DNA of 64,000 nucleotides from Pseudodesulfovibrio sediminis (lineage in GTDB: Bacteria > Desulfobacterota > Desulfovibrionia > Desulfovibrionales > Desulfovibrionaceae), in the NCBI RefSeq assembly GCF_020886695.1, contig NZ_AP024485.1, positions 2,551,001 through 2,615,000 on the forward strand. Direction: 5' to 3'. The notes below the pieces were generated by a model. The model did not search any database and was not told the DNA's origin. It saw only the letters and a list, made by a program, of their open reading frames with translations. Shown here one piece after another: positions 1-64,000 of this stretch. Within the stretch, counting starts at the first letter, position 1, and each line of letters opens with the position of its first letter. Position numbers and translations under genes: made by a program.

Positions 1-1020
1 GAACGCGCCCTCAGAGACAGGATTGCTCAGGGTGTGCCCTTCCAGTTCGTCCCAGTGCTCCACACCAATGCCGAGTCGGGGTTTGCCGAAAGTGATGTTG
101 GTCAGGTTAATTATGTCGCCTTGTACGAGGTTTCGTTTGGCGACCAGGGCTACCCGATGAGGGCTTTGGGGACGGAGTCCCGGTTTCATCGGTTTTTGTG
201 GCTGACCCATGGCCTCGTATACCATGTGCATGGTGCGCAGGACTTCGGGCAGATCCTCTATGGTTACGGACCAGATGTGTTCACACGCCTCCATGAATCG
301 GTCTCGCGAGATGGGTTTTTCGATCACCTGCGCCCCTGCGGCAACGGCGGCATGGACCATTTCATAGCCGTCAAAATGATCTGACAGTCCAACTGGTGTT
401 TGGAAGAGCTCCATGTATCGGCTCATGACCCGAAGATTGTGCTGCCATGGCTCCCCCGGGTGTCCGTCAGGCTGGTGGTTAACGATAAGCCGTTCGCAAC
501 CGGCATCACGAGCTATCTTGACCGCCATCTCCACTTCATGCTGCCACGCTCCCCCGGTATCCAGAACAAGCGCAAGTCCGCTCCGCGCCGCATAGCGGAT
601 GAGCGGGTAGTGTACGATGTCTGGTGAGGCAATCTTGATTGATTCAGCGCCGATCCTGACAAGAAAATCCACCCGTTCTTCGTCGTGGGCCGTTGCCATG
701 AAAGGGACACCTAATTGGTCTGCGAGCTTTTTTATTTCATGGTGTTGGTCAAGAGTGAACTGGTAACGGCGCATGTGATCAAGCAAGGGGACTTCATACC
801 GTTTTCCCCGGATGCTGAAAGTCTTTATTGCCGAGTTGTCGCGCACTTCGGTTTCATAGAACAGTTCGGATTTGATGCAGTCGGCTCCTGCCTCAACTGC
901 TTTGCGAGTCAGGTCTAGTGCCACATCAAGGTTCCCCTCATGGCAGGTCCCCAGCTCAGCGATGAAAAAGGGAGGATGACCTTCTCCGATGAGTTTCTCT
1001 CCAATTTTCACGGTATTCAT
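1..1020 (-). CDS. NeuB-family synthase paralogue, C-terminus cut by window edge
   Basis: This frame is open for 340 codons from an ATG at 1020 to position 1, so the 3' end lies outside the window. The protein matches the N-acetylneuraminate synthase (NeuB) family, which condenses PEP with an N-acylated hexosamine: an N-terminal TIM barrel (about residues 15-270), then the start of an antifreeze/SAF-like C-terminal region (VAKRNLVQGD near residue 300). It departs from canonical NeuB. The N-terminal block reads AELGTCHEGN instead of EIGxNHNGD, and the second metal-ligand block reads IEKPISRD, with Pro236 where canonical NeuB has His (ERHF). The first ligand is kept in LSDHFDG (His215). The start overlaps the stop of the radical SAM gene by 4 bp (ATGA), so the two are translationally coupled. 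It may catalyse a related aldol-type condensation or be metal-free; the exact product is unknown. Confidence 0.8.
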   Translation of the reverse strand, partial: MNTVKIGEKLIGEGHPPFFIAELGTCHEGNLDVALDLTRKAVEAGADCIKSELFYETEVRDNSAIKTFSIRGKRYEVPLLDHMRRYQFTLDQHHEIKKLADQLGVPFMATAHDEERVDFLVRIGAESIKIASPDIVHYPLIRYAARSGLALVLDTGGAWQHEVEMAVKIARDAGCERLIVNHQPDGHPGEPWQHNLRVMSRYMELFQTPVGLSDHFDGYEMVHAAVAAGAQVIEKPISRDRFMEACEHIWSVTIEDLPEVLRTMHMVYEAMGQPQKPMKPGLRPQSPHRVALVAKRNLVQGDIINLTNITFGKPRLGIGVEHWDELEGHTLSNPVSEGAF

Positions 1021-2066
1021 TTTTTTTCACCTTCGCTGTTCGGCTGTTCATTTTCGAGATATTTGATGATGGGAATTTCACGGCCGTCTACATTCAAGGT
1101 ATCACCTGTGTACTGGCCACCGTCCGGGCACAGGGTGCATCCCAGATGGTCCAGGCGTCGTTTTTCTCGCATGTCTTTGCGAAAGACCTGAAATTTTGTG
1201 GAAGTCCAGATTGCTTTCAGGGAGGTCTTCTGCACATTGCCCATGGCGTGATGCAGGTGGTAGTCGCCGTGGCAGGGGATGACCACGCCGTCCCAGGTGA
1301 TGAAAACCCGCTGAAAAGGGGACTGGCACACATACTCCGGGTCGTGTTTGATGAGCTCGGGATTTTCCCGATGCTGTTCCGCAATGACCGCAATCCTGTC
1401 TACATAGGGTTCCCAGTAGTCGAAGTATTCGGGAGTGTTCGCAATCACACCGGAAATGGTCTGCACGCGCACAAGCGGCTTGGCAGTGTTTCGGGACTTC
1501 TTCAGGCGGTATAAGGTGCGGACTATGTTGGTTATGTACTCAAAGGTGATGGGTTTGCGGATGCGTTCATACTCTTCGTTCAGTCCATCGATTGAAAACG
1601 ATATCCAGTCCAAACCTGCGTCCATGAACGCCTTGAGGGACTCCTCGTTCAGCAGTCCGCCATTTGTGAGGAAGGCAACATCTCGGATGCCTTTTTCTTT
1701 TGCATAGCGCACCATCTCCACCAGCCGTGGATTCATGGTTGGCTCGCCTCGCCAACTGAGTTTGACGGAAAAGACATTGTGCTCCGCACATTCGTCAATG
1801 ATCTTGGTGAAAAGATCGAAATCCATGAGACCGCGCATGGTCCCGTCGTCCATTTGGGAGCGGGTGCACATAGGGCATTGCAACTGGCAACTGAGTGATG
1901 TCTCGATGTCCACGGTCTGTGGGAAGTCAGGGACAATGTTCAGGCGAGGGAACCAGTGCCATTTGATACGATCCCAAAGTAGGAGCAGGAAGTGCCCACG
2001 CCGGAAGAAGTACCGGAGATTGTCGAACCGTTTGTTCACCACGAAATAGTTCAGATTGATTTTCAT
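1017..2066 (-). CDS. Radical SAM protein with SPASM-like C-terminus
   Basis: A 349-residue radical SAM enzyme. The SAM-cluster motif CQLQCPMC gives Cys60, Cys64 and Cys67. A C-terminal cysteine set (Cys247, Cys265, and CTLC at 310-313) fits a SPASM or twitch auxiliary iron-sulfur cluster. A Trp- and Arg-rich N-terminal stretch of about 45 residues precedes the core. It lies between a cytidylyltransferase gene and a NeuB paralogue in one tight leftward unit (27 bp upstream gap, 4 bp downstream overlap). This suggests a radical-based modification or rearrangement of a sugar or sugar nucleotide, but substrate and reaction cannot be read from sequence. Radical SAM/SPASM proteins also act on peptides and in cofactor synthesis. 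Confidence 0.85.
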   Translation of the reverse strand: MKINLNYFVVNKRFDNLRYFFRRGHFLLLLWDRIKWHWFPRLNIVPDFPQTVDIETSLSCQLQCPMCTRSQMDDGTMRGLMDFDLFTKIIDECAEHNVFSVKLSWRGEPTMNPRLVEMVRYAKEKGIRDVAFLTNGGLLNEESLKAFMDAGLDWISFSIDGLNEEYERIRKPITFEYITNIVRTLYRLKKSRNTAKPLVRVQTISGVIANTPEYFDYWEPYVDRIAVIAEQHRENPELIKHDPEYVCQSPFQRVFITWDGVVIPCHGDYHLHHAMGNVQKTSLKAIWTSTKFQVFRKDMREKRRLDHLGCTLCPDGGQYTGDTLNVDGREIPIIKYLENEQPNSEGEKK

Positions 2067-2093
2067 CGTACAGAGGCTTCACTGGGTTTGAGA

Positions 2094-2780
2094 TTATGGG
2101 GTTTCAAGGCCATCCAACGCTTCGGCGATGATAAGGTCTTCGGGTTCATCAATGTCCACCGATCTGAGTCGAGGCATGAGATACCCCTTTTGCGGAGAGC
2201 CGTGAAACGTTTTTGCCTTGAGAAAAGCTGGAACCGAAAAAGCGTATGTGCTTCCGTTGTCGATGACGAATTTCGGCAGATCCTGCCGTTTTTTCAGCGC
2301 CCATTCGGGGAAGGCAAACTGGAGCAGACCGTTCACTTCGATTTTTGCCATGTTCGGTGGGAAGGGATATTCGGAAACCGCCACCGAGAAATCACACTGC
2401 CCTGTTGTAATCAGATCGACCGTTCCCTTGATATCTTTAGCCTTTCTCAATGGCGCAGCAGGAAAAAGGCAGCAGAGTATATCCCATGTTCGACCGGCTG
2501 ATTTTTCGGTGTGCAGGAAGTCCATACAGACTTCTGCCAGCCCGACGGTGTCTCCTGCCAGAGCGGGAGGTCTTTTTACGGTCTCCGCGCCGAATTTCGT
2601 TGCGATGGAGGCAATTTCATCATCGTCAGTTGAAACGACAACGCGATCGAAAAGACCTGTTTTTTCAGCTTCTTGAATGGTGTAAGAAATGACGGGCATT
2701 CCCTTGTATGGAGCGATGTTTTTGCGCGGAAAACGTTTGGATCCGCCGCGGGCAGGAATGAGTGCCATGATTTTCTTCAT
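2094..2780 (-). CDS. CMP-nonulosonate cytidylyltransferase-like protein (NeuA family)
   Basis: Acylneuraminate cytidylyltransferase family, which activates nonulosonic acids with CTP to CMP-sugars. The N-terminal nucleotide-binding motif IPARGGSKRFPRKN is intact and is followed by VVVSTDDDEIA and the expected fold. The ATG at 2780 is preferred because family members begin a few residues before IPARGGS; an in-frame ATG at 2816 would add 12 residues, and neither has a strong Shine-Dalgarno site. Expected length from 2780 is 228 residues. It is first in the leftward unit with the radical SAM gene and the NeuB paralogue, so it probably activates the product of that paralogue, not of the canonical NeuB at 3766. 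A second NeuA lies at 12054-12740. Confidence 0.82.
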   Translation of the reverse strand: MKKIMALIPARGGSKRFPRKNIAPYKGMPVISYTIQEAEKTGLFDRVVVSTDDDEIASIATKFGAETVKRPPALAGDTVGLAEVCMDFLHTEKSAGRTWDILCCLFPAAPLRKAKDIKGTVDLITTGQCDFSVAVSEYPFPPNMAKIEVNGLLQFAFPEWALKKRQDLPKFVIDNGSTYAFSVPAFLKAKTFHGSPQKGYLMPRLRSVDIDEPEDLIIAEALDGLETP

Positions 2781-3118
2781 GCAGGGTCCCAGGAGCTGAA
2801 GTGTTTGTTGATCCATTAATATATTACGATTAATTTAAAAACAACGGTATGACAAGAAGAGACACTCTGCGGGGCGTGTTTCAGACGGTCTGTTCCGGTT
2901 TTGAGTCAGGCGCACAATTTGCATGGTATGGATCTTGAGGCAAAAGTCGCTCTCAGTTGCAAAGGCGATGTGAGACGTTGTCAGATCAGTTGGTTGGCTG
3001 GACAAGATTGATCATGCTCTTTATGTTAAAACACTTGGAGTGATTGATTCTCATGGTGAGTTTGGAGTGGTGGTGTCGGGAATTTGTTAAGTAAACGAAT
3101 AAATTTGATGAGGGGTCT
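2781..3118. other. Divergent intergenic region between two glycan transcription units
   Basis: 338 bp separating leftward and rightward units, AT-richer than the flanks. It must hold the two divergent promoters. I found no convincing -35/-10 pair, terminator or small gene. A Shine-Dalgarno-like GAGGGG lies just before the GTG start at 3119. Confidence 0.5.
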
Positions 3119-3745
3119 GTGAACGTACTGGCAATCGGGGCGCATTATGATGATGTGGAATTGGGCTGCAGTGGTACTCTGCTGAAGCATGTGGCTGATG
3201 GGGACACGGTTACGTTGATTGTGGCCTCCAAGTCCGCGTACAAGGACCCCAAGGGGAATCTTGTGCGCTCTGCCGAAGTGGCTGAAGCAGAGGGAGAGGC
3301 CGCAGCCAAGATCATGGGAGTGGACTGCATCCGCTTGGACTACGAAGCCTTGTATGTTCCAGACGATGAAGAGTTGACTCGAATTATCCGTCAAAAGATC
3401 GAAGAGTTATCCATTGATATTGTCTACAGCCATTGGGTGCATGATGTGCATCGTGACCACCGCAATTTGGCTCGGGTGACTCTGATGGCGTCGAGACCTG
3501 TGCCCAGAGTCCTCATGTATCGCAGTAATTATTACGACACATACGAACCTTTTAGGGGAACGTTCTACTCTGATATTAGTGTGTTCATGGATACAAAGGT
3601 TGAGGTTATCAGTGCACACGAGTCTGAGTTGGAGCGGGTGCGATATACATGGATCGACTTCATGAAACGACAAAATGCCAATGATGGTCAAAAAATTGGC
3701 GTCAAATACGCTGAAAAATTCGAAGTCGTAAAGTACTTGGTTTAG
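3119..3745 (+). CDS. PIG-L/LmbE-family de-N-acetylase
   Basis: A 208-residue member of the LmbE/PIG-L zinc deacetylase family, which removes N-acetyl groups from sugars such as GlcNAc conjugates. The N-terminal motif GAHYDDVELGCSGT carries the metal ligands (His8, Asp11 region), and a later HWVHDVHRDH block supplies the third His. The start is GTG with AGGGG about 5 bp upstream. It opens the rightward glycan unit, 20 bp before canonical neuB. In this setting it probably exposes an amino group on a sugar precursor, which a downstream acyltransferase could re-acylate. That link is inference; bacillithiol or mycothiol-type substrates are family alternatives. Confidence 0.85.
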   Translation: MNVLAIGAHYDDVELGCSGTLLKHVADGDTVTLIVASKSAYKDPKGNLVRSAEVAEAEGEAAAKIMGVDCIRLDYEALYVPDDEELTRIIRQKIEELSIDIVYSHWVHDVHRDHRNLARVTLMASRPVPRVLMYRSNYYDTYEPFRGTFYSDISVFMDTKVEVISAHESELERVRYTWIDFMKRQNANDGQKIGVKYAEKFEVVKYLV

Positions 3746-3765
3746 ATCAAGCGAGGAGAAATACG

Positions 3766-4827
3766 ATGTCTTTCAATAAAAAATTTCTGATCGGCGACCG
3801 GGAAGTTGGGGTTGGTTGTCCTGCCTATCTTATTGCCGAGATCGGGCGCAATCACAATGCTGATATGAACCTGGCAAAACAAATGGTTGATGGTGCGCTG
3901 GGGGCTGGTGCCGATGCCGTCAAATTTCAATCTTTCAAGGCTGAAAGCCTTCTCATAAAAGAACTGCCCAAGGCTTCGCATATTCAAGAGACGTCGTCCG
4001 ACACCAAATCTGCCTACGAAAGCACAGAAGAAGTCGAGTTGCTTCCGGAAAATCATTCACTGCTCCAAAAGTATGTGCAGCAAAAAGGTGGAACATTCTT
4101 CTCCACGCCAGAAGATCATTCCATGGTCTCACTGCTGGACGAACTCAAGGTCCCAGTATTTAAAATCGCATCCCTTGATATCGCGTATCTCGATCTTATC
4201 GAGGCTATCGCTGCAACAGGCAAACCGATTATCATGTCCACAGGGATGTCCTATCTCGGAGAAATTGAGCAGGCTTTGGGTGTTTTGGAAAAAATGAGCA
4301 TAAAAGATGTTGTGGTGCTGCATTGCACATCCAATTATCCGCCTCGCGATGAAGATGTGAACCTGCGGGCTATGCAAACTATTGCCCGCGCCTTTGATGT
4401 GCCCGTGGGCTATTCGGATCACACTCCATCAGTTGGCATCAGTATTGCCGCCGCCGCCCTTGGGGCGTGTGTCATTGAGCGCCACTTCACTTTGGATAAG
4501 AATTTACCCGGCCCGGATCAGCGCCTTTCGCTGACCCCCGAGGAATTTGGCCTTATGGCCCGCGAAATTCGGAGCGTGGAAAAGGCGCTCGGTTCCACCA
4601 TGAAGAAGCCGGTAGAATCCGAATTGGAAATGCGCCGACTGCACCGGCGTCGCCTTGTTGCTGCGAAGGATTTGAAAGCGGGACAGACACTTGCTCGAGA
4701 GGATGTTGCTTGCAAGTGCAGTGAGTTCGGTTTGGACCCTGTACACATTCCGGCCCTTGTCGGACGAAATGTGCTCCGAGATCTCCTCAAGGATGCTCCT
4801 CTGCTTCAAGAGGACTTCCAGTCATAG
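3766..4827 (+). CDS. neuB: N-acetylneuraminate / nonulosonate synthase
   Basis: Canonical NeuB-type enzyme of 353 residues that condenses phosphoenolpyruvate with an N-acylated six-carbon sugar to a nine-carbon nonulosonic acid. Visible signatures are IAEIGRNHNAD near residue 23, LHCTSNYPP near 185, GYSDHT (metal ligand His219) and IERHFTLD (metal ligand His240). A C-terminal SAF/antifreeze-like domain occupies about residues 295-350. GAGGAG lies about 9 bp before the ATG. The product could be a sialic, legionaminic or related acid; family sequence alone does not decide which. The next gene follows after 8 bp, so this is part of one operon. Confidence 0.92.
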   Translation: MSFNKKFLIGDREVGVGCPAYLIAEIGRNHNADMNLAKQMVDGALGAGADAVKFQSFKAESLLIKELPKASHIQETSSDTKSAYESTEEVELLPENHSLLQKYVQQKGGTFFSTPEDHSMVSLLDELKVPVFKIASLDIAYLDLIEAIAATGKPIIMSTGMSYLGEIEQALGVLEKMSIKDVVVLHCTSNYPPRDEDVNLRAMQTIARAFDVPVGYSDHTPSVGISIAAAALGACVIERHFTLDKNLPGPDQRLSLTPEEFGLMAREIRSVEKALGSTMKKPVESELEMRRLHRRRLVAAKDLKAGQTLAREDVACKCSEFGLDPVHIPALVGRNVLRDLLKDAPLLQEDFQS

Positions 4828-4835
4828 AGGGCTCC

Positions 4836-5924
4836 ATGAAGAAATTGGCCATTCGGGTTGACGGTAACCGCCATATTGGACTGGGACACGTGTTTCGCTG
4901 TCTTCACTTGGCTGAGTACTTACAGGGATGTGGCTGGGAATCGACTTTTCTTGTTCTGCAAAGCAGTCTGGAATCTGGCATACATCGTTTTTTTGAAGAT
5001 CAATCATTTGATTTTGTACCTGTTTCACGCCCGGATGATATATGGGAACAAGATCATGAAGTCTTGCGTCGTGCCTTGGGCCAGGGTGATTTCGATGCGG
5101 TGGTGCTGGATCTCATACAGCCGGACAAGGAAGATGACGACCTGAACAGCAACACAGAGTTTTGTCCCATGGACGTTCAGGCTTGTTTGGCCCTTATACG
5201 CAGTATGGGGATACGGAGCCTTGCCATCTCAGATAGGTTTGAACCGGTTGATCTTGTTGCCGATGTGGTTGTCAATACTTGTCCCGCTCAGCGTGCAGAA
5301 TGGTATGAAGGGAGCGAATCCCGGTTTTGTGTGGGGCCACGCTATTATTTCCTGCCCACCAGTTTCCAGGGGTTACGTCATACCGCCAAGGTCTTTCGGG
5401 AAGATCGACCCCACATCGTTGTTTTTTGCGGAGGCAATGACCATCGAGGGTTTACTCCGGTCGTCCTTGATGCCCTGGCAACGCTTTCAGAGGCGATGAC
5501 GGTGGAGGTCATTTTGGGGGCGGCAACGCAAAACGGAGAAGAGAAATGCCTTTGCTACGAGAAGCAGGGCATTGCCTGTCAATATGGGGTTGAAGATATG
5601 GCACCAGTCCTCTTCAACGCGGATTTCGTCATTTCGGCTTCCGGTAACACACTTTTCGATCTGGCTGCGCTGGGTATACCGGCCGCTGCTGTTTCAACAC
5701 GTCCCAGACAGTTGGTGACAGCAGAATATTTTACCGATCAAGGGTGCTGTTTGAACCTGGGGATGGAGCACGATGAAATAGCCACTAATATCAGGCTATT
5801 GTTGCCTGATGTCATATCCTCTCGTGCACGACTTGAGGCCATGAGCTGTGCAGGGAAGAAAGCGGTTGACGGGAATGGCATGGAACGGGTTGCAAGTGTG
5901 TTGGATTCTTTTGTGTCCCTTTAG
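4836..5924 (+). CDS. PseG/SpsG-like nucleotide-sugar hydrolase or glycosyltransferase
   Basis: A 362-residue GT-B-like protein related to PseG (UDP-sugar hydrolase of pseudaminic acid synthesis) and SpsG. The N-terminal segment HIGLGHVFRCLHLAEYL has the GxGHxxR signature with His18, matching the catalytic His position of PseG. A second Rossmann half holds a UDP-binding-like stretch (VFCGGNDHRG near 195, ISASGNTLFDLAALGIP near 265). It is longer than Campylobacter PseG (about 270 residues). In this operon it probably releases a free sugar from a UDP-sugar to feed neuB just upstream. A true glycosyltransferase role is an alternative. Confidence 0.78.
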   Translation: MKKLAIRVDGNRHIGLGHVFRCLHLAEYLQGCGWESTFLVLQSSLESGIHRFFEDQSFDFVPVSRPDDIWEQDHEVLRRALGQGDFDAVVLDLIQPDKEDDDLNSNTEFCPMDVQACLALIRSMGIRSLAISDRFEPVDLVADVVVNTCPAQRAEWYEGSESRFCVGPRYYFLPTSFQGLRHTAKVFREDRPHIVVFCGGNDHRGFTPVVLDALATLSEAMTVEVILGAATQNGEEKCLCYEKQGIACQYGVEDMAPVLFNADFVISASGNTLFDLAALGIPAAAVSTRPRQLVTAEYFTDQGCCLNLGMEHDEIATNIRLLLPDVISSRARLEAMSCAGKKAVDGNGMERVASVLDSFVSL

Positions 5925-5942
5925 GAGTTTTTTCAATGGGAT

Positions 5943-6824
5943 GTGAGCATGACAGACGCTGATTTATATAGGGCATTATCGCGAATCCGCATGACGGAGG
6001 CCGCCATTTTGGAGATGGCTTCTGCAGGAGTATTGCGGGGAACATGTCACGTTTGTATTGGCCAGGAGATCAATGGTGTGGCTGTGATGGGTGCCATGGA
6101 TTCGAAACTGGATCATGTGGTCAGCAACCATCGTTGTCACGGTCATTATTTGGCTTTTGGCGGAGATGTGAAAAGTCTGTTGGCAGAAGTACAGGGGCTC
6201 AAGGCAGGGGTCAGCTCAGGTCGTGGCGGAAGCCAGCATTTGAAGCAGGGCAATTTTTTTTCAAATGGGATTCAAGGTGGTGGAGCGCCTATAGCCTGCG
6301 GTTTGGCCATGGGAGAAAAACGGCGCGGAACGCAGGGAATAGTGGCCTGCTGTATAGGCGATGGCACTCTCGGACAAGGGGTCCTGTATGAGTCTTTGAA
6401 CATGGCCTCCCTGTGGTCTTTGCCCGTGTTGTTTCTGGTGGAAGCAAACGGGTATGCTCAATCGACTCCTACAGCCGCTGGTGTTGCCGGTTCCATCAAG
6501 GATCGGGCGGGTGCTTTTGGCATTCAGGTCATGGAGACATCTTCAACCGATGCGCAGGAGTTGTGCCGGTTTGGAGAAAAAGCCGTCAGGACTGTTCGCG
6601 AGTCGGCAGCGCCTGTGTGGGCTGTCATACATTCCCGCCGGTTATGCGCACACAGCAAAGGTGATGACACTCGTCCTGCAGAGGAAGTTGAGCGTTTATG
6701 TCAGTCTGATCCTCTCGAGTTGCACGCACAAAAGTTGTCTCAGAGCGAACGTGAACGCATAGACACAGCCGTGACCAAAACGATAACCGAAGCACTCGCT
6801 TCCTTGGAAAAGGGGATGCGATGA
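5943..6824 (+). CDS. Thiamine-diphosphate 2-oxoacid dehydrogenase E1 component, alpha subunit
   Basis: A 293-residue E1-alpha protein of the pyruvate/branched-chain/acetoin dehydrogenase type. The thiamine-diphosphate motif is complete: GDG at 139-141, then 27 residues to Asn169 in VEANGYAQST. The GIQGGGAPIACGLAMG segment is also typical. The start is GTG at 5943 or ATG at 5949; AGGAG lies at 5923-5927. With E1-beta (4 bp overlap downstream) it should decarboxylate a 2-oxoacid and reductively acylate a lipoyl domain. Such a complex inside a nonulosonate locus is unusual and points to making an acyl donor for sugar modification. No E3 dihydrolipoamide dehydrogenase gene is present here, so that activity would be borrowed. 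Confidence 0.9.
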   Translation: MSMTDADLYRALSRIRMTEAAILEMASAGVLRGTCHVCIGQEINGVAVMGAMDSKLDHVVSNHRCHGHYLAFGGDVKSLLAEVQGLKAGVSSGRGGSQHLKQGNFFSNGIQGGGAPIACGLAMGEKRRGTQGIVACCIGDGTLGQGVLYESLNMASLWSLPVLFLVEANGYAQSTPTAAGVAGSIKDRAGAFGIQVMETSSTDAQELCRFGEKAVRTVRESAAPVWAVIHSRRLCAHSKGDDTRPAEEVERLCQSDPLELHAQKLSQSERERIDTAVTKTITEALASLEKGMR

Positions 6825-7831
6825 CCACTGTTCTTCAGTCGCTGAATCAGGCTTTTCACAGGGTGATGGAGATCCATCCCGATGTGCTGGCCATTGGGGA
6901 AGACATTGTTGATCCGTATGGTGGTGCCTTCAAGGTGACCCGTGGATTGAGTACGGCTTTTGGTGACAGAGTCATCTCCAGTCCCATTAGCGAGGCTGGC
7001 ATCACAGGGTTAGGCATAGGATTGACCTTGCAGGGATTTCGACCTGTGGTTGAAATCATGTTTGGTGATTTCATCACGCTTTGTGCTGACCAGCTTGTGA
7101 ATCAGGCTTCAAAAATAGCAACTATGTATAGCGAACCGGTCAGTGTGCCTCTGATAGTCAGGACACCCATGGGGGGGCGCAGGGGGTATGGCCCAACCCA
7201 CAGCCAGACCTTAGAACGGATGTTTCTTGGTGTGTCTGGCTTGGATGTCATTGCACTGTCGCCCTTGGTTGATTGTGGCAGCCTCTTTGAGCAGGTTGTC
7301 CTGACCACGGATGTACCGACTCTTTTCGTTGAGAATAAATCCCTCTATGCGATGCCTATTCTCAATGCTGAGTCCGTCAGCAAACGGTATGGCATGACTC
7401 TCAAAAGCTCCAATCAGGCGATTCCGACGATGACAGTTTCATTCGGGGGAGAACCTGATGTGACCGTTGTAACCTACGGTGGTATGGTGCCGGTCGTCCT
7501 TGAGGCGGTGAAGCAGGTCTATGAGAAAGAGGATTTGCTCTGTGAAGTTATCGTGCCCCATTGTATTTCATCGATCCCTGATGTCGAGTTGTGCGAGAGT
7601 GTAAGCATTTCCCGACGGCTGGTCGTCGCCGAAGAGAGTGGGATCGGGTATGGATGGGGGAGCGAAGTGATCGCCAATATTTCAAGGATTGCATTGGATG
7701 CTCCTCCTCAACGAGTAGGGGCATCGGAATCCTCCATCCCTGTAAATAAAGCGTTGGAAGCCGAAGTGCTGCCTCAGGTAGAGAACGTGGTTCAAGCCAT
7801 AATAAACTCCGTCGATGAAGATCTGCAATAG
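6821..7831 (+). CDS. Thiamine-diphosphate 2-oxoacid dehydrogenase E1 component, beta subunit
   Basis: A 336-residue transketolase-like E1-beta partner. It has the conserved VLAIGEDIVDPYGGAFKVT region, the ISEAGITGLGIGLTLQGFRP block and a C-terminal transketolase domain (VTVVTYGGMV onward). The ATG overlaps the E1-alpha stop (ATGA), so the subunits are translationally coupled. Its 3' end runs 26 bp before the probable ATG of the lipoyl-fusion gene. Together these three genes form a minimal E1-lipoyl module. The 2-oxoacid (pyruvate, 2-oxobutyrate, a branched-chain acid or other) cannot be told from sequence. Confidence 0.9.
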   Translation: MTTVLQSLNQAFHRVMEIHPDVLAIGEDIVDPYGGAFKVTRGLSTAFGDRVISSPISEAGITGLGIGLTLQGFRPVVEIMFGDFITLCADQLVNQASKIATMYSEPVSVPLIVRTPMGGRRGYGPTHSQTLERMFLGVSGLDVIALSPLVDCGSLFEQVVLTTDVPTLFVENKSLYAMPILNAESVSKRYGMTLKSSNQAIPTMTVSFGGEPDVTVVTYGGMVPVVLEAVKQVYEKEDLLCEVIVPHCISSIPDVELCESVSISRRLVVAEESGIGYGWGSEVIANISRIALDAPPQRVGASESSIPVNKALEAEVLPQVENVVQAIINSVDEDLQ

Positions 7832-7856
7832 CTGTAAAGAACCAAGGACAAGATAC

Positions 7857-9317
7857 ATGGCTCATAAAGTACTGATACCCCGACTCAATCCCAACGAGGA
7901 TGAAGTGCTTGTCGTAGAAACTCTTGTGGACGGTGATCGTGTCGAAGTTGGTGATGAACTCTTTGTGGTGGAATCAACCAAAGCTGCCATGTCTGTTGAG
8001 AGCGACTTTGCTGGTTTCGTGCGTGGTCTGGCTATTGAAACGGGTGAGTACGCGCACGTTGGCAGCATTGCCTTATTCATAACAGCAACGCCCGATGAGT
8101 CTTATTTAGACGAAGATTCGCCCACGCAGACCCCGTCAGATGAACCAAAGAAGTCGACGGCAAAGAGCCGTTTGCTCGCCAAGAAGCGGTCTCGATCGAC
8201 ACGAGGAAAAAAACAGAAGGTCGGAGCAGTGACGGATGTTGCTCTTGCTGCTGATCTGGACTGGGTCCGTTCGGCCAAGGGAGAACTCGGTGAACTTGCT
8301 CTTGCTGAAGAGTATAGGGATTACACTGAGGACACTCGTTGGGATAATGCGGGATGTTGCAGCATAGGAGAAGGTGTCACTTTCGGTGCCGGGAGTATGG
8401 TTCGCGCCAAACGGCTGGTCATTAAGGATGGAGTGTCCATTGGCCCCAATACCTTCATTGAAGGGGATGACATTTTTCTGGGAGAATTCGTCAAGGTAGG
8501 CAAAAATACAAGCATGGTGAGTGTGGATATTATCTTGGGTGCTGGGGCCTATGTCGGACATGAGGTTGAAGTGGACCTCAGTGGTGGGCGTTCAGGTGAA
8601 TCCAGATTCTGGGGCGGGCCAGCTTCACTGATTTCCCCTCGATGTTATGTGAATACGGCTCGGGAGGTCGTTCTTGAAACAGAGTCTGCCCTGAGTCCGG
8701 GAGTGAGCGTTTTCACTCATCGTTTCTGGCAGTCTGTGCTGGATGGGTATGACGCCCTGTTCGCAGGGGTTCGCCTGTGTGAGAAATCCTGGGTCGGTTC
8801 GGGATGCCAGGTGCTGCCTGGAGTCGTGGTCGGTCATGGAGCTGTTGTCATGTCCGGTTCAACCGTTGTGGATCAGATTCCCCCTGCCACGCTGTGCGGT
8901 GGTGTGCCGGCAACCGTCATCCGCAAGTCGGTGAAAAGAGACCTTTCTCAAGAGGACAAGGTTCAGGTGCTGGAGTCCATTTTAGATGAATTCTCCACGG
9001 TCTTGAAATTCAAGGGATGTGAGGTCGGCATGTTGATCACTGGCAAAGGGATAGCAGTAACAACGCCGGACACTGTTGAACGACAGATTGTTATTTGTAC
9101 TGATTCTTCTTTAGAGGGGATATTGCCCGGGAGCATTGTGCTGAGTTTAAACGGTTTTCTGCCTGAAATGACCGAGGTCTATATTTTTGATCTCGTGGGC
9201 GGTGTGGTCCGAGGGGATGAAGACAGGCTGGTTCATGAAGTGCGTAACTTCTTGCGTCGGAAAGGTATCCGTTTTCAGCCGTATGCATGGGATGCAGATT
9301 ACCGACGCGGCCTGTAG
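7857..9317 (+). CDS. Fusion of lipoyl domain, hexapeptide-repeat acyltransferase and unknown C-terminal domain
   Basis: A 486-residue fusion from the ATG at 7857 (AAGGA 8 bp upstream; an in-frame ATG at 7815 overlaps E1-beta and is less likely). Residues 1-75 form a lipoyl domain with the modified Lys in VVESTKAAMSVES (Lys42). Residues 76-140 are a Ser/Lys/Pro-rich linker resembling the swinging-arm linkers of E2. Residues 160-360 are a left-handed beta-helix acyltransferase with hexapeptide repeats (SIGEGVTFGAG, VSIGPNTFI, WVGSGCQVLPGV) and a candidate catalytic His288 in VFTHRFW. Residues 360-486 are not recognised. The usual E2 CoA-acyltransferase domain and its HxxxDG motif are absent. 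I infer that the acyl group passes from the lipoyl arm to a sugar amine or hydroxyl instead of to CoA. Confidence 0.85.
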   Translation: MAHKVLIPRLNPNEDEVLVVETLVDGDRVEVGDELFVVESTKAAMSVESDFAGFVRGLAIETGEYAHVGSIALFITATPDESYLDEDSPTQTPSDEPKKSTAKSRLLAKKRSRSTRGKKQKVGAVTDVALAADLDWVRSAKGELGELALAEEYRDYTEDTRWDNAGCCSIGEGVTFGAGSMVRAKRLVIKDGVSIGPNTFIEGDDIFLGEFVKVGKNTSMVSVDIILGAGAYVGHEVEVDLSGGRSGESRFWGGPASLISPRCYVNTAREVVLETESALSPGVSVFTHRFWQSVLDGYDALFAGVRLCEKSWVGSGCQVLPGVVVGHGAVVMSGSTVVDQIPPATLCGGVPATVIRKSVKRDLSQEDKVQVLESILDEFSTVLKFKGCEVGMLITGKGIAVTTPDTVERQIVICTDSSLEGILPGSIVLSLNGFLPEMTEVYIFDLVGGVVRGDEDRLVHEVRNFLRRKGIRFQPYAWDADYRRGL

Positions 9318-9329
9318 AGGGGAATCCTT

Positions 9330-10136
9330 ATGTCAGCTATCACTTTAGCCCTGCAGGGCATAGTGGCCCCGGAACTCAGAGACTATGGAGTCCGTATTCC
9401 GTATGCGGCCAAAACGTTTGGTCACCTTGTCGACGGACTGGAAATTGGTATGCATGCCCATATGGCCCCCAATATTGCCCAGAGGATTCTCCGTCCTGAT
9501 GTGAAGAAAACCTTGCGAGAATTTTCGCGCAACTCGTTGCATTTTGCTGCTCATCCAGATCATCCCGTGGACAGTGAAGTCCTTTCTTCGATTATCGGAC
9601 TGAGCTCAAGTCTGTATGAAGAAGGGCTTATCCATACCGTGAGCTTCCATCTGGACATGCAGCCTTTTCTGGATACCATTCGGCAATCTCTCCCTTTAGA
9701 GCTGAGAGTGCTTTTTGAGAATCTAGACGGGAGGAGTACAGCCTTCAACACGCTTGAGGCGATGGTCCAAGCCGTGCGAGATTTTCCTGGTTGGGGCGTA
9801 TTGCTGGATGTGGCTCATGTTCTTGAAATGCAGGAGCATACTGGTCAGTCCGTGCAGGATTTTTTCTCTGCTCTGGGTGACTCCATTCGTCAAATTCATT
9901 TTTCTATGCCGGGACATCTTTACGAGAAAGATGATCTCTGGCCCGGTTTTGAAGCCATGCACAGTTTTGCTTTCCTGGGTGGTGAGGCTGCGTTTGGGGC
10001 CTATCAATCTGTGGATCTTCTGTCCATTGAACACATCACGCTGGAGGGGGTGATCCCCCCGAATCATGAGGACTATGTCGCTCGGGAAATCGAGTACCTC
10101 AAGAGTCTCCGGCCTTCCTCCAAGTCCTTATCCTGA
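9330..10136 (+). CDS. Xylose-isomerase-like TIM-barrel protein
   Basis: A 268-residue protein of the sugar-phosphate isomerase/epimerase (AP endonuclease 2-like) TIM-barrel superfamily. Metal-site-type residues fall at strand ends: VLFENLDG, GVLLDVAHVL, QIHFSMPGH and SIEHITLEG. The ATG has GAGGGG upstream and lies 12 bp after the acyltransferase fusion, so it belongs to the same operon. It probably isomerises or epimerises a sugar intermediate, but the substrate is unknown. Its last 9 bp overlap the end of the convergent gene at 10128. Confidence 0.72.
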   Translation: MSAITLALQGIVAPELRDYGVRIPYAAKTFGHLVDGLEIGMHAHMAPNIAQRILRPDVKKTLREFSRNSLHFAAHPDHPVDSEVLSSIIGLSSSLYEEGLIHTVSFHLDMQPFLDTIRQSLPLELRVLFENLDGRSTAFNTLEAMVQAVRDFPGWGVLLDVAHVLEMQEHTGQSVQDFFSALGDSIRQIHFSMPGHLYEKDDLWPGFEAMHSFAFLGGEAAFGAYQSVDLLSIEHITLEGVIPPNHEDYVAREIEYLKSLRPSSKSLS

Positions 10137-11126
10137 AGTCGAAAACACCCTGACCTTAGGGTCTTGAAGGTCCAATATGGCCAGAAGGCCACTGCGGCTT
10201 GTTGTTGGTGAGAGGCTCTGCACATTGATTGTTTTGTGCGCTGAGTTCAATTGTATTGTTGAGTTCGGATCGCCAGTGGCATCGCAGGAGTAGAGCCGGT
10301 TTTGCATGGCGATAACAATACAACCATTTATGGTGCCAGCACCCCGGCACTCATGGGAAAAAACCGTGCGTTTCCAAGGCCTGAAGTCTGTTGACTCAAG
10401 GCGTTCGATAATAGGGAAAAAATGGTCAGTCAGGAACAGGTTGCCCTTCCACACAACGAACTGGCGAGGCCAGAGGAGCACACTGCTTGGATGGATGACG
10501 GCTCGTGCGTGCGGTGCATTGAGGTCAATGGAACAGATCGTTCGCCTGGTAGTGCTGTCGTTTTGGAGGATGAGGTAGAGGCGATTTTGGTGACGGGCAA
10601 AATTGATGAGGTGTCGAGCCTCTTTTCTATCGGGTAACTGCTGTTCAAGATCGAGTGACACATGCTCTTTGAATGTGGTGTCTATGGCAATTATCTTGCG
10701 ACCTGCGTCTCCGGCAATCCAGAGGATATCTTCGTCAGGCCAGAGGTGGGCAGAACGAAGCCAATCCCCATTCATTTCGTGGAGGAGCTCCTCTTTTTCA
10801 AAAAAGTGAAGGACTGGGTCGTTCAATTCTGTGACAGCGAGGATGTCGCTGCCGGAAATCCACGCTAGGTTCACAGGTGTTTTGAGTATTCCCTGCCCGT
10901 AAATTCCTGCAGGTTCCCAGCCAACGCTATTGACCGGTAAAGTGGCAAGGTAGTCCTCGCCCACAGAGTGAATCCTCTGTACCATCATTTTCCATATGTC
11001 ACTATGGACAAACCCGGCTCTTGCCGTGTGATCAGGTAATGACTGAGCCAGTGCCTGATATGTATCAAGGCAATAATTACTGTCACTGTCGGGCGAGGTG
11101 AGATTATTCATTGACCCTTCGTTCAT
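10128..11126 (-). CDS. Uncharacterised protein, possibly beta-propeller
   Basis: I do not recognise this 332-residue protein. After about 50 polar residues it shows repeated beta-rich segments spaced about 40-50 residues apart (VNLAWISGSDILAV, LWPDEDILWIAGDAG, FARHQNRLYLILQND, FVVWKGNLFLTDHFF), which suggests an NHL- or Kelch-like propeller. There is no signal peptide. The start overlaps the end of the NeuA-like gene by 23 bp; an ATG at 11111 would shorten it by five residues and reduce this. It is last in the leftward glycan unit, so a role in glycan transfer or recognition is possible but not shown. Confidence 0.6.
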   Translation of the reverse strand: MNEGSMNNLTSPDSDSNYCLDTYQALAQSLPDHTARAGFVHSDIWKMMVQRIHSVGEDYLATLPVNSVGWEPAGIYGQGILKTPVNLAWISGSDILAVTELNDPVLHFFEKEELLHEMNGDWLRSAHLWPDEDILWIAGDAGRKIIAIDTTFKEHVSLDLEQQLPDRKEARHLINFARHQNRLYLILQNDSTTRRTICSIDLNAPHARAVIHPSSVLLWPRQFVVWKGNLFLTDHFFPIIERLESTDFRPWKRTVFSHECRGAGTINGCIVIAMQNRLYSCDATGDPNSTIQLNSAHKTINVQSLSPTTSRSGLLAILDLQDPKVRVFSTSG

Positions 11127-12042
11127 CGAGTATGTCCATCCTGAGTATATCTATTGAGTTCTGGACAAGGAGCGCCTCCTCTTCATGGAGAACGACACCT
11201 CTCGAATTTGTCCTGTCTTGATGCAGCAAGGCTTCCAATCGTCCTATTTTTATATGCTCTGTTTTTTTGAAGACTTGAGGAAAAGCCTGTCGGCCCCAGA
11301 TCTTTTTTCCGTTGTGATCCAGCGTAAGGCATTTGGCGTTGTCACGACTCCAGAGTCCACACTCGGGTTCATAATGATTTTCTGCATGATACTGTCCGCC
11401 ATGGATTTCCTTTTTGATTATGCAGTGCAGGGTTGAATGGGGTTCAAGATTGAACGGAAGCGTTGTCTTGAGTACGCCATTGGTGATCGGTGCATCGAGC
11501 CTTTCAAATCCATGGGATGTTGTCGCCAACAGGGTGGCAACGCCGTGTTGATTCTGTTCAAGTACGGTCTGGCAGACACGGTTCTTTTTCCGGTCAAGAG
11601 CCTCCTCGGGAAGCGGCTTCACATTTTCGATTATATGAAATTTCCTGAACTGGCAGGGATGGTCGCTTGGCTCTACACACGATGTAATGAGTGTGTCTGG
11701 TGCATCTTTCAGCAATGAAATCCCTTCTTCGATCGAAGACGGTGAAATGTGAGGGGCGAAACCGGAGAGAAGTACAAAAATATCGTCCTCTGCACCCAGC
11801 TGTTGCGCTGCGGCTTTGATTGTTGAGCCTTTCCCCACACAGCCGATAACCGAGAGGAAGGGGAGGCCCAAGTCCGTCAGAATTTTCTGGCTCTTGACTG
11901 AAGTCGCCAGAAAATTGACCGTGTGCTCATGTGGGATATGGCTCAAAAGTGTGTGGAGGTGGGGGAGTGCGATGTTGCAATACTCCCGGCTCCATGAGCA
12001 GCTCTCGTTGTAGCTATCTGTTATTAGGATTTGTATCGGCAT
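11104..12042 (-). CDS. Degenerate cytidylyltransferase-like protein
   Basis: A 312-residue protein from the ATG at 12042 (an in-frame ATG at 12090 would overlap neuA by 37 bp). The middle (DDIFVLLSGFAPHISPSSIE, then LITSCVEPSDHPCQF) resembles the core and substrate side of NeuA-type GT-A cytidylyltransferases. The N-terminal IPARGGSK nucleotide loop is missing and replaced by ITDSYNESCSW. It lies 11 bp after neuA in the same unit. It may be a catalytically changed paralogue, an accessory subunit or a different nucleotidyltransferase. Assignment rests on weak similarity read by eye. Confidence 0.55.
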   Translation of the reverse strand: MPIQILITDSYNESCSWSREYCNIALPHLHTLLSHIPHEHTVNFLATSVKSQKILTDLGLPFLSVIGCVGKGSTIKAAAQQLGAEDDIFVLLSGFAPHISPSSIEEGISLLKDAPDTLITSCVEPSDHPCQFRKFHIIENVKPLPEEALDRKKNRVCQTVLEQNQHGVATLLATTSHGFERLDAPITNGVLKTTLPFNLEPHSTLHCIIKKEIHGGQYHAENHYEPECGLWSRDNAKCLTLDHNGKKIWGRQAFPQVFKKTEHIKIGRLEALLHQDRTNSRGVVLHEEEALLVQNSIDILRMDILDERRVNE

Positions 12043-12053
12043 GGCGCTGTCAA

Positions 12054-12740
12054 TCAAGCTGCTTTTTCGAAGTTGTTGAGTCCGCGGCAAATGATCCTTT
12101 CTGCAAGCTCCATGTCGTGTTGTGTGTCGATATCAACCCATTCGATGGGATGTTGTAAAATATGGAAATACGGACTGTTGTGGACTTTGGGCTTCTGGCC
12201 GAAGAAGTATCCGTAACTCCTGTACCAACGACCAGAGGGTGTTTTTATCTGATTTTGGGGCACGATCGGCGTCAACTGCCCGTTGAAATCACGGCTTACG
12301 TAGTCAGAATATCCAGCCACGGTTTCCCGGGCGGTGAAGACAGGACTCATCCCCTCCTTGCCTTTGCTCACCAGTTCGGCAACGAGCCTGGGATTCCTGA
12401 ACGGGTGGGTCGGATAGAGAGTGGCGTAAAAGTCTGGATAGTAGTTGTCCTCTCCAAGCTTGAGTAAAAGATGGTTTACTGCGCTCGTCGTAGATTCCTT
12501 GTCGCCTGCCAGTTCTTGCGGGCGCAGGAACGGAATTTCAGCACCGTACGCAACGGCAACTTCGGCGATTTCTGGATCTTCGGTTGAGACTATGATCCGG
12601 TCAAAACAGCCGGCCTCTTGTGCTGTAAGGATGGCGTGGGCTACCAGTGGGATGCCGCCCAGAAGGCGGATGTTCTTCCTGGGCAGCCCCTTGGAGTTTC
12701 CCCGTGCAGGAATGATGGCGAGAGCCTTGAAGTTATCCAT
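12054..12740 (-). CDS. neuA: CMP-N-acylneuraminate cytidylyltransferase
   Basis: A 228-residue CMP-nonulosonate synthetase. It has the intact N-terminal loop IIPARGNSKGLPRKN, the FDRIIVSTEDPEIAEVA block, TLYPTHPFRNP (donor/acceptor site region) and IEWVDIDTQHDMELAE at the C-terminus. It converts a nonulosonic acid plus CTP to the CMP-activated donor used by glycosyltransferases. The start overlaps the 3' end of the WecB-type gene by 8 bp. It differs clearly from the other homologue at 2094-2780, suggesting that two distinct nonulosonic acids are activated in this island. Confidence 0.88.
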   Translation of the reverse strand: MDNFKALAIIPARGNSKGLPRKNIRLLGGIPLVAHAILTAQEAGCFDRIIVSTEDPEIAEVAVAYGAEIPFLRPQELAGDKESTTSAVNHLLLKLGEDNYYPDFYATLYPTHPFRNPRLVAELVSKGKEGMSPVFTARETVAGYSDYVSRDFNGQLTPIVPQNQIKTPSGRWYRSYGYFFGQKPKVHNSPYFHILQHPIEWVDIDTQHDMELAERIICRGLNNFEKAA

Positions 12741-13845
12741 TGTCTACTCTGTTGTTTGCAAATCGTTCGTTGAGATCAGTGACGATTCGTTGTGCTGTTT
12801 TGCCATCCCAGAACGTGGGAATTCTTGGTGTGGTAACACCTGACCCAAGAGCATCGTCTGCGGCGGAGGTGATGCTGTCCGGCTCCACAAGTCGGTTGGT
12901 TCCTTCAGTACAGGTGATTGGTCGTTCCGTGTTCGGGCGGATTGTCAGGCAGGGGATTCCGAGTATAGTGGTCTCTTCCTGCAAGCCGCCGGAGTCGGTG
13001 ATCACCAGGGCTGCCCTGTGCATGAGTGATGTGAAATCGAGATATCCCTGAGGGGGAATGATGTGGATAGAGCCATGTTGCTCAAGAGTGGGAAGCATTC
13101 CCATATTGTCGAGCTGCTGGCGGGTCCGCGGATGCAGCGGAAGAACGAGAGGCATTCGAACCGAAAGCTCCATGAGGGCATTGATGATGGCCTTGAGTCT
13201 TGTCGGGTCATCAACATTGCCGGGACGGTGGAGGGTGACCACACAATATGTGTCGGCTTCAATGTCGAATTGTTCCCAGGCCCTCCGGCTTTGGATGGCT
13301 GGCATCATTGTGTTCAGGGAGTCGATCATGCAGTTCCCGACAAACGAAATGCGATTGGGCTCAACACCTTCTTGCAGAAGGTTTTCGGATGCATCTTCTG
13401 ATGGCGTCCAGCAGATGGATGAGATGGCATCCGTGAGCACTCTGTTGATTTCTTCTGGCATCGTCTTGTCCCGACTGCGCAGTCCTGCTTCGAGATGGGC
13501 AACGGGGATATGCATTTTTACGGAGGTCAATGCACACGCCAGAGTCGAGTTGACGTCACCAGGAACCACAACCACATCCGGGGTCTGCTCAAGCAGGTAC
13601 TTCTCATAAGCCACCATAACGGCAGCGGTCTGCGTAGCGTGGCTGCCGGAACCCGTTTGGAGGTTTACACTTGGCTCAGGAAGCTTGAGCTCATCGAAAA
13701 AGAGCTGGGACATGCTATAATCGTAATGTTGGCCAGTGTGCACGAGTTTTACGGTATAGTCGTTTTCACTGGACAGAGCATGCCAGAGAGGGGCTACTTT
13801 CATGAAGTTGGGCCTTGTGGCCGCGATTAAATGGATTGTCTTCAT
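12733..13845 (-). CDS. wecB: UDP-N-acetylglucosamine 2-epimerase, non-hydrolysing type
   Basis: A 370-residue GT-B-fold epimerase interconverting UDP-GlcNAc and UDP-ManNAc. Catalytic-site motifs of the WecB family are present: VPGDVNST, HLEAGLRSRD, PEEINRVLTD, TLHRPGNVDDP and TDSGGLQEE. These favour the non-hydrolysing WecB class over hydrolysing NeuC. The ATG overlaps the GT4 stop by 4 bp (ATGA). It may supply a ManNAc-type precursor to the nonulosonate genes or to another surface sugar. Confidence 0.9.
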   Translation of the reverse strand: MKTIHLIAATRPNFMKVAPLWHALSSENDYTVKLVHTGQHYDYSMSQLFFDELKLPEPSVNLQTGSGSHATQTAAVMVAYEKYLLEQTPDVVVVPGDVNSTLACALTSVKMHIPVAHLEAGLRSRDKTMPEEINRVLTDAISSICWTPSEDASENLLQEGVEPNRISFVGNCMIDSLNTMMPAIQSRRAWEQFDIEADTYCVVTLHRPGNVDDPTRLKAIINALMELSVRMPLVLPLHPRTRQQLDNMGMLPTLEQHGSIHIIPPQGYLDFTSLMHRAALVITDSGGLQEETTILGIPCLTIRPNTERPITCTEGTNRLVEPDSITSAADDALGSGVTTPRIPTFWDGKTAQRIVTDLNERFANNRVDNG

Positions 13846-15071
13846 ACCAGCTCTCTTTCCAACGCAGCGTATGTTTCAACCAAACGGGTGGCATCATGTT
13901 TCCAGGCATAGGGACCGGTTGCTGCGGCGAATCCATTTTCCGCTTTGTGCATCGCTTCTTCCTCATGGGAATGGATGTGAGCGAGCTGTGCCGCGAAGTC
14001 CGCTGCATTGTTGGCTTTGAATAGATAGCCTGAATTGGTTTCTTCAAGAATGCGTTTGAGCGGTCGGCAGTCACTCGCGAGAATGGGCCTTTTGCATATC
14101 ATGTATTGAAAGAGCTTGTGTGGAACGGTGGTGTGCGTGTGCTCAAAGTCATTGTGTGGTACGAGACAAACCCGACTGGCGTGGATGTAGCTGTTTACCG
14201 TGTCAAACGGTTGCCAGTTAATGATTTCAACACTGTTACCGAGGCCCAGTGAATCAGCATAGTTTCGGATTCTGGCAGCGCTTTCGTCATTGGTCCCGAC
14301 AAAGGTCAGGTGGAAGTTCGGAATCAGTTTCGCGGCATGAGCAGCACCATCCAGGGCTGTATCCCAGCCTCTATGCGGTCCAATTCCGCCAATGTATGAA
14401 ACCATCCATTTATCTTTATATTTATCCAGGATGTTCTGGTCTGCCCTTTCGACCGGGAAGTCGAAAGTCGTTGTGTCTTCGGTATTGGAAACAGTCACAA
14501 TTCTTGCCTGATCAAGGCCATACTTCAACAATCGTTCAGCCCCTTCAGGGACCACTACCACCACGCGTTTACATTTTTCGACAGCCGCTTTCTCATGCCA
14601 TCTCCAGAGAGTGTAGTTGAACAGAATTGATGCTTTGAAGCGCATATATGGTGACAGATGAGATCGCCATGCCCGTTTGGCAGCCGGCATGTTTTCGTGA
14701 AAGTCTGCGACAACAGGGAGGCCACGGGGTATGGCGCAGTCCAGAACAAGGGGGAGATACGGAAAGTCATGGACATGTACGATGTCCGGTTTACATGTGT
14801 CGAGATAGTTTTCCACTACTGGCTTGACCCACGCCTCCCTCAGAGTGAAATTTGCCTTGCGACGTGCAAACCATGAGGGAGGGCCGCTGACATCTTCTCT
14901 CATGACATCAATTCCCGGCTCGAAAGTTTCGAATTTTTTCGAATGAGCACTCGTGGTCTTGGTGCAGATAGTGATTTTGTGCCCAGCCTCCACCAACGCA
15001 TGTGCCTCTTTGGATATGCGGATATCAGGAGGAAACCCGTTGTTACATAAGTGGATCATGGCAATATGCAT
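13842..15071 (-). CDS. Family 4 glycosyltransferase
   Basis: A GT-B glycosyltransferase of the GT4 type, 409 residues from the ATG at 15071. A longer reading frame begins with TTG at 15143, but that TTG lacks a ribosome site and sits inside a probable -35 box. The N-terminus MHIAMIHLCNNGFPPDIR and the acceptor-side RISKEAHAL match GT4 enzymes. The donor domain has YIGGIGPHRGWDTALDGAA and the region VPHKLFQYMICKRPILASDC, which resembles the EX7E zone with changed acidic residues. It is first in the leftward unit with wecB and neuA, so it probably builds the same surface glycan. Confidence 0.85.
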   Translation of the reverse strand: MHIAMIHLCNNGFPPDIRISKEAHALVEAGHKITICTKTTSAHSKKFETFEPGIDVMREDVSGPPSWFARRKANFTLREAWVKPVVENYLDTCKPDIVHVHDFPYLPLVLDCAIPRGLPVVADFHENMPAAKRAWRSHLSPYMRFKASILFNYTLWRWHEKAAVEKCKRVVVVVPEGAERLLKYGLDQARIVTVSNTEDTTTFDFPVERADQNILDKYKDKWMVSYIGGIGPHRGWDTALDGAAHAAKLIPNFHLTFVGTNDESAARIRNYADSLGLGNSVEIINWQPFDTVNSYIHASRVCLVPHNDFEHTHTTVPHKLFQYMICKRPILASDCRPLKRILEETNSGYLFKANNAADFAAQLAHIHSHEEEAMHKAENGFAAATGPYAWKHDATRLVETYAALERELV

Positions 15072-15114
15072 AATTGGCGTCCCGATTTGCGGCGTTTTAC
15101 TCGTTGTGTGAACA

Positions 15115-15143
15115 ATTTTCCCACTACTGAGTGAGGTTGTCAA
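15115..15143 (-). promoter_or_regulatory. Candidate sigma-70 promoter for the leftward glycan unit
   Basis: On the minus strand a perfect TTGACA (15143-15138) is followed after 17 bp by GAAAAT (15120-15115), placing transcription start about 37 bp before the ATG at 15071. The -10 box is weak (4 of 6). The 233-bp region up to 15377 is AT-rich and shows no gene. Confidence 0.45.
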
Positions 15144-15376
15144 AAGTCGGACAGAGCTGAGAATCTGTATCTATCTGTTTTTATGAGACTGTCTTGATTC
15201 TGGCCTTAGATGCTCATATCAGTATGTTTCTATGAAAAAAATATGCCAAAAGAATCTGTTTTGATGCTCTCTACTGTTTTTTCGGATGTTTTTCAAAAAT
15301 GTTTACCGGGTGAATAAAAAAATGCCTACCGTCAGAGATGTGGCCTTCGCTGAAAACTCTTGTTAAGTGTTAGTGT

Positions 15377-16402
15377 ATGGCCGATATCTCCTTCACCCAT
15401 CCTGAACCGCCTCCGGCATCATCGCGTGTCTGGCCTGTTTTCCTGCCCTTTGCCGGGTGCCCCTACAGGTGCCTTTTCTGTGCTCAGGACAAGCAGACAG
15501 GGCAGGGGACAGCCGAGCTTGCATCCATTTTTCGTGATCTGGAGCTGGATCTGGAGCAGGCCCGTGTCGCAGGGCGCGGCCCGTATGAACTCGCTTTTTA
15601 CGGCGGCACGTTCACGGCCCTGCCCGTTCCATGGCCCGAACGTTTTCTCGGGCTGGCTGTGCGTTTTCGGGAACAGGGGCTGGTGACGCGCGTGCGCTGC
15701 TCAACCCGGCCCGACTGTGTGGACGCGGCTTTGCTGTCGCGACTCAAGGCGCAGGGGCTTGATATGGTGGAGCTTGGTGTTCAGTCCTTTGACGATGCGA
15801 TCCTGCGCGCCTCCGGTCGGGGGTATGATGGAGTGACCGCTCGTCGCGGTTGTATGGCTGTGCAGGAATCCGGCATGGGGCTGGGCATCCAGCTTCTTCC
15901 CGGTCTGCCCGGAGACCGTCCCGGTGTTTTTCAGGAGGACGCCCGGCTGGCCGCCGCCCTCAAGCCCGAGGTCGCACGGCTGTATCCCTGTCTGGTGATC
16001 CGGGGCACGCCCTTGGCCGCAATGTGGGAACAGGGCGACTACGCCCCATGGACGCTTGATCGTACCCGAGAGGAACTGGCTCTGGGCCTTTTGTCGCTGT
16101 GGGACACGGGCGTTCGTGTCATTCGGCTCGGCCTGCCTCCCGAAGGTACCCTTGCCGAGCATATCCTTGCAGGGCCGTGGCATCCGGCTCTGGGGCAGTC
16201 GGTGCGGGGGCTGGCACTCCTTGAAATAGTCCGAACGCAGGTGGAAAATGCAGGTTTCACCCCCACGGCCATGGATGTACCGCGCCGCTATCAGGGGGAA
16301 CTGTTCGGCCATGCCAATGAGCTGGCCGAGAAGTATGCGGCCCTCGGTCTGGGGGCAGGCGCTGTCCGGTATGTGGACAGCACCGTATTCACTGTGCGTT
16401 GA
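15377..16402 (+). CDS. Elp3-like radical SAM protein
   Basis: A 341-residue radical SAM protein. Its SAM-cluster cysteines are Cys28, Cys32 and Cys35 in GCPYRCLFC, followed by the FYGGTFTALP glycine motif and MVELGVQSFDD, all typical of the Elp3/HemN-like subgroup. No acetyltransferase domain or SPASM cysteines follow. It is GC-rich like the housekeeping genes to its right and unlike the glycan island to its left. No Shine-Dalgarno sequence is obvious before the ATG. Its substrate is unknown. Confidence 0.82.
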   Translation: MADISFTHPEPPPASSRVWPVFLPFAGCPYRCLFCAQDKQTGQGTAELASIFRDLELDLEQARVAGRGPYELAFYGGTFTALPVPWPERFLGLAVRFREQGLVTRVRCSTRPDCVDAALLSRLKAQGLDMVELGVQSFDDAILRASGRGYDGVTARRGCMAVQESGMGLGIQLLPGLPGDRPGVFQEDARLAAALKPEVARLYPCLVIRGTPLAAMWEQGDYAPWTLDRTREELALGLLSLWDTGVRVIRLGLPPEGTLAEHILAGPWHPALGQSVRGLALLEIVRTQVENAGFTPTAMDVPRRYQGELFGHANELAEKYAALGLGAGAVRYVDSTVFTVR

Positions 16403-16513
16403 GTCGGATTTCCCTTTACCCTGGATTAAAAAGAGACTATCTCTTATGTTCAGCCCGTGCGCGGGCACTTCACCGAACTATATGACCTCAAGTCGAGGAG
16501 CTAACTACACAGA

Positions 16514-17644
16514 ATGGTAGAGCTTATTCGTGCGGCCAAAGCCGCGACCATGATCCCAGGAACGCCCGTCATCAACGACGCCGCTATTATTGTAGATCAG
16601 GGAATTATCCAGAAAGTCGGTACCTATGCCGACCTGGGCCCCACTTTTTCCGGTAAAGTCATGGACCTCGGTGACGTGTTCCTTGTCCCCGGTCTCATCA
16701 ATGCCCATTCCCATCTCGAACTGGCCCACCTCAGAGGCAAATGCCCCAGTGGAAAGGGGTTCGTGACCTGGGTGGAAAACCTGCTCAAACAGCCCATCTT
16801 TGATCTTGACCCGGAAGCCCTTGAGTCAGCCTGTCAGGAACTCAAGCGAACCGGAACCTTCATGGTCGGGGACATCGCCACCCGTTTTGCCAAGGAGATG
16901 GCCGGAACGCTTGAAGCTTCCGGTCTTTTTTTCGTGGTGTTCTGCGAGGCCATTGGCGAGACTGTTCCCAAAAAGACGTTCATCCCGCAAGGGGAATTCG
17001 AGGCTGGCCTTATCTCCGTAGCCGGACACTCTCTGTATACAACACATAGAGATGTGCTTCGGGCGGCCAAGGCCGAAACCCGCCTCAAAGGGCTACCGTT
17101 TTCCCTGCATCTGGCAGAGCACGATGAAGAGGTCGCCATCATGGCCGACGCTCCGAGTGAGTTCCTCGACATGCTCCATGCGCGAGGTCGTCTGCTCGAT
17201 TTCGAACCTCCGGGGAAGCGTCCCGTACAGCAGGCCGCAGCTCTTGAGCTTCTCGACGAGACCACCCTGGCGGTGCACTGCGTCAAGGTCACGGATGCAG
17301 ACATCGAGACTGTGCGTCAGTCCGGGGCCACGGTCTGTCTCTGCCCGCGATCCAACGAATTTATCGGCGTGGGCCGTGCGCCATGGGAGAAGTGGCTGGC
17401 TTCGGGCACGCCGCTTTGTCTCGGCACAGACTCGTTGGCATCCAACACCGACCTCGACCTATGGAACGAGGCGGTGTATCTTACCCAGAATTTTGATGGT
17501 GAGCTGCGCTTTGATGACGTGCTCGCCATGATGACGCGCACGCCCGCAAAAATCATGGGCGTGGAGCATCTTTTAGGTACACTGGAACCCGGCAAGATCG
17601 CAGCATTTGCCGAGGTTCCTGATAAAATACACGATCTTTTCTAA
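16514..17644 (+). CDS. Metal-dependent amidohydrolase (chlorohydrolase/deaminase type)
   Basis: A 376-residue amidohydrolase-superfamily protein with a beta-sandwich N-terminus, INAHSHLE (metal ligands His65 and His67), a central [14 protein letters not shown] and the metal Asp in LGTDSLAS. This is the arrangement of the cytosine/SAH/aminofutalosine deaminase group. An aminofutalosine deaminase of menaquinone synthesis is a plausible reading for a Desulfovibrio-like host, but the substrate is not decided by these motifs. The stop is 22 bp before pyrB, suggesting cotranscription. GAGGAG lies 13 bp before the ATG, slightly far. Confidence 0.78.
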
Positions 17645-17666
17645 GAATGTCGGAGGCAAACGCGAC

Positions 17667-18596
17667 ATGAAATGGCTACATAAAGACCTGCTGGATGTAT
17701 CCCAGCTTTCCAAGTCCGAGGTCATGGCGATCTTTGAGACAGCAGGGCGTTTTCAGGAATTGCAGGAACGACCCGTCAAAAAGGTGCCTACCCTCAAAGG
17801 GCGGTCCGTCATCCTTTTCTTTGCCGAACCGAGCACACGCACCAAGACGAGTTTCGATGTGGCCGGAAAGCGGCTCTCTGCCGACACCTTTTCCCTGGCC
17901 AAAAGCTCGTCCAGTCTGACCAAGGGCGAGTCCCTCAAGGATACGGCCCTGACGCTCCAGGCCATGGCGCCGGACGCCATCGTCATCCGTCACTGGTGTT
18001 CGGGAGCGGCCCGGTTCCTGGCTGACCGTCTTGATTGCGCGGTCATCAACGCGGGTGACGGGCGGCATGCGCACCCCACCCAGGCGATCCTCGACTCTTT
18101 CACCCTGCATCAGGAGTGGGGCGACATCGCGGGCAAGACCATCCTTATTCTGGGCGACATCGCCCACAGCCGCGTGGCCCGGTCCAACGTGGTCATGCTC
18201 AACAAGCTGGGTGCCAAGGTCCGCCTTTGCGCGCCGCGTACCCTCATGCCTCCGGCAGTCAAGTCCTGGCCGGTGCAGGCTTACTCCGATCTGAACGAAG
18301 CCGTGAAAGGTGTGGACGCGGTCATGTGCCTGCGGCTCCAGCTCGAACGGCAGAAAGACGGCCTGCTGCCTGATCTGCGTGAATACGCCCGTACCTTCGG
18401 ACTGGGGCAGAAGCATATTGACCTGGCCAATCCCGACGTGCGGATCATGCATCCCGGTCCCATGAACCGAGGCGTGGAGATCAGCTCGGATCTGGCTGAC
18501 AGCGCCGGGTCCCTCGTGCTGGATCAGGTCTCCAGCGGCGTGGTCACACGCATGGCCCTGCTCTTCCTGTACATGACCCGCAAGGGCGAGGAATAG
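17667..18596 (+). CDS. pyrB: Aspartate carbamoyltransferase catalytic subunit
   Basis: Catalyses carbamoyl phosphate plus aspartate to N-carbamoylaspartate, the second step of pyrimidine synthesis. The carbamoyl-phosphate motif [10 protein letters not shown] and the HPTQAILD motif are present, and [10 protein letters not shown] closes the active site. The ATG at 17667 is chosen because GGAGG sits 10 bp upstream; an upstream in-frame start would overlap the amidohydrolase. Length from there is 309 residues, normal for the family. pyrC follows after a 246-bp hairpin-rich spacer. No regulatory pyrI is present. Confidence 0.95.
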
Positions 18597-18712
18597 AAGG
18601 CAGGCGAGGAGGGAGCAAAGCCTCCTGCCCCCTATATGCTTCGCAGGAAAAGCGACAAAGGGGATTGAGACAATGCGGCGTTATTTGGCCGCAGTGACAT
18701 AAGTAGCTGACC

Positions 18713-18800
18713 CAAGCCGCTTCAAGCGGCTTGCTACAAAAAGTTTTGGAGATTCTTAAGAACCTTTTTCAATAAGGTTCTTGAGTCCCGCCAAAGGCGG
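18713..18800. repeat. Cluster of three hairpins between pyrB and pyrC (REP-like)
   Basis: Three successive inverted repeats occupy the pyrB-pyrC spacer: 18713-18733 (10-bp perfect arms, one-base centre), 18755-18785 (12-bp arms with one wobble around a 7-base loop) and 18788-18800 (CCGCC-AAA-GGCGG). None is followed at once by a U-run, so this is not a simple terminator. The block looks like a dispersed intergenic repeat and could also attenuate readthrough to pyrC. Confidence 0.55.
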
Positions 18801-18842
18801 CCCCCGGCAGGGCAGCCAAAGGCACTTAAGGAGATATATACC

Positions 18843-20126
18843 ATGGCTAAGATTGATTTGATTGTCAGACGCGCCACGCTCGACGGAAAGGAAGTGGACG
18901 TGTTTGTGTCCAAGGGCAAGATTGTTGAGGTCAAGAAATCCGTGAAGTCGCTCGATGCGGATGACGCCAAGGTCGAAGAGGCTTTTGGGTTGACCTTGAT
19001 GCCCTCCATGACCGACGTGCATGTACACCTGCGCGAGCCGGGCTATGAATATAAGGAAGATGTGGAATCCGGTTTGCGGGCCGCTGCCTGGGGCGGGTTT
19101 TCCAATATCATGTGCATGGCCAACACCAAGCCGATCAATGACAACGCGTCTGTCACCGAGATGATGCTCGACAAGGCTCGCACATATTGGCCCAAGGGCC
19201 CCCGCCTGATTCCCATCGGTGCGCTGACCAAAGGATTGTCCGGCAAGGAACTGGCTCCCATGGCCGAGCTGGCCGAGTCGGGCTGCGGCGCGTTTTCCAA
19301 CGATGGCGTGCCTGTCAAATCCACCAAAATTTTCCGTCGTGCCATTGAATATGCCTCTGACTGGAACCGCGTGGTCATCGATCATTGCGAAGACCCGTAC
19401 ATGGGCGTGGCTGCCGGTGTGAACGAGGGCGAGGTGTCCAGCCGCCTGGGCTTGCCAGCCCAACCTGATATAGCCGAAGCATTGCAGGTGGGCCGTGATG
19501 TGCTCCTGGCCGAATATCTGGACCTGCCCATCCATCTGGCGCATATTTCCTGTAAGAAATCCGTTGATCTCATCCGGTTTGCCAAGGAGCGCGGGGTCAA
19601 GATCTCGGCGGAAACCACGCCGCATTATCTGACCATGACCGAGGATTATCTGGAGGCCGAGGGCACTGAATACGACACCAACGCCAAGGTCAACCCGCCG
19701 TTGCGTACTGAAGCGGACCGCCAGAGCATAATCGAAGCGCTTAATGATGGCACCATCGACTGTCTGGCCACGGATCATGCGCCCCATGCGACCTTTGAGA
19801 AGGAAACCGAATTTGACGTGGCGCCCTGTGGCATCACGGGGCTGGACACGGCCCTGAGCGTGACCTGGCAGCTGGTCAAGGACGGGGTGCTTGACAAGGA
19901 CGCCTTCACCCGTGCCTGGACCACGGCGCCGTGCGGGATTTTCAATCTGCCGGTGAATACGTTTGCACCAGGTGATCCTGCCGATTTCTTTCTTTTTGAT
20001 GAGGGCGAGGAGTGGACAGTGTCCAATGAAACCTTATATTCCAAGGGTAAGAACACCCCCTTGCTTGGTTCCACGCTGAAAGGACGGGTAAAAACCCATT
20101 TCATTGCGGGCAAAAAGATAGTATAA
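18843..20126 (+). CDS. pyrC: Dihydroorotase (class I)
   Basis: A 427-residue zinc amidohydrolase of pyrimidine synthesis, interconverting N-carbamoylaspartate and dihydroorotate. Metal and substrate motifs are intact: TDVHVHLREPG near residue 58, the ANTKP segment, and CLATDHAPHATFEKE in the C-terminal half. The Asp and His ligands of DHAPH argue for an active enzyme and not a PyrX-type scaffold. A strong AAGGAG lies about 10 bp before the ATG. It shares direction with pyrB. Confidence 0.95.
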   Translation: MAKIDLIVRRATLDGKEVDVFVSKGKIVEVKKSVKSLDADDAKVEEAFGLTLMPSMTDVHVHLREPGYEYKEDVESGLRAAAWGGFSNIMCMANTKPINDNASVTEMMLDKARTYWPKGPRLIPIGALTKGLSGKELAPMAELAESGCGAFSNDGVPVKSTKIFRRAIEYASDWNRVVIDHCEDPYMGVAAGVNEGEVSSRLGLPAQPDIAEALQVGRDVLLAEYLDLPIHLAHISCKKSVDLIRFAKERGVKISAETTPHYLTMTEDYLEAEGTEYDTNAKVNPPLRTEADRQSIIEALNDGTIDCLATDHAPHATFEKETEFDVAPCGITGLDTALSVTWQLVKDGVLDKDAFTRAWTTAPCGIFNLPVNTFAPGDPADFFLFDEGEEWTVSNETLYSKGKNTPLLGSTLKGRVKTHFIAGKKIV

Positions 20127-20183
20127 ACAGAACTTGACCTTACGGGTTCGTTAAAAAGATACCAAGAACACTACGAGGAGTTT

Positions 20184-21518
20184 ATGAGTCAGCCTTTCAA
20201 AGATGCTGTCGGCTTTTGTAAAACGATCATGCGCAACGGATACGATGCGTATGTGATCAATGTTCGTCTTCAGGCCCTGACCCTGGACGAAACAGGCAGC
20301 GAAAAAGAACTCGATATCTGCACCGAAGCTGCCTTTGACGAGCTTCAGAAATATTTCCCCAATATTGAAGAGTCTGAGGACATGAGCATACTCGGCTCCC
20401 TGACCGAGGGAGGCGTGCAGTATTTCTTCTACCCGGCATCCACCGAAGAGGCGGCCTACACGGATGAAGCCGTGGCCATGATGACTCCCCGTCTGCTCAA
20501 GAAACTCGAGCAGCGTGGCGATATCCCGTTGTCTTCGGTCTGCCCGTTCATTCCCAAGGCCAAGGACCTGTACGCGGACTTTGCGGACTTTGCCGAGGGC
20601 CAGATTCGTTTCAAGGGCGTGCCGGATCAGGCACTCAAGAAAGATTATTCGCTGGCCTACCGCGCCCTGCGCTTTGCCGCCAACTTCGACAAGGAAATCG
20701 AAGCCAACTCCTGGGCCGCCATTGTGCGCAATGTCCGTCGGGTGCTCGACTATGTCCCCATGGCCGATTTCCTGGACGAGTGGCGCAAGGTCGAAGCCGA
20801 GGCCATGCACAAGTTTTTCCGCCTGTTGTTCGACGCCATGCTCCTGCACGGGTTGATCCCCGAGATCGCGGCTCTGTCCCGCGTCACTCAGATCAAGAAC
20901 CCGGAAGAAGGGACCGAGGAAACCGTGCTTGAGCACACCTTGGACGTCATGAAGGCGTACCCGGAAGAGCTGCCGTATGACTGGTTCGGCACCGTGGCCT
21001 GCCTGCTGCATGATGTGGGCAAGCTTTATACGGCAGAATACTATGACGAGAAGTGGAATTTCCTTCAGCATCACCGCGTTGGTGCCAAGGTGGCCCGCAA
21101 GATCCTCAAGCGACTTCGTTTCGAGGAGCAGGACATCGACCTGATCTGCGATCTGGTGCAGAACCATATGCGCCCGCAGTTCATGCTCACGGACAAGGGC
21201 ATCCGCCGTCTGCGTTCCCTGGACGAGTACCCGCGCATCATGGAAATGGTCAAAGCGGACATCAAGGCCCGTGGCGGCTCCTGGCGTGAGTTCAACCACA
21301 ACCTCAAGATGGCTGAACGCGCTGATATCCCGGAAGAGGAGATCGAACCCTTCCTTGACGGCAACCGCATCATGGAATTGTCCAAGCTCAAGCCCGGCCC
21401 GGCCATTGGCAAAATCCGCGAACGGCTGCTCGCAGCCCAGGTCCGCGACGATGTCCAGACCGTTGAGGACGCCGAGGCATTTGTGCTCGCCTATGTGGAA
21501 GAGCACCGTCTGTACTAG
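20184..21518 (+). CDS. HD-domain protein related to CCA-adding enzymes / poly(A) polymerases
   Basis: A 444-residue protein. The N-terminal 110 residues resemble a nucleotidyltransferase head (NGYDAYVINVRLQ, then ELDICTEAAFDELQKYFPN, like the DxDIATxA block of tRNA nucleotidyltransferases), but the GG..RD loop is missing and only one Asp of the metal pair is clear. The helical neck (YSLAYRALRFAANFD) matches class II CCA-adding enzymes. An HD phosphohydrolase domain follows (ACLLHDVGKL near 280, QNHMRP near 330). Transferase activity is probably lost while the HD site is intact. GAGGAG precedes the ATG; a strong terminator follows. Confidence 0.78.
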   Translation: MSQPFKDAVGFCKTIMRNGYDAYVINVRLQALTLDETGSEKELDICTEAAFDELQKYFPNIEESEDMSILGSLTEGGVQYFFYPASTEEAAYTDEAVAMMTPRLLKKLEQRGDIPLSSVCPFIPKAKDLYADFADFAEGQIRFKGVPDQALKKDYSLAYRALRFAANFDKEIEANSWAAIVRNVRRVLDYVPMADFLDEWRKVEAEAMHKFFRLLFDAMLLHGLIPEIAALSRVTQIKNPEEGTEETVLEHTLDVMKAYPEELPYDWFGTVACLLHDVGKLYTAEYYDEKWNFLQHHRVGAKVARKILKRLRFEEQDIDLICDLVQNHMRPQFMLTDKGIRRLRSLDEYPRIMEMVKADIKARGGSWREFNHNLKMAERADIPEEEIEPFLDGNRIMELSKLKPGPAIGKIRERLLAAQVRDDVQTVEDAEAFVLAYVEEHRLY

Positions 21519-21531
21519 TCATATCCACAAG

Positions 21532-21570
21532 AAAAGGCCCTGGCTGCACAAACAGCCAGGGCCTTTTTTT
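21532..21570 (+). terminator. Rho-independent terminator
   Basis: A GC-rich stem of about 11 bp (GGCCCTGGCTG and its complement) with a 6-base loop, followed by seven T. It ends transcription of the HD-domain gene 14 bp upstream. Confidence 0.92.
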
Positions 21571-21711
21571 GAGTAACCGGTGTAGGCTGCCGGACTGCGG
21601 CGCAGCAAAAGAAGCGGTTCTTGACCAGCTTGGCAAATCCTGGCTAAACGAAGATAACGAAAAAGAGGTGTGTGGTTGAATTTTTTGCGCGCATTCAGGA
21701 AGGTTGTTTAT

Positions 21712-22485
21712 ATGGATAAGGGGACACGTATTCGTTGGCCGTTTCGTTTAGCCATTATTCTGGTTGTTCTGGTGTCGTGGGTTTCTGCTGGTGCCCCGGC
21801 GGCCCATGCGGAAGGATCGGAACTACAGGTTATCACCGAAATTGCTCCCCCCTCGGCCTTTTATGACGAACGCGGCAACCTGGCCGGATTGGCGGTAGAA
21901 GTCGTCCGGGCCATCCAGCGGGAGCTCGGCACGCACACCGAGATTCAGGTCATGCCCTGGGCGCGTGGGTATCAGGAGTTGAACAAGACCCCGGATATTG
22001 CCTTGTTTTCAACTACCCGGACACCGGCTCGTGAACGCCTCTTCAAATGGGTCGGGCCGTTGTTTACCACCCACTGGGTGCTGTACGCCCGAAAAGATAG
22101 CGGCCTGCACATCACAAGCCTTGAAGATGCCAAATCCATTGAACGCATTGGAGTCTACCGCGATGATGCCCGGGCACAGTTTCTGACTGCAAAGGGGTTT
22201 CACAATCTGGATATCGCAGACAGGCAGGAGCGCAGCGTGGTGAAACTGCTGGGTGGGCGCATCGACGCTGTCCTGTATTCGGACCTGGGCCTGAAAGCGT
22301 ATCTCGCCAAATCCGGTACGGACCCTGATTTGGTCGAGGCTGTCTATGAGCTTGGTGCCAGAGATCTCTACATTGCCTTTTCAATGGACACGGCCCCTGA
22401 GACGGTTCGCGCATGGGAGCAGGCTTTTGCGCGGCTGGAAGAGCGGGGCGACCTTCAGCGCATCCGCGAAAAGTGGCTGCCCTGA
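21712..22485 (+). CDS. Periplasmic solute-binding protein family 3
   Basis: A 257-residue secreted protein. The ATG at 21712 has AGGAAGG 8 bp upstream and starts a signal peptide with a hydrophobic core (LAIILVVLVSW) and a likely AHA cleavage site; a GTG at 21670 is less likely. The mature part matches the amino-acid-binding (SBP_bac_3) fold: ITEIAPPSAFYDERGNLAG, a central PARERLFKWVGPL and a C-terminal LQRIREKW. No permease or ATPase gene is adjacent, so it may be a stand-alone binding protein or feed another system. A second such orphan lies at 43081-43878. Confidence 0.85.
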   Translation: MDKGTRIRWPFRLAIILVVLVSWVSAGAPAAHAEGSELQVITEIAPPSAFYDERGNLAGLAVEVVRAIQRELGTHTEIQVMPWARGYQELNKTPDIALFSTTRTPARERLFKWVGPLFTTHWVLYARKDSGLHITSLEDAKSIERIGVYRDDARAQFLTAKGFHNLDIADRQERSVVKLLGGRIDAVLYSDLGLKAYLAKSGTDPDLVEAVYELGARDLYIAFSMDTAPETVRAWEQAFARLEERGDLQRIREKWLP

Positions 22486-22630
22486 CAGTACATACAGGCT
22501 GCATTTTCACACTCCATATCCACTTGAATACGTTCGTTAGCACAACGTTGAAGCGTGCTTGCTGAAAAAGGATGATCTGAAGAGGGCGTGGGCCGCCCTT
22601 GATGGGCACCCGCAATGCTGACGTCGTGTC

Positions 22631-23485
22631 TTACACTGTCATGCTGGCGAGCTGCGGCTCGGCGAATTGAGGCGTGGCCCCGTAGGCGGCCATGGCTGCT
22701 TCGGTGGTCGCCTTGGTGGGGTTGAACTCGGCTTCGAGCTTGGAAGTCAGGTCCTGAAGTTCGGCCACCTTGTCGAGTTCGGTCTTGAGGTCTTCAAGCA
22801 GCTGCTCCGTGAGGTCGATGGAATCGGCTTCATCGGCAGATGCGTCCTGAACCTGGGCAAAGAAGCGGGTCGTGATGTCCTGACTTGCGGACATGCCATC
22901 GGATTGCGCTCCGGCGTCGAAGAACAGTTCACTCTTGCCGTTGTCGAAATAGCTGTTGAGTTCCTGATTGATACCGGAGTTGAACTCGGCCATGACCGCG
23001 TCACCGGCCGAGATGCCGAAGTTGCGGTCAATGAACTTGAGCGTGTTCAGCAGTCCCTCTCCAAGGGTGCCTTCCTTGACCCCGGACGAGGTGGACTGGA
23101 GGATCATGCCCGCGGCGGCGGCAGCGGTATCATCGCCGAACCTGTCACGTATCCAGTCCATGGTGGAGGCCAGCGACGCATTCAGCCCAGAGGTATCCTT
23201 GGGCTGGCCGTCTTCCCCGAGCTCTTCGCCCATGCGGCGTATGATTTCATTGGCAAAAGTCTGTCCCAGAGTCTGGGACGAGGCGTCGTCGATTATTTTT
23301 TTAACCTGACCGGGTGCACTGGCAAGTGCAGTGGCTGCTGGAGTGAGACCATCCTTGGCCGGGTTGATGGTGGCCATCTGCCCCAGGCGCAGCCCCGGCT
23401 TGCCATCAAGCAATGCGGCGGCATCTCCAAGGTTTTGTCCCTGGTTCTGCTTGGTCTGCAACTGCTGCATGTAAGCATGGTTCAT
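22631..23485 (-). CDS. Uncharacterised protein, soluble, Gln/Ala-rich N-terminus
   Basis: I do not recognise this 284-residue protein. It begins with a Gln-rich segment (MNHAYMQQLQTKQNQGQN) and has no signal peptide or membrane segment. It is rich in Ala, Asp and Gln and has predicted helices toward the C-terminus (residues 215-265, LEDLKTELDKVAELQDL). The ATG at 23485 is chosen because AGGG lies upstream; one at 23506 lacks a ribosome site. The low-complexity start and helical tail recall secreted or flagellum-associated proteins, but nothing specific supports that. A weak hairpin (22583-22599) follows its 3' end. Confidence 0.65.
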   Translation of the reverse strand: MNHAYMQQLQTKQNQGQNLGDAAALLDGKPGLRLGQMATINPAKDGLTPAATALASAPGQVKKIIDDASSQTLGQTFANEIIRRMGEELGEDGQPKDTSGLNASLASTMDWIRDRFGDDTAAAAAGMILQSTSSGVKEGTLGEGLLNTLKFIDRNFGISAGDAVMAEFNSGINQELNSYFDNGKSELFFDAGAQSDGMSASQDITTRFFAQVQDASADEADSIDLTEQLLEDLKTELDKVAELQDLTSKLEAEFNPTKATTEAAMAAYGATPQFAEPQLASMTV

Positions 23486-23554
23486 ATGTGCGCCCTGGAT
23501 GATCATGAATATATTATCGGACGCTGGTTGCGTTTCTTTATAGGAAAAGTGTAA

Positions 23555-23584
23555 AAAAAGCGGGCCGGATTATCCGGCCCGCTT
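23555..23584 (-). terminator. Rho-independent terminator downstream of folD
   Basis: A perfect 12-bp GC-rich stem with a three-base loop (23558-23584), followed on the minus strand by a run of T. It sits 70 bp past the folD stop and ahead of the next leftward gene. Confidence 0.9.
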
Positions 23585-23654
23585 ACATAAACGTATTTTT
23601 GTTCCCTACACCCTTTTCAACTGCGCAGATGTAGTCGCTTATCGCACGTCGAGT

Positions 23655-24512
23655 CTATGCCCCAACATGCATCTTGAAGGCTTCGAGTGTGTTGACCATC
23701 AGCTGGGCGATGGTCATGGGACCGACACCGCCGGGAACCGGGGTGATGGCGTGGACTTTGTCCTTGAGTGCGTCGAAATCGCAGTCTCCGGCCAGCCCTT
23801 CATCGGTGCGGTTGATGCCGACATCCACCACAACCGCGCCTTCCTTGACCATGTCGGCGGTGACGAAGTTGGGTACGCCGATGGCGGCGAACACGAAATC
23901 CGCTTCCAGGCATTCGGCCTTGAGATCGGCGGTGCGGGAGTGACACAGGGTCACGGTGGCGTTGGCGCAGGGACCGCTTTGGGAGAGCATCATGGCCAGC
24001 GGCTTGCCCACGATATTGGAGCGACCGATGACCACGGCTTTCTTGCAGGCCGGGTCCAGGTCATACCGCTTGAGCAGGTTGATGACACCGGCCGGGGTGC
24101 ACGGTTTGAAACCGGGGATGCCCAGGGACATTTTGCCCACGTTGACGGGGTGGAAGCCATCCACGTCCTTGTCCGGGTCGATGAGATCGAGAATTTTCTG
24201 GGAGTCGAGGCCTTCGGGCAGCGGAAGCTGCACCAGGATGCCGTCCACGGTCACGTCGTTGTTCAGTTTGTGGATCAAGCCTTCCAGTTCGAGCTGGCTG
24301 GCATTTTCCAGACGATGCGGGATGGATTTGATGCCACAATCCTCGCACGCGCGTTCCTTGTTGCGAACATAGACCTGACTGGCCGGGTCTTCACCCACCA
24401 GCACAACGGCCAGACCAGGCTTGCGGCCGTACTTGGCCTCCAGTCCGGTTGTTTCCTCTTTTATTTCGGCCCGAATAGTGGCCGCCGTTTCTTTTCCGTC
24501 GAGAAGAATCAT
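23655..24512 (-). CDS. folD: Bifunctional methylenetetrahydrofolate dehydrogenase / cyclohydrolase
   Basis: A 285-residue FolD that interconverts 5,10-methylene-, methenyl- and 10-formyl-THF, supplying one-carbon units. Motifs include [17 protein letters not shown] (catalytic Lys region), [10 protein letters not shown], the Rossmann [16 protein letters not shown] and [15 protein letters not shown]. The ATG at 24512 is preferred because GGAGG lies 8 bp upstream; an upstream ATG would add eight residues. It appears monocistronic, with its own terminator. Confidence 0.95.
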
Positions 24513-24870
24513 TGTATCAGCCTCCGATGGCTTCAAATAGACATGGGATTTGAAACGACGAAGATGACCGCCCCCCGGTTTCCTCGTCGGCGTTGCTCGC
24601 TACCTAGAGAAAAAGGCCGTATAATGCAACCTTTCATAATCGACAGGATGTTATAAAATCACGCCTACTCGATAAGAAGTACCTCTCGTTGATCCTGCAA
24701 TACCGTGCGAACGCGCCCTCAAAAGAGTCTGGGAAAGAGAGGGATGGGCCAGTTCCTTGCAGAACAGACCCATCCCCTTTTTACTCCTGTGAGGCTTGCG
24801 AGCAATGTGCAGCTACAAAAGGCGAGCGATATCGAACCTTCCAACGGAGTACCACTATCGCAAGTCGTGT
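24513..24870. other. Intergenic region with a plus-strand terminator and no recognised gene
   Basis: 358 bp between two leftward genes. It holds a TATAAT box on the plus strand (24620-24625), a minus-strand TTGCAT/TAGGTA pair with 17-bp spacing that could serve folD, and the plus-oriented hairpin at 24741-24782. No convincing protein gene is visible. Confidence 0.5.
24741..24782 (+). terminator. Plus-oriented terminator-like hairpin without an upstream gene
   Basis: GGGATGGG (24741-24748) pairs with CCCATCCC (24769-24776), with an inner GTTC/GAAC stem, followed by C and five T on the plus strand. Both flanking protein genes run leftward, so it either backs up termination of the cytochrome unit or ends a small plus-strand RNA. 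Confidence 0.6.
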
Positions 24871-27381
24871 TTAATTCTCCAATCCCATGTTGTCGTGGTG
24901 CATGGGGGTGTCCATTGGCTCTATGTGGCAGACTGTGCAGTTGCCCTGCGCGCCCATGGGCTGTGCTTCGTCCATGTACTGCAACGGCATGACGTTGTCG
25001 CGCATGGTTGCCGGATAGATGGCGTGCGGGCTGCCGTGGCATGCGCCGCAGTGCATGGCGTCCATGTCATCGCGGCGGGCGGCGAAGAGCGTGTCCGCTC
25101 CTTCCGTCCACGTGTTGAACGCGGAGTCTGTTTCCGGTGCGGTAAAGCCGACATGACAGGTCAGGCAGTCCGGTTGGTTGATCCACGGCTGGCGAGGGTT
25201 GATCGCCTCCTTGTTGGAGGCTGTGCGCGGGGTCAACTGGGCAAGCAGGCGTCCGGCGCCGGGAACCTCCGCCTCCTGCTCGGCCTTGAGCAGCGAGATG
25301 GCGAGGTCCTCGATCTCTCCATGGCAATCCGTACACACGAAGCCGAGGTCTTCATGCTGGCCGCGCAGGGTGGAGACCGGGTGGCACTGTAGGCACGACC
25401 GGTCGGCCTCGCGTCCGGCCAGGAAGATGGCGTGTACGCCGTGGATGGCAGCGGACAGGTTCGGCTTGTTATTGTTGCCTTCGACTCCCTGCAGGGGGTC
25501 GTCGTGGCAGGTGGTGCACTCGACCACGTCCTGTGACTGGGACAGAGTCGTGGAATTGATGCGGTCGTGGGCGGCCAGAATGTTTTCGGCAGTGACCGAG
25601 CTGATGCCCGATCCGGCCTTGTCCCATTCGCCGTCATGACAGTTGCGACAGCCCATCTGATCGGATGTGGGCGCGACCATGTTGGTGGTCGCCAGTACCG
25701 TGCCGTCCGTATCCGTGGCCGTGATGGTCACGATGGGCAGCGGGTTGTAAACGCCTTCCGCGTAGGGCGGGATGGCGACCCTGGCCTCGAATCGTTCGAA
25801 TTCCGTGTTCAGCTCAAGCGTGCCAGTCAGGGCATCGGATTCCTGATCAGGCTCAATGGAATAGGTGAGCTCTACGTCCTCCAGCACCCGCTCGGGGCTG
25901 GGGTCACGCCTGACGAGCTGGGCGCGGATGGTGTTCTGGGGTGGCAGGAGCACCCACTTGTTGTTCTGGGCAAAGAAGCCCATGCCGCGCGAGCACCAGG
26001 CTGTGAGTACATACTCGGAAGTCTCGGTGTTGAACGGCTCGGGGGTGGCCTCGACCTGGTCGGGCCGTGTGGCCCGGACCACCGGGGTTTTGCCGTTCAG
26101 GTCCACGGCAATGTACTGGGCCAGCACGAGCCGTTCTTCTGCTGTACCCACAAAGGGCGGCATATATTTGTTGATCTTGCCCATGCCGGACAGGAAGGCG
26201 TCCATGCCGTCCACATCGTATTGGGCGGTCCGTTTGGTTATCTCGTTCATGGGGCCGTGGATGGAATGGCAGGCCGCACATTGGAGCTGGAACAGGAATT
26301 CGCCTGCCACTGTCCGGTTGGCGTCGGTGATGCCGCCAGCCAGTTCAGGGGGTGCCCATTTGGCTGAAGCGATGGCACCCTTCTGATTGATGACCGGCAC
26401 ATGGGCCTTGAGAATCTGGGTGGAGTAGACCGTGTCCCAGATGAGGTAGGGCTTGCGTCCGGCTTCGCGCACGAATTCAAAGGACCCGAAAAGGCCCTGC
26501 CCAATCAAGAGCACCACGAGTGCCATGGTAAAGGAGATGCGGCGCGGAGCCTTGATGGCGAGGAGCAGCCCTCCCAGCATCGTGGCGGTGCCAAATATCC
26601 AGAAGTATTGCATGAAATGCGCAACGCGGTTGGATTTGAAGGCGACCATCTCGTATTGGGCTGAGGGCAGAGACGCGACATACCACCAGCCGGAGAGCAT
26701 GACGGCCAGCACGCCGAGGACGGTCCAGACCGAACAGGTGCGGACGGCCAGCATGCGGGTTTTCACGTCCTGGATACGGGTGGCGGTCACAAAGCCGAAC
26801 AGCCCGGCACACGCTGCCGAGAAGAAGGTGCGGAAGACCAGTGAAGGCCAGAAGGTCGGGTTGAAGAAGCCGTCCCAGAAGTCCTTGGTCTGCACCCAGT
26901 CGCCTGGGGTGAGCATGAACCCGATGATGCCGTTGATCAGGAACAGGGAGAACCATCCGAAGATGAAATAGAGCCAGCCCACCCTGAGGTGGTCCCGGCG
27001 GTCCATGTTCTTCCAGGTATAATAATAGATAATGAGCGCGACGATTTCGCCAAGGAAGCAGACCCACTCTGCTGCCCACCCGAACACGAACTGATGGATG
27101 AGCGTGATGGTCGCCTGTGGCGCGATGAGCGCGATGCAGAACCAGATGGCCACGCCGGAAACGCCGCCAAAGGCCATGGTCAGGAGCAGGAAGAACCGTG
27201 AATGTTTCTTGGTCCATTCAAGGAGATGGATGTTGTTGGTCCGATACGCGGCCATTTCGGCCAGGACCAGAAAGAGTCCGCCGCCCACGGCAAAGTGGGC
27301 TACGTATACATGTACCGTGGCGATGAGCGCGATCCAGAAACCGCCGGCCAGCGAGGTGAGTTGCCAGATGGGATATTCCAT
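24871..27381 (-). CDS. Cytochrome bd subunit I-like membrane protein fused to an octaheme cytochrome c
   Basis: An 836-residue fusion. The N-terminal 330 residues have about nine membrane segments and resemble CydA, the quinol-oxidising subunit of cytochrome bd, with His24 and His29 in the first helix (TVHVYVAHFAVGGG). A c-type heme motif CAACH follows near residue 370. The C-terminal half is periplasmic and has seven more heme motifs (CRNCH, CTTCH, CLQCH, CTDCH, CLTCH, CGACH, CTVCH), eight in total. I infer a quinone-linked electron-transfer protein passing electrons between the membrane pool and periplasmic cytochromes. It starts 3 bp after its membrane partner's stop. Confidence 0.85.
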   Translation of the reverse strand: MEYPIWQLTSLAGGFWIALIATVHVYVAHFAVGGGLFLVLAEMAAYRTNNIHLLEWTKKHSRFFLLLTMAFGGVSGVAIWFCIALIAPQATITLIHQFVFGWAAEWVCFLGEIVALIIYYYTWKNMDRRDHLRVGWLYFIFGWFSLFLINGIIGFMLTPGDWVQTKDFWDGFFNPTFWPSLVFRTFFSAACAGLFGFVTATRIQDVKTRMLAVRTCSVWTVLGVLAVMLSGWWYVASLPSAQYEMVAFKSNRVAHFMQYFWIFGTATMLGGLLLAIKAPRRISFTMALVVLLIGQGLFGSFEFVREAGRKPYLIWDTVYSTQILKAHVPVINQKGAIASAKWAPPELAGGITDANRTVAGEFLFQLQCAACHSIHGPMNEITKRTAQYDVDGMDAFLSGMGKINKYMPPFVGTAEERLVLAQYIAVDLNGKTPVVRATRPDQVEATPEPFNTETSEYVLTAWCSRGMGFFAQNNKWVLLPPQNTIRAQLVRRDPSPERVLEDVELTYSIEPDQESDALTGTLELNTEFERFEARVAIPPYAEGVYNPLPIVTITATDTDGTVLATTNMVAPTSDQMGCRNCHDGEWDKAGSGISSVTAENILAAHDRINSTTLSQSQDVVECTTCHDDPLQGVEGNNNKPNLSAAIHGVHAIFLAGREADRSCLQCHPVSTLRGQHEDLGFVCTDCHGEIEDLAISLLKAEQEAEVPGAGRLLAQLTPRTASNKEAINPRQPWINQPDCLTCHVGFTAPETDSAFNTWTEGADTLFAARRDDMDAMHCGACHGSPHAIYPATMRDNVMPLQYMDEAQPMGAQGNCTVCHIEPMDTPMHHDNMGLEN

Positions 27382-27384
27382 GAC

Positions 27385-28428
27385 CTACACCCCCCGTCCG
27401 CGAGCTTTGAGATAGAGTTTGACCATGTACGCGACGGCGATAAGTCCAGCCACAAGGAATCCGAGGAAGAGATAGAAGGAGCCGTACTGGTTGGTCACGG
27501 GCATGGAGGAGAAGTCGAAATAGGGCTGAATGGACAGCGTGCGTAGCCAGTGGCGCGAGCAGACCATGAGGAAGACCGTGAGGCTTGCCCAGACCGCGGC
27601 CTGCCGGGGTTGTTTTTTGAATCCTGCCATGAGCAGGGGCACCATGGCGGCCAGGGAGGCCACCAGAGTCAGGGTGGCCGGGAGGTTCTTGCCCATGAAG
27701 GCGAGGATTATGTCGCTTGGCAATGTCATGAGGAACCACACGCCCACGGCCAGGTTGGTCAGGGTGGCGTGGGTGAACCAGCGCATGCCGAGGTCGATGA
27801 ATTCCGTGTTGTCACGCACCTGACCGAGCAGGGCGATGAACAGGCCGCCCAGGGCGATTGCTCCGACAATGAAGTGCAGGAATCGGGGATAGAGCGTCGG
27901 GTCGCCCCAATTGAGGAACCCGTCACTGCTTTCGAAATATTGTGTCCAGGCTTCGGGTCTGAGCATGAGGGTCATGTTGTTGGTGAACATGAATCCCACA
28001 TACAGCAGGCCGAGCAGGGAAGAGGCGTAGAGCAGAGTGCGCAGGCCCGGGTTCATGGCGTCGTATTTGAACTTGAAATAGTAGAATCCGTAGTAGGAGT
28101 ATAGCAAGACAGCCACCACCGCGAACCACCAGCCGCCCATGAGCACGGAACTGACATAGTCGAAATGACCGTAGTTGACCTGCAGGAAGAGGAGCGGAGC
28201 CACACCCATGTTGATGGTCAGGGCGAGCAGCGGGGGCAGCTTCATGCCCACCTGTTTCATGACCTCATGTTTGCCGCGCAGTGATCGGGCCAGGCCGATG
28301 AAGGCCGAGCCGAACAGCGCATTCATGAACAGCAGGTGCGCTGTGAAAGTGACGATGAGCAGGATATCGAACCAGGCCCAGTGTACGGGCAGTGGTTCAA
28401 CCACCGGGATCAGTGTTGCAGGGTCCAT
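27385..28428 (-). CDS. Polytopic membrane partner of the bd-like multiheme cytochrome
   Basis: A 347-residue integral membrane protein with about nine hydrophobic helices (for example WFDILLIVTFTAHLLFMNAL and TLTNLAVGVWFLM). The ATG at 28428 has GGAGG about 5 bp upstream; a longer frame upstream lacks a ribosome site. No heme-c motif is present. Its tight coupling to the CydA-like multiheme gene (3-bp gap) suggests a second membrane subunit of the same complex, perhaps quinone- or heme b-binding. I cannot name the family with confidence. Confidence 0.75.
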   Translation of the reverse strand: MDPATLIPVVEPLPVHWAWFDILLIVTFTAHLLFMNALFGSAFIGLARSLRGKHEVMKQVGMKLPPLLALTINMGVAPLLFLQVNYGHFDYVSSVLMGGWWFAVVAVLLYSYYGFYYFKFKYDAMNPGLRTLLYASSLLGLLYVGFMFTNNMTLMLRPEAWTQYFESSDGFLNWGDPTLYPRFLHFIVGAIALGGLFIALLGQVRDNTEFIDLGMRWFTHATLTNLAVGVWFLMTLPSDIILAFMGKNLPATLTLVASLAAMVPLLMAGFKKQPRQAAVWASLTVFLMVCSRHWLRTLSIQPYFDFSSMPVTNQYGSFYLFLGFLVAGLIAVAYMVKLYLKARGRGV

Positions 28429-28634
28429 TTCTCCTCCTTGAATGGGTCGGAATATGTATACGTGATGACCGGTGCTGTGCGCAACAGACAATGACATTCT
28501 TCGCTTGCGACACTGTGTTTTCTTTGGAACGGGGGGGGATAAAATTAAAATTTTTTTGCCTTCTCTTGAAGTAGCATGTTTGTTATTTGGAAAAAGTACC
28601 CTTGTCCAATTGAACATATTTATAAGGGGGAGAA

Positions 28635-30785
28635 ATGAAACTGGGACCAAAGATGACAGCACTCGGTGCTGTTCTGGTCGGACTGACTGTTTCGTGTATT
28701 TTAGGAATCATGTTGTGGCAGAGCGCTGTCGTGGGGGAAAGGCTCACGTTGTATTTCGACAAACAGTCACAGCATGAAATCGAACTGGCGGTCGTTGATG
28801 CCAGAAATCTTTTGGTCACACAGCACGCGGCGCTCTCCAATGAGCTTGAGAATGACATGCGTGTGCTGCTTGATATCGTGGAGCGCAATGGCGGTCTGGC
28901 CTTGTCCGATGAACAGGCTGAGTGGACCGCGGTCAATCAGATTTCCAAAGCCGGGTCGCCTGTCCGCCTGTCCAAGATGACTCTGGGCGGACAGTGGCTC
29001 GGTCAGAATGCGGCCGCAGACAAATCCACTATTCTGGTGGATGAAATCATGCGGTTGACCGGAGCCACCTGTACGGTCTTTCAGACCATGAACGAATCCG
29101 GCGACCTGCTTCGAGTGGCTACGAATATCCTCAAGACAGACGGCAACCGGGCTGTGGGAACCTATATCCCCAGTTCCAGTATCGTCGCACAGACTATCAG
29201 ATCCGGCGAGACCTTTCACGGTACCGCCTATGTGGTCAACGCTTGGTACCTGACACAGTATCGGCCCATTAAGGATGCCAACGGCAAGGTGCTTGGCTGT
29301 CTGTATGTGGGCATCCTGCAGGAAGGCGTTGAGCAGTTGCGCGACGGCCTGAAATCCGTCGTGGTCGGCGAAACCGGCTTTCTTTCCATTCTCGGCAGTT
29401 CGGGCAATGGCGCCGGGGTTGTCAGGCTGCACAAGGACGCGGGCCTTGAAGGTACCAATCTGATGGGTGTCACGGCAGATGATGGAGAAAATATTTACAA
29501 GACGCTTATACAGGCGGCCAATGACGCAGACGGAAAGCCCGTGACAAAGAAGGTCGTGCTGGATGGCACGGAAACCATTCTCGCTGCAGTCGGCTTCAAG
29601 CCGTGGGGCTGGGTTATTGTCGGTAACGGGTATGTGCAGGAGTTCATGGCAGGCAAGCATGTCGCTGATGCCGCGTTGTCCGCCATCAGTTGGTGGACGG
29701 TGGGTATCGGCTCGATCATGCTGGTGCTCAGTATCCTGACATTCTACTGGTTCGCGCTGAAAGTGAGCCGGTCCATTGGCAATGCGGTGTCTGTCATGGT
29801 TGACGTCAACAGCGGTAATCTGAACGTGCGCGAACTGCCTGTGGAAACCGGTCGTTTCCGCGATGAAATGGATGTTCTGGGTGAAGCCGTGAACTCCATG
29901 GGTGATCGGCTGCGTGAGGTCGTCTCCAGCGTGCAGCAGTCCACCAATAGCGTGACCAAGGGCAGTGCCGAGTTGGCGCAGACGTCCATGGCCCTGTCCG
30001 AGGGGGCGTCCAATCAGGCCAGCGCCGTGGAGGAAGTCTCCGCTTCAATGGAAACCATGACCGCCAACATCCAGTTGAATACGGACAATGCCGGACAGAC
30101 CGAATCCATCGCGCGTGAGGCGGCCGACGACGCCAAGCAGGGCGGCGAGTCCGTGGACAAGACCGTGGTCGCCATGCGGCAGATTGCGGACAAGATCGCC
30201 ATTGTCGAGGAGATCGCCCGCCAGACCAATCTGCTGGCGCTGAACGCGGCCATCGAGGCAGCGCGCGCCGGAGAGCATGGCAAGGGTTTTGCCGTGGTCG
30301 CCTCCGAGGTGCGCAAGCTGGCCGAACGCAGCGGTATCGCGGCTGCCGAGATCAAGGATCTGTCGGCGCACAGTGTCAGTGTCGCCGAGCAGGCCGGAAA
30401 GATGTTGGAAAAGATGGTGCCGGATATCACCCGGACAGCCGAGCTGGTGCAGGAGATCGCTGCCGGAAGCTCCGAACAGAGTTCCGGGGCCGAACAGATC
30501 AAGACCGCCGTTCGGGAGCTGGACAACGTCGTGCAGCAGAACGCCTCTGAGTCAGAGCATGTGGCGGGCGCCTCGGAAGAGCTGGCTGCCCATGCAACCC
30601 AGTTGCAGGAGACCATAGGCTTCTTCCGTTTGAGTGAAGGCGGCGTCGCGCCCAAGGCTTCTCTGGTCACCACCGTCAAACCGGCTCCGCCCAAGCCGCT
30701 GCCTCAGGCTGCCCCCGCTCCCGCTGGGAGCGGCGTGGCTCTGGAGATGGATTCGGATGACGATTCGGATTACGAACGTTTCTAA
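28635..30785 (+). CDS. Methyl-accepting chemotaxis protein with Cache-type sensor
   Basis: A 716-residue chemoreceptor. One membrane helix lies at about residues 7-29, a large periplasmic double-Cache-like domain at about 35-340 ([47 protein letters not shown]) and a second helix at about 350-375. HAMP and the signalling domain follow, with the conserved tip [20 protein letters not shown] near residue 535. The C-terminus ends in DSDYERF after a Pro/Ala-rich linker, resembling a CheR/CheB-docking pentapeptide tether. GGGGGAG precedes the ATG. It is divergent from the cytochrome unit. Confidence 0.92.
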
Positions 30786-30802
30786 GGAATGACTCTCCCC
30801 CG

Positions 30803-30840
30803 AGGCCCGCGCCACCTTCTCGTGGTGCGGGCCTTGTCTT
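30803..30840 (+). terminator. Terminator after the Cache chemoreceptor
   Basis: A 13-bp stem with one wobble (30803-30834), six-base loop, then TGTCTTTT. It lies 17 bp after the receptor stop and 45 bp before coaX. Confidence 0.75.
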
Positions 30841-30884
30841 TTGCTCCAAAAAAGAGGAAATATCCTCCTGAAAGGAGAACATGC

Positions 30885-31655
30885 ATGGGTACCATACTGC
30901 TTTTTGATGCGGGTAATACCAATACCAAGATCTGTCTGGCCGATGAAGAAGGGCTGGGCGAATCCTACACGCTGCCTACCCGACCGGCCAATACCGGTGA
31001 CGACTGGGGCCTCAAGATTGAGTCCATCCTCATGCGCGAGGACGTGTCACCCTCTGACATTGAGGCGTGTGTCATTTCAAGCGTCGTCCCGCCGCTGGAC
31101 CCGTTGATCTCGCACATGGCTTCACGTTTTTTTGACTGCCAAACGCTGTTTGCGGCACGCGATCTGCCCATAGACCTGATCAACGAATATACCCGGCCGG
31201 AAAAGGTGGGTGCGGACGTACTTGTAGGGTGCTATTCGGCCCGCATGACCTATGAGGAGAAAAACCTCATCGTCATTGATTTCGGTACGGCCACCACCCT
31301 GGCCTGCGTGGCGGAAAACGCGTTCAAGGGCGGGCTTATCTGTCCCGGCGTGCTCTCCTCTGCCGGAGCGCTTGCCAGCGGTACCGCCAAACTCCCCAAA
31401 GTGGACCTTGCGGTTGCCAGTGATGCCCTTGTATGGGGAAAAACCACTGAGGAGTGCTTGAGTCAAGGCTTCCTGTTCGGGTTCGCGTCAATGATTGACG
31501 GTCTTGTCACCAAGCTCTCTGCCCAGCTCAAAGATCCTTTTGTGGTGGCGACAGGCGGCTTGGCCCGCGACATCGCCCAACTCTCAGGGGCCATTGACGA
31601 GCTACGTCCTGACCTGGTCATGGAAGGGCTGTGGATGGCATACTACAACCGCTGA
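30885..31655 (+). CDS. coaX: Type III pantothenate kinase
   Basis: A 256-residue ASKHA-fold kinase for the first step of coenzyme A synthesis. The phosphate-1 loop LLFDAGNTNTKICL, the EKVGADVLVGCYSAR segment, VIDFGTATTLACV and VATGGLARDI are the family motifs. The ATG at 30885 is chosen because AAAGGAG lies 7 bp upstream; the longer open frame overlaps the preceding terminator. Type III enzymes are typically not feedback-inhibited by CoA. Confidence 0.95.
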   Translation: MGTILLFDAGNTNTKICLADEEGLGESYTLPTRPANTGDDWGLKIESILMREDVSPSDIEACVISSVVPPLDPLISHMASRFFDCQTLFAARDLPIDLINEYTRPEKVGADVLVGCYSARMTYEEKNLIVIDFGTATTLACVAENAFKGGLICPGVLSSAGALASGTAKLPKVDLAVASDALVWGKTTEECLSQGFLFGFASMIDGLVTKLSAQLKDPFVVATGGLARDIAQLSGAIDELRPDLVMEGLWMAYYNR

Positions 31656-31681
31656 GCCCTTTGTCGATTTTCAGTATAAAA

Positions 31682-31711
31682 GCCCCCGCACTCATGCACG
31701 AGTGCGGGGGC
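31682..31711. terminator. Bidirectional terminator between convergent genes
   Basis: A perfect 12-bp stem with a six-base loop. It lies between coaX and the converging chemoreceptor gene; TTTT follows on the minus strand and a shorter T-containing stretch on the plus strand. Confidence 0.85.
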
Positions 31712-31733
31712 CTTGTTGCATTTTCTACGCTCG

Positions 31734-33680
31734 CTAGAACCGTTCGAAGTCGTCTTCCCGTTGTCCGCTGTTGGATGCCGGTGGCAGCGACATGGGTTTG
31801 CGGTCGGTCATCAGCATTTTCTGCGGCATGGATGCCAATGCGACGCCATTGTCCGTGCAGATCGGATCATTGCCGGTTTTGAAGAAGGCGATGGCTGCTT
31901 CGAGGTTGCAGCTTTGAGCCGACAGCTCTTCACTGGTGGCCGCCATTTCTTCGGATGCGGAGGCATTCTGCTGGATGATGGCATCGAGCTGGGCAATGGC
32001 CGTGTTGATCTGGGTGGCGCCGGCTTGCTGTTCGCTGCTGGCCGCAGAGATTTCCTGCACCAGCGTCGCGGTCTTCTGGATATTGGGCACCAGATTGTTG
32101 AGCATCTGTCCGGCATTTTCGGCCACGTTCACGGTTGTGGTGGAAAGCTCGGATATTTCGCTTGCCGCCATCCCACTGTGCTCAGCCAGCTTGCGCACTT
32201 CGGCTGCGACTACGGCAAAGCCCTTGCCGTGCTCTCCGGCGCGCGCCGCCTCGATGGCCGCGTTCAGCGCCAGCAGGTTGGTCTGGCGGGCGATGTCTTC
32301 TATTATAGAGATCTTTTCCGCGATGTTCTTCATGGCCGTAACCGCTTCGCTCACCGCTGTGCCGCTCTTGTCTGCATCTTCGGCAGCCTGGGTGGCGATC
32401 GTTTCGGTCGTGGTCGCGTTTTCGGTGTTCTGCTGGATATTGCTGGTCATCTGTTCCATGGAGGAGGATATCTCCTGAATGGACGAAGCCTGTTCGGTGG
32501 CACCGCTGGACAACGTCTGCGCAGAGGCCGACAGTTCAGAGCTGCCGCTGGCCACATTGGTGGCACCTTCCCGGACATCGGTGACAATATTCTTGAGCTG
32601 GTTGCTCATGCGCTTCATGCTGTCATACACGCCCAGTGCCTTGTCCTCATAGTGCATATTAAGGTTACCCTGCGAGATGGTCTCCGCGATATGAGCAATT
32701 TCAGCCGGGTCCTTGCCCAGCTGTTTGCCCGTGGTGCGGATGATCAGTGCGGATGTGCTCAGGCCGAGGATGGTGGCGATGGCACCCAGGATGATGAGCA
32801 TCATGGTTGTCCGCGAGTTGGACGCCTGAAGTTCCGGACCAAGGATACTCTGATCAGCGATCACGGAGGTTTTGATGTTCTCCATGGCCTTGGCGACCGC
32901 CGGTCCCAGCGTGTAGAGCTGATTGGATATGATGTCATCGCTCTTGTTGGTGATGTCCACCAGGTCGTTGAACGCCATGGCATATGTCTTTTTGATTTCA
33001 AGGGTTTCAGTCAGGAGTTTGCGGCGCTCAGGATCAATGAGATTGGCGTCCAGTGTTTTCATTTCCTTGGTGAAAGTCATCAACTCCTTGTTGACCGTGT
33101 CCACGAACTCCTGAGTATTGTTATCAAAATATTTGACAACATTCAGACGGGCGAGAAGTAGGTCATGCAGCGCCAGACCGCTTCGATACGCAGCCTCCAT
33201 ATCGTCGTCATCCTGCGCAGAGCGTAGAATCTGAGACAATTTGGTCTCCATAAGAGGGCCTTGCACATTCAGGATATGGATGACGATTCTGTCTCGATCG
33301 GCACGATACCCCTTTAACTGGTCAAAATATTTCCCGTATTTTTGTACAGAATTGTCCGCGTCATCAATGTGTCTGGCCCGTTCAGGATTCTTGATTTCCT
33401 CCTGTGCCTGCGCCATTGATTTGGTGACTTCTTGGAAATAGGCATCATATTCTTTTGATGCCTGCTCGCTGCCGGAAAGAATGAACTCCTTGACATTCAT
33501 TCGGACCATGAGCATGTCGGATTGCAGTTTTCCGCTCAGTATGGTGTCTCTTGCAAGACTGCGGTACTGCTTGAATCCATCGCTTGAGGTATGCAATGCC
33601 CATAAGGACATGACTACCAGTATTAGTAAAAGAGTGACCACTCCGCCAAACCCAGCCGTCAGTTTGTTTGAAAGCTTCAT
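31734..33680 (-). CDS. Methyl-accepting chemotaxis protein with helical (HBM-like) sensor
   Basis: A 648-residue chemoreceptor: membrane helix about 10-30, an all-helical periplasmic domain of about 240 residues ([20 protein letters not shown], then KEFILSGSE, resembling helical bimodular sensors), a second helix near 285-310 ([20 protein letters not shown]), HAMP, and the signalling domain with [20 protein letters not shown]. The last residues REDDFERF resemble the tail of the receptor at 28635. The HBM-type sensor would suggest an organic-acid ligand, but this is a guess from architecture. Confidence 0.9.
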
Positions 33681-35298
<1,618 letters not shown>

Positions 35299-35312
35299 GT
35301 AAAGAAAGACAT

Positions 35313-35347
35313 GCAGGTCGCTCCATTTCGGGGCGACCTGCTTTTTT
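35313..35347 (+). terminator. Rho-independent terminator of eno
   Basis: A 12-bp stem with one wobble (35313-35324 with 35330-35341), five-base loop and six T. Confidence 0.92.
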
Positions 35348-35365
35348 ACACCCTCAGGAGGACCC

Positions 35366-35776
35366 ATGAAAAGAACGCTGTTTTCTTTGTTGACGTGTGC
35401 CTTTTTGCTCATTGCCGCCAGCGCGTTTGCCGGAGACATCCCCGACATGAAGGGGACATGGTACTGCGAGGGCACCCTGGTTGCCGGAGTGGAAAGAGGT
35501 ATCTACAGCAACCCGGAGGCAAAAAACTCTCTGGTGATCGAAAAACAGGAGGGCAGGGTCTTCCTCGGCTACAAGGAATGGACGCTGAAAGGCAAACAGT
35601 ATTCCGAAAAACTCTGCGGTGGCATCGCTGTTGACGGTGAAATATATATCGCCGAGCATGACGATGGGGTGATGCACGGAGACCTCAGCGAAGACGGCAC
35701 AAAGCTGACCGTCTTCTATGTGGAGAGCGGTCCTGACGCCAAGGTCATCGAGCTGATCTACATCAGGAAACAGTAG
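35366..35776 (+). CDS. Small secreted protein of unknown function
   Basis: A 136-residue protein with a clear signal peptide (LLTCAFLLIAASAFA, cleavage before GDIPDMKG). The mature part is about 114 residues and beta-rich (MKGTWYCEGTLVAG, IEKQEGRVFLGYKEW, LTVFYVESGPDAKVIELIYI), suggesting a small lipocalin-like or jelly-roll barrel. Two Cys (CEG and LCGG) could form a disulfide. AGGAGG precedes the ATG. It has its own terminator. No family name is recognised. Confidence 0.8.
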   Translation: MKRTLFSLLTCAFLLIAASAFAGDIPDMKGTWYCEGTLVAGVERGIYSNPEAKNSLVIEKQEGRVFLGYKEWTLKGKQYSEKLCGGIAVDGEIYIAEHDDGVMHGDLSEDGTKLTVFYVESGPDAKVIELIYIRKQ

Positions 35777-35799
35777 CGCCCACACTGAATCTAATACGA

Positions 35800-35835
35800 A
35801 GAGGCCGTCTCGTTTGAGGCGGCCTCTTTCTTTTT
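35800..35835 (+). terminator. Rho-independent terminator
   Basis: A 12-bp stem with one wobble and a four-base loop (35800-35827), then TTCTTTTT. It separates the small secreted protein gene from convergent rocD. Confidence 0.88.
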
Positions 35836-35861
35836 AAGACGGTCGACGGTTTCTGCCGCCG

Positions 35862-37061
35862 TTACCGGCTCAGGATGGGGGTGATTTTTTCGAGCGCCCA
35901 ATCGATCTCTTCTTTGGTGATCACGAGTGGGGGCGCGAACCGGATGATGGTCTGGTGCGTTTCCTTGCAGAGCAGTCCGGCGTCCTTGAGCTGTTCGCAA
36001 TACTGTCGTGCGCCGCCGGCAGTGTCGTGAAATTCGAGACCGATGAGCAGGCCCCGACCGCGCACTTCCTTGATTTTCGGATTGTCGATCTGCTTGAGGC
36101 CTTCCAAAAAATAGGTCCCCATTTCCCTGGCATTTTCGATGAGTCCGTCCTCGACGAGCACCTTGAGGGCGGCGCGGGCAATGGCGCAGGCCAGCGGGTT
36201 GCCGCCAAAGGTGGAGCCGTGTTCGCCGGGCTTGAGCACGCCGAGCACTTCGGTGTTGGAGAGCACGGCTGAGACAGGGTAGAACCCACCGGACAGCGCC
36301 TTGCCTATGAGGGTGAGGTCCGCCTCGACCCCTTCGTGCTCTTCGGCCAGCATTGCGCCGGTGCGTCCCAGGCCGGTTTGTATTTCGTCAAAGATGAGCA
36401 CGATGCCTTTTTCGGTGCAGATACGCCGGACTTCCCGGAGATAGCCCTCGGGCGGGATGATGACCCCGGCTTCGCCCTGGATCGGCTCGACCATGAAGGC
36501 CACGGTGTTGTCGGTGATGGCGTCTTCAAGCGCGGCGGTGTCACCGAAATCCACGATCTTGAATCCAGGGGTGAACGGGCCGAACCCCGTGGTGGAGACC
36601 GGATCGGTGGAGAAGGAAATGATGGAGATGGTCCTGCCGTGGAAGTTGTTGCGGCAGACGATGATTTCGGCCTTGTTCTCCGGGACACCCTTGACCTGGT
36701 AGCCCCACTTGCGCACGGCCTTGATGGCGGTCTCCACGGCCTCGGCCCCGGAGTTCATGGGTAGCACCTTGTGCGAATTGGTCAGATCGCACAGCTCCTT
36801 GTAGAGCGGGCCGAGCTGATCGTTGCGAAACGCCCGCGAGGTCAGGGTGAGCCGTTTGGCCTGTTCGACCATGGCGGCCATGATTTTCTTGTTGCAGTGC
36901 CCCTGATTGATGGCGGAGTATGCGGAGAGGCAGTCGAGATATTTCTTGCCGTCCACGTCCCAGACCCAAATGCCTTCGCCCCGTTCTATGACAACATCGA
37001 GGGGCTTGTAATTATGTGCGCCGAATTCGTCTTCGAGCAAAATATACTGATCGGACTTCAT
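35862..37061 (-). CDS. rocD: Ornithine aminotransferase
   Basis: A 399-residue class III PLP aminotransferase matching ornithine--oxoacid aminotransferase, which converts ornithine and 2-oxoglutarate to glutamate semialdehyde. Diagnostic stretches are [57 protein letters not shown] and the PLP Lys in [17 protein letters not shown]. The N-terminal segment, with its [11 protein letters not shown] block, favours ornithine over acetylornithine or GABA. It is monocistronic between a terminator and a kinase gene. Confidence 0.92.
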
Positions 37062-37285
37062 GTTATCTCCTTGTTACCTGGTGAGTTCGAATTGTTGAGG
37101 GGCGGGCTTCGTCTGCAAAGTCCTTTGCAAGATGTTTGTTGCTTTTGGCCATGGGGGGCTACGCTGTGCCGTGTCTGGTTTCTTTCCACACTACCTGCCA
37201 TTGGGGAGGGCTTCAAGCGAAGGCTGAAAATAATTGGTGTTTATGATAAGAGAACGTATAACTCCTGGCGAGGAGACCTTTGGAA

Positions 37286-37313
37286 TATGAGCAGCCGGAT
37301 ACAAAGCCTATGA
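37286..37313 (+). CDS. Possible 8-codon leader peptide coupled to the kinase start
   Basis: ATG at 37286 with AGGAG 10 bp upstream encodes MSSRIQSL and stops at TGA overlapping the kinase ATG at 37310 (ATGA). It could translationally couple the kinase, whose ATG has no Shine-Dalgarno site of its own. It may equally be chance. Confidence 0.3.
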
Positions 37314-40300
37314 AGAACGACGAACCAAATTCCCGGGCCCTTCGTACGGAGGAACTTTCTCCTGCACGGGATGAAGAAGAAATAGTTATGAATTCCGAAT
37401 GCTTTCAAGGTCTCTACACGGCTATCGGCGATGGCCTTGTCTATACGGATACCGTGGGAAGGATTCTGAAGGTCAACCCTGCCTTTTGCTCCATAGTCGG
37501 TTTCTCCGAAAGCGAAATGCGAGGACGGACCATACTCGACTTCACATCGCAGTCTGACCGGGAAGAGGAGAAGCAGCGTATTCTGGCCTGCATGAACAGC
37601 GACTGCCGATCCGGCGAGTACGAGAAACGGCTTATTCACCGGGAGGGCCGCCAGATCCCGCTCAAGGTCCAGTTCTGGGTGGACCGGGACGAGAAGGGTG
37701 TTGCCCTGGGCATGTGGAGCGTTGTCAGGAACATGACCAGCCAGCGGGCTGCCGAAGAACAGGCGACCCGCTCCAGATTGCAGTATCTGTTCATGACCGA
37801 CAATGCCGAGGACGTTATCTGGGCTGTCGATCAGACAATGATGTATACGTACATCAGCCCTTCGGTCGAGCGTCTTCGTGGTTTCACTCCCGATGAAGTT
37901 ATTGGCTCGTCTTTCAAGGAATCGATGACCGATGCGTCCTTCCGCGTCGTCAGTGACGCCCTTGCCCGGGGGTTTGCCGCACGAGCGCGCGGGGCGGCAG
38001 AGATTGTTGATCGTTTTGAAATCGAACTCAGGTGCAAGGATGGCGGCACCATCTGGGTGGAGAGCGTGGCAAAAGCCATGCTGGACGAGTCCGGCGTATG
38101 GATAGGCATTGTCGGGTCCACCCGTGATATCTCCGACCGCAAGCGGATGGAGGAGAAGCTCAAGGAGAGCCAGCAGTTCATGCGCGCTCTGCTCGATGCT
38201 CCGGTCGAGGCGGTGGGGCTGTTCAGCACGGAGGGAACGACGCTTGTCGCCAATATGAAGATGGCGCAGTTTCTGGGGACGTCGATGGAAGCCATGTCAG
38301 GACAGTCTGTCTATCCGTTTTTTCAGCCACAGTTACAGGAGATCATCCAGAAGGCATTTGATGACGCCGTGGAGTCCGGGGAGTCTATCGAGGTCGAGAG
38401 TGTGCATTCCGGCAGGATTGTTGCCGCCACTGTATATCCCTTGGTCGAGGAGGGAGTCGTGTCTTCCCTGGCAGTGTTTGCCAAGGATGTCACTGATGTC
38501 CGCTTTGCCGAAGAGACCCGAAAGAAGACGCAGGAAAAATACAAGCTCATCGTCGAGACCGCCAATGAGGGGATTCTCGGAATGGATGCCGATCAGCGCA
38601 TCACCTATGCCAACGCCATTTTTGCGGATTTTATCGGGTGCGATGTCATGGAGATCATCGGACAGCCTCTTACCCAATATATCGCGATAGATGAGCACAC
38701 GAAGAACGAGAATCGTCTGGCCCTGCGCAAGCTGGGCGAGCGCGCGCGGTATGATTGCAAGTTTCGGCGCAAGGATGGCGTTGAGGTCTGGGGGCTGGTC
38801 TCGGCCACCCCTCTGGCGGCCGAGGATGGGAGCGTTCTGGGGGCATTCGCCATGGTCGCCGACATCACGGATGTGAAACAGGCGCATCAACGGCTGATTA
38901 CCATTCTTGACGGCATTGATGCGGATATCTTCGTGTCTGATCTGGAAACCAATGAAATTCTGTTCATGAACGCCCATCTGGATGCCCGCTTCGGCCCATA
39001 CCAGGATGGATTGACCTGTCATGCACTTTTTTACAACCAGAATGTCCGGTGTCAGGACTGTCCCAAGCCCAGACTGTTGGACAAGGACGGCCTCCCTTCG
39101 GAAACCGTAGTCTCGGAAAAGTACAACCCCAAGCTGAATATATGGTCGCTCAACCATGATCGGACGATCGAGTGGTTGCAGGGGCAACGCGTGCACATGC
39201 ATATGGGGGCTGACATCACGGAGCTCAAGACCATAGCCGAAGAACTTCAGGTCGCCATTGGCAAGACCAAGGCCGCCAGTCTGGCCAAGAATGAGTTCCT
39301 GGCCAACATGAGCCACGAGATACGAACGCCGCTTAACGGGCTGCTTGGCATGCTTCAGTTGCTGCAGCTCTCTCCGCTTGATGATGACCAGTCCAAGTCG
39401 TTGAATACAGCACTTGGTTCCGGGCGGAATCTGCTCCAGATTTTGAATGACATATTGGATATTTCCAAGGTGGAGTCCGGCAAGCTGGAGCTGGAAGAAC
39501 AATATTTCGAATTGGGAGACGTACTGGATTCCGTTGTCTCCATTTTCAAGCCCACTGCAGAAAAGAGAGGGGTAAACGTGAGCTGGGCCATTGATGAATC
39601 CCTGCCTCGCCAGTTCATGGCGGACAAGGGACGGCTCAGACAGATACTGTTCAACCTGGTGGGCAATGCGACCAAATTCACCGAAGAAGGGGCCATTTGC
39701 GTTGAAGCCTACCCCATTCAGTCTACCCTGGACCATGAGGCCCCTCATATCTTTTTCAGGGTTAAGGATACGGGCATCGGCATTCCCGAGGAAAAGATTG
39801 ATAACGTGTTTGATCCGTTTACCCAGGCGGATGGGTCCATCACGCGCAAGTATCAGGGAACCGGTCTCGGCCTCGGGATAGTGCACAGGCTGGTCCTGCT
39901 TATGGGGGGCACTATCTCCGTCAGTTCCGAGGTGGGCAAAGGGACTGTCATAGCGTTCACCATCAAGGCCAAGCTGGATTTGCGGAACCAGAAAATGCAT
40001 GTCCGGGAGCTCGTTCCAAAGGAACGCAAGGCGGCATATTCCATTCTTGTTGCCGAGGACGAACGGGTCAACCAGCTCGTTGTCCAACGGCTGTTGGAAA
40101 AGAACGGACATTCGGTTCGTTGTGTGTTTAGCGGAGAAGAGGCCGTGGAAGTGCTCCAAACGGAAACGTTTGATCTTTTCCTTACCGACATTCAGATGCC
40201 CGGTCTTGATGGTGTCGAGACCACCCGGATCATTCGTCAGGATCTCGGATTGACGTTTCCCATTGTGGCGCTTACGGCCCACGCCATGAAAGGCGATCAG

Positions 40301-40414
40301 GAGCGGTACATCGGTGCGGGAATGGACGGATATGTGGCCAAGCCGTTTGAACTCAATGAATTGCGGGCCGAGATCGAGCGGGTCATGACCCGGGTCGTTC
40401 CCAAGTCGAAATAA
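37310..40414 (+). CDS. Hybrid sensor histidine kinase with five PAS domains and receiver
   Basis: A soluble hybrid kinase of about 1034 residues (1044 if the TTG at 37280 is used; AGGAG is only 4 bp from it). Numbered from the TTG, five PAS-like domains lie at about 37-160, 170-295, 300-410, 420-540 and 545-660, the fifth with a CxxCPKP cysteine pair. A HisKA domain follows ([11 protein letters not shown], His679), then a HATPase (residues 735-900, [12 protein letters not shown] and [12 protein letters not shown]) and a receiver with phospho-Asp970 ([11 protein letters not shown]). No membrane helices are seen, so it senses a cytoplasmic signal. No response-regulator gene is adjacent. Confidence 0.92.
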
Positions 40415-40421
40415 TACGCAT

Positions 40422-41471
40422 TTACACGATGGAAAGGCGGGGGGTGCCCGGCTCATGCGCGTGGGCGGTGCCTATGTGCGCGGCCATGTCTCCGGCTGTT
40501 TCGAGCCTGTCCATGACCTGGACAAGCTGCGCTTTCGGGACGGCCAGTATCAGGCCGCCCGAGGTCTGGGCGTCGAACATGAGATCAAAGTGGATGGGGT
40601 CCAGCCCTGGCGCTTCGTTGACTCTGGGGCGATAGTAGTTGCGGTTGCAGATGGACCCGGCAGGGAGCATGCCCATGGAGGCCAGATCCAATGCGCCTTC
40701 AAGCAGGGGAACGCTCTGCATGCGCAGCTCCATGACCACGTCGCTGGCATGGGCCAGCTCCAGCATATGTCCCCCCAGCCCGAAACCCGTGATGTCCGTC
40801 GCCCCTTTGAGGCCGAACTCGCGTATGATGTCGCCGCCCGTCTTGTTCAGGCGTCCGCAGACAGCGGCGAGCAGAGTCTCCATGGCTTCATGGCCGGGCA
40901 TCTCTCCCTTGACCGCCGTGGCCAGCACTCCGGTGCCGATGGGTTTGGTCAGGACCAGCTCGTCGCCGGGCTGTACGCCTCTGTTGGAGGCAAAGCGGTC
41001 CGGGTCCACGATGCCGGATACGGACAGGCCGAATTTCAATTCATCATCTTCCACACTATGCCCGCCGGCCGGGATGGCGCCCGCCTCGGCCACGGTGTCG
41101 CCAGCGCCCCGCAGGATTTCGGACAAGACCTCCATGGGCAGGCTCTTGGCCGGGAAGCAGACGATGTTCATGGCCGTCCACGGCTCGCCGCCCATGGCAT
41201 AGACATCGGACAGGGCGTTGGCCGCGCCGATACGTCCGAACTTATAGGGATCATTGACGATAGGAGTGAAGAAATCCAGAGTCTGCACCAGCGCCTTGCC
41301 CGCAGGAAAAGACACAATGGCAGCGTCCTCGTTGTCGCCGGGGCCTCCGGTCAACACGCGGCTGTCATTGTGGGCTGTAAGCCCGGAAAGTGCTTTCTCC
41401 AGATCCTCTGGAGCGATCTTAGCGGCTCAACCGGCCGCTTTGACCATGCTGACAAGCTTGTACTTCTGCAT
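40422..41471 (-). CDS. selD: Selenide, water dikinase, selenocysteine-containing
   Basis: SelD makes selenophosphate from selenide and ATP for selenocysteine synthesis. The true start is the ATG at 41471 (AGGAG 6 bp upstream). The frame reads MQKYKLVSMVKAAG, then TGA (41429-41427), then AAKIAPEDLEKAL. The TGA sits where other SelD proteins have the catalytic Cys/Sec of the G-C/U-AAK motif, so it is read as Sec15. A SECIS-like hairpin follows 13 nt later. The remainder is a complete SelD (GDNEDAAIV, LSDVYAMGGEP, DITGFGLGGHMLEL, DAQTSGGLI), 349 residues in total. Simple gene finding starts after the TGA, near 41357, and loses the active site. Confidence 0.93.
41397..41429 (-). promoter_or_regulatory. 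SECIS element for Sec insertion in selD
   Basis: After the UGA codon (41429-41427) a perfect six-base-pair stem CTCCAG/CTGGAG with five-base loop AGGAT occupies minus-strand nucleotides 17-33 counted from the U of UGA. The distance and a G-containing apical loop match bacterial SECIS elements recognised by SelB. Confidence 0.8.
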
Positions 41472-41694
41472 GTAGTCTCCTTGGTTATATCTCCTACCAG
41501 AGAGTCGATGAATTGCAAAGATGCTCTTTGGCTTTGTTGTACCAGAGTCGGTTGGTATGATTGCCTTTGGTGTTGATGCTGGCTCTTTCCAAGCGAAAGA
41601 AAATGAAGGTTCGCCGTCTTTCTTCCCCTTCCATTCAGGGGAGTCATCCCCTATAGTCCCTGCACCGTCAAAGAATCCCTTGTGAGGAGCCGTT

Positions 41695-42423
41695 ATGTTG
41701 GAAGGATTGTGGACACTGGAAAATCTTATTGCCCTCATCACGTTGGCAGGGCTGGAAATCGTCCTTGGCATTGACAATATCGTCTTTGTCGTGGTGGTCA
41801 CCAACAAGCTGCCCGAGGCGTCCCGGGCCACAGCCCGCAGGTTCGGCATCGGGCTGGCCATGCTCACGCGCATCGGGCTCCTGCTGGCCATATCCGCCAT
41901 CATGGGGCTGACCGCGCCGCTCTTCACGCTCTTCGATCATGTGGTTTCAGGGCGGGATCTGGTTCTGCTTATCGGAGGACTCTTTCTGCTGGCCAAAGCC
42001 ACCCACGAGATTCATGACAAACTGGAAGGACCGGGACGTGATGAAAGCGCGGTGCGCGCCGGATATTCATATTTCGGGGCCATTGTCCAGATCATGCTGC
42101 TGGATCTCGTGTTTTCCCTGGATTCCGTCATCACTGCCGTGGGCATGGCAAAACACATTGAGGTCATGATCGCCGCCATTGTCATCGCGGTGATGGTCAT
42201 GCTGCTCTTTGCCGGTCCGGTCAGCGAGTTCGTGTCCGCCCATCCTACGGTGCAGATGCTCGCCTTCTCCTTCCTGCTTCTGGTCGGGATATTCCTCATG
42301 GTCGAGGGCATGCACAAGCATATCGACCGGGGCTATATCTATTTTGCCATGGCCTTTTCGCTTTTTGTGGAGTTCCTGAATCTGCGTATGAAAAAGCGCA
42401 GGGAGCGGGCCGCCAACAGCTAA
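41695..42423 (+). CDS. TerC-family integral membrane protein
   Basis: A 242-residue TerC-family protein with about seven membrane helices. Acidic residues lie in the conserved helices: ITLAGLEIVLGIDNIVF near residue 15 and MLLDLVFSLDSVITAVGMA near 140. These are the signatures of proteins implicated in tellurite resistance and manganese export. GAGGAG lies 6 bp before the ATG. It is divergent from selD. No Mn-sensing leader was recognised in the 223-bp upstream region. Confidence 0.9.
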   Translation: MLEGLWTLENLIALITLAGLEIVLGIDNIVFVVVVTNKLPEASRATARRFGIGLAMLTRIGLLLAISAIMGLTAPLFTLFDHVVSGRDLVLLIGGLFLLAKATHEIHDKLEGPGRDESAVRAGYSYFGAIVQIMLLDLVFSLDSVITAVGMAKHIEVMIAAIVIAVMVMLLFAGPVSEFVSAHPTVQMLAFSFLLLVGIFLMVEGMHKHIDRGYIYFAMAFSLFVEFLNLRMKKRRERAANS

Positions 42424-42479
42424 GGTGGCAGGGAGTCGCCTGAGTATGAGGGCACAGCCGGTGGAGAAGAGGGCTGTCG

Positions 42480-43088
42480 CTATCGGGCCAGATAGACGCC
42501 TGCCCACCCGGACATGAATGTCTCGGTGCACTGCGCGTCCAACCCCGCCTGTTTGAGAAACGTGTCTGTGCCGCCACCGGCCATGTACCGGGAAAAATGC
42601 GCGTGATGCTCTTTCCCGGCGATGCGTTCGATGGTGGCGATACATCGTCCGGCCCATGCGCCGCTGCCGTGTTTCGGTAACCTGTAATCCGTCACCAGAA
42701 TCATGCCGTCGGGCCTGACAATGCGCCGTGCTTCGGTCAGGATCGCATGGGCTGTGGGCTGCGGTTTTTCATGCAGGGCAAAGCTGATGGTTGCCGCATC
42801 AAACTGTCGGTCCGGCAGGGGAAGGGTCGAGGCGTTCGCCTGTATGAAGTGCACGGACGGCCGTTTTTTTCGGGCCACTCTCAGCATGGCCGCTGAACTG
42901 TCCACGCCGATGACCGTCATGCCCGCCTGATCGAGTTGACCGGCCATGGCTCCGGTCCCGCAACAGAGCTCCGCTATGGTAGTACACCTGTGCTCTGTGA
43001 GCAGGGCGTGCATGTGTCCGTGCATTGGGCGCATGGCCGGGGTGATGAGAAAATCATAGAGGCGTGCATACCGGCTGTATTCATCCAT
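42480..43088 (-). CDS. Class I SAM-dependent methyltransferase
   Basis: A 202-residue methyltransferase of the UbiE/type 11 group. The SAM-binding glycine motif is AELCCGTGAMAGQLD, with motif II VIGVDSS and motif post-I LPDRQFDAATISFALHE. The start is uncertain: the ATG at 43088 overlaps the preceding gene by 8 bp; an ATG at 43106 adds six residues. Neither has a strong ribosome site, which fits translational coupling. The substrate is unknown. Confidence 0.82.
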   Translation of the reverse strand: MDEYSRYARLYDFLITPAMRPMHGHMHALLTEHRCTTIAELCCGTGAMAGQLDQAGMTVIGVDSSAAMLRVARKKRPSVHFIQANASTLPLPDRQFDAATISFALHEKPQPTAHAILTEARRIVRPDGMILVTDYRLPKHGSGAWAGRCIATIERIAGKEHHAHFSRYMAGGGTDTFLKQAGLDAQCTETFMSGWAGVYLAR

Positions 43089-43878
43089 TGCGCGACTTGT
43101 TGGCATCCAGGATTATTTTGATGTCTGCATCAGACATCCCGTTGGCTTTCAGTATGTCTTCCAGTTCACCGGAGACGGTCATTTCCCGCATGCGTCTGTC
43201 ATAGACATCGCGCAGTTTGCGGCCTTTTTCATTGTCAGTGAAGATGGGGTGAACCTCCATGCTCCTGATCTTGGTGATCATGAACGCACTGGTCGGAAGT
43301 TTGGACTCATAGAGCGCGTCCTTGAGCAACTGTTCGTCATCGATGATGTACGTCACATGACCGCGATCAAGCATGTGGAAGGCGGAACTCAGGTCATACG
43401 ACAACTGCGGTTTGACCTGTACGGGCAGGACCGACTGAATGTCGAAGCCATGAAGATACGCCACCCGTTGTCCATCCAGCTCCTTGATGTCCTTGAAACC
43501 TCTGGTTCGCAGATAGGCCACGGCCAGATCATAGGCGACCAGCATCTTGGCAGCCTGGGCAACACCTTTCTGTTTGTCCTTGATGTCCAGTGTGCAGTCA
43601 ATGGTGCCTGCCCTGAGGTTTTTCAGCGCCCGTTTGTACGGCAGGTCCTTGTGCTGGAAGGCATATCCTGCTCCATCGAACACGGCTTTGAGGATGCTTG
43701 AGACCAGCCCGGTGCCGCCCTTTTTTACGGCCTGGCCGAGATAGGGCATGCCAAAGATGACCGCCTTGGGCGGTTGCCATTCAGGGTAGCCGGAGGCCAT
43801 GGTTGGGGTCACCCAGGGGACGGTCAACAGGACGATCAGCGGCAGTAATATGAAGTGTGCAAGGCAGTGTTTTTTCAC
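43081..43878 (-). CDS. Periplasmic solute-binding protein (family 3-like)
   Basis: A 265-residue secreted protein. The GTG at 43878 starts a standard signal peptide (FILLPLIVLLTVPWVTPTMA, cleavage near MAS); an upstream TTG at 43896 is less likely. The mature part has the SBP_bac_3 pattern (VIFGMPYL, LPYKRALKNLRAGTIDC, AYLRTRGFKDIKELDGQRVA) with reduced similarity in the ligand-Arg region. No transporter genes are adjacent. A C-terminal DADIKIILDANKSR is unremarkable. It overlaps the methyltransferase gene. Confidence 0.8.
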   Translation of the reverse strand: MKKHCLAHFILLPLIVLLTVPWVTPTMASGYPEWQPPKAVIFGMPYLGQAVKKGGTGLVSSILKAVFDGAGYAFQHKDLPYKRALKNLRAGTIDCTLDIKDKQKGVAQAAKMLVAYDLAVAYLRTRGFKDIKELDGQRVAYLHGFDIQSVLPVQVKPQLSYDLSSAFHMLDRGHVTYIIDDEQLLKDALYESKLPTSAFMITKIRSMEVHPIFTDNEKGRKLRDVYDRRMREMTVSGELEDILKANGMSDADIKIILDANKSRNG

Positions 43879-43981
43879 ATTTCCAATATCGGGCAATTAC
43901 CGAAAGATGGCAACAGGAAATCACCCATTGGACGGAATATAGACCTGCATGGTAGGATTCTTCTTCAACCCGGGAAGGATT

Positions 43982-44638
43982 ATGAAATTTTCAGGAATAA
44001 ACCTGCTGGATGAGTTGGAGCGCGTAGAGCTGGCGGAACTGCGCAGTGTGTTCAATGAACGGACATATGCCAAGGGGCAGGTTATTTACAGGGCCGATGA
44101 GCAGGACAACCTTGTTTTCATCATCGCCCGAGGGCGAGTACGGATATATCTCGCCTATGAGGACAAGGAATTCACCCTTGCCATTCTCGGCTCAGGCGAC
44201 CTCTATGCCACCCACGCCGGATGTTATGTTCAGGCCTTCGAGGATGCCGCTCTGCTTGTTACCGATGTTCAGTCCGTCAAGCGCTGTATGTCCGAGGTCC
44301 CGCTTTTCACCCGCACCATGGTCCGAGTGCTCGGCCATATCCTGCAAAACGCCTTCTCCATCATTGGCGGCCTTGCTTTTAAAGATATATACAACCGCCT
44401 CATGGATTATATGGTCAGTGAGGCGCGGGAATCCGGCGTTCCTGAAGGCAAAGGTGTCGTGATCAGAATCGACCTGACCATTGAACAACTTTCCCAACTC
44501 ATGGGAGCCACACGACAGACCGTGTCCACATTGCTGAACGACATGGAACGCGCCGGCCTGATGAAAAAGCGCGTCCGGGGTGAATACTTCATCCCGGACG
44601 TGGGCGCCCTGGAGCGAGCGGCCGGCGCTGATTTTTAA
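43982..44638 (+). CDS. cooA: CooA-like heme-type CO-sensing Crp/Fnr regulator
   Basis: A 218-residue Crp/Fnr regulator. The ATG at 43982 has GGGAAGGA upstream; an ATG at 43949 is less likely. The effector domain aligns with CooA: GSGDLYATHAGCYVQAFED corresponds to its heme-ligand block, with the CO-state ligand His conserved at position 78. The neighbouring Cys seen in Rhodospirillum CooA is replaced here by Ala. The C-terminal helix-turn-helix is IEQLSQLMGATRQTVSTLLN. It is two genes upstream of cooS and a matching dyad lies before cooS, so it probably activates CO dehydrogenase when CO binds the heme. The cofactor is inferred, not seen. Confidence 0.85.
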   Translation: MKFSGINLLDELERVELAELRSVFNERTYAKGQVIYRADEQDNLVFIIARGRVRIYLAYEDKEFTLAILGSGDLYATHAGCYVQAFEDAALLVTDVQSVKRCMSEVPLFTRTMVRVLGHILQNAFSIIGGLAFKDIYNRLMDYMVSEARESGVPEGKGVVIRIDLTIEQLSQLMGATRQTVSTLLNDMERAGLMKKRVRGEYFIPDVGALERAAGADF

Positions 44639-44641
44639 TGA

Positions 44642-44893
44642 TTATTTAAACCAGTCCTTTACCCGTTCAAACACAGGGGCACTGACAACAAGATTGTCAT
44701 AGTTTGGGAGGTAGCTGCCTCTCCAAAACTGCGCGCGGTCATTAATCCGTGCGAGAACTTCTTTCGTCTTCTTCTCCGATATGTTGATAGCGCTCGCCAT
44801 CTCGGGAACAGTGAAGCAGAAGGGCTCCTTCCCTTTCGTATACCCTTTACGAATGAAATCCAGAGCCGCTTTGAGATCAAAGTGTTTAACCAT
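44642..44893 (-). CDS. Small winged-helix-like protein between cooA and cooS
   Basis: An 83-residue protein with perfect AAAGGAGG 4 bp before the ATG at 44893; the upstream extension of the frame has no ribosome site. The centre VPEMASAINISEKKTKEVLA looks like a helix-turn-helix, followed by a wing-like FWRGSYLPNY. It is convergent with cooA (3 bp apart) and divergent from cooS. A regulatory or accessory role in CO metabolism is plausible from position only; I do not recognise the family. Confidence 0.75.
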   Translation of the reverse strand: MVKHFDLKAALDFIRKGYTKGKEPFCFTVPEMASAINISEKKTKEVLARINDRAQFWRGSYLPNYDNLVVSAPVFERVKDWFK

Positions 44894-45179
44894 TGTTCCT
44901 CCTTTGCTTGTTTCACTCAAGGATAGCCTTACGCGCGATCCTGCTTCCTTCTCATATCGTAAATATTTATCGAGAGCATATGTCACTTGTAACAATGTGT
45001 CACCACGGAAATTGTAATCGGTCACATTATTTTTTCGCACTTTTCCTCCCCATTTGTCGGCTTCCCGACATACACTCAGGACCTGGTAGTGTTACTGATA
45101 CGGTTCGAATAGAGGGTATCCATTATCTGCCGGGCGGGTTGCATTACATGACCCGGCGAACCTGGGATTAGGAGGGAAA
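44894..45179. other. Divergent control region ahead of cooS
   Basis: 286 bp, AT-rich in its left half. It carries the CooA-type dyad at 45055-45070, a possible -10 near 45093-45098 (TACTGA), a leader hairpin GCCGGG/CCCGGC (about 45129-45156) and GGAGGG 5 bp before the cooS ATG. Confidence 0.6.
45055..45070 (+). promoter_or_regulatory. Probable CooA operator upstream of cooS
   Basis: TGTCG-N6-CGACA, a perfect two-fold symmetric site of the length and sequence type bound by CooA/Crp-family proteins. If the -10 near 45093-45098 is used, the site is centred about 42-43 bp before the start, the class II activator position. Confidence 0.7.
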
Positions 45180-47057
45180 ATGGCAAAGGAACCAAGACCA
45201 ATTGACGATCTGACCATTTGGGATGATGCCAAGGCCATGCTGAAAAAGGCGCGTGCTGAGGGAATCGAAACCGTCCATGAGCGGTTGGACAGGCAGACAC
45301 CACATTGTAAAATGTGTGAGCTGGGCACATCCTGCCGTAACTGTACAATGGGGCCGTGCCGGATTACCGCCAAAAATCCGCTTGGTGTGTGCGGTGCAGA
45401 TGCCGATGTCGTCGTGGCCCGAAATTTCGGCCGATTCGTGACTGGCGGCGCTGCCGGACACTCCGACCACGGCCGCGACCTCATTGAGGTGCTCGAAGCC
45501 ATTGTCGAAGGCAAAACCAACGACTACAAAATCGTTGAGGAAGGCAAACTGATCGCCATTGCCGGCGAGGTTGGCATCGAAACTGACGACCGTGCTATCA
45601 TTGATATTGCCCATGATGTCATGGAGTGTTTTTTCGCCGATTTCGGTTCCCGCAAAAAGGAAGTCTCCTTCCTGTCTCGCGTACCGCAAAAACGCAAGGA
45701 CCTCTGGGCCAAACTCGGCATGACACCGCGTGGTGTTGACCGTGAAATCGCCGAAATGATGCATCGCACCCATATGGGATGTGACAACGACGCACCCAAC
45801 ACACTCATTCATGCGGCCCGGACTTCGCTGGCGGACGGTTGGGGCGGCTCCATGATCGGCACCGAACTGTCAGACGTCATATTCGGCGTGCCCACACCAA
45901 AGATGTCCACCGCCAATCTCGGTGTCATCAAGGAAGATCAGGTCAACATTCTGGTGCACGGGCACAACCCCGTTGTCTCCGAAATGATTCTGGCCGCAGC
46001 CCGCGAACCGGAACTGCTGGCCCGCGCCAAGGAGCTCGGCGCAACCGGCATCAATGTGGCCGGACTTTGCTGCACAGGCAACGAATTGCTCATGCGCCAG
46101 GGTATTCCCATGGCGGGTAATCATCTCATGACCGAGCTGGCCATCATCACGGGCGCAGTCGAGGCCATCGTGGTCGACTATCAGTGCATCATGCCGTCTC
46201 TTGTTCAGATTTCCGGCTGCTACCACACCAAATTCATCGACACTGCCAACAAAGCGCGCTTCACCGGCGGCATCCATGTTGATTTCCAGCCCAACACCGC
46301 CATGGTCCAGGCTCGTGAAATCGTGTCCATCGCTGTGGAAGGCTATGCCCAGCGTGATGCCGGGCGCGTTGATATTCCGTGCGAGCCTATCGACATCATG
46401 ACCGGCTTTTCCAATGAAGCTGTAATCGAAGCTCTCGGCGGCTCACTCGATCCGTTAGTTCAGGCCATCGCAAGCGGAGACATTCGGGGCGCGGTCGGCA
46501 TTGTCGGTTGTAACAACCCGAAGATTCAGCAGGATTCCATGAACGTGAAGCTTGCCGAAGAGTTGATCAAAAAGGATATCCTCGTCCTTGTCACCGGGTG
46601 TGTGACCACCGCGGCAGGCAAGGCCGGACTGCTCGTGCCGGACGCTATTGAAAAGGCTGGCCCGGGTCTCAAGAAAGTCTGTGGTTCACTGGGTATCCCG
46701 CCCGTTTTGCATTATGGTTCCTGTGTGGACAACGCTCGTATTCTGCAACTGTGTGCGGCCCTTGCCAATGCGTTGGATGTGGATATTTCCGATCTGCCTG
46801 TGGGTGCCTCCTCGCCTGAATGGTATTCGGAAAAAGCCGCTGCCATCGGACTCTATGCCGTGGCGTCAGGCATTTACACCCACCTCGGGCATCCGCCGAA
46901 TATCCTCGGTTCCGAGACCGTCACCAATCTTGCTGTCTCGGGACTCGAGGATCTGGTCGGTGCAACCTTCTTTATCGAAGGCGATATGGTCAAGGCCGCA
47001 GAGATGTTCGACACCCGCATCAAAACCAAACGCAAAGCCCTGGGCCTCCCTGAATAG
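45180..47057 (+). CDS. cooS: Anaerobic carbon monoxide dehydrogenase, catalytic subunit
   Basis: A 625-residue Ni-Fe CO dehydrogenase (CO + H2O to CO2 + 2e- + 2H+). The N-terminal cysteine set is Cys43, Cys46, Cys52, Cys55, Cys60 and Cys71. The CX2C pair at 43-46 matches the [2Fe-2S] D-cluster spacing reported for D. vulgaris, unlike the wider spacing of other CODHs; the remainder serves cluster B. C-cluster segments include GLCCTGNELLMRQG, VDYQCIMPS, VGCNNPK and VLVTGCVTTAAGKAGLL. cooC follows, but no cooF or CO-linked hydrogenase gene is here, so the electron partner is encoded elsewhere. Confidence 0.97.
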   Translation: MAKEPRPIDDLTIWDDAKAMLKKARAEGIETVHERLDRQTPHCKMCELGTSCRNCTMGPCRITAKNPLGVCGADADVVVARNFGRFVTGGAAGHSDHGRDLIEVLEAIVEGKTNDYKIVEEGKLIAIAGEVGIETDDRAIIDIAHDVMECFFADFGSRKKEVSFLSRVPQKRKDLWAKLGMTPRGVDREIAEMMHRTHMGCDNDAPNTLIHAARTSLADGWGGSMIGTELSDVIFGVPTPKMSTANLGVIKEDQVNILVHGHNPVVSEMILAAAREPELLARAKELGATGINVAGLCCTGNELLMRQGIPMAGNHLMTELAIITGAVEAIVVDYQCIMPSLVQISGCYHTKFIDTANKARFTGGIHVDFQPNTAMVQAREIVSIAVEGYAQRDAGRVDIPCEPIDIMTGFSNEAVIEALGGSLDPLVQAIASGDIRGAVGIVGCNNPKIQQDSMNVKLAEELIKKDILVLVTGCVTTAAGKAGLLVPDAIEKAGPGLKKVCGSLGIPPVLHYGSCVDNARILQLCAALANALDVDISDLPVGASSPEWYSEKAAAIGLYAVASGIYTHLGHPPNILGSETVTNLAVSGLEDLVGATFFIEGDMVKAAEMFDTRIKTKRKALGLPE

Positions 47058-47072
47058 GAATGCCTTCGGCGA

Positions 47073-47109
47073 CCAGAGGGGAACCTTTCGAGAAAGGGTT
47101 CCCCTCTGG
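47073..47109 (+). terminator. Long hairpin between cooS and cooC
   Basis: Arms of about 17 bp with one bulged base (CCAGAGGGGAACC and complement at the base) lie 16 bp past the cooS stop. No T-run follows directly, so it may be a processing or partial-attenuation site, or a dispersed repeat, and not a strict terminator. Confidence 0.5.
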
Positions 47110-47309
47110 ACTCTCTCTTCAAAGCATTTTGTCGCACCGTCTGGTTGGGGGGATCCCAGGTTTGGAGGACGGCAAATATACGCCTCTAGAGACGATTTTT
47201 TGGACAACAGTTTTTACAAAGATTCAGTATAATTAACATTGAACCGCCCTCCACCGCTTCCGCGTAACGACGACAAGAAATTTTGGAAATGAGAGGGATG
47301 GGGGCAATC

Positions 47310-48086
47310 ATGAAAATAGCGTTCGCAGGTAAGGGTGGAGTCGGGAAAACGTCCTTGTGCGCGTGGGTAGCCGATTATCTGGCTCGGCAGGGGAAGAATG
47401 TATGGTTGGTGGATGCGGACACCGCGCTTTCGTTGGGTCAGGCTTCCGGGTTGGTACTGGATCAGTTGCCGAGCCCCCTTATTCAGCGTGAAGATCTGGT
47501 GCGTGAACACATCCATGCCGGTGGTTTCCTGAATCTCAACCCGGATGTCGGCAATCTGCCGGATGAGTTGGGTGTGGATGTGCCGTTGAGCGGTCCGCCC
47601 ATTGCCGGAGTCGATCCAGGGCGTAAACGGCTCCTTGTCATGGGAGCTGTGACCAATGCCGGCGGCGGGTGCGCCTGTGATGCAAACGCGCTGCTCAAGG
47701 CCTTGCTGGGACATATTGTCATGGACCGTGACGAATGGGTGCTTGTGGACCTTGAGGCTGGTGTTGAACATTTGGGGCGCGGAACCGTGGCTCATGTGGA
47801 TGGGCTGATCGTGGTTTCCGAACCATCCATGCGTAGTTTGCAGACTGGTGCTGAAGTAGGTCGTATGGCTGGAGATCTGGGGTTGAAAAACCAGGCCTTG
47901 GTGCTTAACCGGCATGAGGGCGGGCCCCCGCCAAAACTGGACGGATTGCCGCAGTGGAGCGTGACCATACCGCCTCTGCGTGGGGTGATAGAACGGCAGA
48001 TGACCGATGCCTCTGTGCTGGGCCTGCCGGAGACGGATCTGGTGGATGGAATTGTGCAGGCGCTGCTTGATCATCTGGGGCAGTGA
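47310..48086 (+). CDS. cooC: CO dehydrogenase nickel-insertion ATPase
   Basis: A 258-residue CooC of the SIMIBI/MinD class, needed for Ni insertion into CooS. It has the deviant Walker A KGGVGKT (Lys8 to Thr14), Walker-type VWLVDADTAL, the metal-binding CxC in GGCACDANALLK (Cys121 and Cys123) and DLEAGVEHLGRG. The ATG at 47310 is chosen since MKIAFAGKGGVGKT is the normal start; TTG and ATG codons at 47283-47298 would add up to nine residues. It is 250 bp past cooS with a hairpin between, so relative expression may be tuned. Confidence 0.93.
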   Translation: MKIAFAGKGGVGKTSLCAWVADYLARQGKNVWLVDADTALSLGQASGLVLDQLPSPLIQREDLVREHIHAGGFLNLNPDVGNLPDELGVDVPLSGPPIAGVDPGRKRLLVMGAVTNAGGGCACDANALLKALLGHIVMDRDEWVLVDLEAGVEHLGRGTVAHVDGLIVVSEPSMRSLQTGAEVGRMAGDLGLKNQALVLNRHEGGPPPKLDGLPQWSVTIPPLRGVIERQMTDASVLGLPETDLVDGIVQALLDHLGQ

Positions 48087-48158
48087 TCTGACTACGGTCT
48101 GGCGAGCCGGGACATGGTAGTATGCCCATTAATATATTCATTGGAGTGAGCAAAACAA

Positions 48159-48190
48159 ACAAGCCGTCGAAGCATGCTTCGACGGCTTGT
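48159..48190. terminator. Terminator between cooC and a convergent gene
   Basis: A perfect 15-bp stem with a two-base centre. T-rich sequence follows on the minus strand (TTGTTTTG), so it ends at least the leftward gene at 48213. Confidence 0.8.
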
Positions 48191-48212
48191 GTTCGTTCAA
48201 TGGCGGAGATGG

Positions 48213-48698
48213 TTAGAAACGCCAGTTGACGATGGGGAAGACCGGAGCCAGCCCGTTGGGCATTTCGTTGAACCACTGGTTTCTCTTGATGACGTTGATC
48301 AGACCGATCTGCAGACCGGGCTGGGCTGTGTCTGCATAGTTGATGAATCCGGTTTGCAGGCCGGTCATGGTGCTGGATGCGTTGACGAATCCTGCCTGCC
48401 AGCCGGTGAAGGAGTGGTGGTTGTAGTTGACCAGCCCCCACTGTACGCCGGTGTAATTGTCGGCGTAGTTGACGAACCCCCAGGAAAAACCGGCACTGTC
48501 GCCGCTGGAGCCGTTGATGATACCCAGAGCCAGAGCGGATTGCGGGTTCTCACCCCAGATGCTCAGGGCCACTCCGTCGATGCGGGTGGATCTGGAATGA
48601 AGGGCAACATCGGGAACAAGGCTGAGCTGAAAGGGCTCGGCAGCAAATGCGGGCAAGGCCATAAGACAGATAATGGCTGTCAGAATAATTTTTTTCAT
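48213..48698 (-). CDS. Secreted protein of tandem Gly-Asn repeats
   Basis: A 161-residue protein from the ATG at 48698 (AGGAGG 6 bp upstream). Signal peptide: IILTAIICLMALPAFA, then AEPFQ. The mature part has at least five tandem units of about 20-24 residues with the pattern G-x-Q/W-x-G-[FL]-[VI]-N-Y/x (GFSWGFVNYAD, GVQWGLVNYNH, GWQAGFVNASS, GLQTGFINYAD, GLQIGLINVI). This resembles bacterial surface repeat proteins that fold as a beta-solenoid or barrel. Function is unknown; a periplasmic or outer-surface structural role is likely. Confidence 0.82.
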   Translation of the reverse strand: MKKIILTAIICLMALPAFAAEPFQLSLVPDVALHSRSTRIDGVALSIWGENPQSALALGIINGSSGDSAGFSWGFVNYADNYTGVQWGLVNYNHHSFTGWQAGFVNASSTMTGLQTGFINYADTAQPGLQIGLINVIKRNQWFNEMPNGLAPVFPIVNWRF

Positions 48699-48860
48699 GC
48701 AATCCTCCTTTGTCATGTGCGTACAGGAATAAGTGAACGTTTGATTCGTGAAAGAACACTGTTGGCGGCCAGAGCGGGCCGATGGAACATACCCTTAGAG
48801 CACGAAAACAACGATTTCAAGTGCGTGCAAACACTCGCACATAAGTGAAAAGGGAGACGG

Positions 48861-49523
48861 TCAGGTCGTGAGCAGTTCGGTCAGTCTTCGAGTGGTCAGC
48901 TGGTGGATGGATGTGACAAGCAGGTCGGCTTTAACGAGCGTCTGCCCCGGTGAGTTGGGGTTGTCGAACCCCACGCACCGCATGCCCGCCCGCTTTGCTG
49001 CGATGACGCCGTTGGTGGAGTCCTCTATGACCACGCAGCGGTCAGGGGACACGCCGAGTCTGTCTGCGGCCAGCAGGAAGATGGCCGGGTCCGGTTTTGC
49101 GCGTGACACGTCGTCGCCGCCCACATAGGTGCTGAAGGTCTCCCTGAGTCCGATGGACGTGAGCGTGGCCTCGATGACGTCGTTGTTGTTGGAGGAAGCC
49201 AGGGCAAAGGGGATGGCTTCGGCTTGCAGACCGTCGAGCAGCGCCGTTATGCCGGGAATGGGTTTCAGCCCGGTCGTCGCGGCCAGATATGCCTTGTACC
49301 GCTCCATTTTTGCGTCGGAGAGTTCCTTTGGCGTGCCTTCAAGGTCATGCATGGCCTTCATGTCCCGCCATTGGCTGATGCTGGAGGTGCCGATATAGCG
49401 CTGGTAGACGTCGGGCGTGATGGAAAACCCGAGTGAGCGCGCAAACTCGATGAAGATTTTTTCATGAATGGGTTCGGAGTCGAATATGACCCCGTCCATG
49501 TCAAAGAGGACGGCGATGGACAT
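48861..49523 (-). CDS. HAD-superfamily phosphatase (beta-phosphoglucomutase/sugar-phosphatase type)
   Basis: A 220-residue HAD hydrolase. Motif I is FDMDGVIFDSEPIH (nucleophile and acid Asp), motif II Ser in ALASSNNND, motif III Lys in AKPDPAIF and motif IV IEDSTNGVIAAK. The helical cap between motifs I and II belongs to the subclass I of sugar phosphatases. It is last in a tight leftward unit with ABC importer genes (9 bp after the ATPase), suggesting it handles the imported compound, for example a sugar phosphate. Confidence 0.88.
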   Translation of the reverse strand: MSIAVLFDMDGVIFDSEPIHEKIFIEFARSLGFSITPDVYQRYIGTSSISQWRDMKAMHDLEGTPKELSDAKMERYKAYLAATTGLKPIPGITALLDGLQAEAIPFALASSNNNDVIEATLTSIGLRETFSTYVGGDDVSRAKPDPAIFLLAADRLGVSPDRCVVIEDSTNGVIAAKRAGMRCVGFDNPNSPGQTLVKADLLVTSIHQLTTRRLTELLTT

Positions 49524-49532
49524 GGCTGAAAC

Positions 49533-50624
49533 CTAGGCCGCGGTTGTGTCGCCGTTTTCCGGGATGACGATGATTTCATCCGGCCGTACGAGGACGCCGA
49601 CCTCCTCGCCGGATTCAAAGACACCCGCATAGGCCGGGGCACGGGTAAAGAGCGGCCCGCACTGGGTGTCGATGGTGTATTCGATGACCGGTCCCATGTA
49701 GGCGTTCTGCTTGATGGTGCCTGAAAGGGCGGCCTCGGTTGTCTCGGACTTGTGTACAACTTCAATCACCTCCGGTCGCAGGGACAGGCTCACCGGACCG
49801 TCCGAGTGGTCGGTCTGCTCGGTTGTCGGCAGTTCGATTGTGGCGTCGCCGTAAGTGATTATCTTGCTTGTCCCTTTGCTGGACAGGATTCCCTTGACCA
49901 CATTTGATTCGCCGATGAAGTTGGCCACAAAGGACGTCTCGGGCTTGTGGTACAGGGCGCGGGGCGGCCCCTGCTGTTCGATGGCGCCGTCTTTCATGAC
50001 AATGATCTCATCGGACACGGCCAGGGCTTCAGCCTGGTCATGGGTGACGTAGATGGAGGTGATGCCCGATGCCTGTTGCAGGCGGCGGATGTCGTCCCGC
50101 ATGGAGCGACGAAGTTTGGAGTCGATGTTGGACAGGGGCTCGTCGAACAGGAGCACCTTGGGGCGCAGGACCATGGCCCGGGCCACGGCCACGCGCTGCT
50201 GCTGGCCGCCTGAAAGCTCGTTGGGATAGCGGCTCTGATAGCCGTCCATGTCCACCATCTGGAGGACTTCGCGTACCCGCTCCTTTGTCTCGTCAGCCGG
50301 GACCTTGAGCACGCCGAGGCCGTAGCCCACGTTCTGCTCCACGGTCATGTGCGGGAACAGGGCGTAGCTCTGGAAGACCATGCCCACGTCTCGGCGGGTG
50401 GCCGACAACGCGGTCACGTTTTCATCGCCGAACCAGATTTCGCCGGCCGTGGCGGGTTCCAGCCCGGAGACGAGGCGGAGCAGTGTGGTCTTGCCGCAGC
50501 CCGAAGGGCCGAGCAAGGTGGTCAGGGTGCCGGGCGCAAATTCGATATCTATATTGTCCACGGCCCGCACCTTGCCGAAGTGCTTGGACACGTGCTTCAG
50601 GGTCACTTGTATGGAATCATTCAT
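49533..50624 (-). CDS. ABC importer ATP-binding protein (FbpC/AfuC/PotA type)
   Basis: A 363-residue ATPase. It has Walker A GPSGCGKTT, the signature LSGGQQQRVA, Walker B VLLFDEPLS and the switch His in VTHDQAEAL, followed by a C-terminal TOBE domain (about 240-360). It ends 9 bp before the HAD gene and starts 1 bp after the permease stop. It drives the importer with the two genes upstream. Substrate candidates are ferric ion, hexose phosphate or 2-aminoethylphosphonate. Confidence 0.9.
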   Translation of the reverse strand: MNDSIQVTLKHVSKHFGKVRAVDNIDIEFAPGTLTTLLGPSGCGKTTLLRLVSGLEPATAGEIWFGDENVTALSATRRDVGMVFQSYALFPHMTVEQNVGYGLGVLKVPADETKERVREVLQMVDMDGYQSRYPNELSGGQQQRVAVARAMVLRPKVLLFDEPLSNIDSKLRRSMRDDIRRLQQASGITSIYVTHDQAEALAVSDEIIVMKDGAIEQQGPPRALYHKPETSFVANFIGESNVVKGILSSKGTSKIITYGDATIELPTTEQTDHSDGPVSLSLRPEVIEVVHKSETTEAALSGTIKQNAYMGPVIEYTIDTQCGPLFTRAPAYAGVFESGEEVGVLVRPDEIIVIPENGDTTAA

Positions 50625-50625
50625 G

Positions 50626-52728
50626 TCAGCCTCGGATTGTTTTCACTTCCCGCTCCGTCTTGGAGCGACCGGTGAAAGCCTGCACGAGCAGGGTGAAAAA
50701 GAGCATGATCAGGATAAGGACCGAACCATAGGCCACGGCCACACCGGTCTCGCCGCTCTCCACTCGGGAGAGGATATACGTGGTGGCCACATCGGTCCCG
50801 GCCGTGGCCAGAAAGATCACGGCGGACACCGTGGTCATGGCCCGAATGAAACTGTACGCCATGGAAGAGACGATGGTGGACTTGAGCAGGGGCAGCAGGA
50901 CGGACTTGAGGGTCTTGAAGCTCCCGGCCCGTTGCAGCAGCGACGCTTCTTCCAGGTTGGTGGAGATCTGGCTGAGGGCCGACATGCCTCCTCTGATGCC
51001 CACGGGCATGGCGCGGATGGCCATGGTGATGATCAGGATGGCTGCCGTGCCGGTCAGCTCCAGGGGCGACGTGTTGAAGGCGAGGATGTAGGCCACGCCG
51101 GTAACCGTACCGGGAATGGCGAAGATGAGCACCGTCCCGAAGTCGATGATGCCGCGTCCCAGGAATTTCCGTCTGGTCAGGATGTAGGCGATGAGTATGC
51201 CCGCCATGGTGGTCAGCGGGGCCGCCAGCATGGAGTAGGACAGAGAGTTGAAGAAGGATGGCCACCCCCCGCTGGAGAAGCCGTTGAGCCACAGCTCCGT
51301 GTGGTGCTTCATGGTCAGGGAATAGTCCGCGCCCCACTGGGTGACGAAGCCGCCCAGGAAAATGGAAACATAGAGGAAGCCCACCAGTACCAGCCAGATG
51401 GAGATGAAGAGCGTCAGCCCGCGTTGCAGCCCTGCGGGAAGCGGAGTCAGGTTGCCTGCGGTCTCCACGCCCGTGACCGTGACATAGGATTTTTTGCCCA
51501 CCCATTTCTTCTGGATGAGGAAGACCGACAGGGAGAGGATCAGCAGGATCAGGCCCAGTGCCGCGGCCTTGGTGAAATCAAGCTGCGCTCCGGCAATGGA
51601 GAAATAGATTTCCGTTGAGAGCACGTCATAGTCGCCGCCCAGCACCAGCGGGTTGCCGAAGTCCGCGGCCGACGAGATCATGCCGAGCAGGAAGGCATTG
51701 GCAATGGCTGGCCGGAGCAGGGGAAACGTGACGTTCCACAGGGTGGCCCAGCGATCGGCGCGCATGGTCAGGGAGGCTTCTTCCATGGCCGGGTTGATGC
51801 TGGAGAGCATGCCGGAGATGACCATGTAGGACACCGGGGTCAGGGAGAGAACCTGCGCTAGAAAGATGCCGGGGTAGCCATAGATGTAGCCCGATCGTTC
51901 GAAGATGTCGGGGATCAGCGAACCGTGTGGGCCAAAAAGCATCATCAGGCCGTCATTGATCATTCCGGCCCGCCCGAAGAGCAGGATCATGGCCATGCCG
52001 ACCACAAAGGGCGGGGTGATGATGGGCAGGATGTAGAAGACCCGGATCAGGTACCGCAGCCGGGTAGTGGCCCGGACCGCGTACAGGGCGAATATCAACC
52101 CGAACAGCGTGGTGGCCGCGCCCACGGAAAAGGCAAGCTTGAGCGTGTTCCAGATAACGCGACCAATGCCGAACGAGGTGATGATTTCAAAGAACTGAAA
52201 GGGCGCGAGTTCACCGGAGCCATCAAAGATCAGCTTGTTGAAAATCTCCCACACCGGAAAGAAGATAAAGGTGATCACCATGAAGATGACAAAGATCACT
52301 GCACCCGCGATAAAGGTGTCGCCCCGCTGATAGCCCAGCTCCGAGACGCCGATTGCACCCAGTGCTGCCAAACACAGAATGACCACGCCAGCCCCCAGTC
52401 CAAGGGCGGTGTTGGTAGAGATGAAGGCATACAGGATGCCGGTGATGCCGAGACCGGCCAGGGTCGTGAAGACGATCCCCTTGCCCTTGCCGGGCAGTCT
52501 GATCCAGGCAAAGGGCATGATGAGCGCCAGATAGGCAGGAACGATCATGGTGAGGCTGGAGTAGTTCCAGGCCATGGCGTCGAGCAATTCCTCCATGGTG
52601 GAGTCGGTCAACCCGTAGTCAAGAGCGATCCAGGGGAGCAGCCAGTAGGCGAGAAAAGCGATGATCGTCCAGGAGAGGATGACCCAGGGGCCAACCTCTC
52701 CCGGAGCGGAGTAAGTGTGTTTGCGCAT
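50626..52728 (-). CDS. ABC importer permease, two fused membrane domains (FbpB/AfuB type)
   Basis: A 700-residue permease with about 14-16 helices in two binding-protein-dependent transport domains. EAA-loop segments appear twice: EASLTMRADRWATLWNVTFP in the first half and EEASLLQRAGSFKTLKSVLLP in the second, which shows the fused dimer. Its N-terminus carries four extra helices before the first transport domain. It lies 3 bp after the binding-protein gene and 1 bp before the ATPase, in one operon. Confidence 0.88.
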   Translation of the reverse strand: MRKHTYSAPGEVGPWVILSWTIIAFLAYWLLPWIALDYGLTDSTMEELLDAMAWNYSSLTMIVPAYLALIMPFAWIRLPGKGKGIVFTTLAGLGITGILYAFISTNTALGLGAGVVILCLAALGAIGVSELGYQRGDTFIAGAVIFVIFMVITFIFFPVWEIFNKLIFDGSGELAPFQFFEIITSFGIGRVIWNTLKLAFSVGAATTLFGLIFALYAVRATTRLRYLIRVFYILPIITPPFVVGMAMILLFGRAGMINDGLMMLFGPHGSLIPDIFERSGYIYGYPGIFLAQVLSLTPVSYMVISGMLSSINPAMEEASLTMRADRWATLWNVTFPLLRPAIANAFLLGMISSAADFGNPLVLGGDYDVLSTEIYFSIAGAQLDFTKAAALGLILLILSLSVFLIQKKWVGKKSYVTVTGVETAGNLTPLPAGLQRGLTLFISIWLVLVGFLYVSIFLGGFVTQWGADYSLTMKHHTELWLNGFSSGGWPSFFNSLSYSMLAAPLTTMAGILIAYILTRRKFLGRGIIDFGTVLIFAIPGTVTGVAYILAFNTSPLELTGTAAILIITMAIRAMPVGIRGGMSALSQISTNLEEASLLQRAGSFKTLKSVLLPLLKSTIVSSMAYSFIRAMTTVSAVIFLATAGTDVATTYILSRVESGETGVAVAYGSVLILIMLFFTLLVQAFTGRSKTEREVKTIRG

Positions 52729-52731
52729 TAA

Positions 52732-53754
52732 TTAACGGGCCAGCGGCTTGATTTCCCTGACCCAGCGGTCGATGAGGTGCGCGCGCATCTCTTCGGAACC
52801 GTATTTGACGAAGTCGTAGTCGATGAGCTTGACCTGATCCAGACGAATGGCCTCAGGTGGCACGTTGGCGTTCACGTTGGTGGGAACCTGGAACATCTTC
52901 ACGCGCTGGGGCACTTCCTGGCCTTCTGCGGACAGCATGTAGTCCACGAAGAGCTTGGCATTGTCGAGGTTGCGGCAGTCCTTGATGATGGACAGGCCGC
53001 CGATTTCATAGCCGGTGCCTTCGGCGGGCACGATGAGTTCCAGGGGGAAGCCGTTGGCCTTCTGGAGGGCGTGGTCATGCAGGAAACCGATGCCGATCAT
53101 GGTTTCGCCACGGGCGGCGGCCTTGCCCGGAGCAGAGCCGGACTTGGTGTACTGGTTCACGTTCTGGTGCAGCTTGGCAAGATACTCGAAAGCGGCATCT
53201 TCGCCCAGAAGCTGAACCATGGTGGCCAACACGGTGTAGGCGGTGCCCGAGGACTGCGGGGAGGCGACCTGGATCATGCCCTTGTACTCGGGCTTGGTCA
53301 GGTCGGCCCAGGAACGCGGCATGGGCAGGCCCTTTTCCTTGAGCACGTCGGTGTTGACCGAGTAACCGAGCACGCCCGCGTACACGCCTGCGGACTGATG
53401 CTTCTTGCTGGTGGCGGGGTTCTGGAATTCGGGGCCGATTTCCACGAGCATGGGAGATTCATAGGATTCCAGCAGGCCGTTCACGCCGGCCTGGGAGTGG
53501 GGGTCCAGGGTGCCTGCGTACCAGACGTCGCCCTTGGGGTTGTCCTTCTCGGCCAGGATCTTGGCATAGGTGGAGCCGGAGCCGGACCGGGTCATCTGCA
53601 CCTTGACGTCATACTTTTCGGCAAAGGCGTCAGCGACCGCCTGGCAGGCAAACGGCTCGTTGGAGCAGTAGATGACCAGGCGTCCTTTGGCAAAGCTGGC
53701 ACTGGCCAGCCCCAGAACGAACACAACCACGAGAAACATTGTCAGCCGTTTCAT
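52732..53754 (-). CDS. ABC importer periplasmic binding protein (Fe3+/AfuA type)
   Basis: A 340-residue secreted protein with signal peptide FLVVVFVLGLASASFA. The mature part matches iron-transport-type family 1 binding proteins (RLVIYCSNEPFACQAVADAFAE, SGSGSTYAKILAEK, GDVWYAGT). It lacks the YY pair of FbpA; instead GIGFLHDHALQ gives His226-Asp227 and Glu250 follows 23 residues later, reminiscent of the sugar-phosphate binder AfuA as I recall it. First gene of the importer unit. Sugar-phosphate, iron or aminoethylphosphonate uptake are all possible. Confidence 0.85.
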   Translation of the reverse strand: MKRLTMFLVVVFVLGLASASFAKGRLVIYCSNEPFACQAVADAFAEKYDVKVQMTRSGSGSTYAKILAEKDNPKGDVWYAGTLDPHSQAGVNGLLESYESPMLVEIGPEFQNPATSKKHQSAGVYAGVLGYSVNTDVLKEKGLPMPRSWADLTKPEYKGMIQVASPQSSGTAYTVLATMVQLLGEDAAFEYLAKLHQNVNQYTKSGSAPGKAAARGETMIGIGFLHDHALQKANGFPLELIVPAEGTGYEIGGLSIIKDCRNLDNAKLFVDYMLSAEGQEVPQRVKMFQVPTNVNANVPPEAIRLDQVKLIDYDFVKYGSEEMRAHLIDRWVREIKPLAR

Positions 53755-54192
53755 ACCGTTCTCTCCTCAAATAAAAAGTCATACACGAGATTGATGCTTC
53801 GAGTCCCCATTCTCTCGGCCTGTTTCGGAACAAGACCGTCGCTTGAACGTAACAAAGGCAGGGGGATGGAGCAACCCTGTATTCGTAAATAAAAGGTCGT
53901 TGCATCCGGTTTGCGTCAGTGGTCAGTCAGCGTGTGTGTTGATATAAACTTGACGCAGCACCGTATATTGGTCATGAAGCGTCTCGCTTGAGAGTCCGCC
54001 ATATTTATGCACGCCATTTCGACGTCCCGTTTCAGATCTTCGTTTTGTTCTTCATAAGTACCAGCAGCCATTCCAGCTAAGCCGTTACCCGGCTTCAATC
54101 ATATGTGCCTGCAGCCGTCTTTTCGGTTGCTCGATTTATCGCCGTTGCCAAACATCGTGACAGCGAGTGTACCCGATACCCAAGGATTTTTT
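53755..54192. other. Intergenic region, divergent, no gene recognised
   Basis: 438 bp between the leftward importer unit and the rightward SulP gene. A short minus-strand open frame (53916-54098) has no ribosome site or family resemblance. No convincing promoter pair, terminator or RNA was recognised. Confidence 0.45.
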
Positions 54193-55800
54193 GTGGAGTC
54201 CAACCCCGTTCTTGTTTCCAATTCCAAAGGCAGCGTCCAAGCCGACATCTTTTCCGGTCTGACCGTTGCGCTGGCCCTTGTTCCCGAGGCCGTCGCCTTT
54301 TCATTCGTTGCCGGGGTGTCCCCCATGGTCGGCCTGTACGGCGCATTCATGATGTGCCTGATCACCGCCGTGCTCGGCGGCCGTCCCGGCATGATCTCCG
54401 GTGCGACCGGAGCCATGGCCGTGGTCATGGTCAACCTGGTGCTCGAAGGCAATGCCCTTGGTGGCGCAGGTTCTCACGCCGGACTGCAATACCTCTTTTT
54501 CACGCTGTTGCTGGTGGGTGTCTTTCAGGCGTTGGCCGGTATATTCCGGCTGGGCAAGTTCATCCGCATGGTGCCCCGGTCTGTCATGATGGGCTTTGTC
54601 AACGGACTGGCCATCGTCATTTTTCTGTCTCAACTGAAAATGTTCCAGGCGGCGGAAGGCGTGTGGCTCCAGGGGGAACCCCTGTGGATCATGGCCGGGC
54701 TGGTGGCCCTGACCATGTGCATCCTCCTTGCGGTGCCGAAAATTCACAAGAAATGGCCCGGTGCGCTCATTGCCATCATCTCCGTGTCCCTGCTGGTGCT
54801 GTTTGCCAGGATCGACACGGCCACCGTGCTTTCCTTTATCCAGTCCAAGGGCGGCACCGGCATTGTTTCGGGACTGCCGACCTTTGCCTTTCCCCGTGTG
54901 CCCCTGACCTGGGGCACGCTGGTGTTCATCACACCCTACGCGCTGATTCTGGCCGCTGTCGGCCTCATCGAATCGCTGATGACCCTGACGCTCATCGACG
55001 AGCTCACGGATACGCACGGCAGCGGGAATCGGGAATGCATGGCGCAGGGACTCGGCAACTTCGTCAACGGTCTGTTCGGCGGCATGGGCGGGTGTGCCAT
55101 GATCGGCCAGAGCATCATCAACATCACCTCCGGCGGCAGGGGACGGCTGTCCGGCATCGTGGCCGCAGGCGCGCTGCTGTTTTTTATCCTGTTTACGTCC
55201 CGGTATATCGAGCAGGTGCCCATCGCGGCGCTGGTGGGGGTCATGTTCATCGTGGTCATCAAGACTTTTGCATGGTCCACGTTCAACATCATGAACAAGA
55301 TCCCCAAGTGGGACGTCATCGTCATCGTGCTGGTGACCTTTTTGACAGTGAAATACGACCTGGCCATCGCGGTCGTTGCCGGAGTCATCATCTCGGCCCT
55401 GATCTTTGCCTGGAATAACGCCCTGCGTATTCGCGCCCGCAAGATGGTGGATGAACACGGCATCAAGCACTATCAGATTTACGGCCCGCTGTTCTTTGCC
55501 TCCACCGCGCTCTTCCTGGAGAAGTTCGACGCGCAGAACGATCCGCAGGAAGTCGTGATTGATTTTGAAGAGTCGCGCATCATGGATCAGTCCGCCATCG
55601 AGGCCATCAACAAGCTGGCGGAAACGTATGAACGGTCCGGCAAGAGCATCCATCTGTGGCACTTGAGCAAGGATTGTGTCCGGCTCATCAGGAAAGCAGA
55701 GAAGATTTGCGTGGTGAATATCCTTGAGGACCCGGATTATTTCGTCAGCATAGACGATTTTCGTCAATACCGGGAAAACCTGGAGTTCGAGGCGCTGTAA
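54193..55800 (+). CDS. SulP-family anion transporter with STAS domain
   Basis: A 535-residue transporter of the SulP/SLC26 family (sulfate, bicarbonate or other anions). The GTG at 54193 has AAGGA 6 bp upstream; the ATG at 54103 would add 30 unlikely residues. About 12 membrane segments start near residue 20 (GLTVALALVPEAVAFSFVAG, the family signature). A C-terminal STAS domain occupies about residues 430-535 (VVIDFEESRIMDQSAIEAI, with the conserved Asp-x-Ser loop). A terminator follows within 40 bp. Confidence 0.9.
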   Translation: MESNPVLVSNSKGSVQADIFSGLTVALALVPEAVAFSFVAGVSPMVGLYGAFMMCLITAVLGGRPGMISGATGAMAVVMVNLVLEGNALGGAGSHAGLQYLFFTLLLVGVFQALAGIFRLGKFIRMVPRSVMMGFVNGLAIVIFLSQLKMFQAAEGVWLQGEPLWIMAGLVALTMCILLAVPKIHKKWPGALIAIISVSLLVLFARIDTATVLSFIQSKGGTGIVSGLPTFAFPRVPLTWGTLVFITPYALILAAVGLIESLMTLTLIDELTDTHGSGNRECMAQGLGNFVNGLFGGMGGCAMIGQSIINITSGGRGRLSGIVAAGALLFFILFTSRYIEQVPIAALVGVMFIVVIKTFAWSTFNIMNKIPKWDVIVIVLVTFLTVKYDLAIAVVAGVIISALIFAWNNALRIRARKMVDEHGIKHYQIYGPLFFASTALFLEKFDAQNDPQEVVIDFEESRIMDQSAIEAINKLAETYERSGKSIHLWHLSKDCVRLIRKAEKICVVNILEDPDYFVSIDDFRQYRENLEFEAL

Positions 55801-56194
55801 CGCATCAGAACGGACCGCGTGTTGGTACCCAATTCAAGAGGGCCGGCGAATAGTCGTCGGCCCTTTTTTGTGGTCCGTCCGGCGGGATCGGTACAATGGG
55901 GGCTGCAAACGGCAGATTCAAATGAGTAGGGAAATTTTTGGGTGCAAAAATGTATGTTCCGTTCGTGCATAATTGTCATTTATAAATATATTTAAATAAG
56001 GAATTTTATTGTGTTGGAGCTATGTCAGGCGTAGGTTGTCCGTCGCTTGAAGTAGGATTTGCCACTTGAAGCATGAATCTGGATATGGTGTCCGGGTTTT
56101 GTTATATTCTGTGTCATTTGAGCAACCGGCTACCCATACAGGTCAAAAGGCTTTGCAAATCGTACACAAAACTTTCAAACCAAAGGAGTCGCAT
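55801..56194. other. Intergenic region with terminator and AT-rich stretch
   Basis: 394 bp. After the SulP terminator there is a strongly AT-rich run at about 55965-56015 that probably holds the promoter of the secreted GlcG-like gene (a TTGTCA lies at its left end, without a clear -10). No extra gene seen. Confidence 0.45.
55839..55869 (+). terminator. Rho-independent terminator after SulP gene
   Basis: Seven-bp GC-rich stem AGGGCCG/CGGCCCT with partial inner pairing, then six T, 38 bp after the stop. Confidence 0.85.
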
Positions 56195-56692
56195 ATGCGC
56201 AAATGTAAACTTTCCATTGTCTTGGCCCTTGCCCTCACACTTTTTTGTGCTCTTCCCGCCCTTGCAGAAGGTCCCGTGAAGACCCTGTCCGGTGACATCA
56301 CACTGGCACAGGCCCAGAAGATCCTGGCCGCCGCAGTCAAGAAGGCCGAGGCCATCAAGGTTCCCATGAACATCGCCATTGTTGATGCCGGTGGCAACCT
56401 CAAGGCTTTCTACCGTCAGGAAGACGCTTTCATCGGCAGCATTGATATCTCCATCAAGAAGGCCATGACCGCCCGTTATTTCAACATGTCCACCCGTACC
56501 CTGGGTTCCGTTTCCCAGCCCGGCCAGCCCCTCTACGGCATCGAAGCCAGTAACGACGGTCTGATCCTGTTTGCCGGTGGTGTGCTGCTGGTCGACGCCA
56601 ATAACGTCATCATCGGTGCCATCGGCGTCAGCGGCGGTAGCGTTGACGAAGACGAGTCCGTTGCCTTTGCCGGTGCCGCTGTCATCAAGTAG
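56195..56692 (+). CDS. Secreted GlcG/HbpS-family protein
   Basis: A 165-residue protein with signal peptide (SIVLALALTLFCALPALA, cleavage before EGP). The mature part is the GlcG/HbpS (DUF336) fold: ITLAQAQKILAAAVKKAEAI, MNIAIVDAGGNLKAFYRQEDAF, SIDISIKKAMTARYF and VIGAIGVSGGSVDEDE. Relatives bind heme or are encoded with glycolate genes. The ATG at 56195 has AAGGAG 8 bp upstream. It stands alone; a periplasmic heme- or cobalamin-related role is possible but unproven. Confidence 0.88.
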   Translation: MRKCKLSIVLALALTLFCALPALAEGPVKTLSGDITLAQAQKILAAAVKKAEAIKVPMNIAIVDAGGNLKAFYRQEDAFIGSIDISIKKAMTARYFNMSTRTLGSVSQPGQPLYGIEASNDGLILFAGGVLLVDANNVIIGAIGVSGGSVDEDESVAFAGAAVIK

Positions 56693-56806
56693 CTACGCTG
56701 CACTGCACGACTGGGGAGGAGTGGCCCGACACGATCATCCGTGTTGACCATGCCCTCGCGGTCGAAGAGAGCGCGCGTTGCAGAACACGCTGTCATATAA
56801 GCCGAA

Positions 56807-57757
56807 TCAGGGGATATGTTCCGCTGGTTCGGCCTCTTTGCGTGGGGTGTTGGCCGGGGGGAATTGCGAGGGCGTGTTTGTCGTGAAGTCGACCCGCGAC
56901 ACGTGGGTGGGGATGCCCTTCAGTTTCAGGGTCTTGACCAGACTGATAGCCATGTCGCTCTTGAGGTTCCATGCGTCTGCCGGAGAGTCGGCCCAGGCCG
57001 CAATCCAGCAGACCACGCATTCCTTTTCCATGCGCATGATCCAGAACTGGGGTATCTCGTCCGAGGTGTAGTATTCGCTGTGTGTGGCTACATCAGTGGC
57101 GATATCACGGACCTCTTCCAGGTCGGCGTCATAGGAGATGCAGAATTCCAGATAGGCCCAGAGCCGGGAATCGTTGAGGTTCAGGTTCGTGAACTCCTTG
57201 GTCAGCATGCGGCTGTTGGGGATGACGTACCGCTTCCAGTCCCAGGTCTTGATCTTGGTGTGGGTGATGGAGATGTCTTCGACCGTGCCGTACTGCTGAT
57301 CGATCATGAGGGTGTCTCCCACCCGGAGCTGGTTTGAAAAGCTGATCACGATACCTGAAATCATATTCTCGACCAACGGTTTGGCGGCAATACCGATAAC
57401 CGCGGTGAGCACGGCCATCAGAATGGAGATCATGGTGGTCGGCAATTTGCCGATAAAGGGAACGATGAGGGCGACCAGCCAGATGGTGACGGCAAAAAAC
57501 AGCAACGCGCGTTGAATGATGGTGAAGCGCGAATGCACACCCTTGACCATCTTCTGTTTTTGCCGTTTTTCCTCCTTGCCGCTCAGGACTTCCGTGGGCA
57601 TGGACGATATGGTCTCCGCTTCGTTGACCAGATCTTCAATGCGGGTCACCCGCTGCCTCTTGAAAGAGGTCAGGCGGTAGTTGATCCAGAGATAAATCAG
57701 GATTGCCAGAAGCGTCACACCGCTCAGGTAGGTAAGGAGGGAAAAATCAAAAGGCAT
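56807..57757 (-). CDS. Small-conductance mechanosensitive channel, MscS family
   Basis: A 316-residue MscS channel. One N-terminal helix, two helices near 90-140 and the pore helix with Gly/Ala pattern (VLTAVIGIAAKPLVENMISG) precede the beta domain (LRVGDTLMIDQQYGTVEDISITHTKIKTWD, split here for length). The C-terminal alpha/beta domain lacks any added regulatory module. The ATG at 57757 has GAGG 7 bp upstream; the longer frame to 57886 has no ribosome site. It releases solutes on hypo-osmotic shock. Confidence 0.9.
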   Translation of the reverse strand: MPFDFSLLTYLSGVTLLAILIYLWINYRLTSFKRQRVTRIEDLVNEAETISSMPTEVLSGKEEKRQKQKMVKGVHSRFTIIQRALLFFAVTIWLVALIVPFIGKLPTTMISILMAVLTAVIGIAAKPLVENMISGIVISFSNQLRVGDTLMIDQQYGTVEDISITHTKIKTWDWKRYVIPNSRMLTKEFTNLNLNDSRLWAYLEFCISYDADLEEVRDIATDVATHSEYYTSDEIPQFWIMRMEKECVVCWIAAWADSPADAWNLKSDMAISLVKTLKLKGIPTHVSRVDFTTNTPSQFPPANTPRKEAEPAEHIP

Positions 57758-57942
57758 GTCATACCTCAAAAGCTGGGGTTGTTCATCCAAAATATGGCTG
57801 ATCTTCAGGTTCTTACACGGAATGGTCTGGATAGACCAGTTTGTGGCGGAATGCGGAATGCGCGACCGGGTCTTCTGGTCAAACACGCCCTTTTCGGCTA
57901 CCTTCCTGGTGAATGACTTCAGCCATGTAAAATCGGGCTTTT

Positions 57943-58635
57943 ATGAAAGATACCGACCTCTCAGAAATACGCGCAACGTTGCAGGAAGATACCAATCTGA
58001 ACCGTGCGACGCCCTCGGCCCTCACGGAGCTTGCCCGGCATGTCACCCGGCTCGATTTCGACAAGGGTGAGTATGTCTTTCAAATCGGCGACGATGCCAG
58101 CTATTATTATCTGCTGGAGAGCGGGCGGGTGGTCCTGTCGAGAGAATCGCCCACCGGAAAGGTCTTTACCTTTCGTATTGCCGTGCGCGGCACCCCGCTG
58201 AACGCGTTCGCCTGTTTTCGGACACGGGTCCGTATCTTTTCTGCCCGCGTGGCTGAAAAAGCCTCTGTCATCGCCATTCCCTGCCCGGTCTTCAAGCAGT
58301 GGGTCCTTGATAATCCGGCTGTTGCTTCCGGCATTATCAATACCATGGGCGATCTGCTCGACGGTGCCTACACACGGATCCTCGACCTGATCGACGAGAG
58401 CGTGGAGACGCGCATCCTGAATGCCTTGAGCATGTTATCTTCACGTATAGGTCTCGACCTGCCGCTGACCAACGAGGACGTGGCCGAACTCGTGGGCACC
58501 TCCCGCGAAACAGCGGCGCGTGTCATCTCCCGTCTGCAGGAGTGCGGGCTTATTGCCAAGTCACGCGGGACGTTGCAGATCCTTGATAAGACGCGGCTGG
58601 ACGATTCGAGCACCAGTCCGTTTTTCATTGTGTAA
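57943..58635 (+). CDS. Crp/Fnr-family transcriptional regulator
   Basis: A 230-residue regulator with a cNMP-binding-like beta-barrel (about residues 20-135, FDKGEYVFQIGDDASYYYLLESG) and a C-terminal winged helix (NEDVAELVGTSRETAARVISRLQE). The Cys pattern of Fnr-type iron-sulfur proteins is absent (single Cys residues only), and no CooA-type heme His block is visible. The effector is unknown. No strong Shine-Dalgarno site precedes the ATG. A weak hairpin (58653-58675) follows. Confidence 0.88.
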   Translation: MKDTDLSEIRATLQEDTNLNRATPSALTELARHVTRLDFDKGEYVFQIGDDASYYYLLESGRVVLSRESPTGKVFTFRIAVRGTPLNAFACFRTRVRIFSARVAEKASVIAIPCPVFKQWVLDNPAVASGIINTMGDLLDGAYTRILDLIDESVETRILNALSMLSSRIGLDLPLTNEDVAELVGTSRETAARVISRLQECGLIAKSRGTLQILDKTRLDDSSTSPFFIV

Positions 58636-58853
58636 GGAAATCCCCACTCAGTGACCGGGGTCATTGTTCCCGGTCCTCTTTCCCTATAAAAAATGCGTGG
58701 AGGGACCGCCCGGTCTCCTTTGATCCGTCCCGGTATGGGACGCCGCAGGTCAAGGCACCGGTCCGCATCTCGGTACGAGTGCGCACGCGGCTGGGCCGTG
58801 GGTACGGATGGCACAACAACGAAAGAGCAACAACTCGCTACAAGAGGTAGATG

Positions 58854-59171
58854 ATGCAAGGATATTTTGTCACTTTTTTTACGCAACAGAACCGCACGTA
58901 TGACGATATGCCGCTGGCCAGATGGATCATAGAAGAGGCGCAGAAGATGGGCGTCGGCGGTGCTACACTTTTTTCCGGTCAGGAAGGATTCGGGCATGAC
59001 GGGCGCTTTCATTCAGATAACTATTTTGATCTCGAAGATCAGCCTCTGCAGGTTGGCATGGCCCTTACTTCCAAGGAATACGATATGCTGATGGCGCGTC
59101 TCAAGGAGAACGGCATCCGTATTTTCTACACCAAGTCGGAGATTGAATTCGGTTTCACTTCAGAGTGTTAA
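58854..59171 (+). CDS. DUF190-family protein (PII-like fold)
   Basis: A 105-residue DUF190 protein: YFVTFFTQQNRTYDDMPLARWI at the N-terminus, then GATLFSGQEGFG and a C-terminal LKENGIRIFYTKSEIEFG. The family has a ferredoxin-like PII fold and is often encoded next to ion channels. ATG codons at 58851 and 58854 are both possible; AGAGG is better spaced for the second. The DUF554 membrane gene follows 93 bp later. Confidence 0.85.
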   Translation: MQGYFVTFFTQQNRTYDDMPLARWIIEEAQKMGVGGATLFSGQEGFGHDGRFHSDNYFDLEDQPLQVGMALTSKEYDMLMARLKENGIRIFYTKSEIEFGFTSEC

Positions 59172-59264
59172 TCCTCTTTTCAAGCGATACTCCCTTCCCT
59201 TCTTCTCCCGATTTTTTACTCAAGAGTGGTGCGTGGTTCGGCCCGCATCCCTAAAGGAATTGCT

Positions 59265-59978
59265 ATGATAGGTCCTTATGTTAACGGAGCGGCCCTGGTG
59301 GTCGGCAGTGTTGCCGGTGCGCTTATCGGCCCCAGGCTCAATGCCAATGTTCGATTGAAAATGCCCATGGTGTTTGGTTGTGCAGCCATGGGGCTTGGCG
59401 TGGTCATGGTGATCAAGGTCAAGTTCCTCGCGCCGGTGGTACTCGCGTTGGTGCTGGGGTCTCTTATCGGTGAGCTGATTCAACTGGAGCGACTTATCCA
59501 GAAGGCGGCAGGGAGTGCACGTCGATTGGTCGAGAAGGTTGCGGCACCTGTCGACGGCATCAGCCAGGAAGAGTTTCTGGATAAATTCGTGGCGCTGCTG
59601 ATGCTTTTCAGCATGAGCACCACAGGCATTTACGGTGCCATGACAGAGGGCATGACCGGTGACCCGACCCTGCTCATTGTCAAAGCCATTCTGGATTTGT
59701 TCACGGCACCCATCTTTGCCTCGACCATGGGCATCGCCGTCGCCGTACTGGTGGTGCCGCAATTCGTCATCCAGGCCGGGCTCTATCTCGGAGCGACACT
59801 GATTCTGCCCCTGACCACCCCGGACATGCTAGCGGATTTTTCCGCGTGCGGTGGACTCATCATGCTGGCCACCGGCTTTCGTATCTGCGGCATCAAGCAG
59901 TTCCCTGTGGCGAGTATGATCCCGGCCTTGCTGCTGGTCATGCCCCTGTCATGGGTGTGGGCCACCTTTTTGGGGTAA
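59265..59978 (+). CDS. DUF554-family membrane protein
   Basis: A 237-residue integral membrane protein of the DUF554 (YdfK/YqgA) family, with about seven hydrophobic helices and glycine-rich starts (VNGAALVVGSVAGALIG, ALVLGSLIGELIQLE, GGLIMLATGFRICGIKQFPV). The ATG at 59265 has AAAGGA upstream; an earlier ATG is less likely. It is a putative transporter with no known substrate. Confidence 0.88.
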   Translation: MIGPYVNGAALVVGSVAGALIGPRLNANVRLKMPMVFGCAAMGLGVVMVIKVKFLAPVVLALVLGSLIGELIQLERLIQKAAGSARRLVEKVAAPVDGISQEEFLDKFVALLMLFSMSTTGIYGAMTEGMTGDPTLLIVKAILDLFTAPIFASTMGIAVAVLVVPQFVIQAGLYLGATLILPLTTPDMLADFSACGGLIMLATGFRICGIKQFPVASMIPALLLVMPLSWVWATFLG

Positions 59979-60282
59979 CACCCGGACGACTATGGGGCTT
60001 CCCGGTGGGCTGCCTGCAAGGCATTGTCTTTGGCCTTTCTCAAGCCTGGGATCAGGCAGAACCAACGGTGTCGGGGATCATCGTGCTAGGTGCTTGAGCG
60101 TGGGAGATGTCGAAGGGCAGTGTAAAACAGCACATCAGTATCAGAGAGAAAAAGCGGATGGTTGTCATTTCTCAAAGCCCTCTATTGAGTGGCTAGAGCA
60201 GATATGACGCAGAGAATCAAATGCAGTGCAGGATTGGGCTGTCTGGCGGAGAGCCAGCCCGGTGTTCGGTGGCGACGACAAA

Positions 60283-60323
60283 GCAGATAGCGGTCACGAC
60301 GATCCGTCGTAACCGCTGTCTGC
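60283..60323. repeat. Near-perfect 41-nt hairpin
   Basis: Outer 12-bp arms (one wobble) and inner 6-bp arms (ACGACG/CGTCGT) separated by a single mismatch around a three-base loop. No T-run follows. Confidence 0.7.
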
Positions 60324-60383
60324 GTAGAGAATGTCCATGCGCACAACGCGCAGAGGACTCCTTCCTATTTCGTGCCGTTCAGT

Positions 60384-60410
60384 GGCCCGGAAGGAACGAC
60401 CTTCCGGGCC
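60384..60410 (-). terminator. Hairpin downstream of the alcohol dehydrogenase
   Basis: A perfect 11-bp stem GGCCCGGAAGG/CCTTCCGGGCC with a five-base loop, 18 bp past the dehydrogenase stop on the minus strand. The U-run is missing, so this is a probable, imperfect terminator. Confidence 0.55.
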
Positions 60411-60427
60411 TTGGCAGGTGTATGCGG

Positions 60428-61609
60428 TTACAGTGCCTTCAGGTAGATTTCCGTGACTTCATCATCCGTGGCGCAGCGCGGGTTGGTGAACTTGCAAATG
60501 TCCAGCTGGGCATTGGCAGTCATGGTGGGAATATCGGATGCCTTGACGTCCTTGCCGTAGCGTTTGCCCAGCTCGGTCAGGGTCTCCGGGATGCCGACGT
60601 CGACCGACAACTGGCGGATGGCCTTCAGTGCCAGTTCGGCAGCGTCGCGCGGTGACAGGCCAGCCGTGTTTTCGCCCATGATTTCTGCCATTTCGGCAAA
60701 CTGTTCGACCTTGGCGACCATGTTGAACTCTTCGATATGGGGCAGGAGCAGGGCGTTGCATTCGCCGTGCGGCAGGTTGTAGAGGCCGCCGAGCTGGTGG
60801 GCCATGGCGTGGACGTAGCCCAGGCTGGCGTTGTTGAATGCCATGCCCGCGAGATACTGGGCAAAGCACATGCCTTCACGGGCTTCCAGGTCCTGACCGT
60901 TTGCCACGGCCTTGCGCAAATACTTGAAGATCAGCTTGATGGATTCAATGGCGCAGGCATTGGTCATGGGGTTGGCGATGGTGGAGACAAACGCTTCCAC
61001 GGAGTGGGTCAAGGCATCCATGCCGGTGGACGCGGTCAGCGCCGGAGGCATGCCGACCATGAGGACGGGGTCGTCAATGGCGATGCCTGGGGTGATGCGC
61101 CAGTCTGCAATGGCCATCTTCACATGGCGGGAGGTGTCGGTGATGACCGCGAAACGGGTCATCTCGGAGGCCGTTCCTGCCGTGGTGTTGACCGCAAGGT
61201 ACGGCATCAGGGGCTTGCTGGCCTTGTCCACGCCTTCGTAGTCGTGAATTTTGCCCCCGTTGGAGACGATGAGGCCGATGCCCTTGCCGCAGTCGTGGGA
61301 AGAGCCGCCGCCCAGGGTGATGAGGCTGTCGCAGTTGTTCTTCGTGTACAGCTCAATGCCTTCCTCGACATTCTTGTCCGTGGGGTTGGGCACGGTTTCA
61401 TCATAGATGACATAGTCCATGGATGCGGCATCAAGCAGATCCGTGACCTGTTTGCAGACGCCGACAGCCACTACGCCCTTGTCGGTGACGAGCAGGGGTT
61501 TGCTGCCGCCGAGCGCCTTGATCTTTTCAGGTATCTGCTTGGATGCGCCGATACCGATCAATGTCATGCTGGGAATAAAAAAGCCGTATACCTGTTCTTG
61601 AAGCGCCAT
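60428..61609 (-). CDS. Iron-containing alcohol dehydrogenase
   Basis: A 393-residue group III Fe-dependent alcohol dehydrogenase. It has the NAD-binding GGGSSHDCGKGIG (near residue 99), AVNTTAGTASEMTRF and the metal-ligand blocks MDALTHSVEAFVS, YVHAMAHQLGGLYNLPHGE and LLPHIEEFN. It oxidises alcohols or reduces aldehydes with NAD(H); ethanol metabolism is usual in such anaerobes. AGGAGG precedes the ATG. The sigma-54 activator gene upstream and the -24/-12-like site suggest sigma-54 control. Confidence 0.93.
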   Translation of the reverse strand: MALQEQVYGFFIPSMTLIGIGASKQIPEKIKALGGSKPLLVTDKGVVAVGVCKQVTDLLDAASMDYVIYDETVPNPTDKNVEEGIELYTKNNCDSLITLGGGSSHDCGKGIGLIVSNGGKIHDYEGVDKASKPLMPYLAVNTTAGTASEMTRFAVITDTSRHVKMAIADWRITPGIAIDDPVLMVGMPPALTASTGMDALTHSVEAFVSTIANPMTNACAIESIKLIFKYLRKAVANGQDLEAREGMCFAQYLAGMAFNNASLGYVHAMAHQLGGLYNLPHGECNALLLPHIEEFNMVAKVEQFAEMAEIMGENTAGLSPRDAAELALKAIRQLSVDVGIPETLTELGKRYGKDVKASDIPTMTANAQLDICKFTNPRCATDDEVTEIYLKAL

Positions 61610-61670
61610 TACTACCTCCTGAGTGTGCTGGAGCTGTTATTGAACCTGTCGACACCGCCTATCAGGTGCA

Positions 61671-61686
61671 TGGAACGCCCATGCCA
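61671..61686 (-). promoter_or_regulatory. Sigma-54-like -24/-12 element for the alcohol dehydrogenase
   Basis: Minus strand TGGCATG-N4-TTCCA: a perfect TGGCA at -24 with correct spacing, but TTCCA instead of TTGCA at -12. It would start transcription about 50 bp before the ATG at 61609. Confidence 0.5.
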
Positions 61687-61927
61687 TGCAGTGACGAATG
61701 TGCCCTCTGTGGATGGTGTTCAGCCCTGTGCCAGCCTTGTTCTTCAGAACCCGCAACTCGGATCTCTCGGGATACCCGTGCACGGAGCGTGTTCACAACA
61801 TCCTGTTTAAGGTCACACCCTCCAAAGCAAGAGGTGGGCCAAGTGCTTTTCAGAACGGTAAAAGTATATTCAGTCGTTATTTCAATAAGATATAAGAATG
61901 GGGTGCTTTCGATGGGGTGCAGTCATT

Positions 61928-61976
61928 ATGTCCGGAAACTGGACATGTTCACTGGACATGTCGACATGCTGGACAC
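61928..61976. promoter_or_regulatory. Array of TGGACA elements, probable activator binding sites
   Basis: Contains the dyad ATGTCC-N7-GGACAT (61928-61946), two exact CTGGACATGT copies (61939-61948 and 61952-61961), a partial CTGGACAC (61969-61976) and the palindrome CATGTCGACATG (61957-61968). It lies about 250-300 bp upstream of the sigma-54-like promoter, the usual enhancer distance. Confidence 0.65.
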
Positions 61977-62062
61977 AAAAACACAGGGCAACATGCGCGT
62001 TTCAACAGGGAACCGCAGGTGGGGGGGGGCAGGCTGTTCCGGGGTGCAGGGCGGAGCGTTCC

Positions 62063-63994
62063 CTATGCTCCCCGGAATGTCTCCACCTCAATGCGATACT
62101 GCTTGAGTTTGGCATACATGGTGGTGCGCGAGATATTGAGGATGGTTGAGGCGCGCCGCAGATTGCCGTTGGTCTCACGCAATGTCTCCTGAATGATCGC
62201 CTTCTGAAATCCTTTGAGGGACACAGGTGAACTGGTGATGTCTGCGAGCGGTTGCTGATTTGTCTCTGTCGTCATGTTCTGAGGCAGGTCGGCGACGTCG
62301 ATGGTGTCGCCTTGAGCCACATTCACCAGTCGCTCAATACAGTTCTCCAGCTCACGAATGTTGCCCGGCCACTGGTAGGCCTTCAGCGCTGCCATAGCGT
62401 CATCGGACAACTGCAAGGGCTTTTTGCGCAGGGTCGTGATGAATTTGTTCAGGAATACTTCGGTCAGGAGTTCGATATCGCCGTCGCGCTGGCGCAGGGG
62501 AGGGATGGCGATGGTCAGCACATTCAGCCGGTAATAGAGATCTTCCCGAAAGGCCTTGTTACGCACGGCGCTGGGCAGGTCCTTGTTGGTTGCCGCGATA
62601 ATGCGCACATCGATGCGTTTGGCCTGTTTGCCGCCAAGGCGGGTGACTTCGCTCTCCTGAAGCAGGCGCAACAGGCTGACCTGGGCCTCCAGCGGCATTT
62701 CGCCGATCTCGTCGAGAAATAACGTGCCGCCGTCCGCCAGTTCGAACTTGCCCGGGCTGCCTTCCTTGAGTGCGCCGGAAAAAGCCCCGGCCACGTAGCC
62801 GAACAGCTCGCTCTGGACAAGGTTGCGCGGCAACGCACCGCAGTTGACCACGACAAATGGCTCCTTGCGCCGGTTGCTGGCGTTGTGAATGGCCTGGGCA
62901 AACAACTCCTTGCCTGTGCCGGATTCGCCCACCAGCAGCGTAGTGGCTCCGCTCTGCGAGGCGACCTGCGTCAGGCGGACGGTCTCGTGCAGCGCTGGAG
63001 AAGCGCCCACGATGTTGTCGAAGGTGTAGACCGCCTTGGCCCCGGCCACTCGTGCCGCGTAGTGGCGCATGCGTTTGACGCCCCTCAGGGTCAGGATCAC
63101 CCCGGCGTCGCCGAACGGGACACAGGACAGGGCGCAGACGAGTTTTCCCCTGCGCAAATCAAAGGAGACTTCCCGGTCATGAAAGGCGGTTCGATCGGTC
63201 AACATGGATTGGAGCACCCCACTGGAAGGGATGTAGGCTTGTATCTTTTCACCTGTGGGCTGGGTGTCCAGACCGAGCATCTTGCTGGCCTGCGGGTTGA
63301 TGTTGGTGATGACACCGTCGCCCCCCAGGACAATGACGCCTTCGTCCAACTGTTCGAGGATGACCTTGTTGTTGTGCATGAGGCTTCGCAGCCGGAGATG
63401 CTCCTCAATGGCATGCGCGGCCGCTTCCACCAGTCCCAGAGTGTGCTGGTGGAAATTTTCCGTGTTGATGGCCAGATTCAATGCGCCGATCAACTGGCCG
63501 TCGGGATCATGAATAGGGGCGGCGGAGCAGCTGAGGTAGTGCAGCGAGGAGCTGTAGTGTTCGGAGGCGACAACATGGACCGCCTTTTTCTCGATGATGC
63601 AGAGCCCCATGCCATTGGTGCCGATGGTGCTCTCATCACACCGCCGTCCCGGCATGCCATAGGGAACGTTGTCGAGGTCCTGGCTTGTGGCAGAGGCATA
63701 CAGCACCAGTCCGGTCGTATCGACCAGCGTCACAACGCTTTTGGACAGGTGGATGGAGTGGGCCAGCTTGTCCATGATGCGCTTGGCACTTTCCACCAGA
63801 TGTCTATTGACAACAGTGGCCTTTTCAAGGGCGAGGGTGTCGATGGGGCAGAGCGGCAGTGAACCGCTGTGCATGTTGGCTCGGCGGCACCGCTCCCAGG
63901 AGGCGTGGATCATGGGACGCACAAGACTGGTGTCCACGGGGCAGCGGGCCTGAAAGCGCTGCCATTGTTTGGAAACCTTGGTCCTTTGGTTCAT
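62063..63994 (-). CDS. Sigma-54-dependent AcoR-like activator
   Basis: A 643-residue enhancer-binding protein. A GAF-type sensor lies at about residues 55-200 ([21 protein letters not shown], split in the region 126-145), a PAS domain at about 212-310, a sigma-54 AAA+ domain at about 325-555 and a Fis-type helix-turn-helix at about 595-643. Walker A is GESGTGKE (356-363), the sigma-54 contact loop is GAFSGA (403-408; Ser replaces the usual Thr), and Walker B is LFLDEIGEM. Architecture matches AcoR, activator of acetoin/alcohol genes. It probably activates the dehydrogenase gene downstream through the TGGACA array. Confidence 0.92.
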
Positions 63995-64000
63995 GGAGAA

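Follow-up and report, generated by a model that had tools for sequence, protein, structure and literature searches.

Organization of the locus

The window, a stretch of 64,000 nucleotides of the Pseudodesulfovibrio sediminis genome, carries genes for the two subunits of an E1 enzyme, followed by a gene for a protein in which a lipoyl domain is fused to a hexapeptide beta-helix acyltransferase (Table 1). For these three genes, the positions and domain content proposed in an earlier note on this DNA were borne out by Pfam, and the motifs GDG...N, HR, and AHS of E1-alpha and PISE and THSQ of E1-beta, presumably the catalytic residues, look intact in alignments.

Table 1. Features of the locus (window coordinates; residues are those of the 500-aa ORF)
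Feature	Position	Strand	Evidence
PseF-like CMP-sugar synthetase	2094..2816	-	TIGR03584, 178.1 bits (under cut-off 205.7)
PIG-L family de-N-acetylase	3119..3745	+	PF02585, 5.5e-21
NeuB-family nonulosonic acid synthase	3766..4827	+	NeuB, 1.3e-86; NeuB_NnaB, 370.4 bits (under cut-off 399.65)
PseG-like nucleotide-sugar hydrolase	4836..5924	+	TIGR03590, 128.6 bits (under cut-off 153.55)
E1-alpha (ThDP-binding) subunit	5943..6824	+	Pfam E1_dh, 1e-42; clusters with RenH in E1 trees
E1-beta subunit	6821..7831	+	Pfam Transket_pyr, 9.3e-24; Transketolase_C, 1.2e-16
Fusion of lipoyl domain, linker, hexapeptide beta-helix acyltransferase, and conserved C-terminal domain (ORF opens at 7815)	7857..9317 (most likely)	+	Pfam, alignments, models
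Lipoyl domain (Pfam limits)	7893..8069	+	Biotin_lipoyl, PF00364, 1.8e-8, residues 27-85
Hexapeptide beta-helix domain (approximate limits)	8358..8924	+	Hexapep, 4.7e-10, residues 319-351; PDB profile match to maltose O-acetyltransferase; Thr-His conservation
C-terminal domain of the fusion (approximate limits)	8967..9314	+	No Pfam match; helix, strands, helix in models
TIM-barrel (xylose-isomerase-like) protein, immediately 3' of the fusion	9330..10136	+	AP_endonuc_2, 7.7e-5, 22.9 bits (under gathering score 31.1)

The de-N-acetylase is the only PIG-L match at E ≤ 0.001 in the 3.76 Mb genome. The window locus combines NeuB with a PseG-like gene, and a LegB-LegC-NeuB-NeuC set is located outside it in the same genome; the acceptor sugar is therefore uncertain. 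The genome also holds a lipoate-protein ligase match over its cut-off and four homologues of dihydrolipoyl dehydrogenase (E3), the best scoring 385.5 bits against a family cut-off of 408.8, with no E3 match within the module locus.

Domain structure of the fusion protein

The ORF of the fusion opens at 7815, inside the E1-beta gene, but the starts of the homologous proteins L018 and L019 align with the ATG at 7857 (M15 of the ORF), which is the most likely start. Counted from there, the lipoyl lysine (codon 7980-7982, K56 of the ORF) becomes Lys42, the residue named in the earlier note. Pfam searches at E ≤ 0.1 found neither the E2 catalytic domain (2-oxoacid_dh, PF00198) nor E3_binding in the window fusion, and no match for residues ~385-500, so that the reported absence of an E2 catalytic domain and of a known family for the C-terminal domain both held. 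The linker, described as flexible, is indeed a low-confidence region of the structure model (pLDDT < 50 at residues 84-165), although it contains a short motif, STAKSRLLAKK, that has counterparts in L018, L019, and L020. The window fusion is 39-45% identical to these three proteins, which rules out a chance likeness.

Assignment of the beta-helix domain rests on the Hexapep family (PF00132 at 39.2 bits against a cut-off of 27) and on a PDB profile search, in which maltose O-acetyltransferase was the best among the beta-helix matches and N-acetyltransferases, such as perosamine N-acetyltransferase, were also matched. The NeuD model matched the fusion weakly (42 bits, far under its cut-off of 160.8). 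Within the domain lies a conserved FTHxFWQ motif; the His of its Thr-His pair (H302 of the ORF) is taken here as a catalytic residue. In Foldseek searches at E ≤ 0.001, a full-length model of the fusion (mean pLDDT 63.2) retrieved only lipoyl- or biotinyl-domain proteins. That of the beta-helix and C-terminal domains (mean pLDDT 71.9) gave no match at this threshold, its weak top rows being adhesins and pectin-degrading enzymes, and neither model gave a credible LbH match. We therefore draw no conclusion from the models on handedness or on the fold of the C-terminal domain; the left-handed beta-helix of the earlier note is backed by the Hexapep and profile matches, but the models gave no confirmation. 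The C-terminal domain is also covered in matches to Streptomyces beta-helix proteins that have no lipoyl domain; on Streptomyces plasmids, such proteins adjoin PIG-L in two of the three loci read.

Distribution of the fusion and its neighbours

Genome surveys, in which only three to five first-look candidates were scored per genome so that all counts are lower bounds, revealed at least 13 lipoyl/beta-helix fusions, that of the window included, in at least four phyla. The count leaves out L010-L014, L022, and 48 partial matches, as well as L098, a beta-helix protein without lipoyl domain for which no E1 was found. The lipoyl lysine and the Thr-His motif are kept in all 13 fusions, and the Thr-His column extends to L098. 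An E1-beta gene adjoins the fusion in 11 cases, and the three-gene set is conserved in several bacterial phyla; L093 and L096 had no E1 match, L093 having none within the 15 kb read. Seven fusions, all other than the window's, carry E3_binding beside the beta-helix, and it was not found in the remaining six (L020 was scanned up to a gap only). The retention of this canonical domain points to an E2-like protein with a swapped acyltransferase.

A deacetylase assigned by Pfam (PIG-L or PF01522) lies near the fusion at five of the 13 loci, including a PF01522 protein next to the G477 fusion. A DUF2334 protein is encoded upstream of the E1 of L018, and six further loci have a deacetylase-like ORF without family assignment. 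PIG-L was located at most 10 kb from the module in four of the six genomes counted, the number of PIG-L matches per genome being 0-9; under random placement such proximity would have a probability of ~3.5e-8. The six planctomycete neighbour ORFs were not accepted as assigned deacetylases: a deacetylase motif is present in the three that were aligned, but searches of Pfam, NCBIfam, and PDB assigned none of those tested to a family.

Four fusion loci, that of the window among them, lie in nonulosonic-acid clusters, with LegB, LegC, or NeuC at the L019, L020, and G477 loci. The full set was not seen at the L018, planctomycete, G056, and L021 loci. A LegC-like match was noted at the L018 locus.

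Relationships of the E1 subunits

The best named families for the window E1s are pyruvate dehydrogenase E1 subunits, all under cut-off. In the E1 tree, all fusion-linked E1s and the RenH group split from 12 other E1s with a support of 98.2/98, and the window group, the RenH group, and G477 were united with 100/100. The E1s grouped in this way with the window are those of RenH, Streptomyces sp. NBC_01136, S. cattleyicolor, Nonomuraea, and G477; the E1-beta stretch RTPMGGRRGYGPTHSQ also aligns near its RenH counterpart. The E1s of G056, L021, and the planctomycetes branch outside the window and RenH group. The comparison took in RenH, QncN itself being absent from the tree; E1-alpha was aligned without L021 and L095, which are cut by contig ends, and a long-branch paralogue from G297 was included in one tree and omitted from the two others. 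In Streptomyces sp. NBC_01136 the E1 genes are lined up with genes for ACP, E2, and NRPS. The E1s of S. griseofuscus and S. fredii adjoin ACP or NRPS genes yet fall outside the window/RenH clade, and such a neighbourhood therefore does not define the clade.

The only standard E2 of the genome is encoded ~2.1 Mb off along the contig, in an operon of the acetoin type that includes a separate E1 pair, and that E1 pair and the window E1s form separate clades. We therefore rejected this E2 as a partner of the window E1s, a pairing that would have spoken against the earlier note. A pure pyruvate or acetoin dehydrogenase reading of the window E1s was also rejected, since the trees place them elsewhere.

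Comparison with known systems

NapB and NapD (Peng 2012) reportedly deliver a glycolyl unit via lipoyl to an ACP for an NRPS. RenH, with which the window E1s are grouped, is of a type that reportedly loads a C2 unit onto lipoyl for subsequent transfer to ACP. In the available text of the scleric acid study (PMC6335953), a ketose phosphate is the source of the C2 unit that QncN/QncL/QncM place on lipoyl and then hand to ACP, a precedent for movement of an acyl group from lipoyl to a non-CoA acceptor; the same route is put forward there as a proposal for SclQ1-4, and residual product remained after sclQ1-4 deletion. Like QncN/L/M, SclQ1-4, NapB/NapD, and RenH/RenI, the window has E1-alpha and E1-beta subunits and a lipoyl carrier. 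However, the RenI, L100, and L101 carriers have a 2-oxoacid_dh catalytic domain where the window has the hexapeptide beta-helix, and whereas the acceptor in QncN/L/M-type systems is an ACP, a simple pattern search in six frames (open segments of at least 60 codons) found no ACP-like motif in window positions 1-16000.

Pyruvate and acetoin dehydrogenase complexes share with the window the E1 subunits with ThDP-binding domains and a lipoyl domain with its lysine, and with seven related fusions the E3-binding domain; unlike them, the window has neither an E2 catalytic domain in the fusion nor an E3 match in the locus. The pepteridine pathway, as far as the accessible text describes it (PMC5384830), likewise has E1 and E2-like proteins for which a small molecule, rather than CoA, is the proposed acyl acceptor, but its E2-like subunit is fused to NRPS domains, the transfer involves a condensation domain and a carrier protein, and the molecule acylated is a pterin. 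LpxA-type and NeuD-type enzymes, like the window fusion, are beta-helix acyltransferases for sugars. We know of no lipoyl donor for either type. LpxA takes its acyl group from a carrier protein (ACP) and transfers it to a nucleotide sugar (accessible part of PMC6408518). Among the matches listed from the open-licence literature, seen in part, no description of a lipoyl/beta-helix fusion was found. The earlier note's remark that it knew of no characterised system of this design nevertheless calls for some qualification, as lipoyl-to-ACP relatives do exist.

Proposed mechanism and alternatives

The direct evidence comprises the genes, their conservation and association, the kinship of the E1s, and the lack of a recognisable E2 catalytic domain. 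On this basis, we think that the locus probably encodes a module for the CoA-free, carrier-bound exchange of N-acyl groups on a nonulosonic-acid-type sugar. The PIG-L enzyme would strip the acetyl group from an amino sugar, leaving a free amine. E1-alpha/beta, judging from kinship with RenH/QncN and the intact catalytic residues, would use ThDP to take up a C2 ketol unit, for which a ketose phosphate is the likeliest donor and hydroxypyruvate a possible one, and reductively acylate the lipoyl group on Lys42. As the fusion suggests, the lipoyl arm could then present its thioester, most probably that of a glycolyl group, to the beta-helix active site around His302 (ORF numbering), from which the acyl group would be passed to the amine without CoA. 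A dihydrolipoyl dehydrogenase encoded elsewhere, for which homologues are present, may re-oxidise the arm. In its full form, with a C2 unit of a ketose phosphate becoming glycolyl on lipoyl-lysine, passing through the fused acyltransferase to a deacetylase-freed amine and yielding N-glycolyl sialic-acid-like surface sugars in several phyla, with the RenH group and its glycolyl-ACP systems nested in the E1 family as relatives, the scheme is put forward tentatively.

The CoA bypass of the earlier note, in which an acyl group made from a 2-oxoacid goes straight to the sugar, is thus favoured but unproven. The beta-helix in the place of the E2 catalytic domain, the adjacency of E1-beta, and the nearby deacetylases, which fit acylation of a sugar amine, agree with it, but the 2-oxoacid donor may be wrong because the sister E1s belong to ketose-phosphate C2 systems. 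The same machine working with pyruvate and a plain acetyl group, or with another 2-oxoacid and acyl, appears unlikely: the best named families and the position of the G056, L021, and planctomycete E1s would suit it, but the close kin of the window E1s are RenH and its relatives, and deacetylating a sugar only to put acetyl back makes little sense. As to the acceptor, many hexapeptide enzymes are O-acetyltransferases and maltose O-acetyltransferase tops the beta-helix matches, so acylation might instead occur at a hydroxyl group on a glycan or a lipid; we regard this as very doubtful, since the recurring deacetylase neighbours suggest an amine and N-acetyltransferases were matched as well.

Hexapeptide acetyltransferases mostly use acetyl-CoA, and the beta-helix could do so with an ordinary acyl-CoA if the lipoyl domain and E1 made it (via the acetoin-type E2) or served another role. 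The Streptomyces relatives without lipoyl domain, whose genes are found close to one for an adenylate-forming or AMP-binding enzyme, and the one canonical E2 of the genome would be compatible with this. However, that E2 is encoded with a separate E1 pair and has the only E2 catalytic domain in the genome, and the fusion lacks such a domain and is kept in 13 genomes with the lysine intact, which makes such a role rather improbable. ThDP enzymes of other pathways form branched sugars from pyruvate; that the E1 here carboligates a C2 unit onto a keto-sugar, with the lipoyl domain as a relic, is nevertheless hardly credible given the lysine in 13 of 13 fusions, the attachment of its domain to an acyltransferase, and the association with deacetylases. 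These explanations overlap, and their probabilities need not add up to certainty.

Knowledge of the enzymes that modify nonulosonic acids is scarce, and what underlies the acetimidoyl and glyceroyl substitutions of Tannerella forsythia is still described as a major challenge in the accessible text of PMC6388019. The way in which bacteria install unusual N-acyl groups on nonulosonic acids is poorly known, and the module offers a defined gene set for testing. If the CoA-free proposal is true, the lipoyl swinging arm, known to feed CoA and, in a small number of natural-product pathways, ACP, can also directly feed a sugar acyltransferase.

Organization of the Locus

The window occupies positions 2,551,001-2,615,000 of a 3.76 Mb genome assembled as a single contig. 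The fusion protein encoded there runs from an N-terminal lipoyl domain through a linker and hexapeptide repeats to a C-terminal domain without a Pfam match. Its ORF may begin at 7815, within the E1-beta gene, and the homologues begin at the position of the ATG at 7857; the lipoyl lysine is therefore K42 (K56 of the ORF), which bears out the residue named in the earlier note. Two minus-strand ORFs (10128-12090; 332 and 328 aa), with no NCBIfam match at E <= 1e-5, have the module on one side and a second PseF-like CMP-sugar synthetase gene on the other.

Genes of the module and its immediate surroundings in the window
Feature	Position	Strand	Remark
PIG-L	3119	+	upstream of module
NeuB	3766	+	upstream of module
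PseG-like gene	4836	+	upstream of module
E1-alpha, E1-beta, fusion	5943-9317	+	three genes, overlapping or abutting
TIM-barrel gene	9330		downstream of fusion

Distribution and Neighbours of the Fusion

Over all surveys 13 distinct fusions were found, the window's counted, and the lipoyl Lys and Thr-His are conserved in every one. A pattern scan of genome contigs gave five relatives among 70 pattern matches, four with the fusion: a Rhodopirellula MAG (L018), Halochromatium roseum (L019), a Kiritimatiellia MAG (L020), and a Deltaproteobacteria MAG (L021). Among 297 genomes of the host's own phylum there were at least eight matches at E <= 1e-10, the full fusions being the window's and that of genome G056; the others comprised a beta-helix protein without a lipoyl domain (G287) and five partial matches. 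In the Halochromatium phylum (398 genomes, at least 50 matches at E <= 1e-20), the centre sequence and G477 are fusions, and of the other 48 matches two (G546, G408) cover the beta-helix part only and the remainder align at the lipoyl end alone (model positions 2-162). The phylum of L018 (343 genomes, at least eight matches at E <= 1e-30) holds seven fusions, the centre counted, and one match lacking the lipoyl region (G842, locus L098). The six other fusions (L092-L097) are called planctomycete because Rhodopirellula is a planctomycete. In the phylum of L020 (337 genomes) the centre stands alone among the matches listed; its fusion gene contains a run of 100 N (10500-10599) whose edges carry repeated sequence; this seems to be an assembly gap, not a disruption of the gene. 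At a further locus (L017, 7889-8782), a beta-helix protein matches the window fusion only across residues 261-368 and lies in an exopolysaccharide-type locus, where nearby ORFs read as an acyl-CoA dehydrogenase and an AMP-ligase.

The three-gene order that the earlier note proposed to seek in other genomes does recur: E1-beta adjoins the fusion in 11 of the 13 cases, and both E1 subunits do so in nine. E1-alpha is truncated by the contig end in L021 and L095, the L096 contig ends too early to show E1, and no E1 match was obtained within the 15 kb read in L093.

PIG-L is present at the module in the window, L019, L020, and G056 (locus L015), a PF01522 polysaccharide deacetylase adjoins the G477 fusion, and a DUF2334 gene, presumably deacetylase-like, lies upstream of E1 in L018. 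In all six planctomycete loci the gene directly downstream of the fusion is a conserved ORF, 42-70% identical from locus to locus; those searched gave no family or PDB match. The three sequences aligned (L094, L095, L097) have HDVD and GHExGLH motifs in common, reminiscent of NodB-type deacetylases. The evidence across the 13 loci thus amounts to five with PIG-L or PF01522, one with DUF2334, and six with the planctomycete ORF; none was seen in L021, where the contig begins inside E1-alpha. PIG-L matches numbered one in the own genome, one in G056, two in G298, four in G299, nine in G297, and none in G477, and in four of these six genomes one lies within 10 kb of the module (p ~3.5e-8 for random placement, a rough value, the genomes having been selected as module carriers and their loci being related). 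On Streptomyces plasmids, a lipoyl-less beta-helix/C-terminal-domain protein adjoins PIG-L in two of three loci read (L023, 8179-10029; L025, 7151-9002), with an AMP-binding enzyme, an aldo/keto reductase, and an epimerase close by.

An E3_binding domain is present in seven of the 13 fusions (G056, L021, L092-L096), which argues that the fusion is built on an E2 scaffold, with the beta-helix acyltransferase as its catalytic domain. It was not found in the fusions of the window, L018, L019, L097, and G477 (the last scanned at E <= 0.01), nor in that of L020 before the gap; by eye, the linker of G477 contains a stretch resembling an E3-binding domain. Several fusions, including the window's, have lost or altered the E3-binding part.

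Lipoyl-Related Genes Elsewhere in the Genome

The earlier note had named a separate standard E2 partner for the window E1s as a finding that would speak against its reading. The sole 2-oxoacid_dh domain of the genome sits in a separate operon with its own E1 subunits (E1-alpha, E1-beta, a gene that NCBIfam did not match, E2) and a regulator that by eye appears sigma-54-dependent. We call this operon acetoin-type because its genes are arranged as in an operon of Mycetohabitans where the E2 carries the annotation acetoin dehydrogenase, and because its E1 groups with Mycetohabitans and Enterococcus E1s (91.6/90). Of the five places in the genome that match Biotin_lipoyl, two fall within one protein. 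A lipoate-protein ligase, which scores 408 bits against a cut-off of 280, is encoded ~1.4 kb from the E2 operon. Five of the six genomes searched have a lipoamide dehydrogenase homologue above the cut-off of 408.8 bits; the exception is the own genome, with four homologues, the best at 385.5. A third E1-alpha/beta pair is found near 785 kb (L103, 4277-6300), where the own-genome scan placed no Biotin_lipoyl match; by eye, a radical-SAM-like gene and heptose/LPS-type genes lie alongside, and a LegC above cut-off is ~11 kb away.

Kinship of the E1 Subunits

Among the plasmid matches listed, the best for the window E1-alpha was RenH, the E1 of the renieramycin symbiont (46.7%), and the best for E1-beta were Streptomyces sp. 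NBC_01136 and NBC_01384 (40.1%), with RenH at 39.9%. The NBC_01136 locus reads ACP, E1-alpha, E1-beta, E2, with a condensation-domain gene further upstream. In our largest tree (25 E1s, 618 columns; supports as SH-aLRT/UFBoot), 12 other E1s split from the fusion-linked E1s and the RenH group at 98.2/98. The window, L018, L019, and L020 group at 99.8/99, RenH with NBC_01136, S. cattleyicolor, and Nonomuraea at 94.9/93, and these together with G477 at 100/100; a nested placing of the RenH group hinges on rooting among the 12. The position of G477 varies: it falls with the window group in one tree (52.4/69) and outside both groups in two (94/91 and, in the largest, 88.8/85). Two of the 12, the S. 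griseofuscus and S. fredii E1s, have NRPS or ACP genes next to them; the clade is therefore not defined by neighbours of this kind. The S. fredii plasmid carries acsA, E1-alpha, E1-beta, E2, and an acyl carrier protein in a row (L080, 3950-7330), possibly another lipoyl-to-ACP set, which in the tree falls outside the RenH group.

Proposed Acceptor, Mechanism and Acyl Group

LegC (L019) and NeuC (L019, L020, G477) score above cut-off, as does NeuD in G477; LegB in L020 falls under it (455.3 vs 475), and NeuB homologues occur at the L019, L020, and G477 loci. These genes, with NeuB and the PseG-like gene of the window, point by gene context to a nonulosonic acid or a precursor as the probable acceptor sugar. 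At 797 kb the own genome has a LegC above cut-off in a set reading by eye LegB-LegC-NeuB-NeuC. In L019, NeuC (11463-12614) directly follows the fusion, another NeuC-like ORF lies at 4555, and the nonulosonic-acid cluster includes a formyltransferase-like gene (2676-3560).

The genes of the module, their conservation, their neighbours, and their E1 kinship are apparent from the sequences; from them we infer which acyl group is carried, that the fusion would be lipoylated and that it would transfer this group independently of CoA. Structural models of the fusion were too weak to bear on this mechanism. Precedents for parts of it are described: LpxA acylates a sugar nucleotide with the acyl group of a carrier protein (PMC6408518), and an E1 with an E2-like fusion, acting without CoA, has been proposed for the pepteridine pathway (PMC5384830). 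No description of a lipoyl carrier combined with a beta-helix acyltransferase and a deacetylase partner was found in the accessible text of the open-licence literature searched.

As to the acyl group, one report describes a C2-glycolicacyl unit that is produced and attached by QncN/QncL/QncM, and a proposed formation of such a unit from a ketose phosphate by SclQ1-4, although deleting the latter left residual product (PMC6335953). Taken with the E1 kinship, these descriptions make glycolyl, by analogy, the likeliest acyl group of the module, and the outer fusions (G056, L021, and the planctomycetes) may use a different one.
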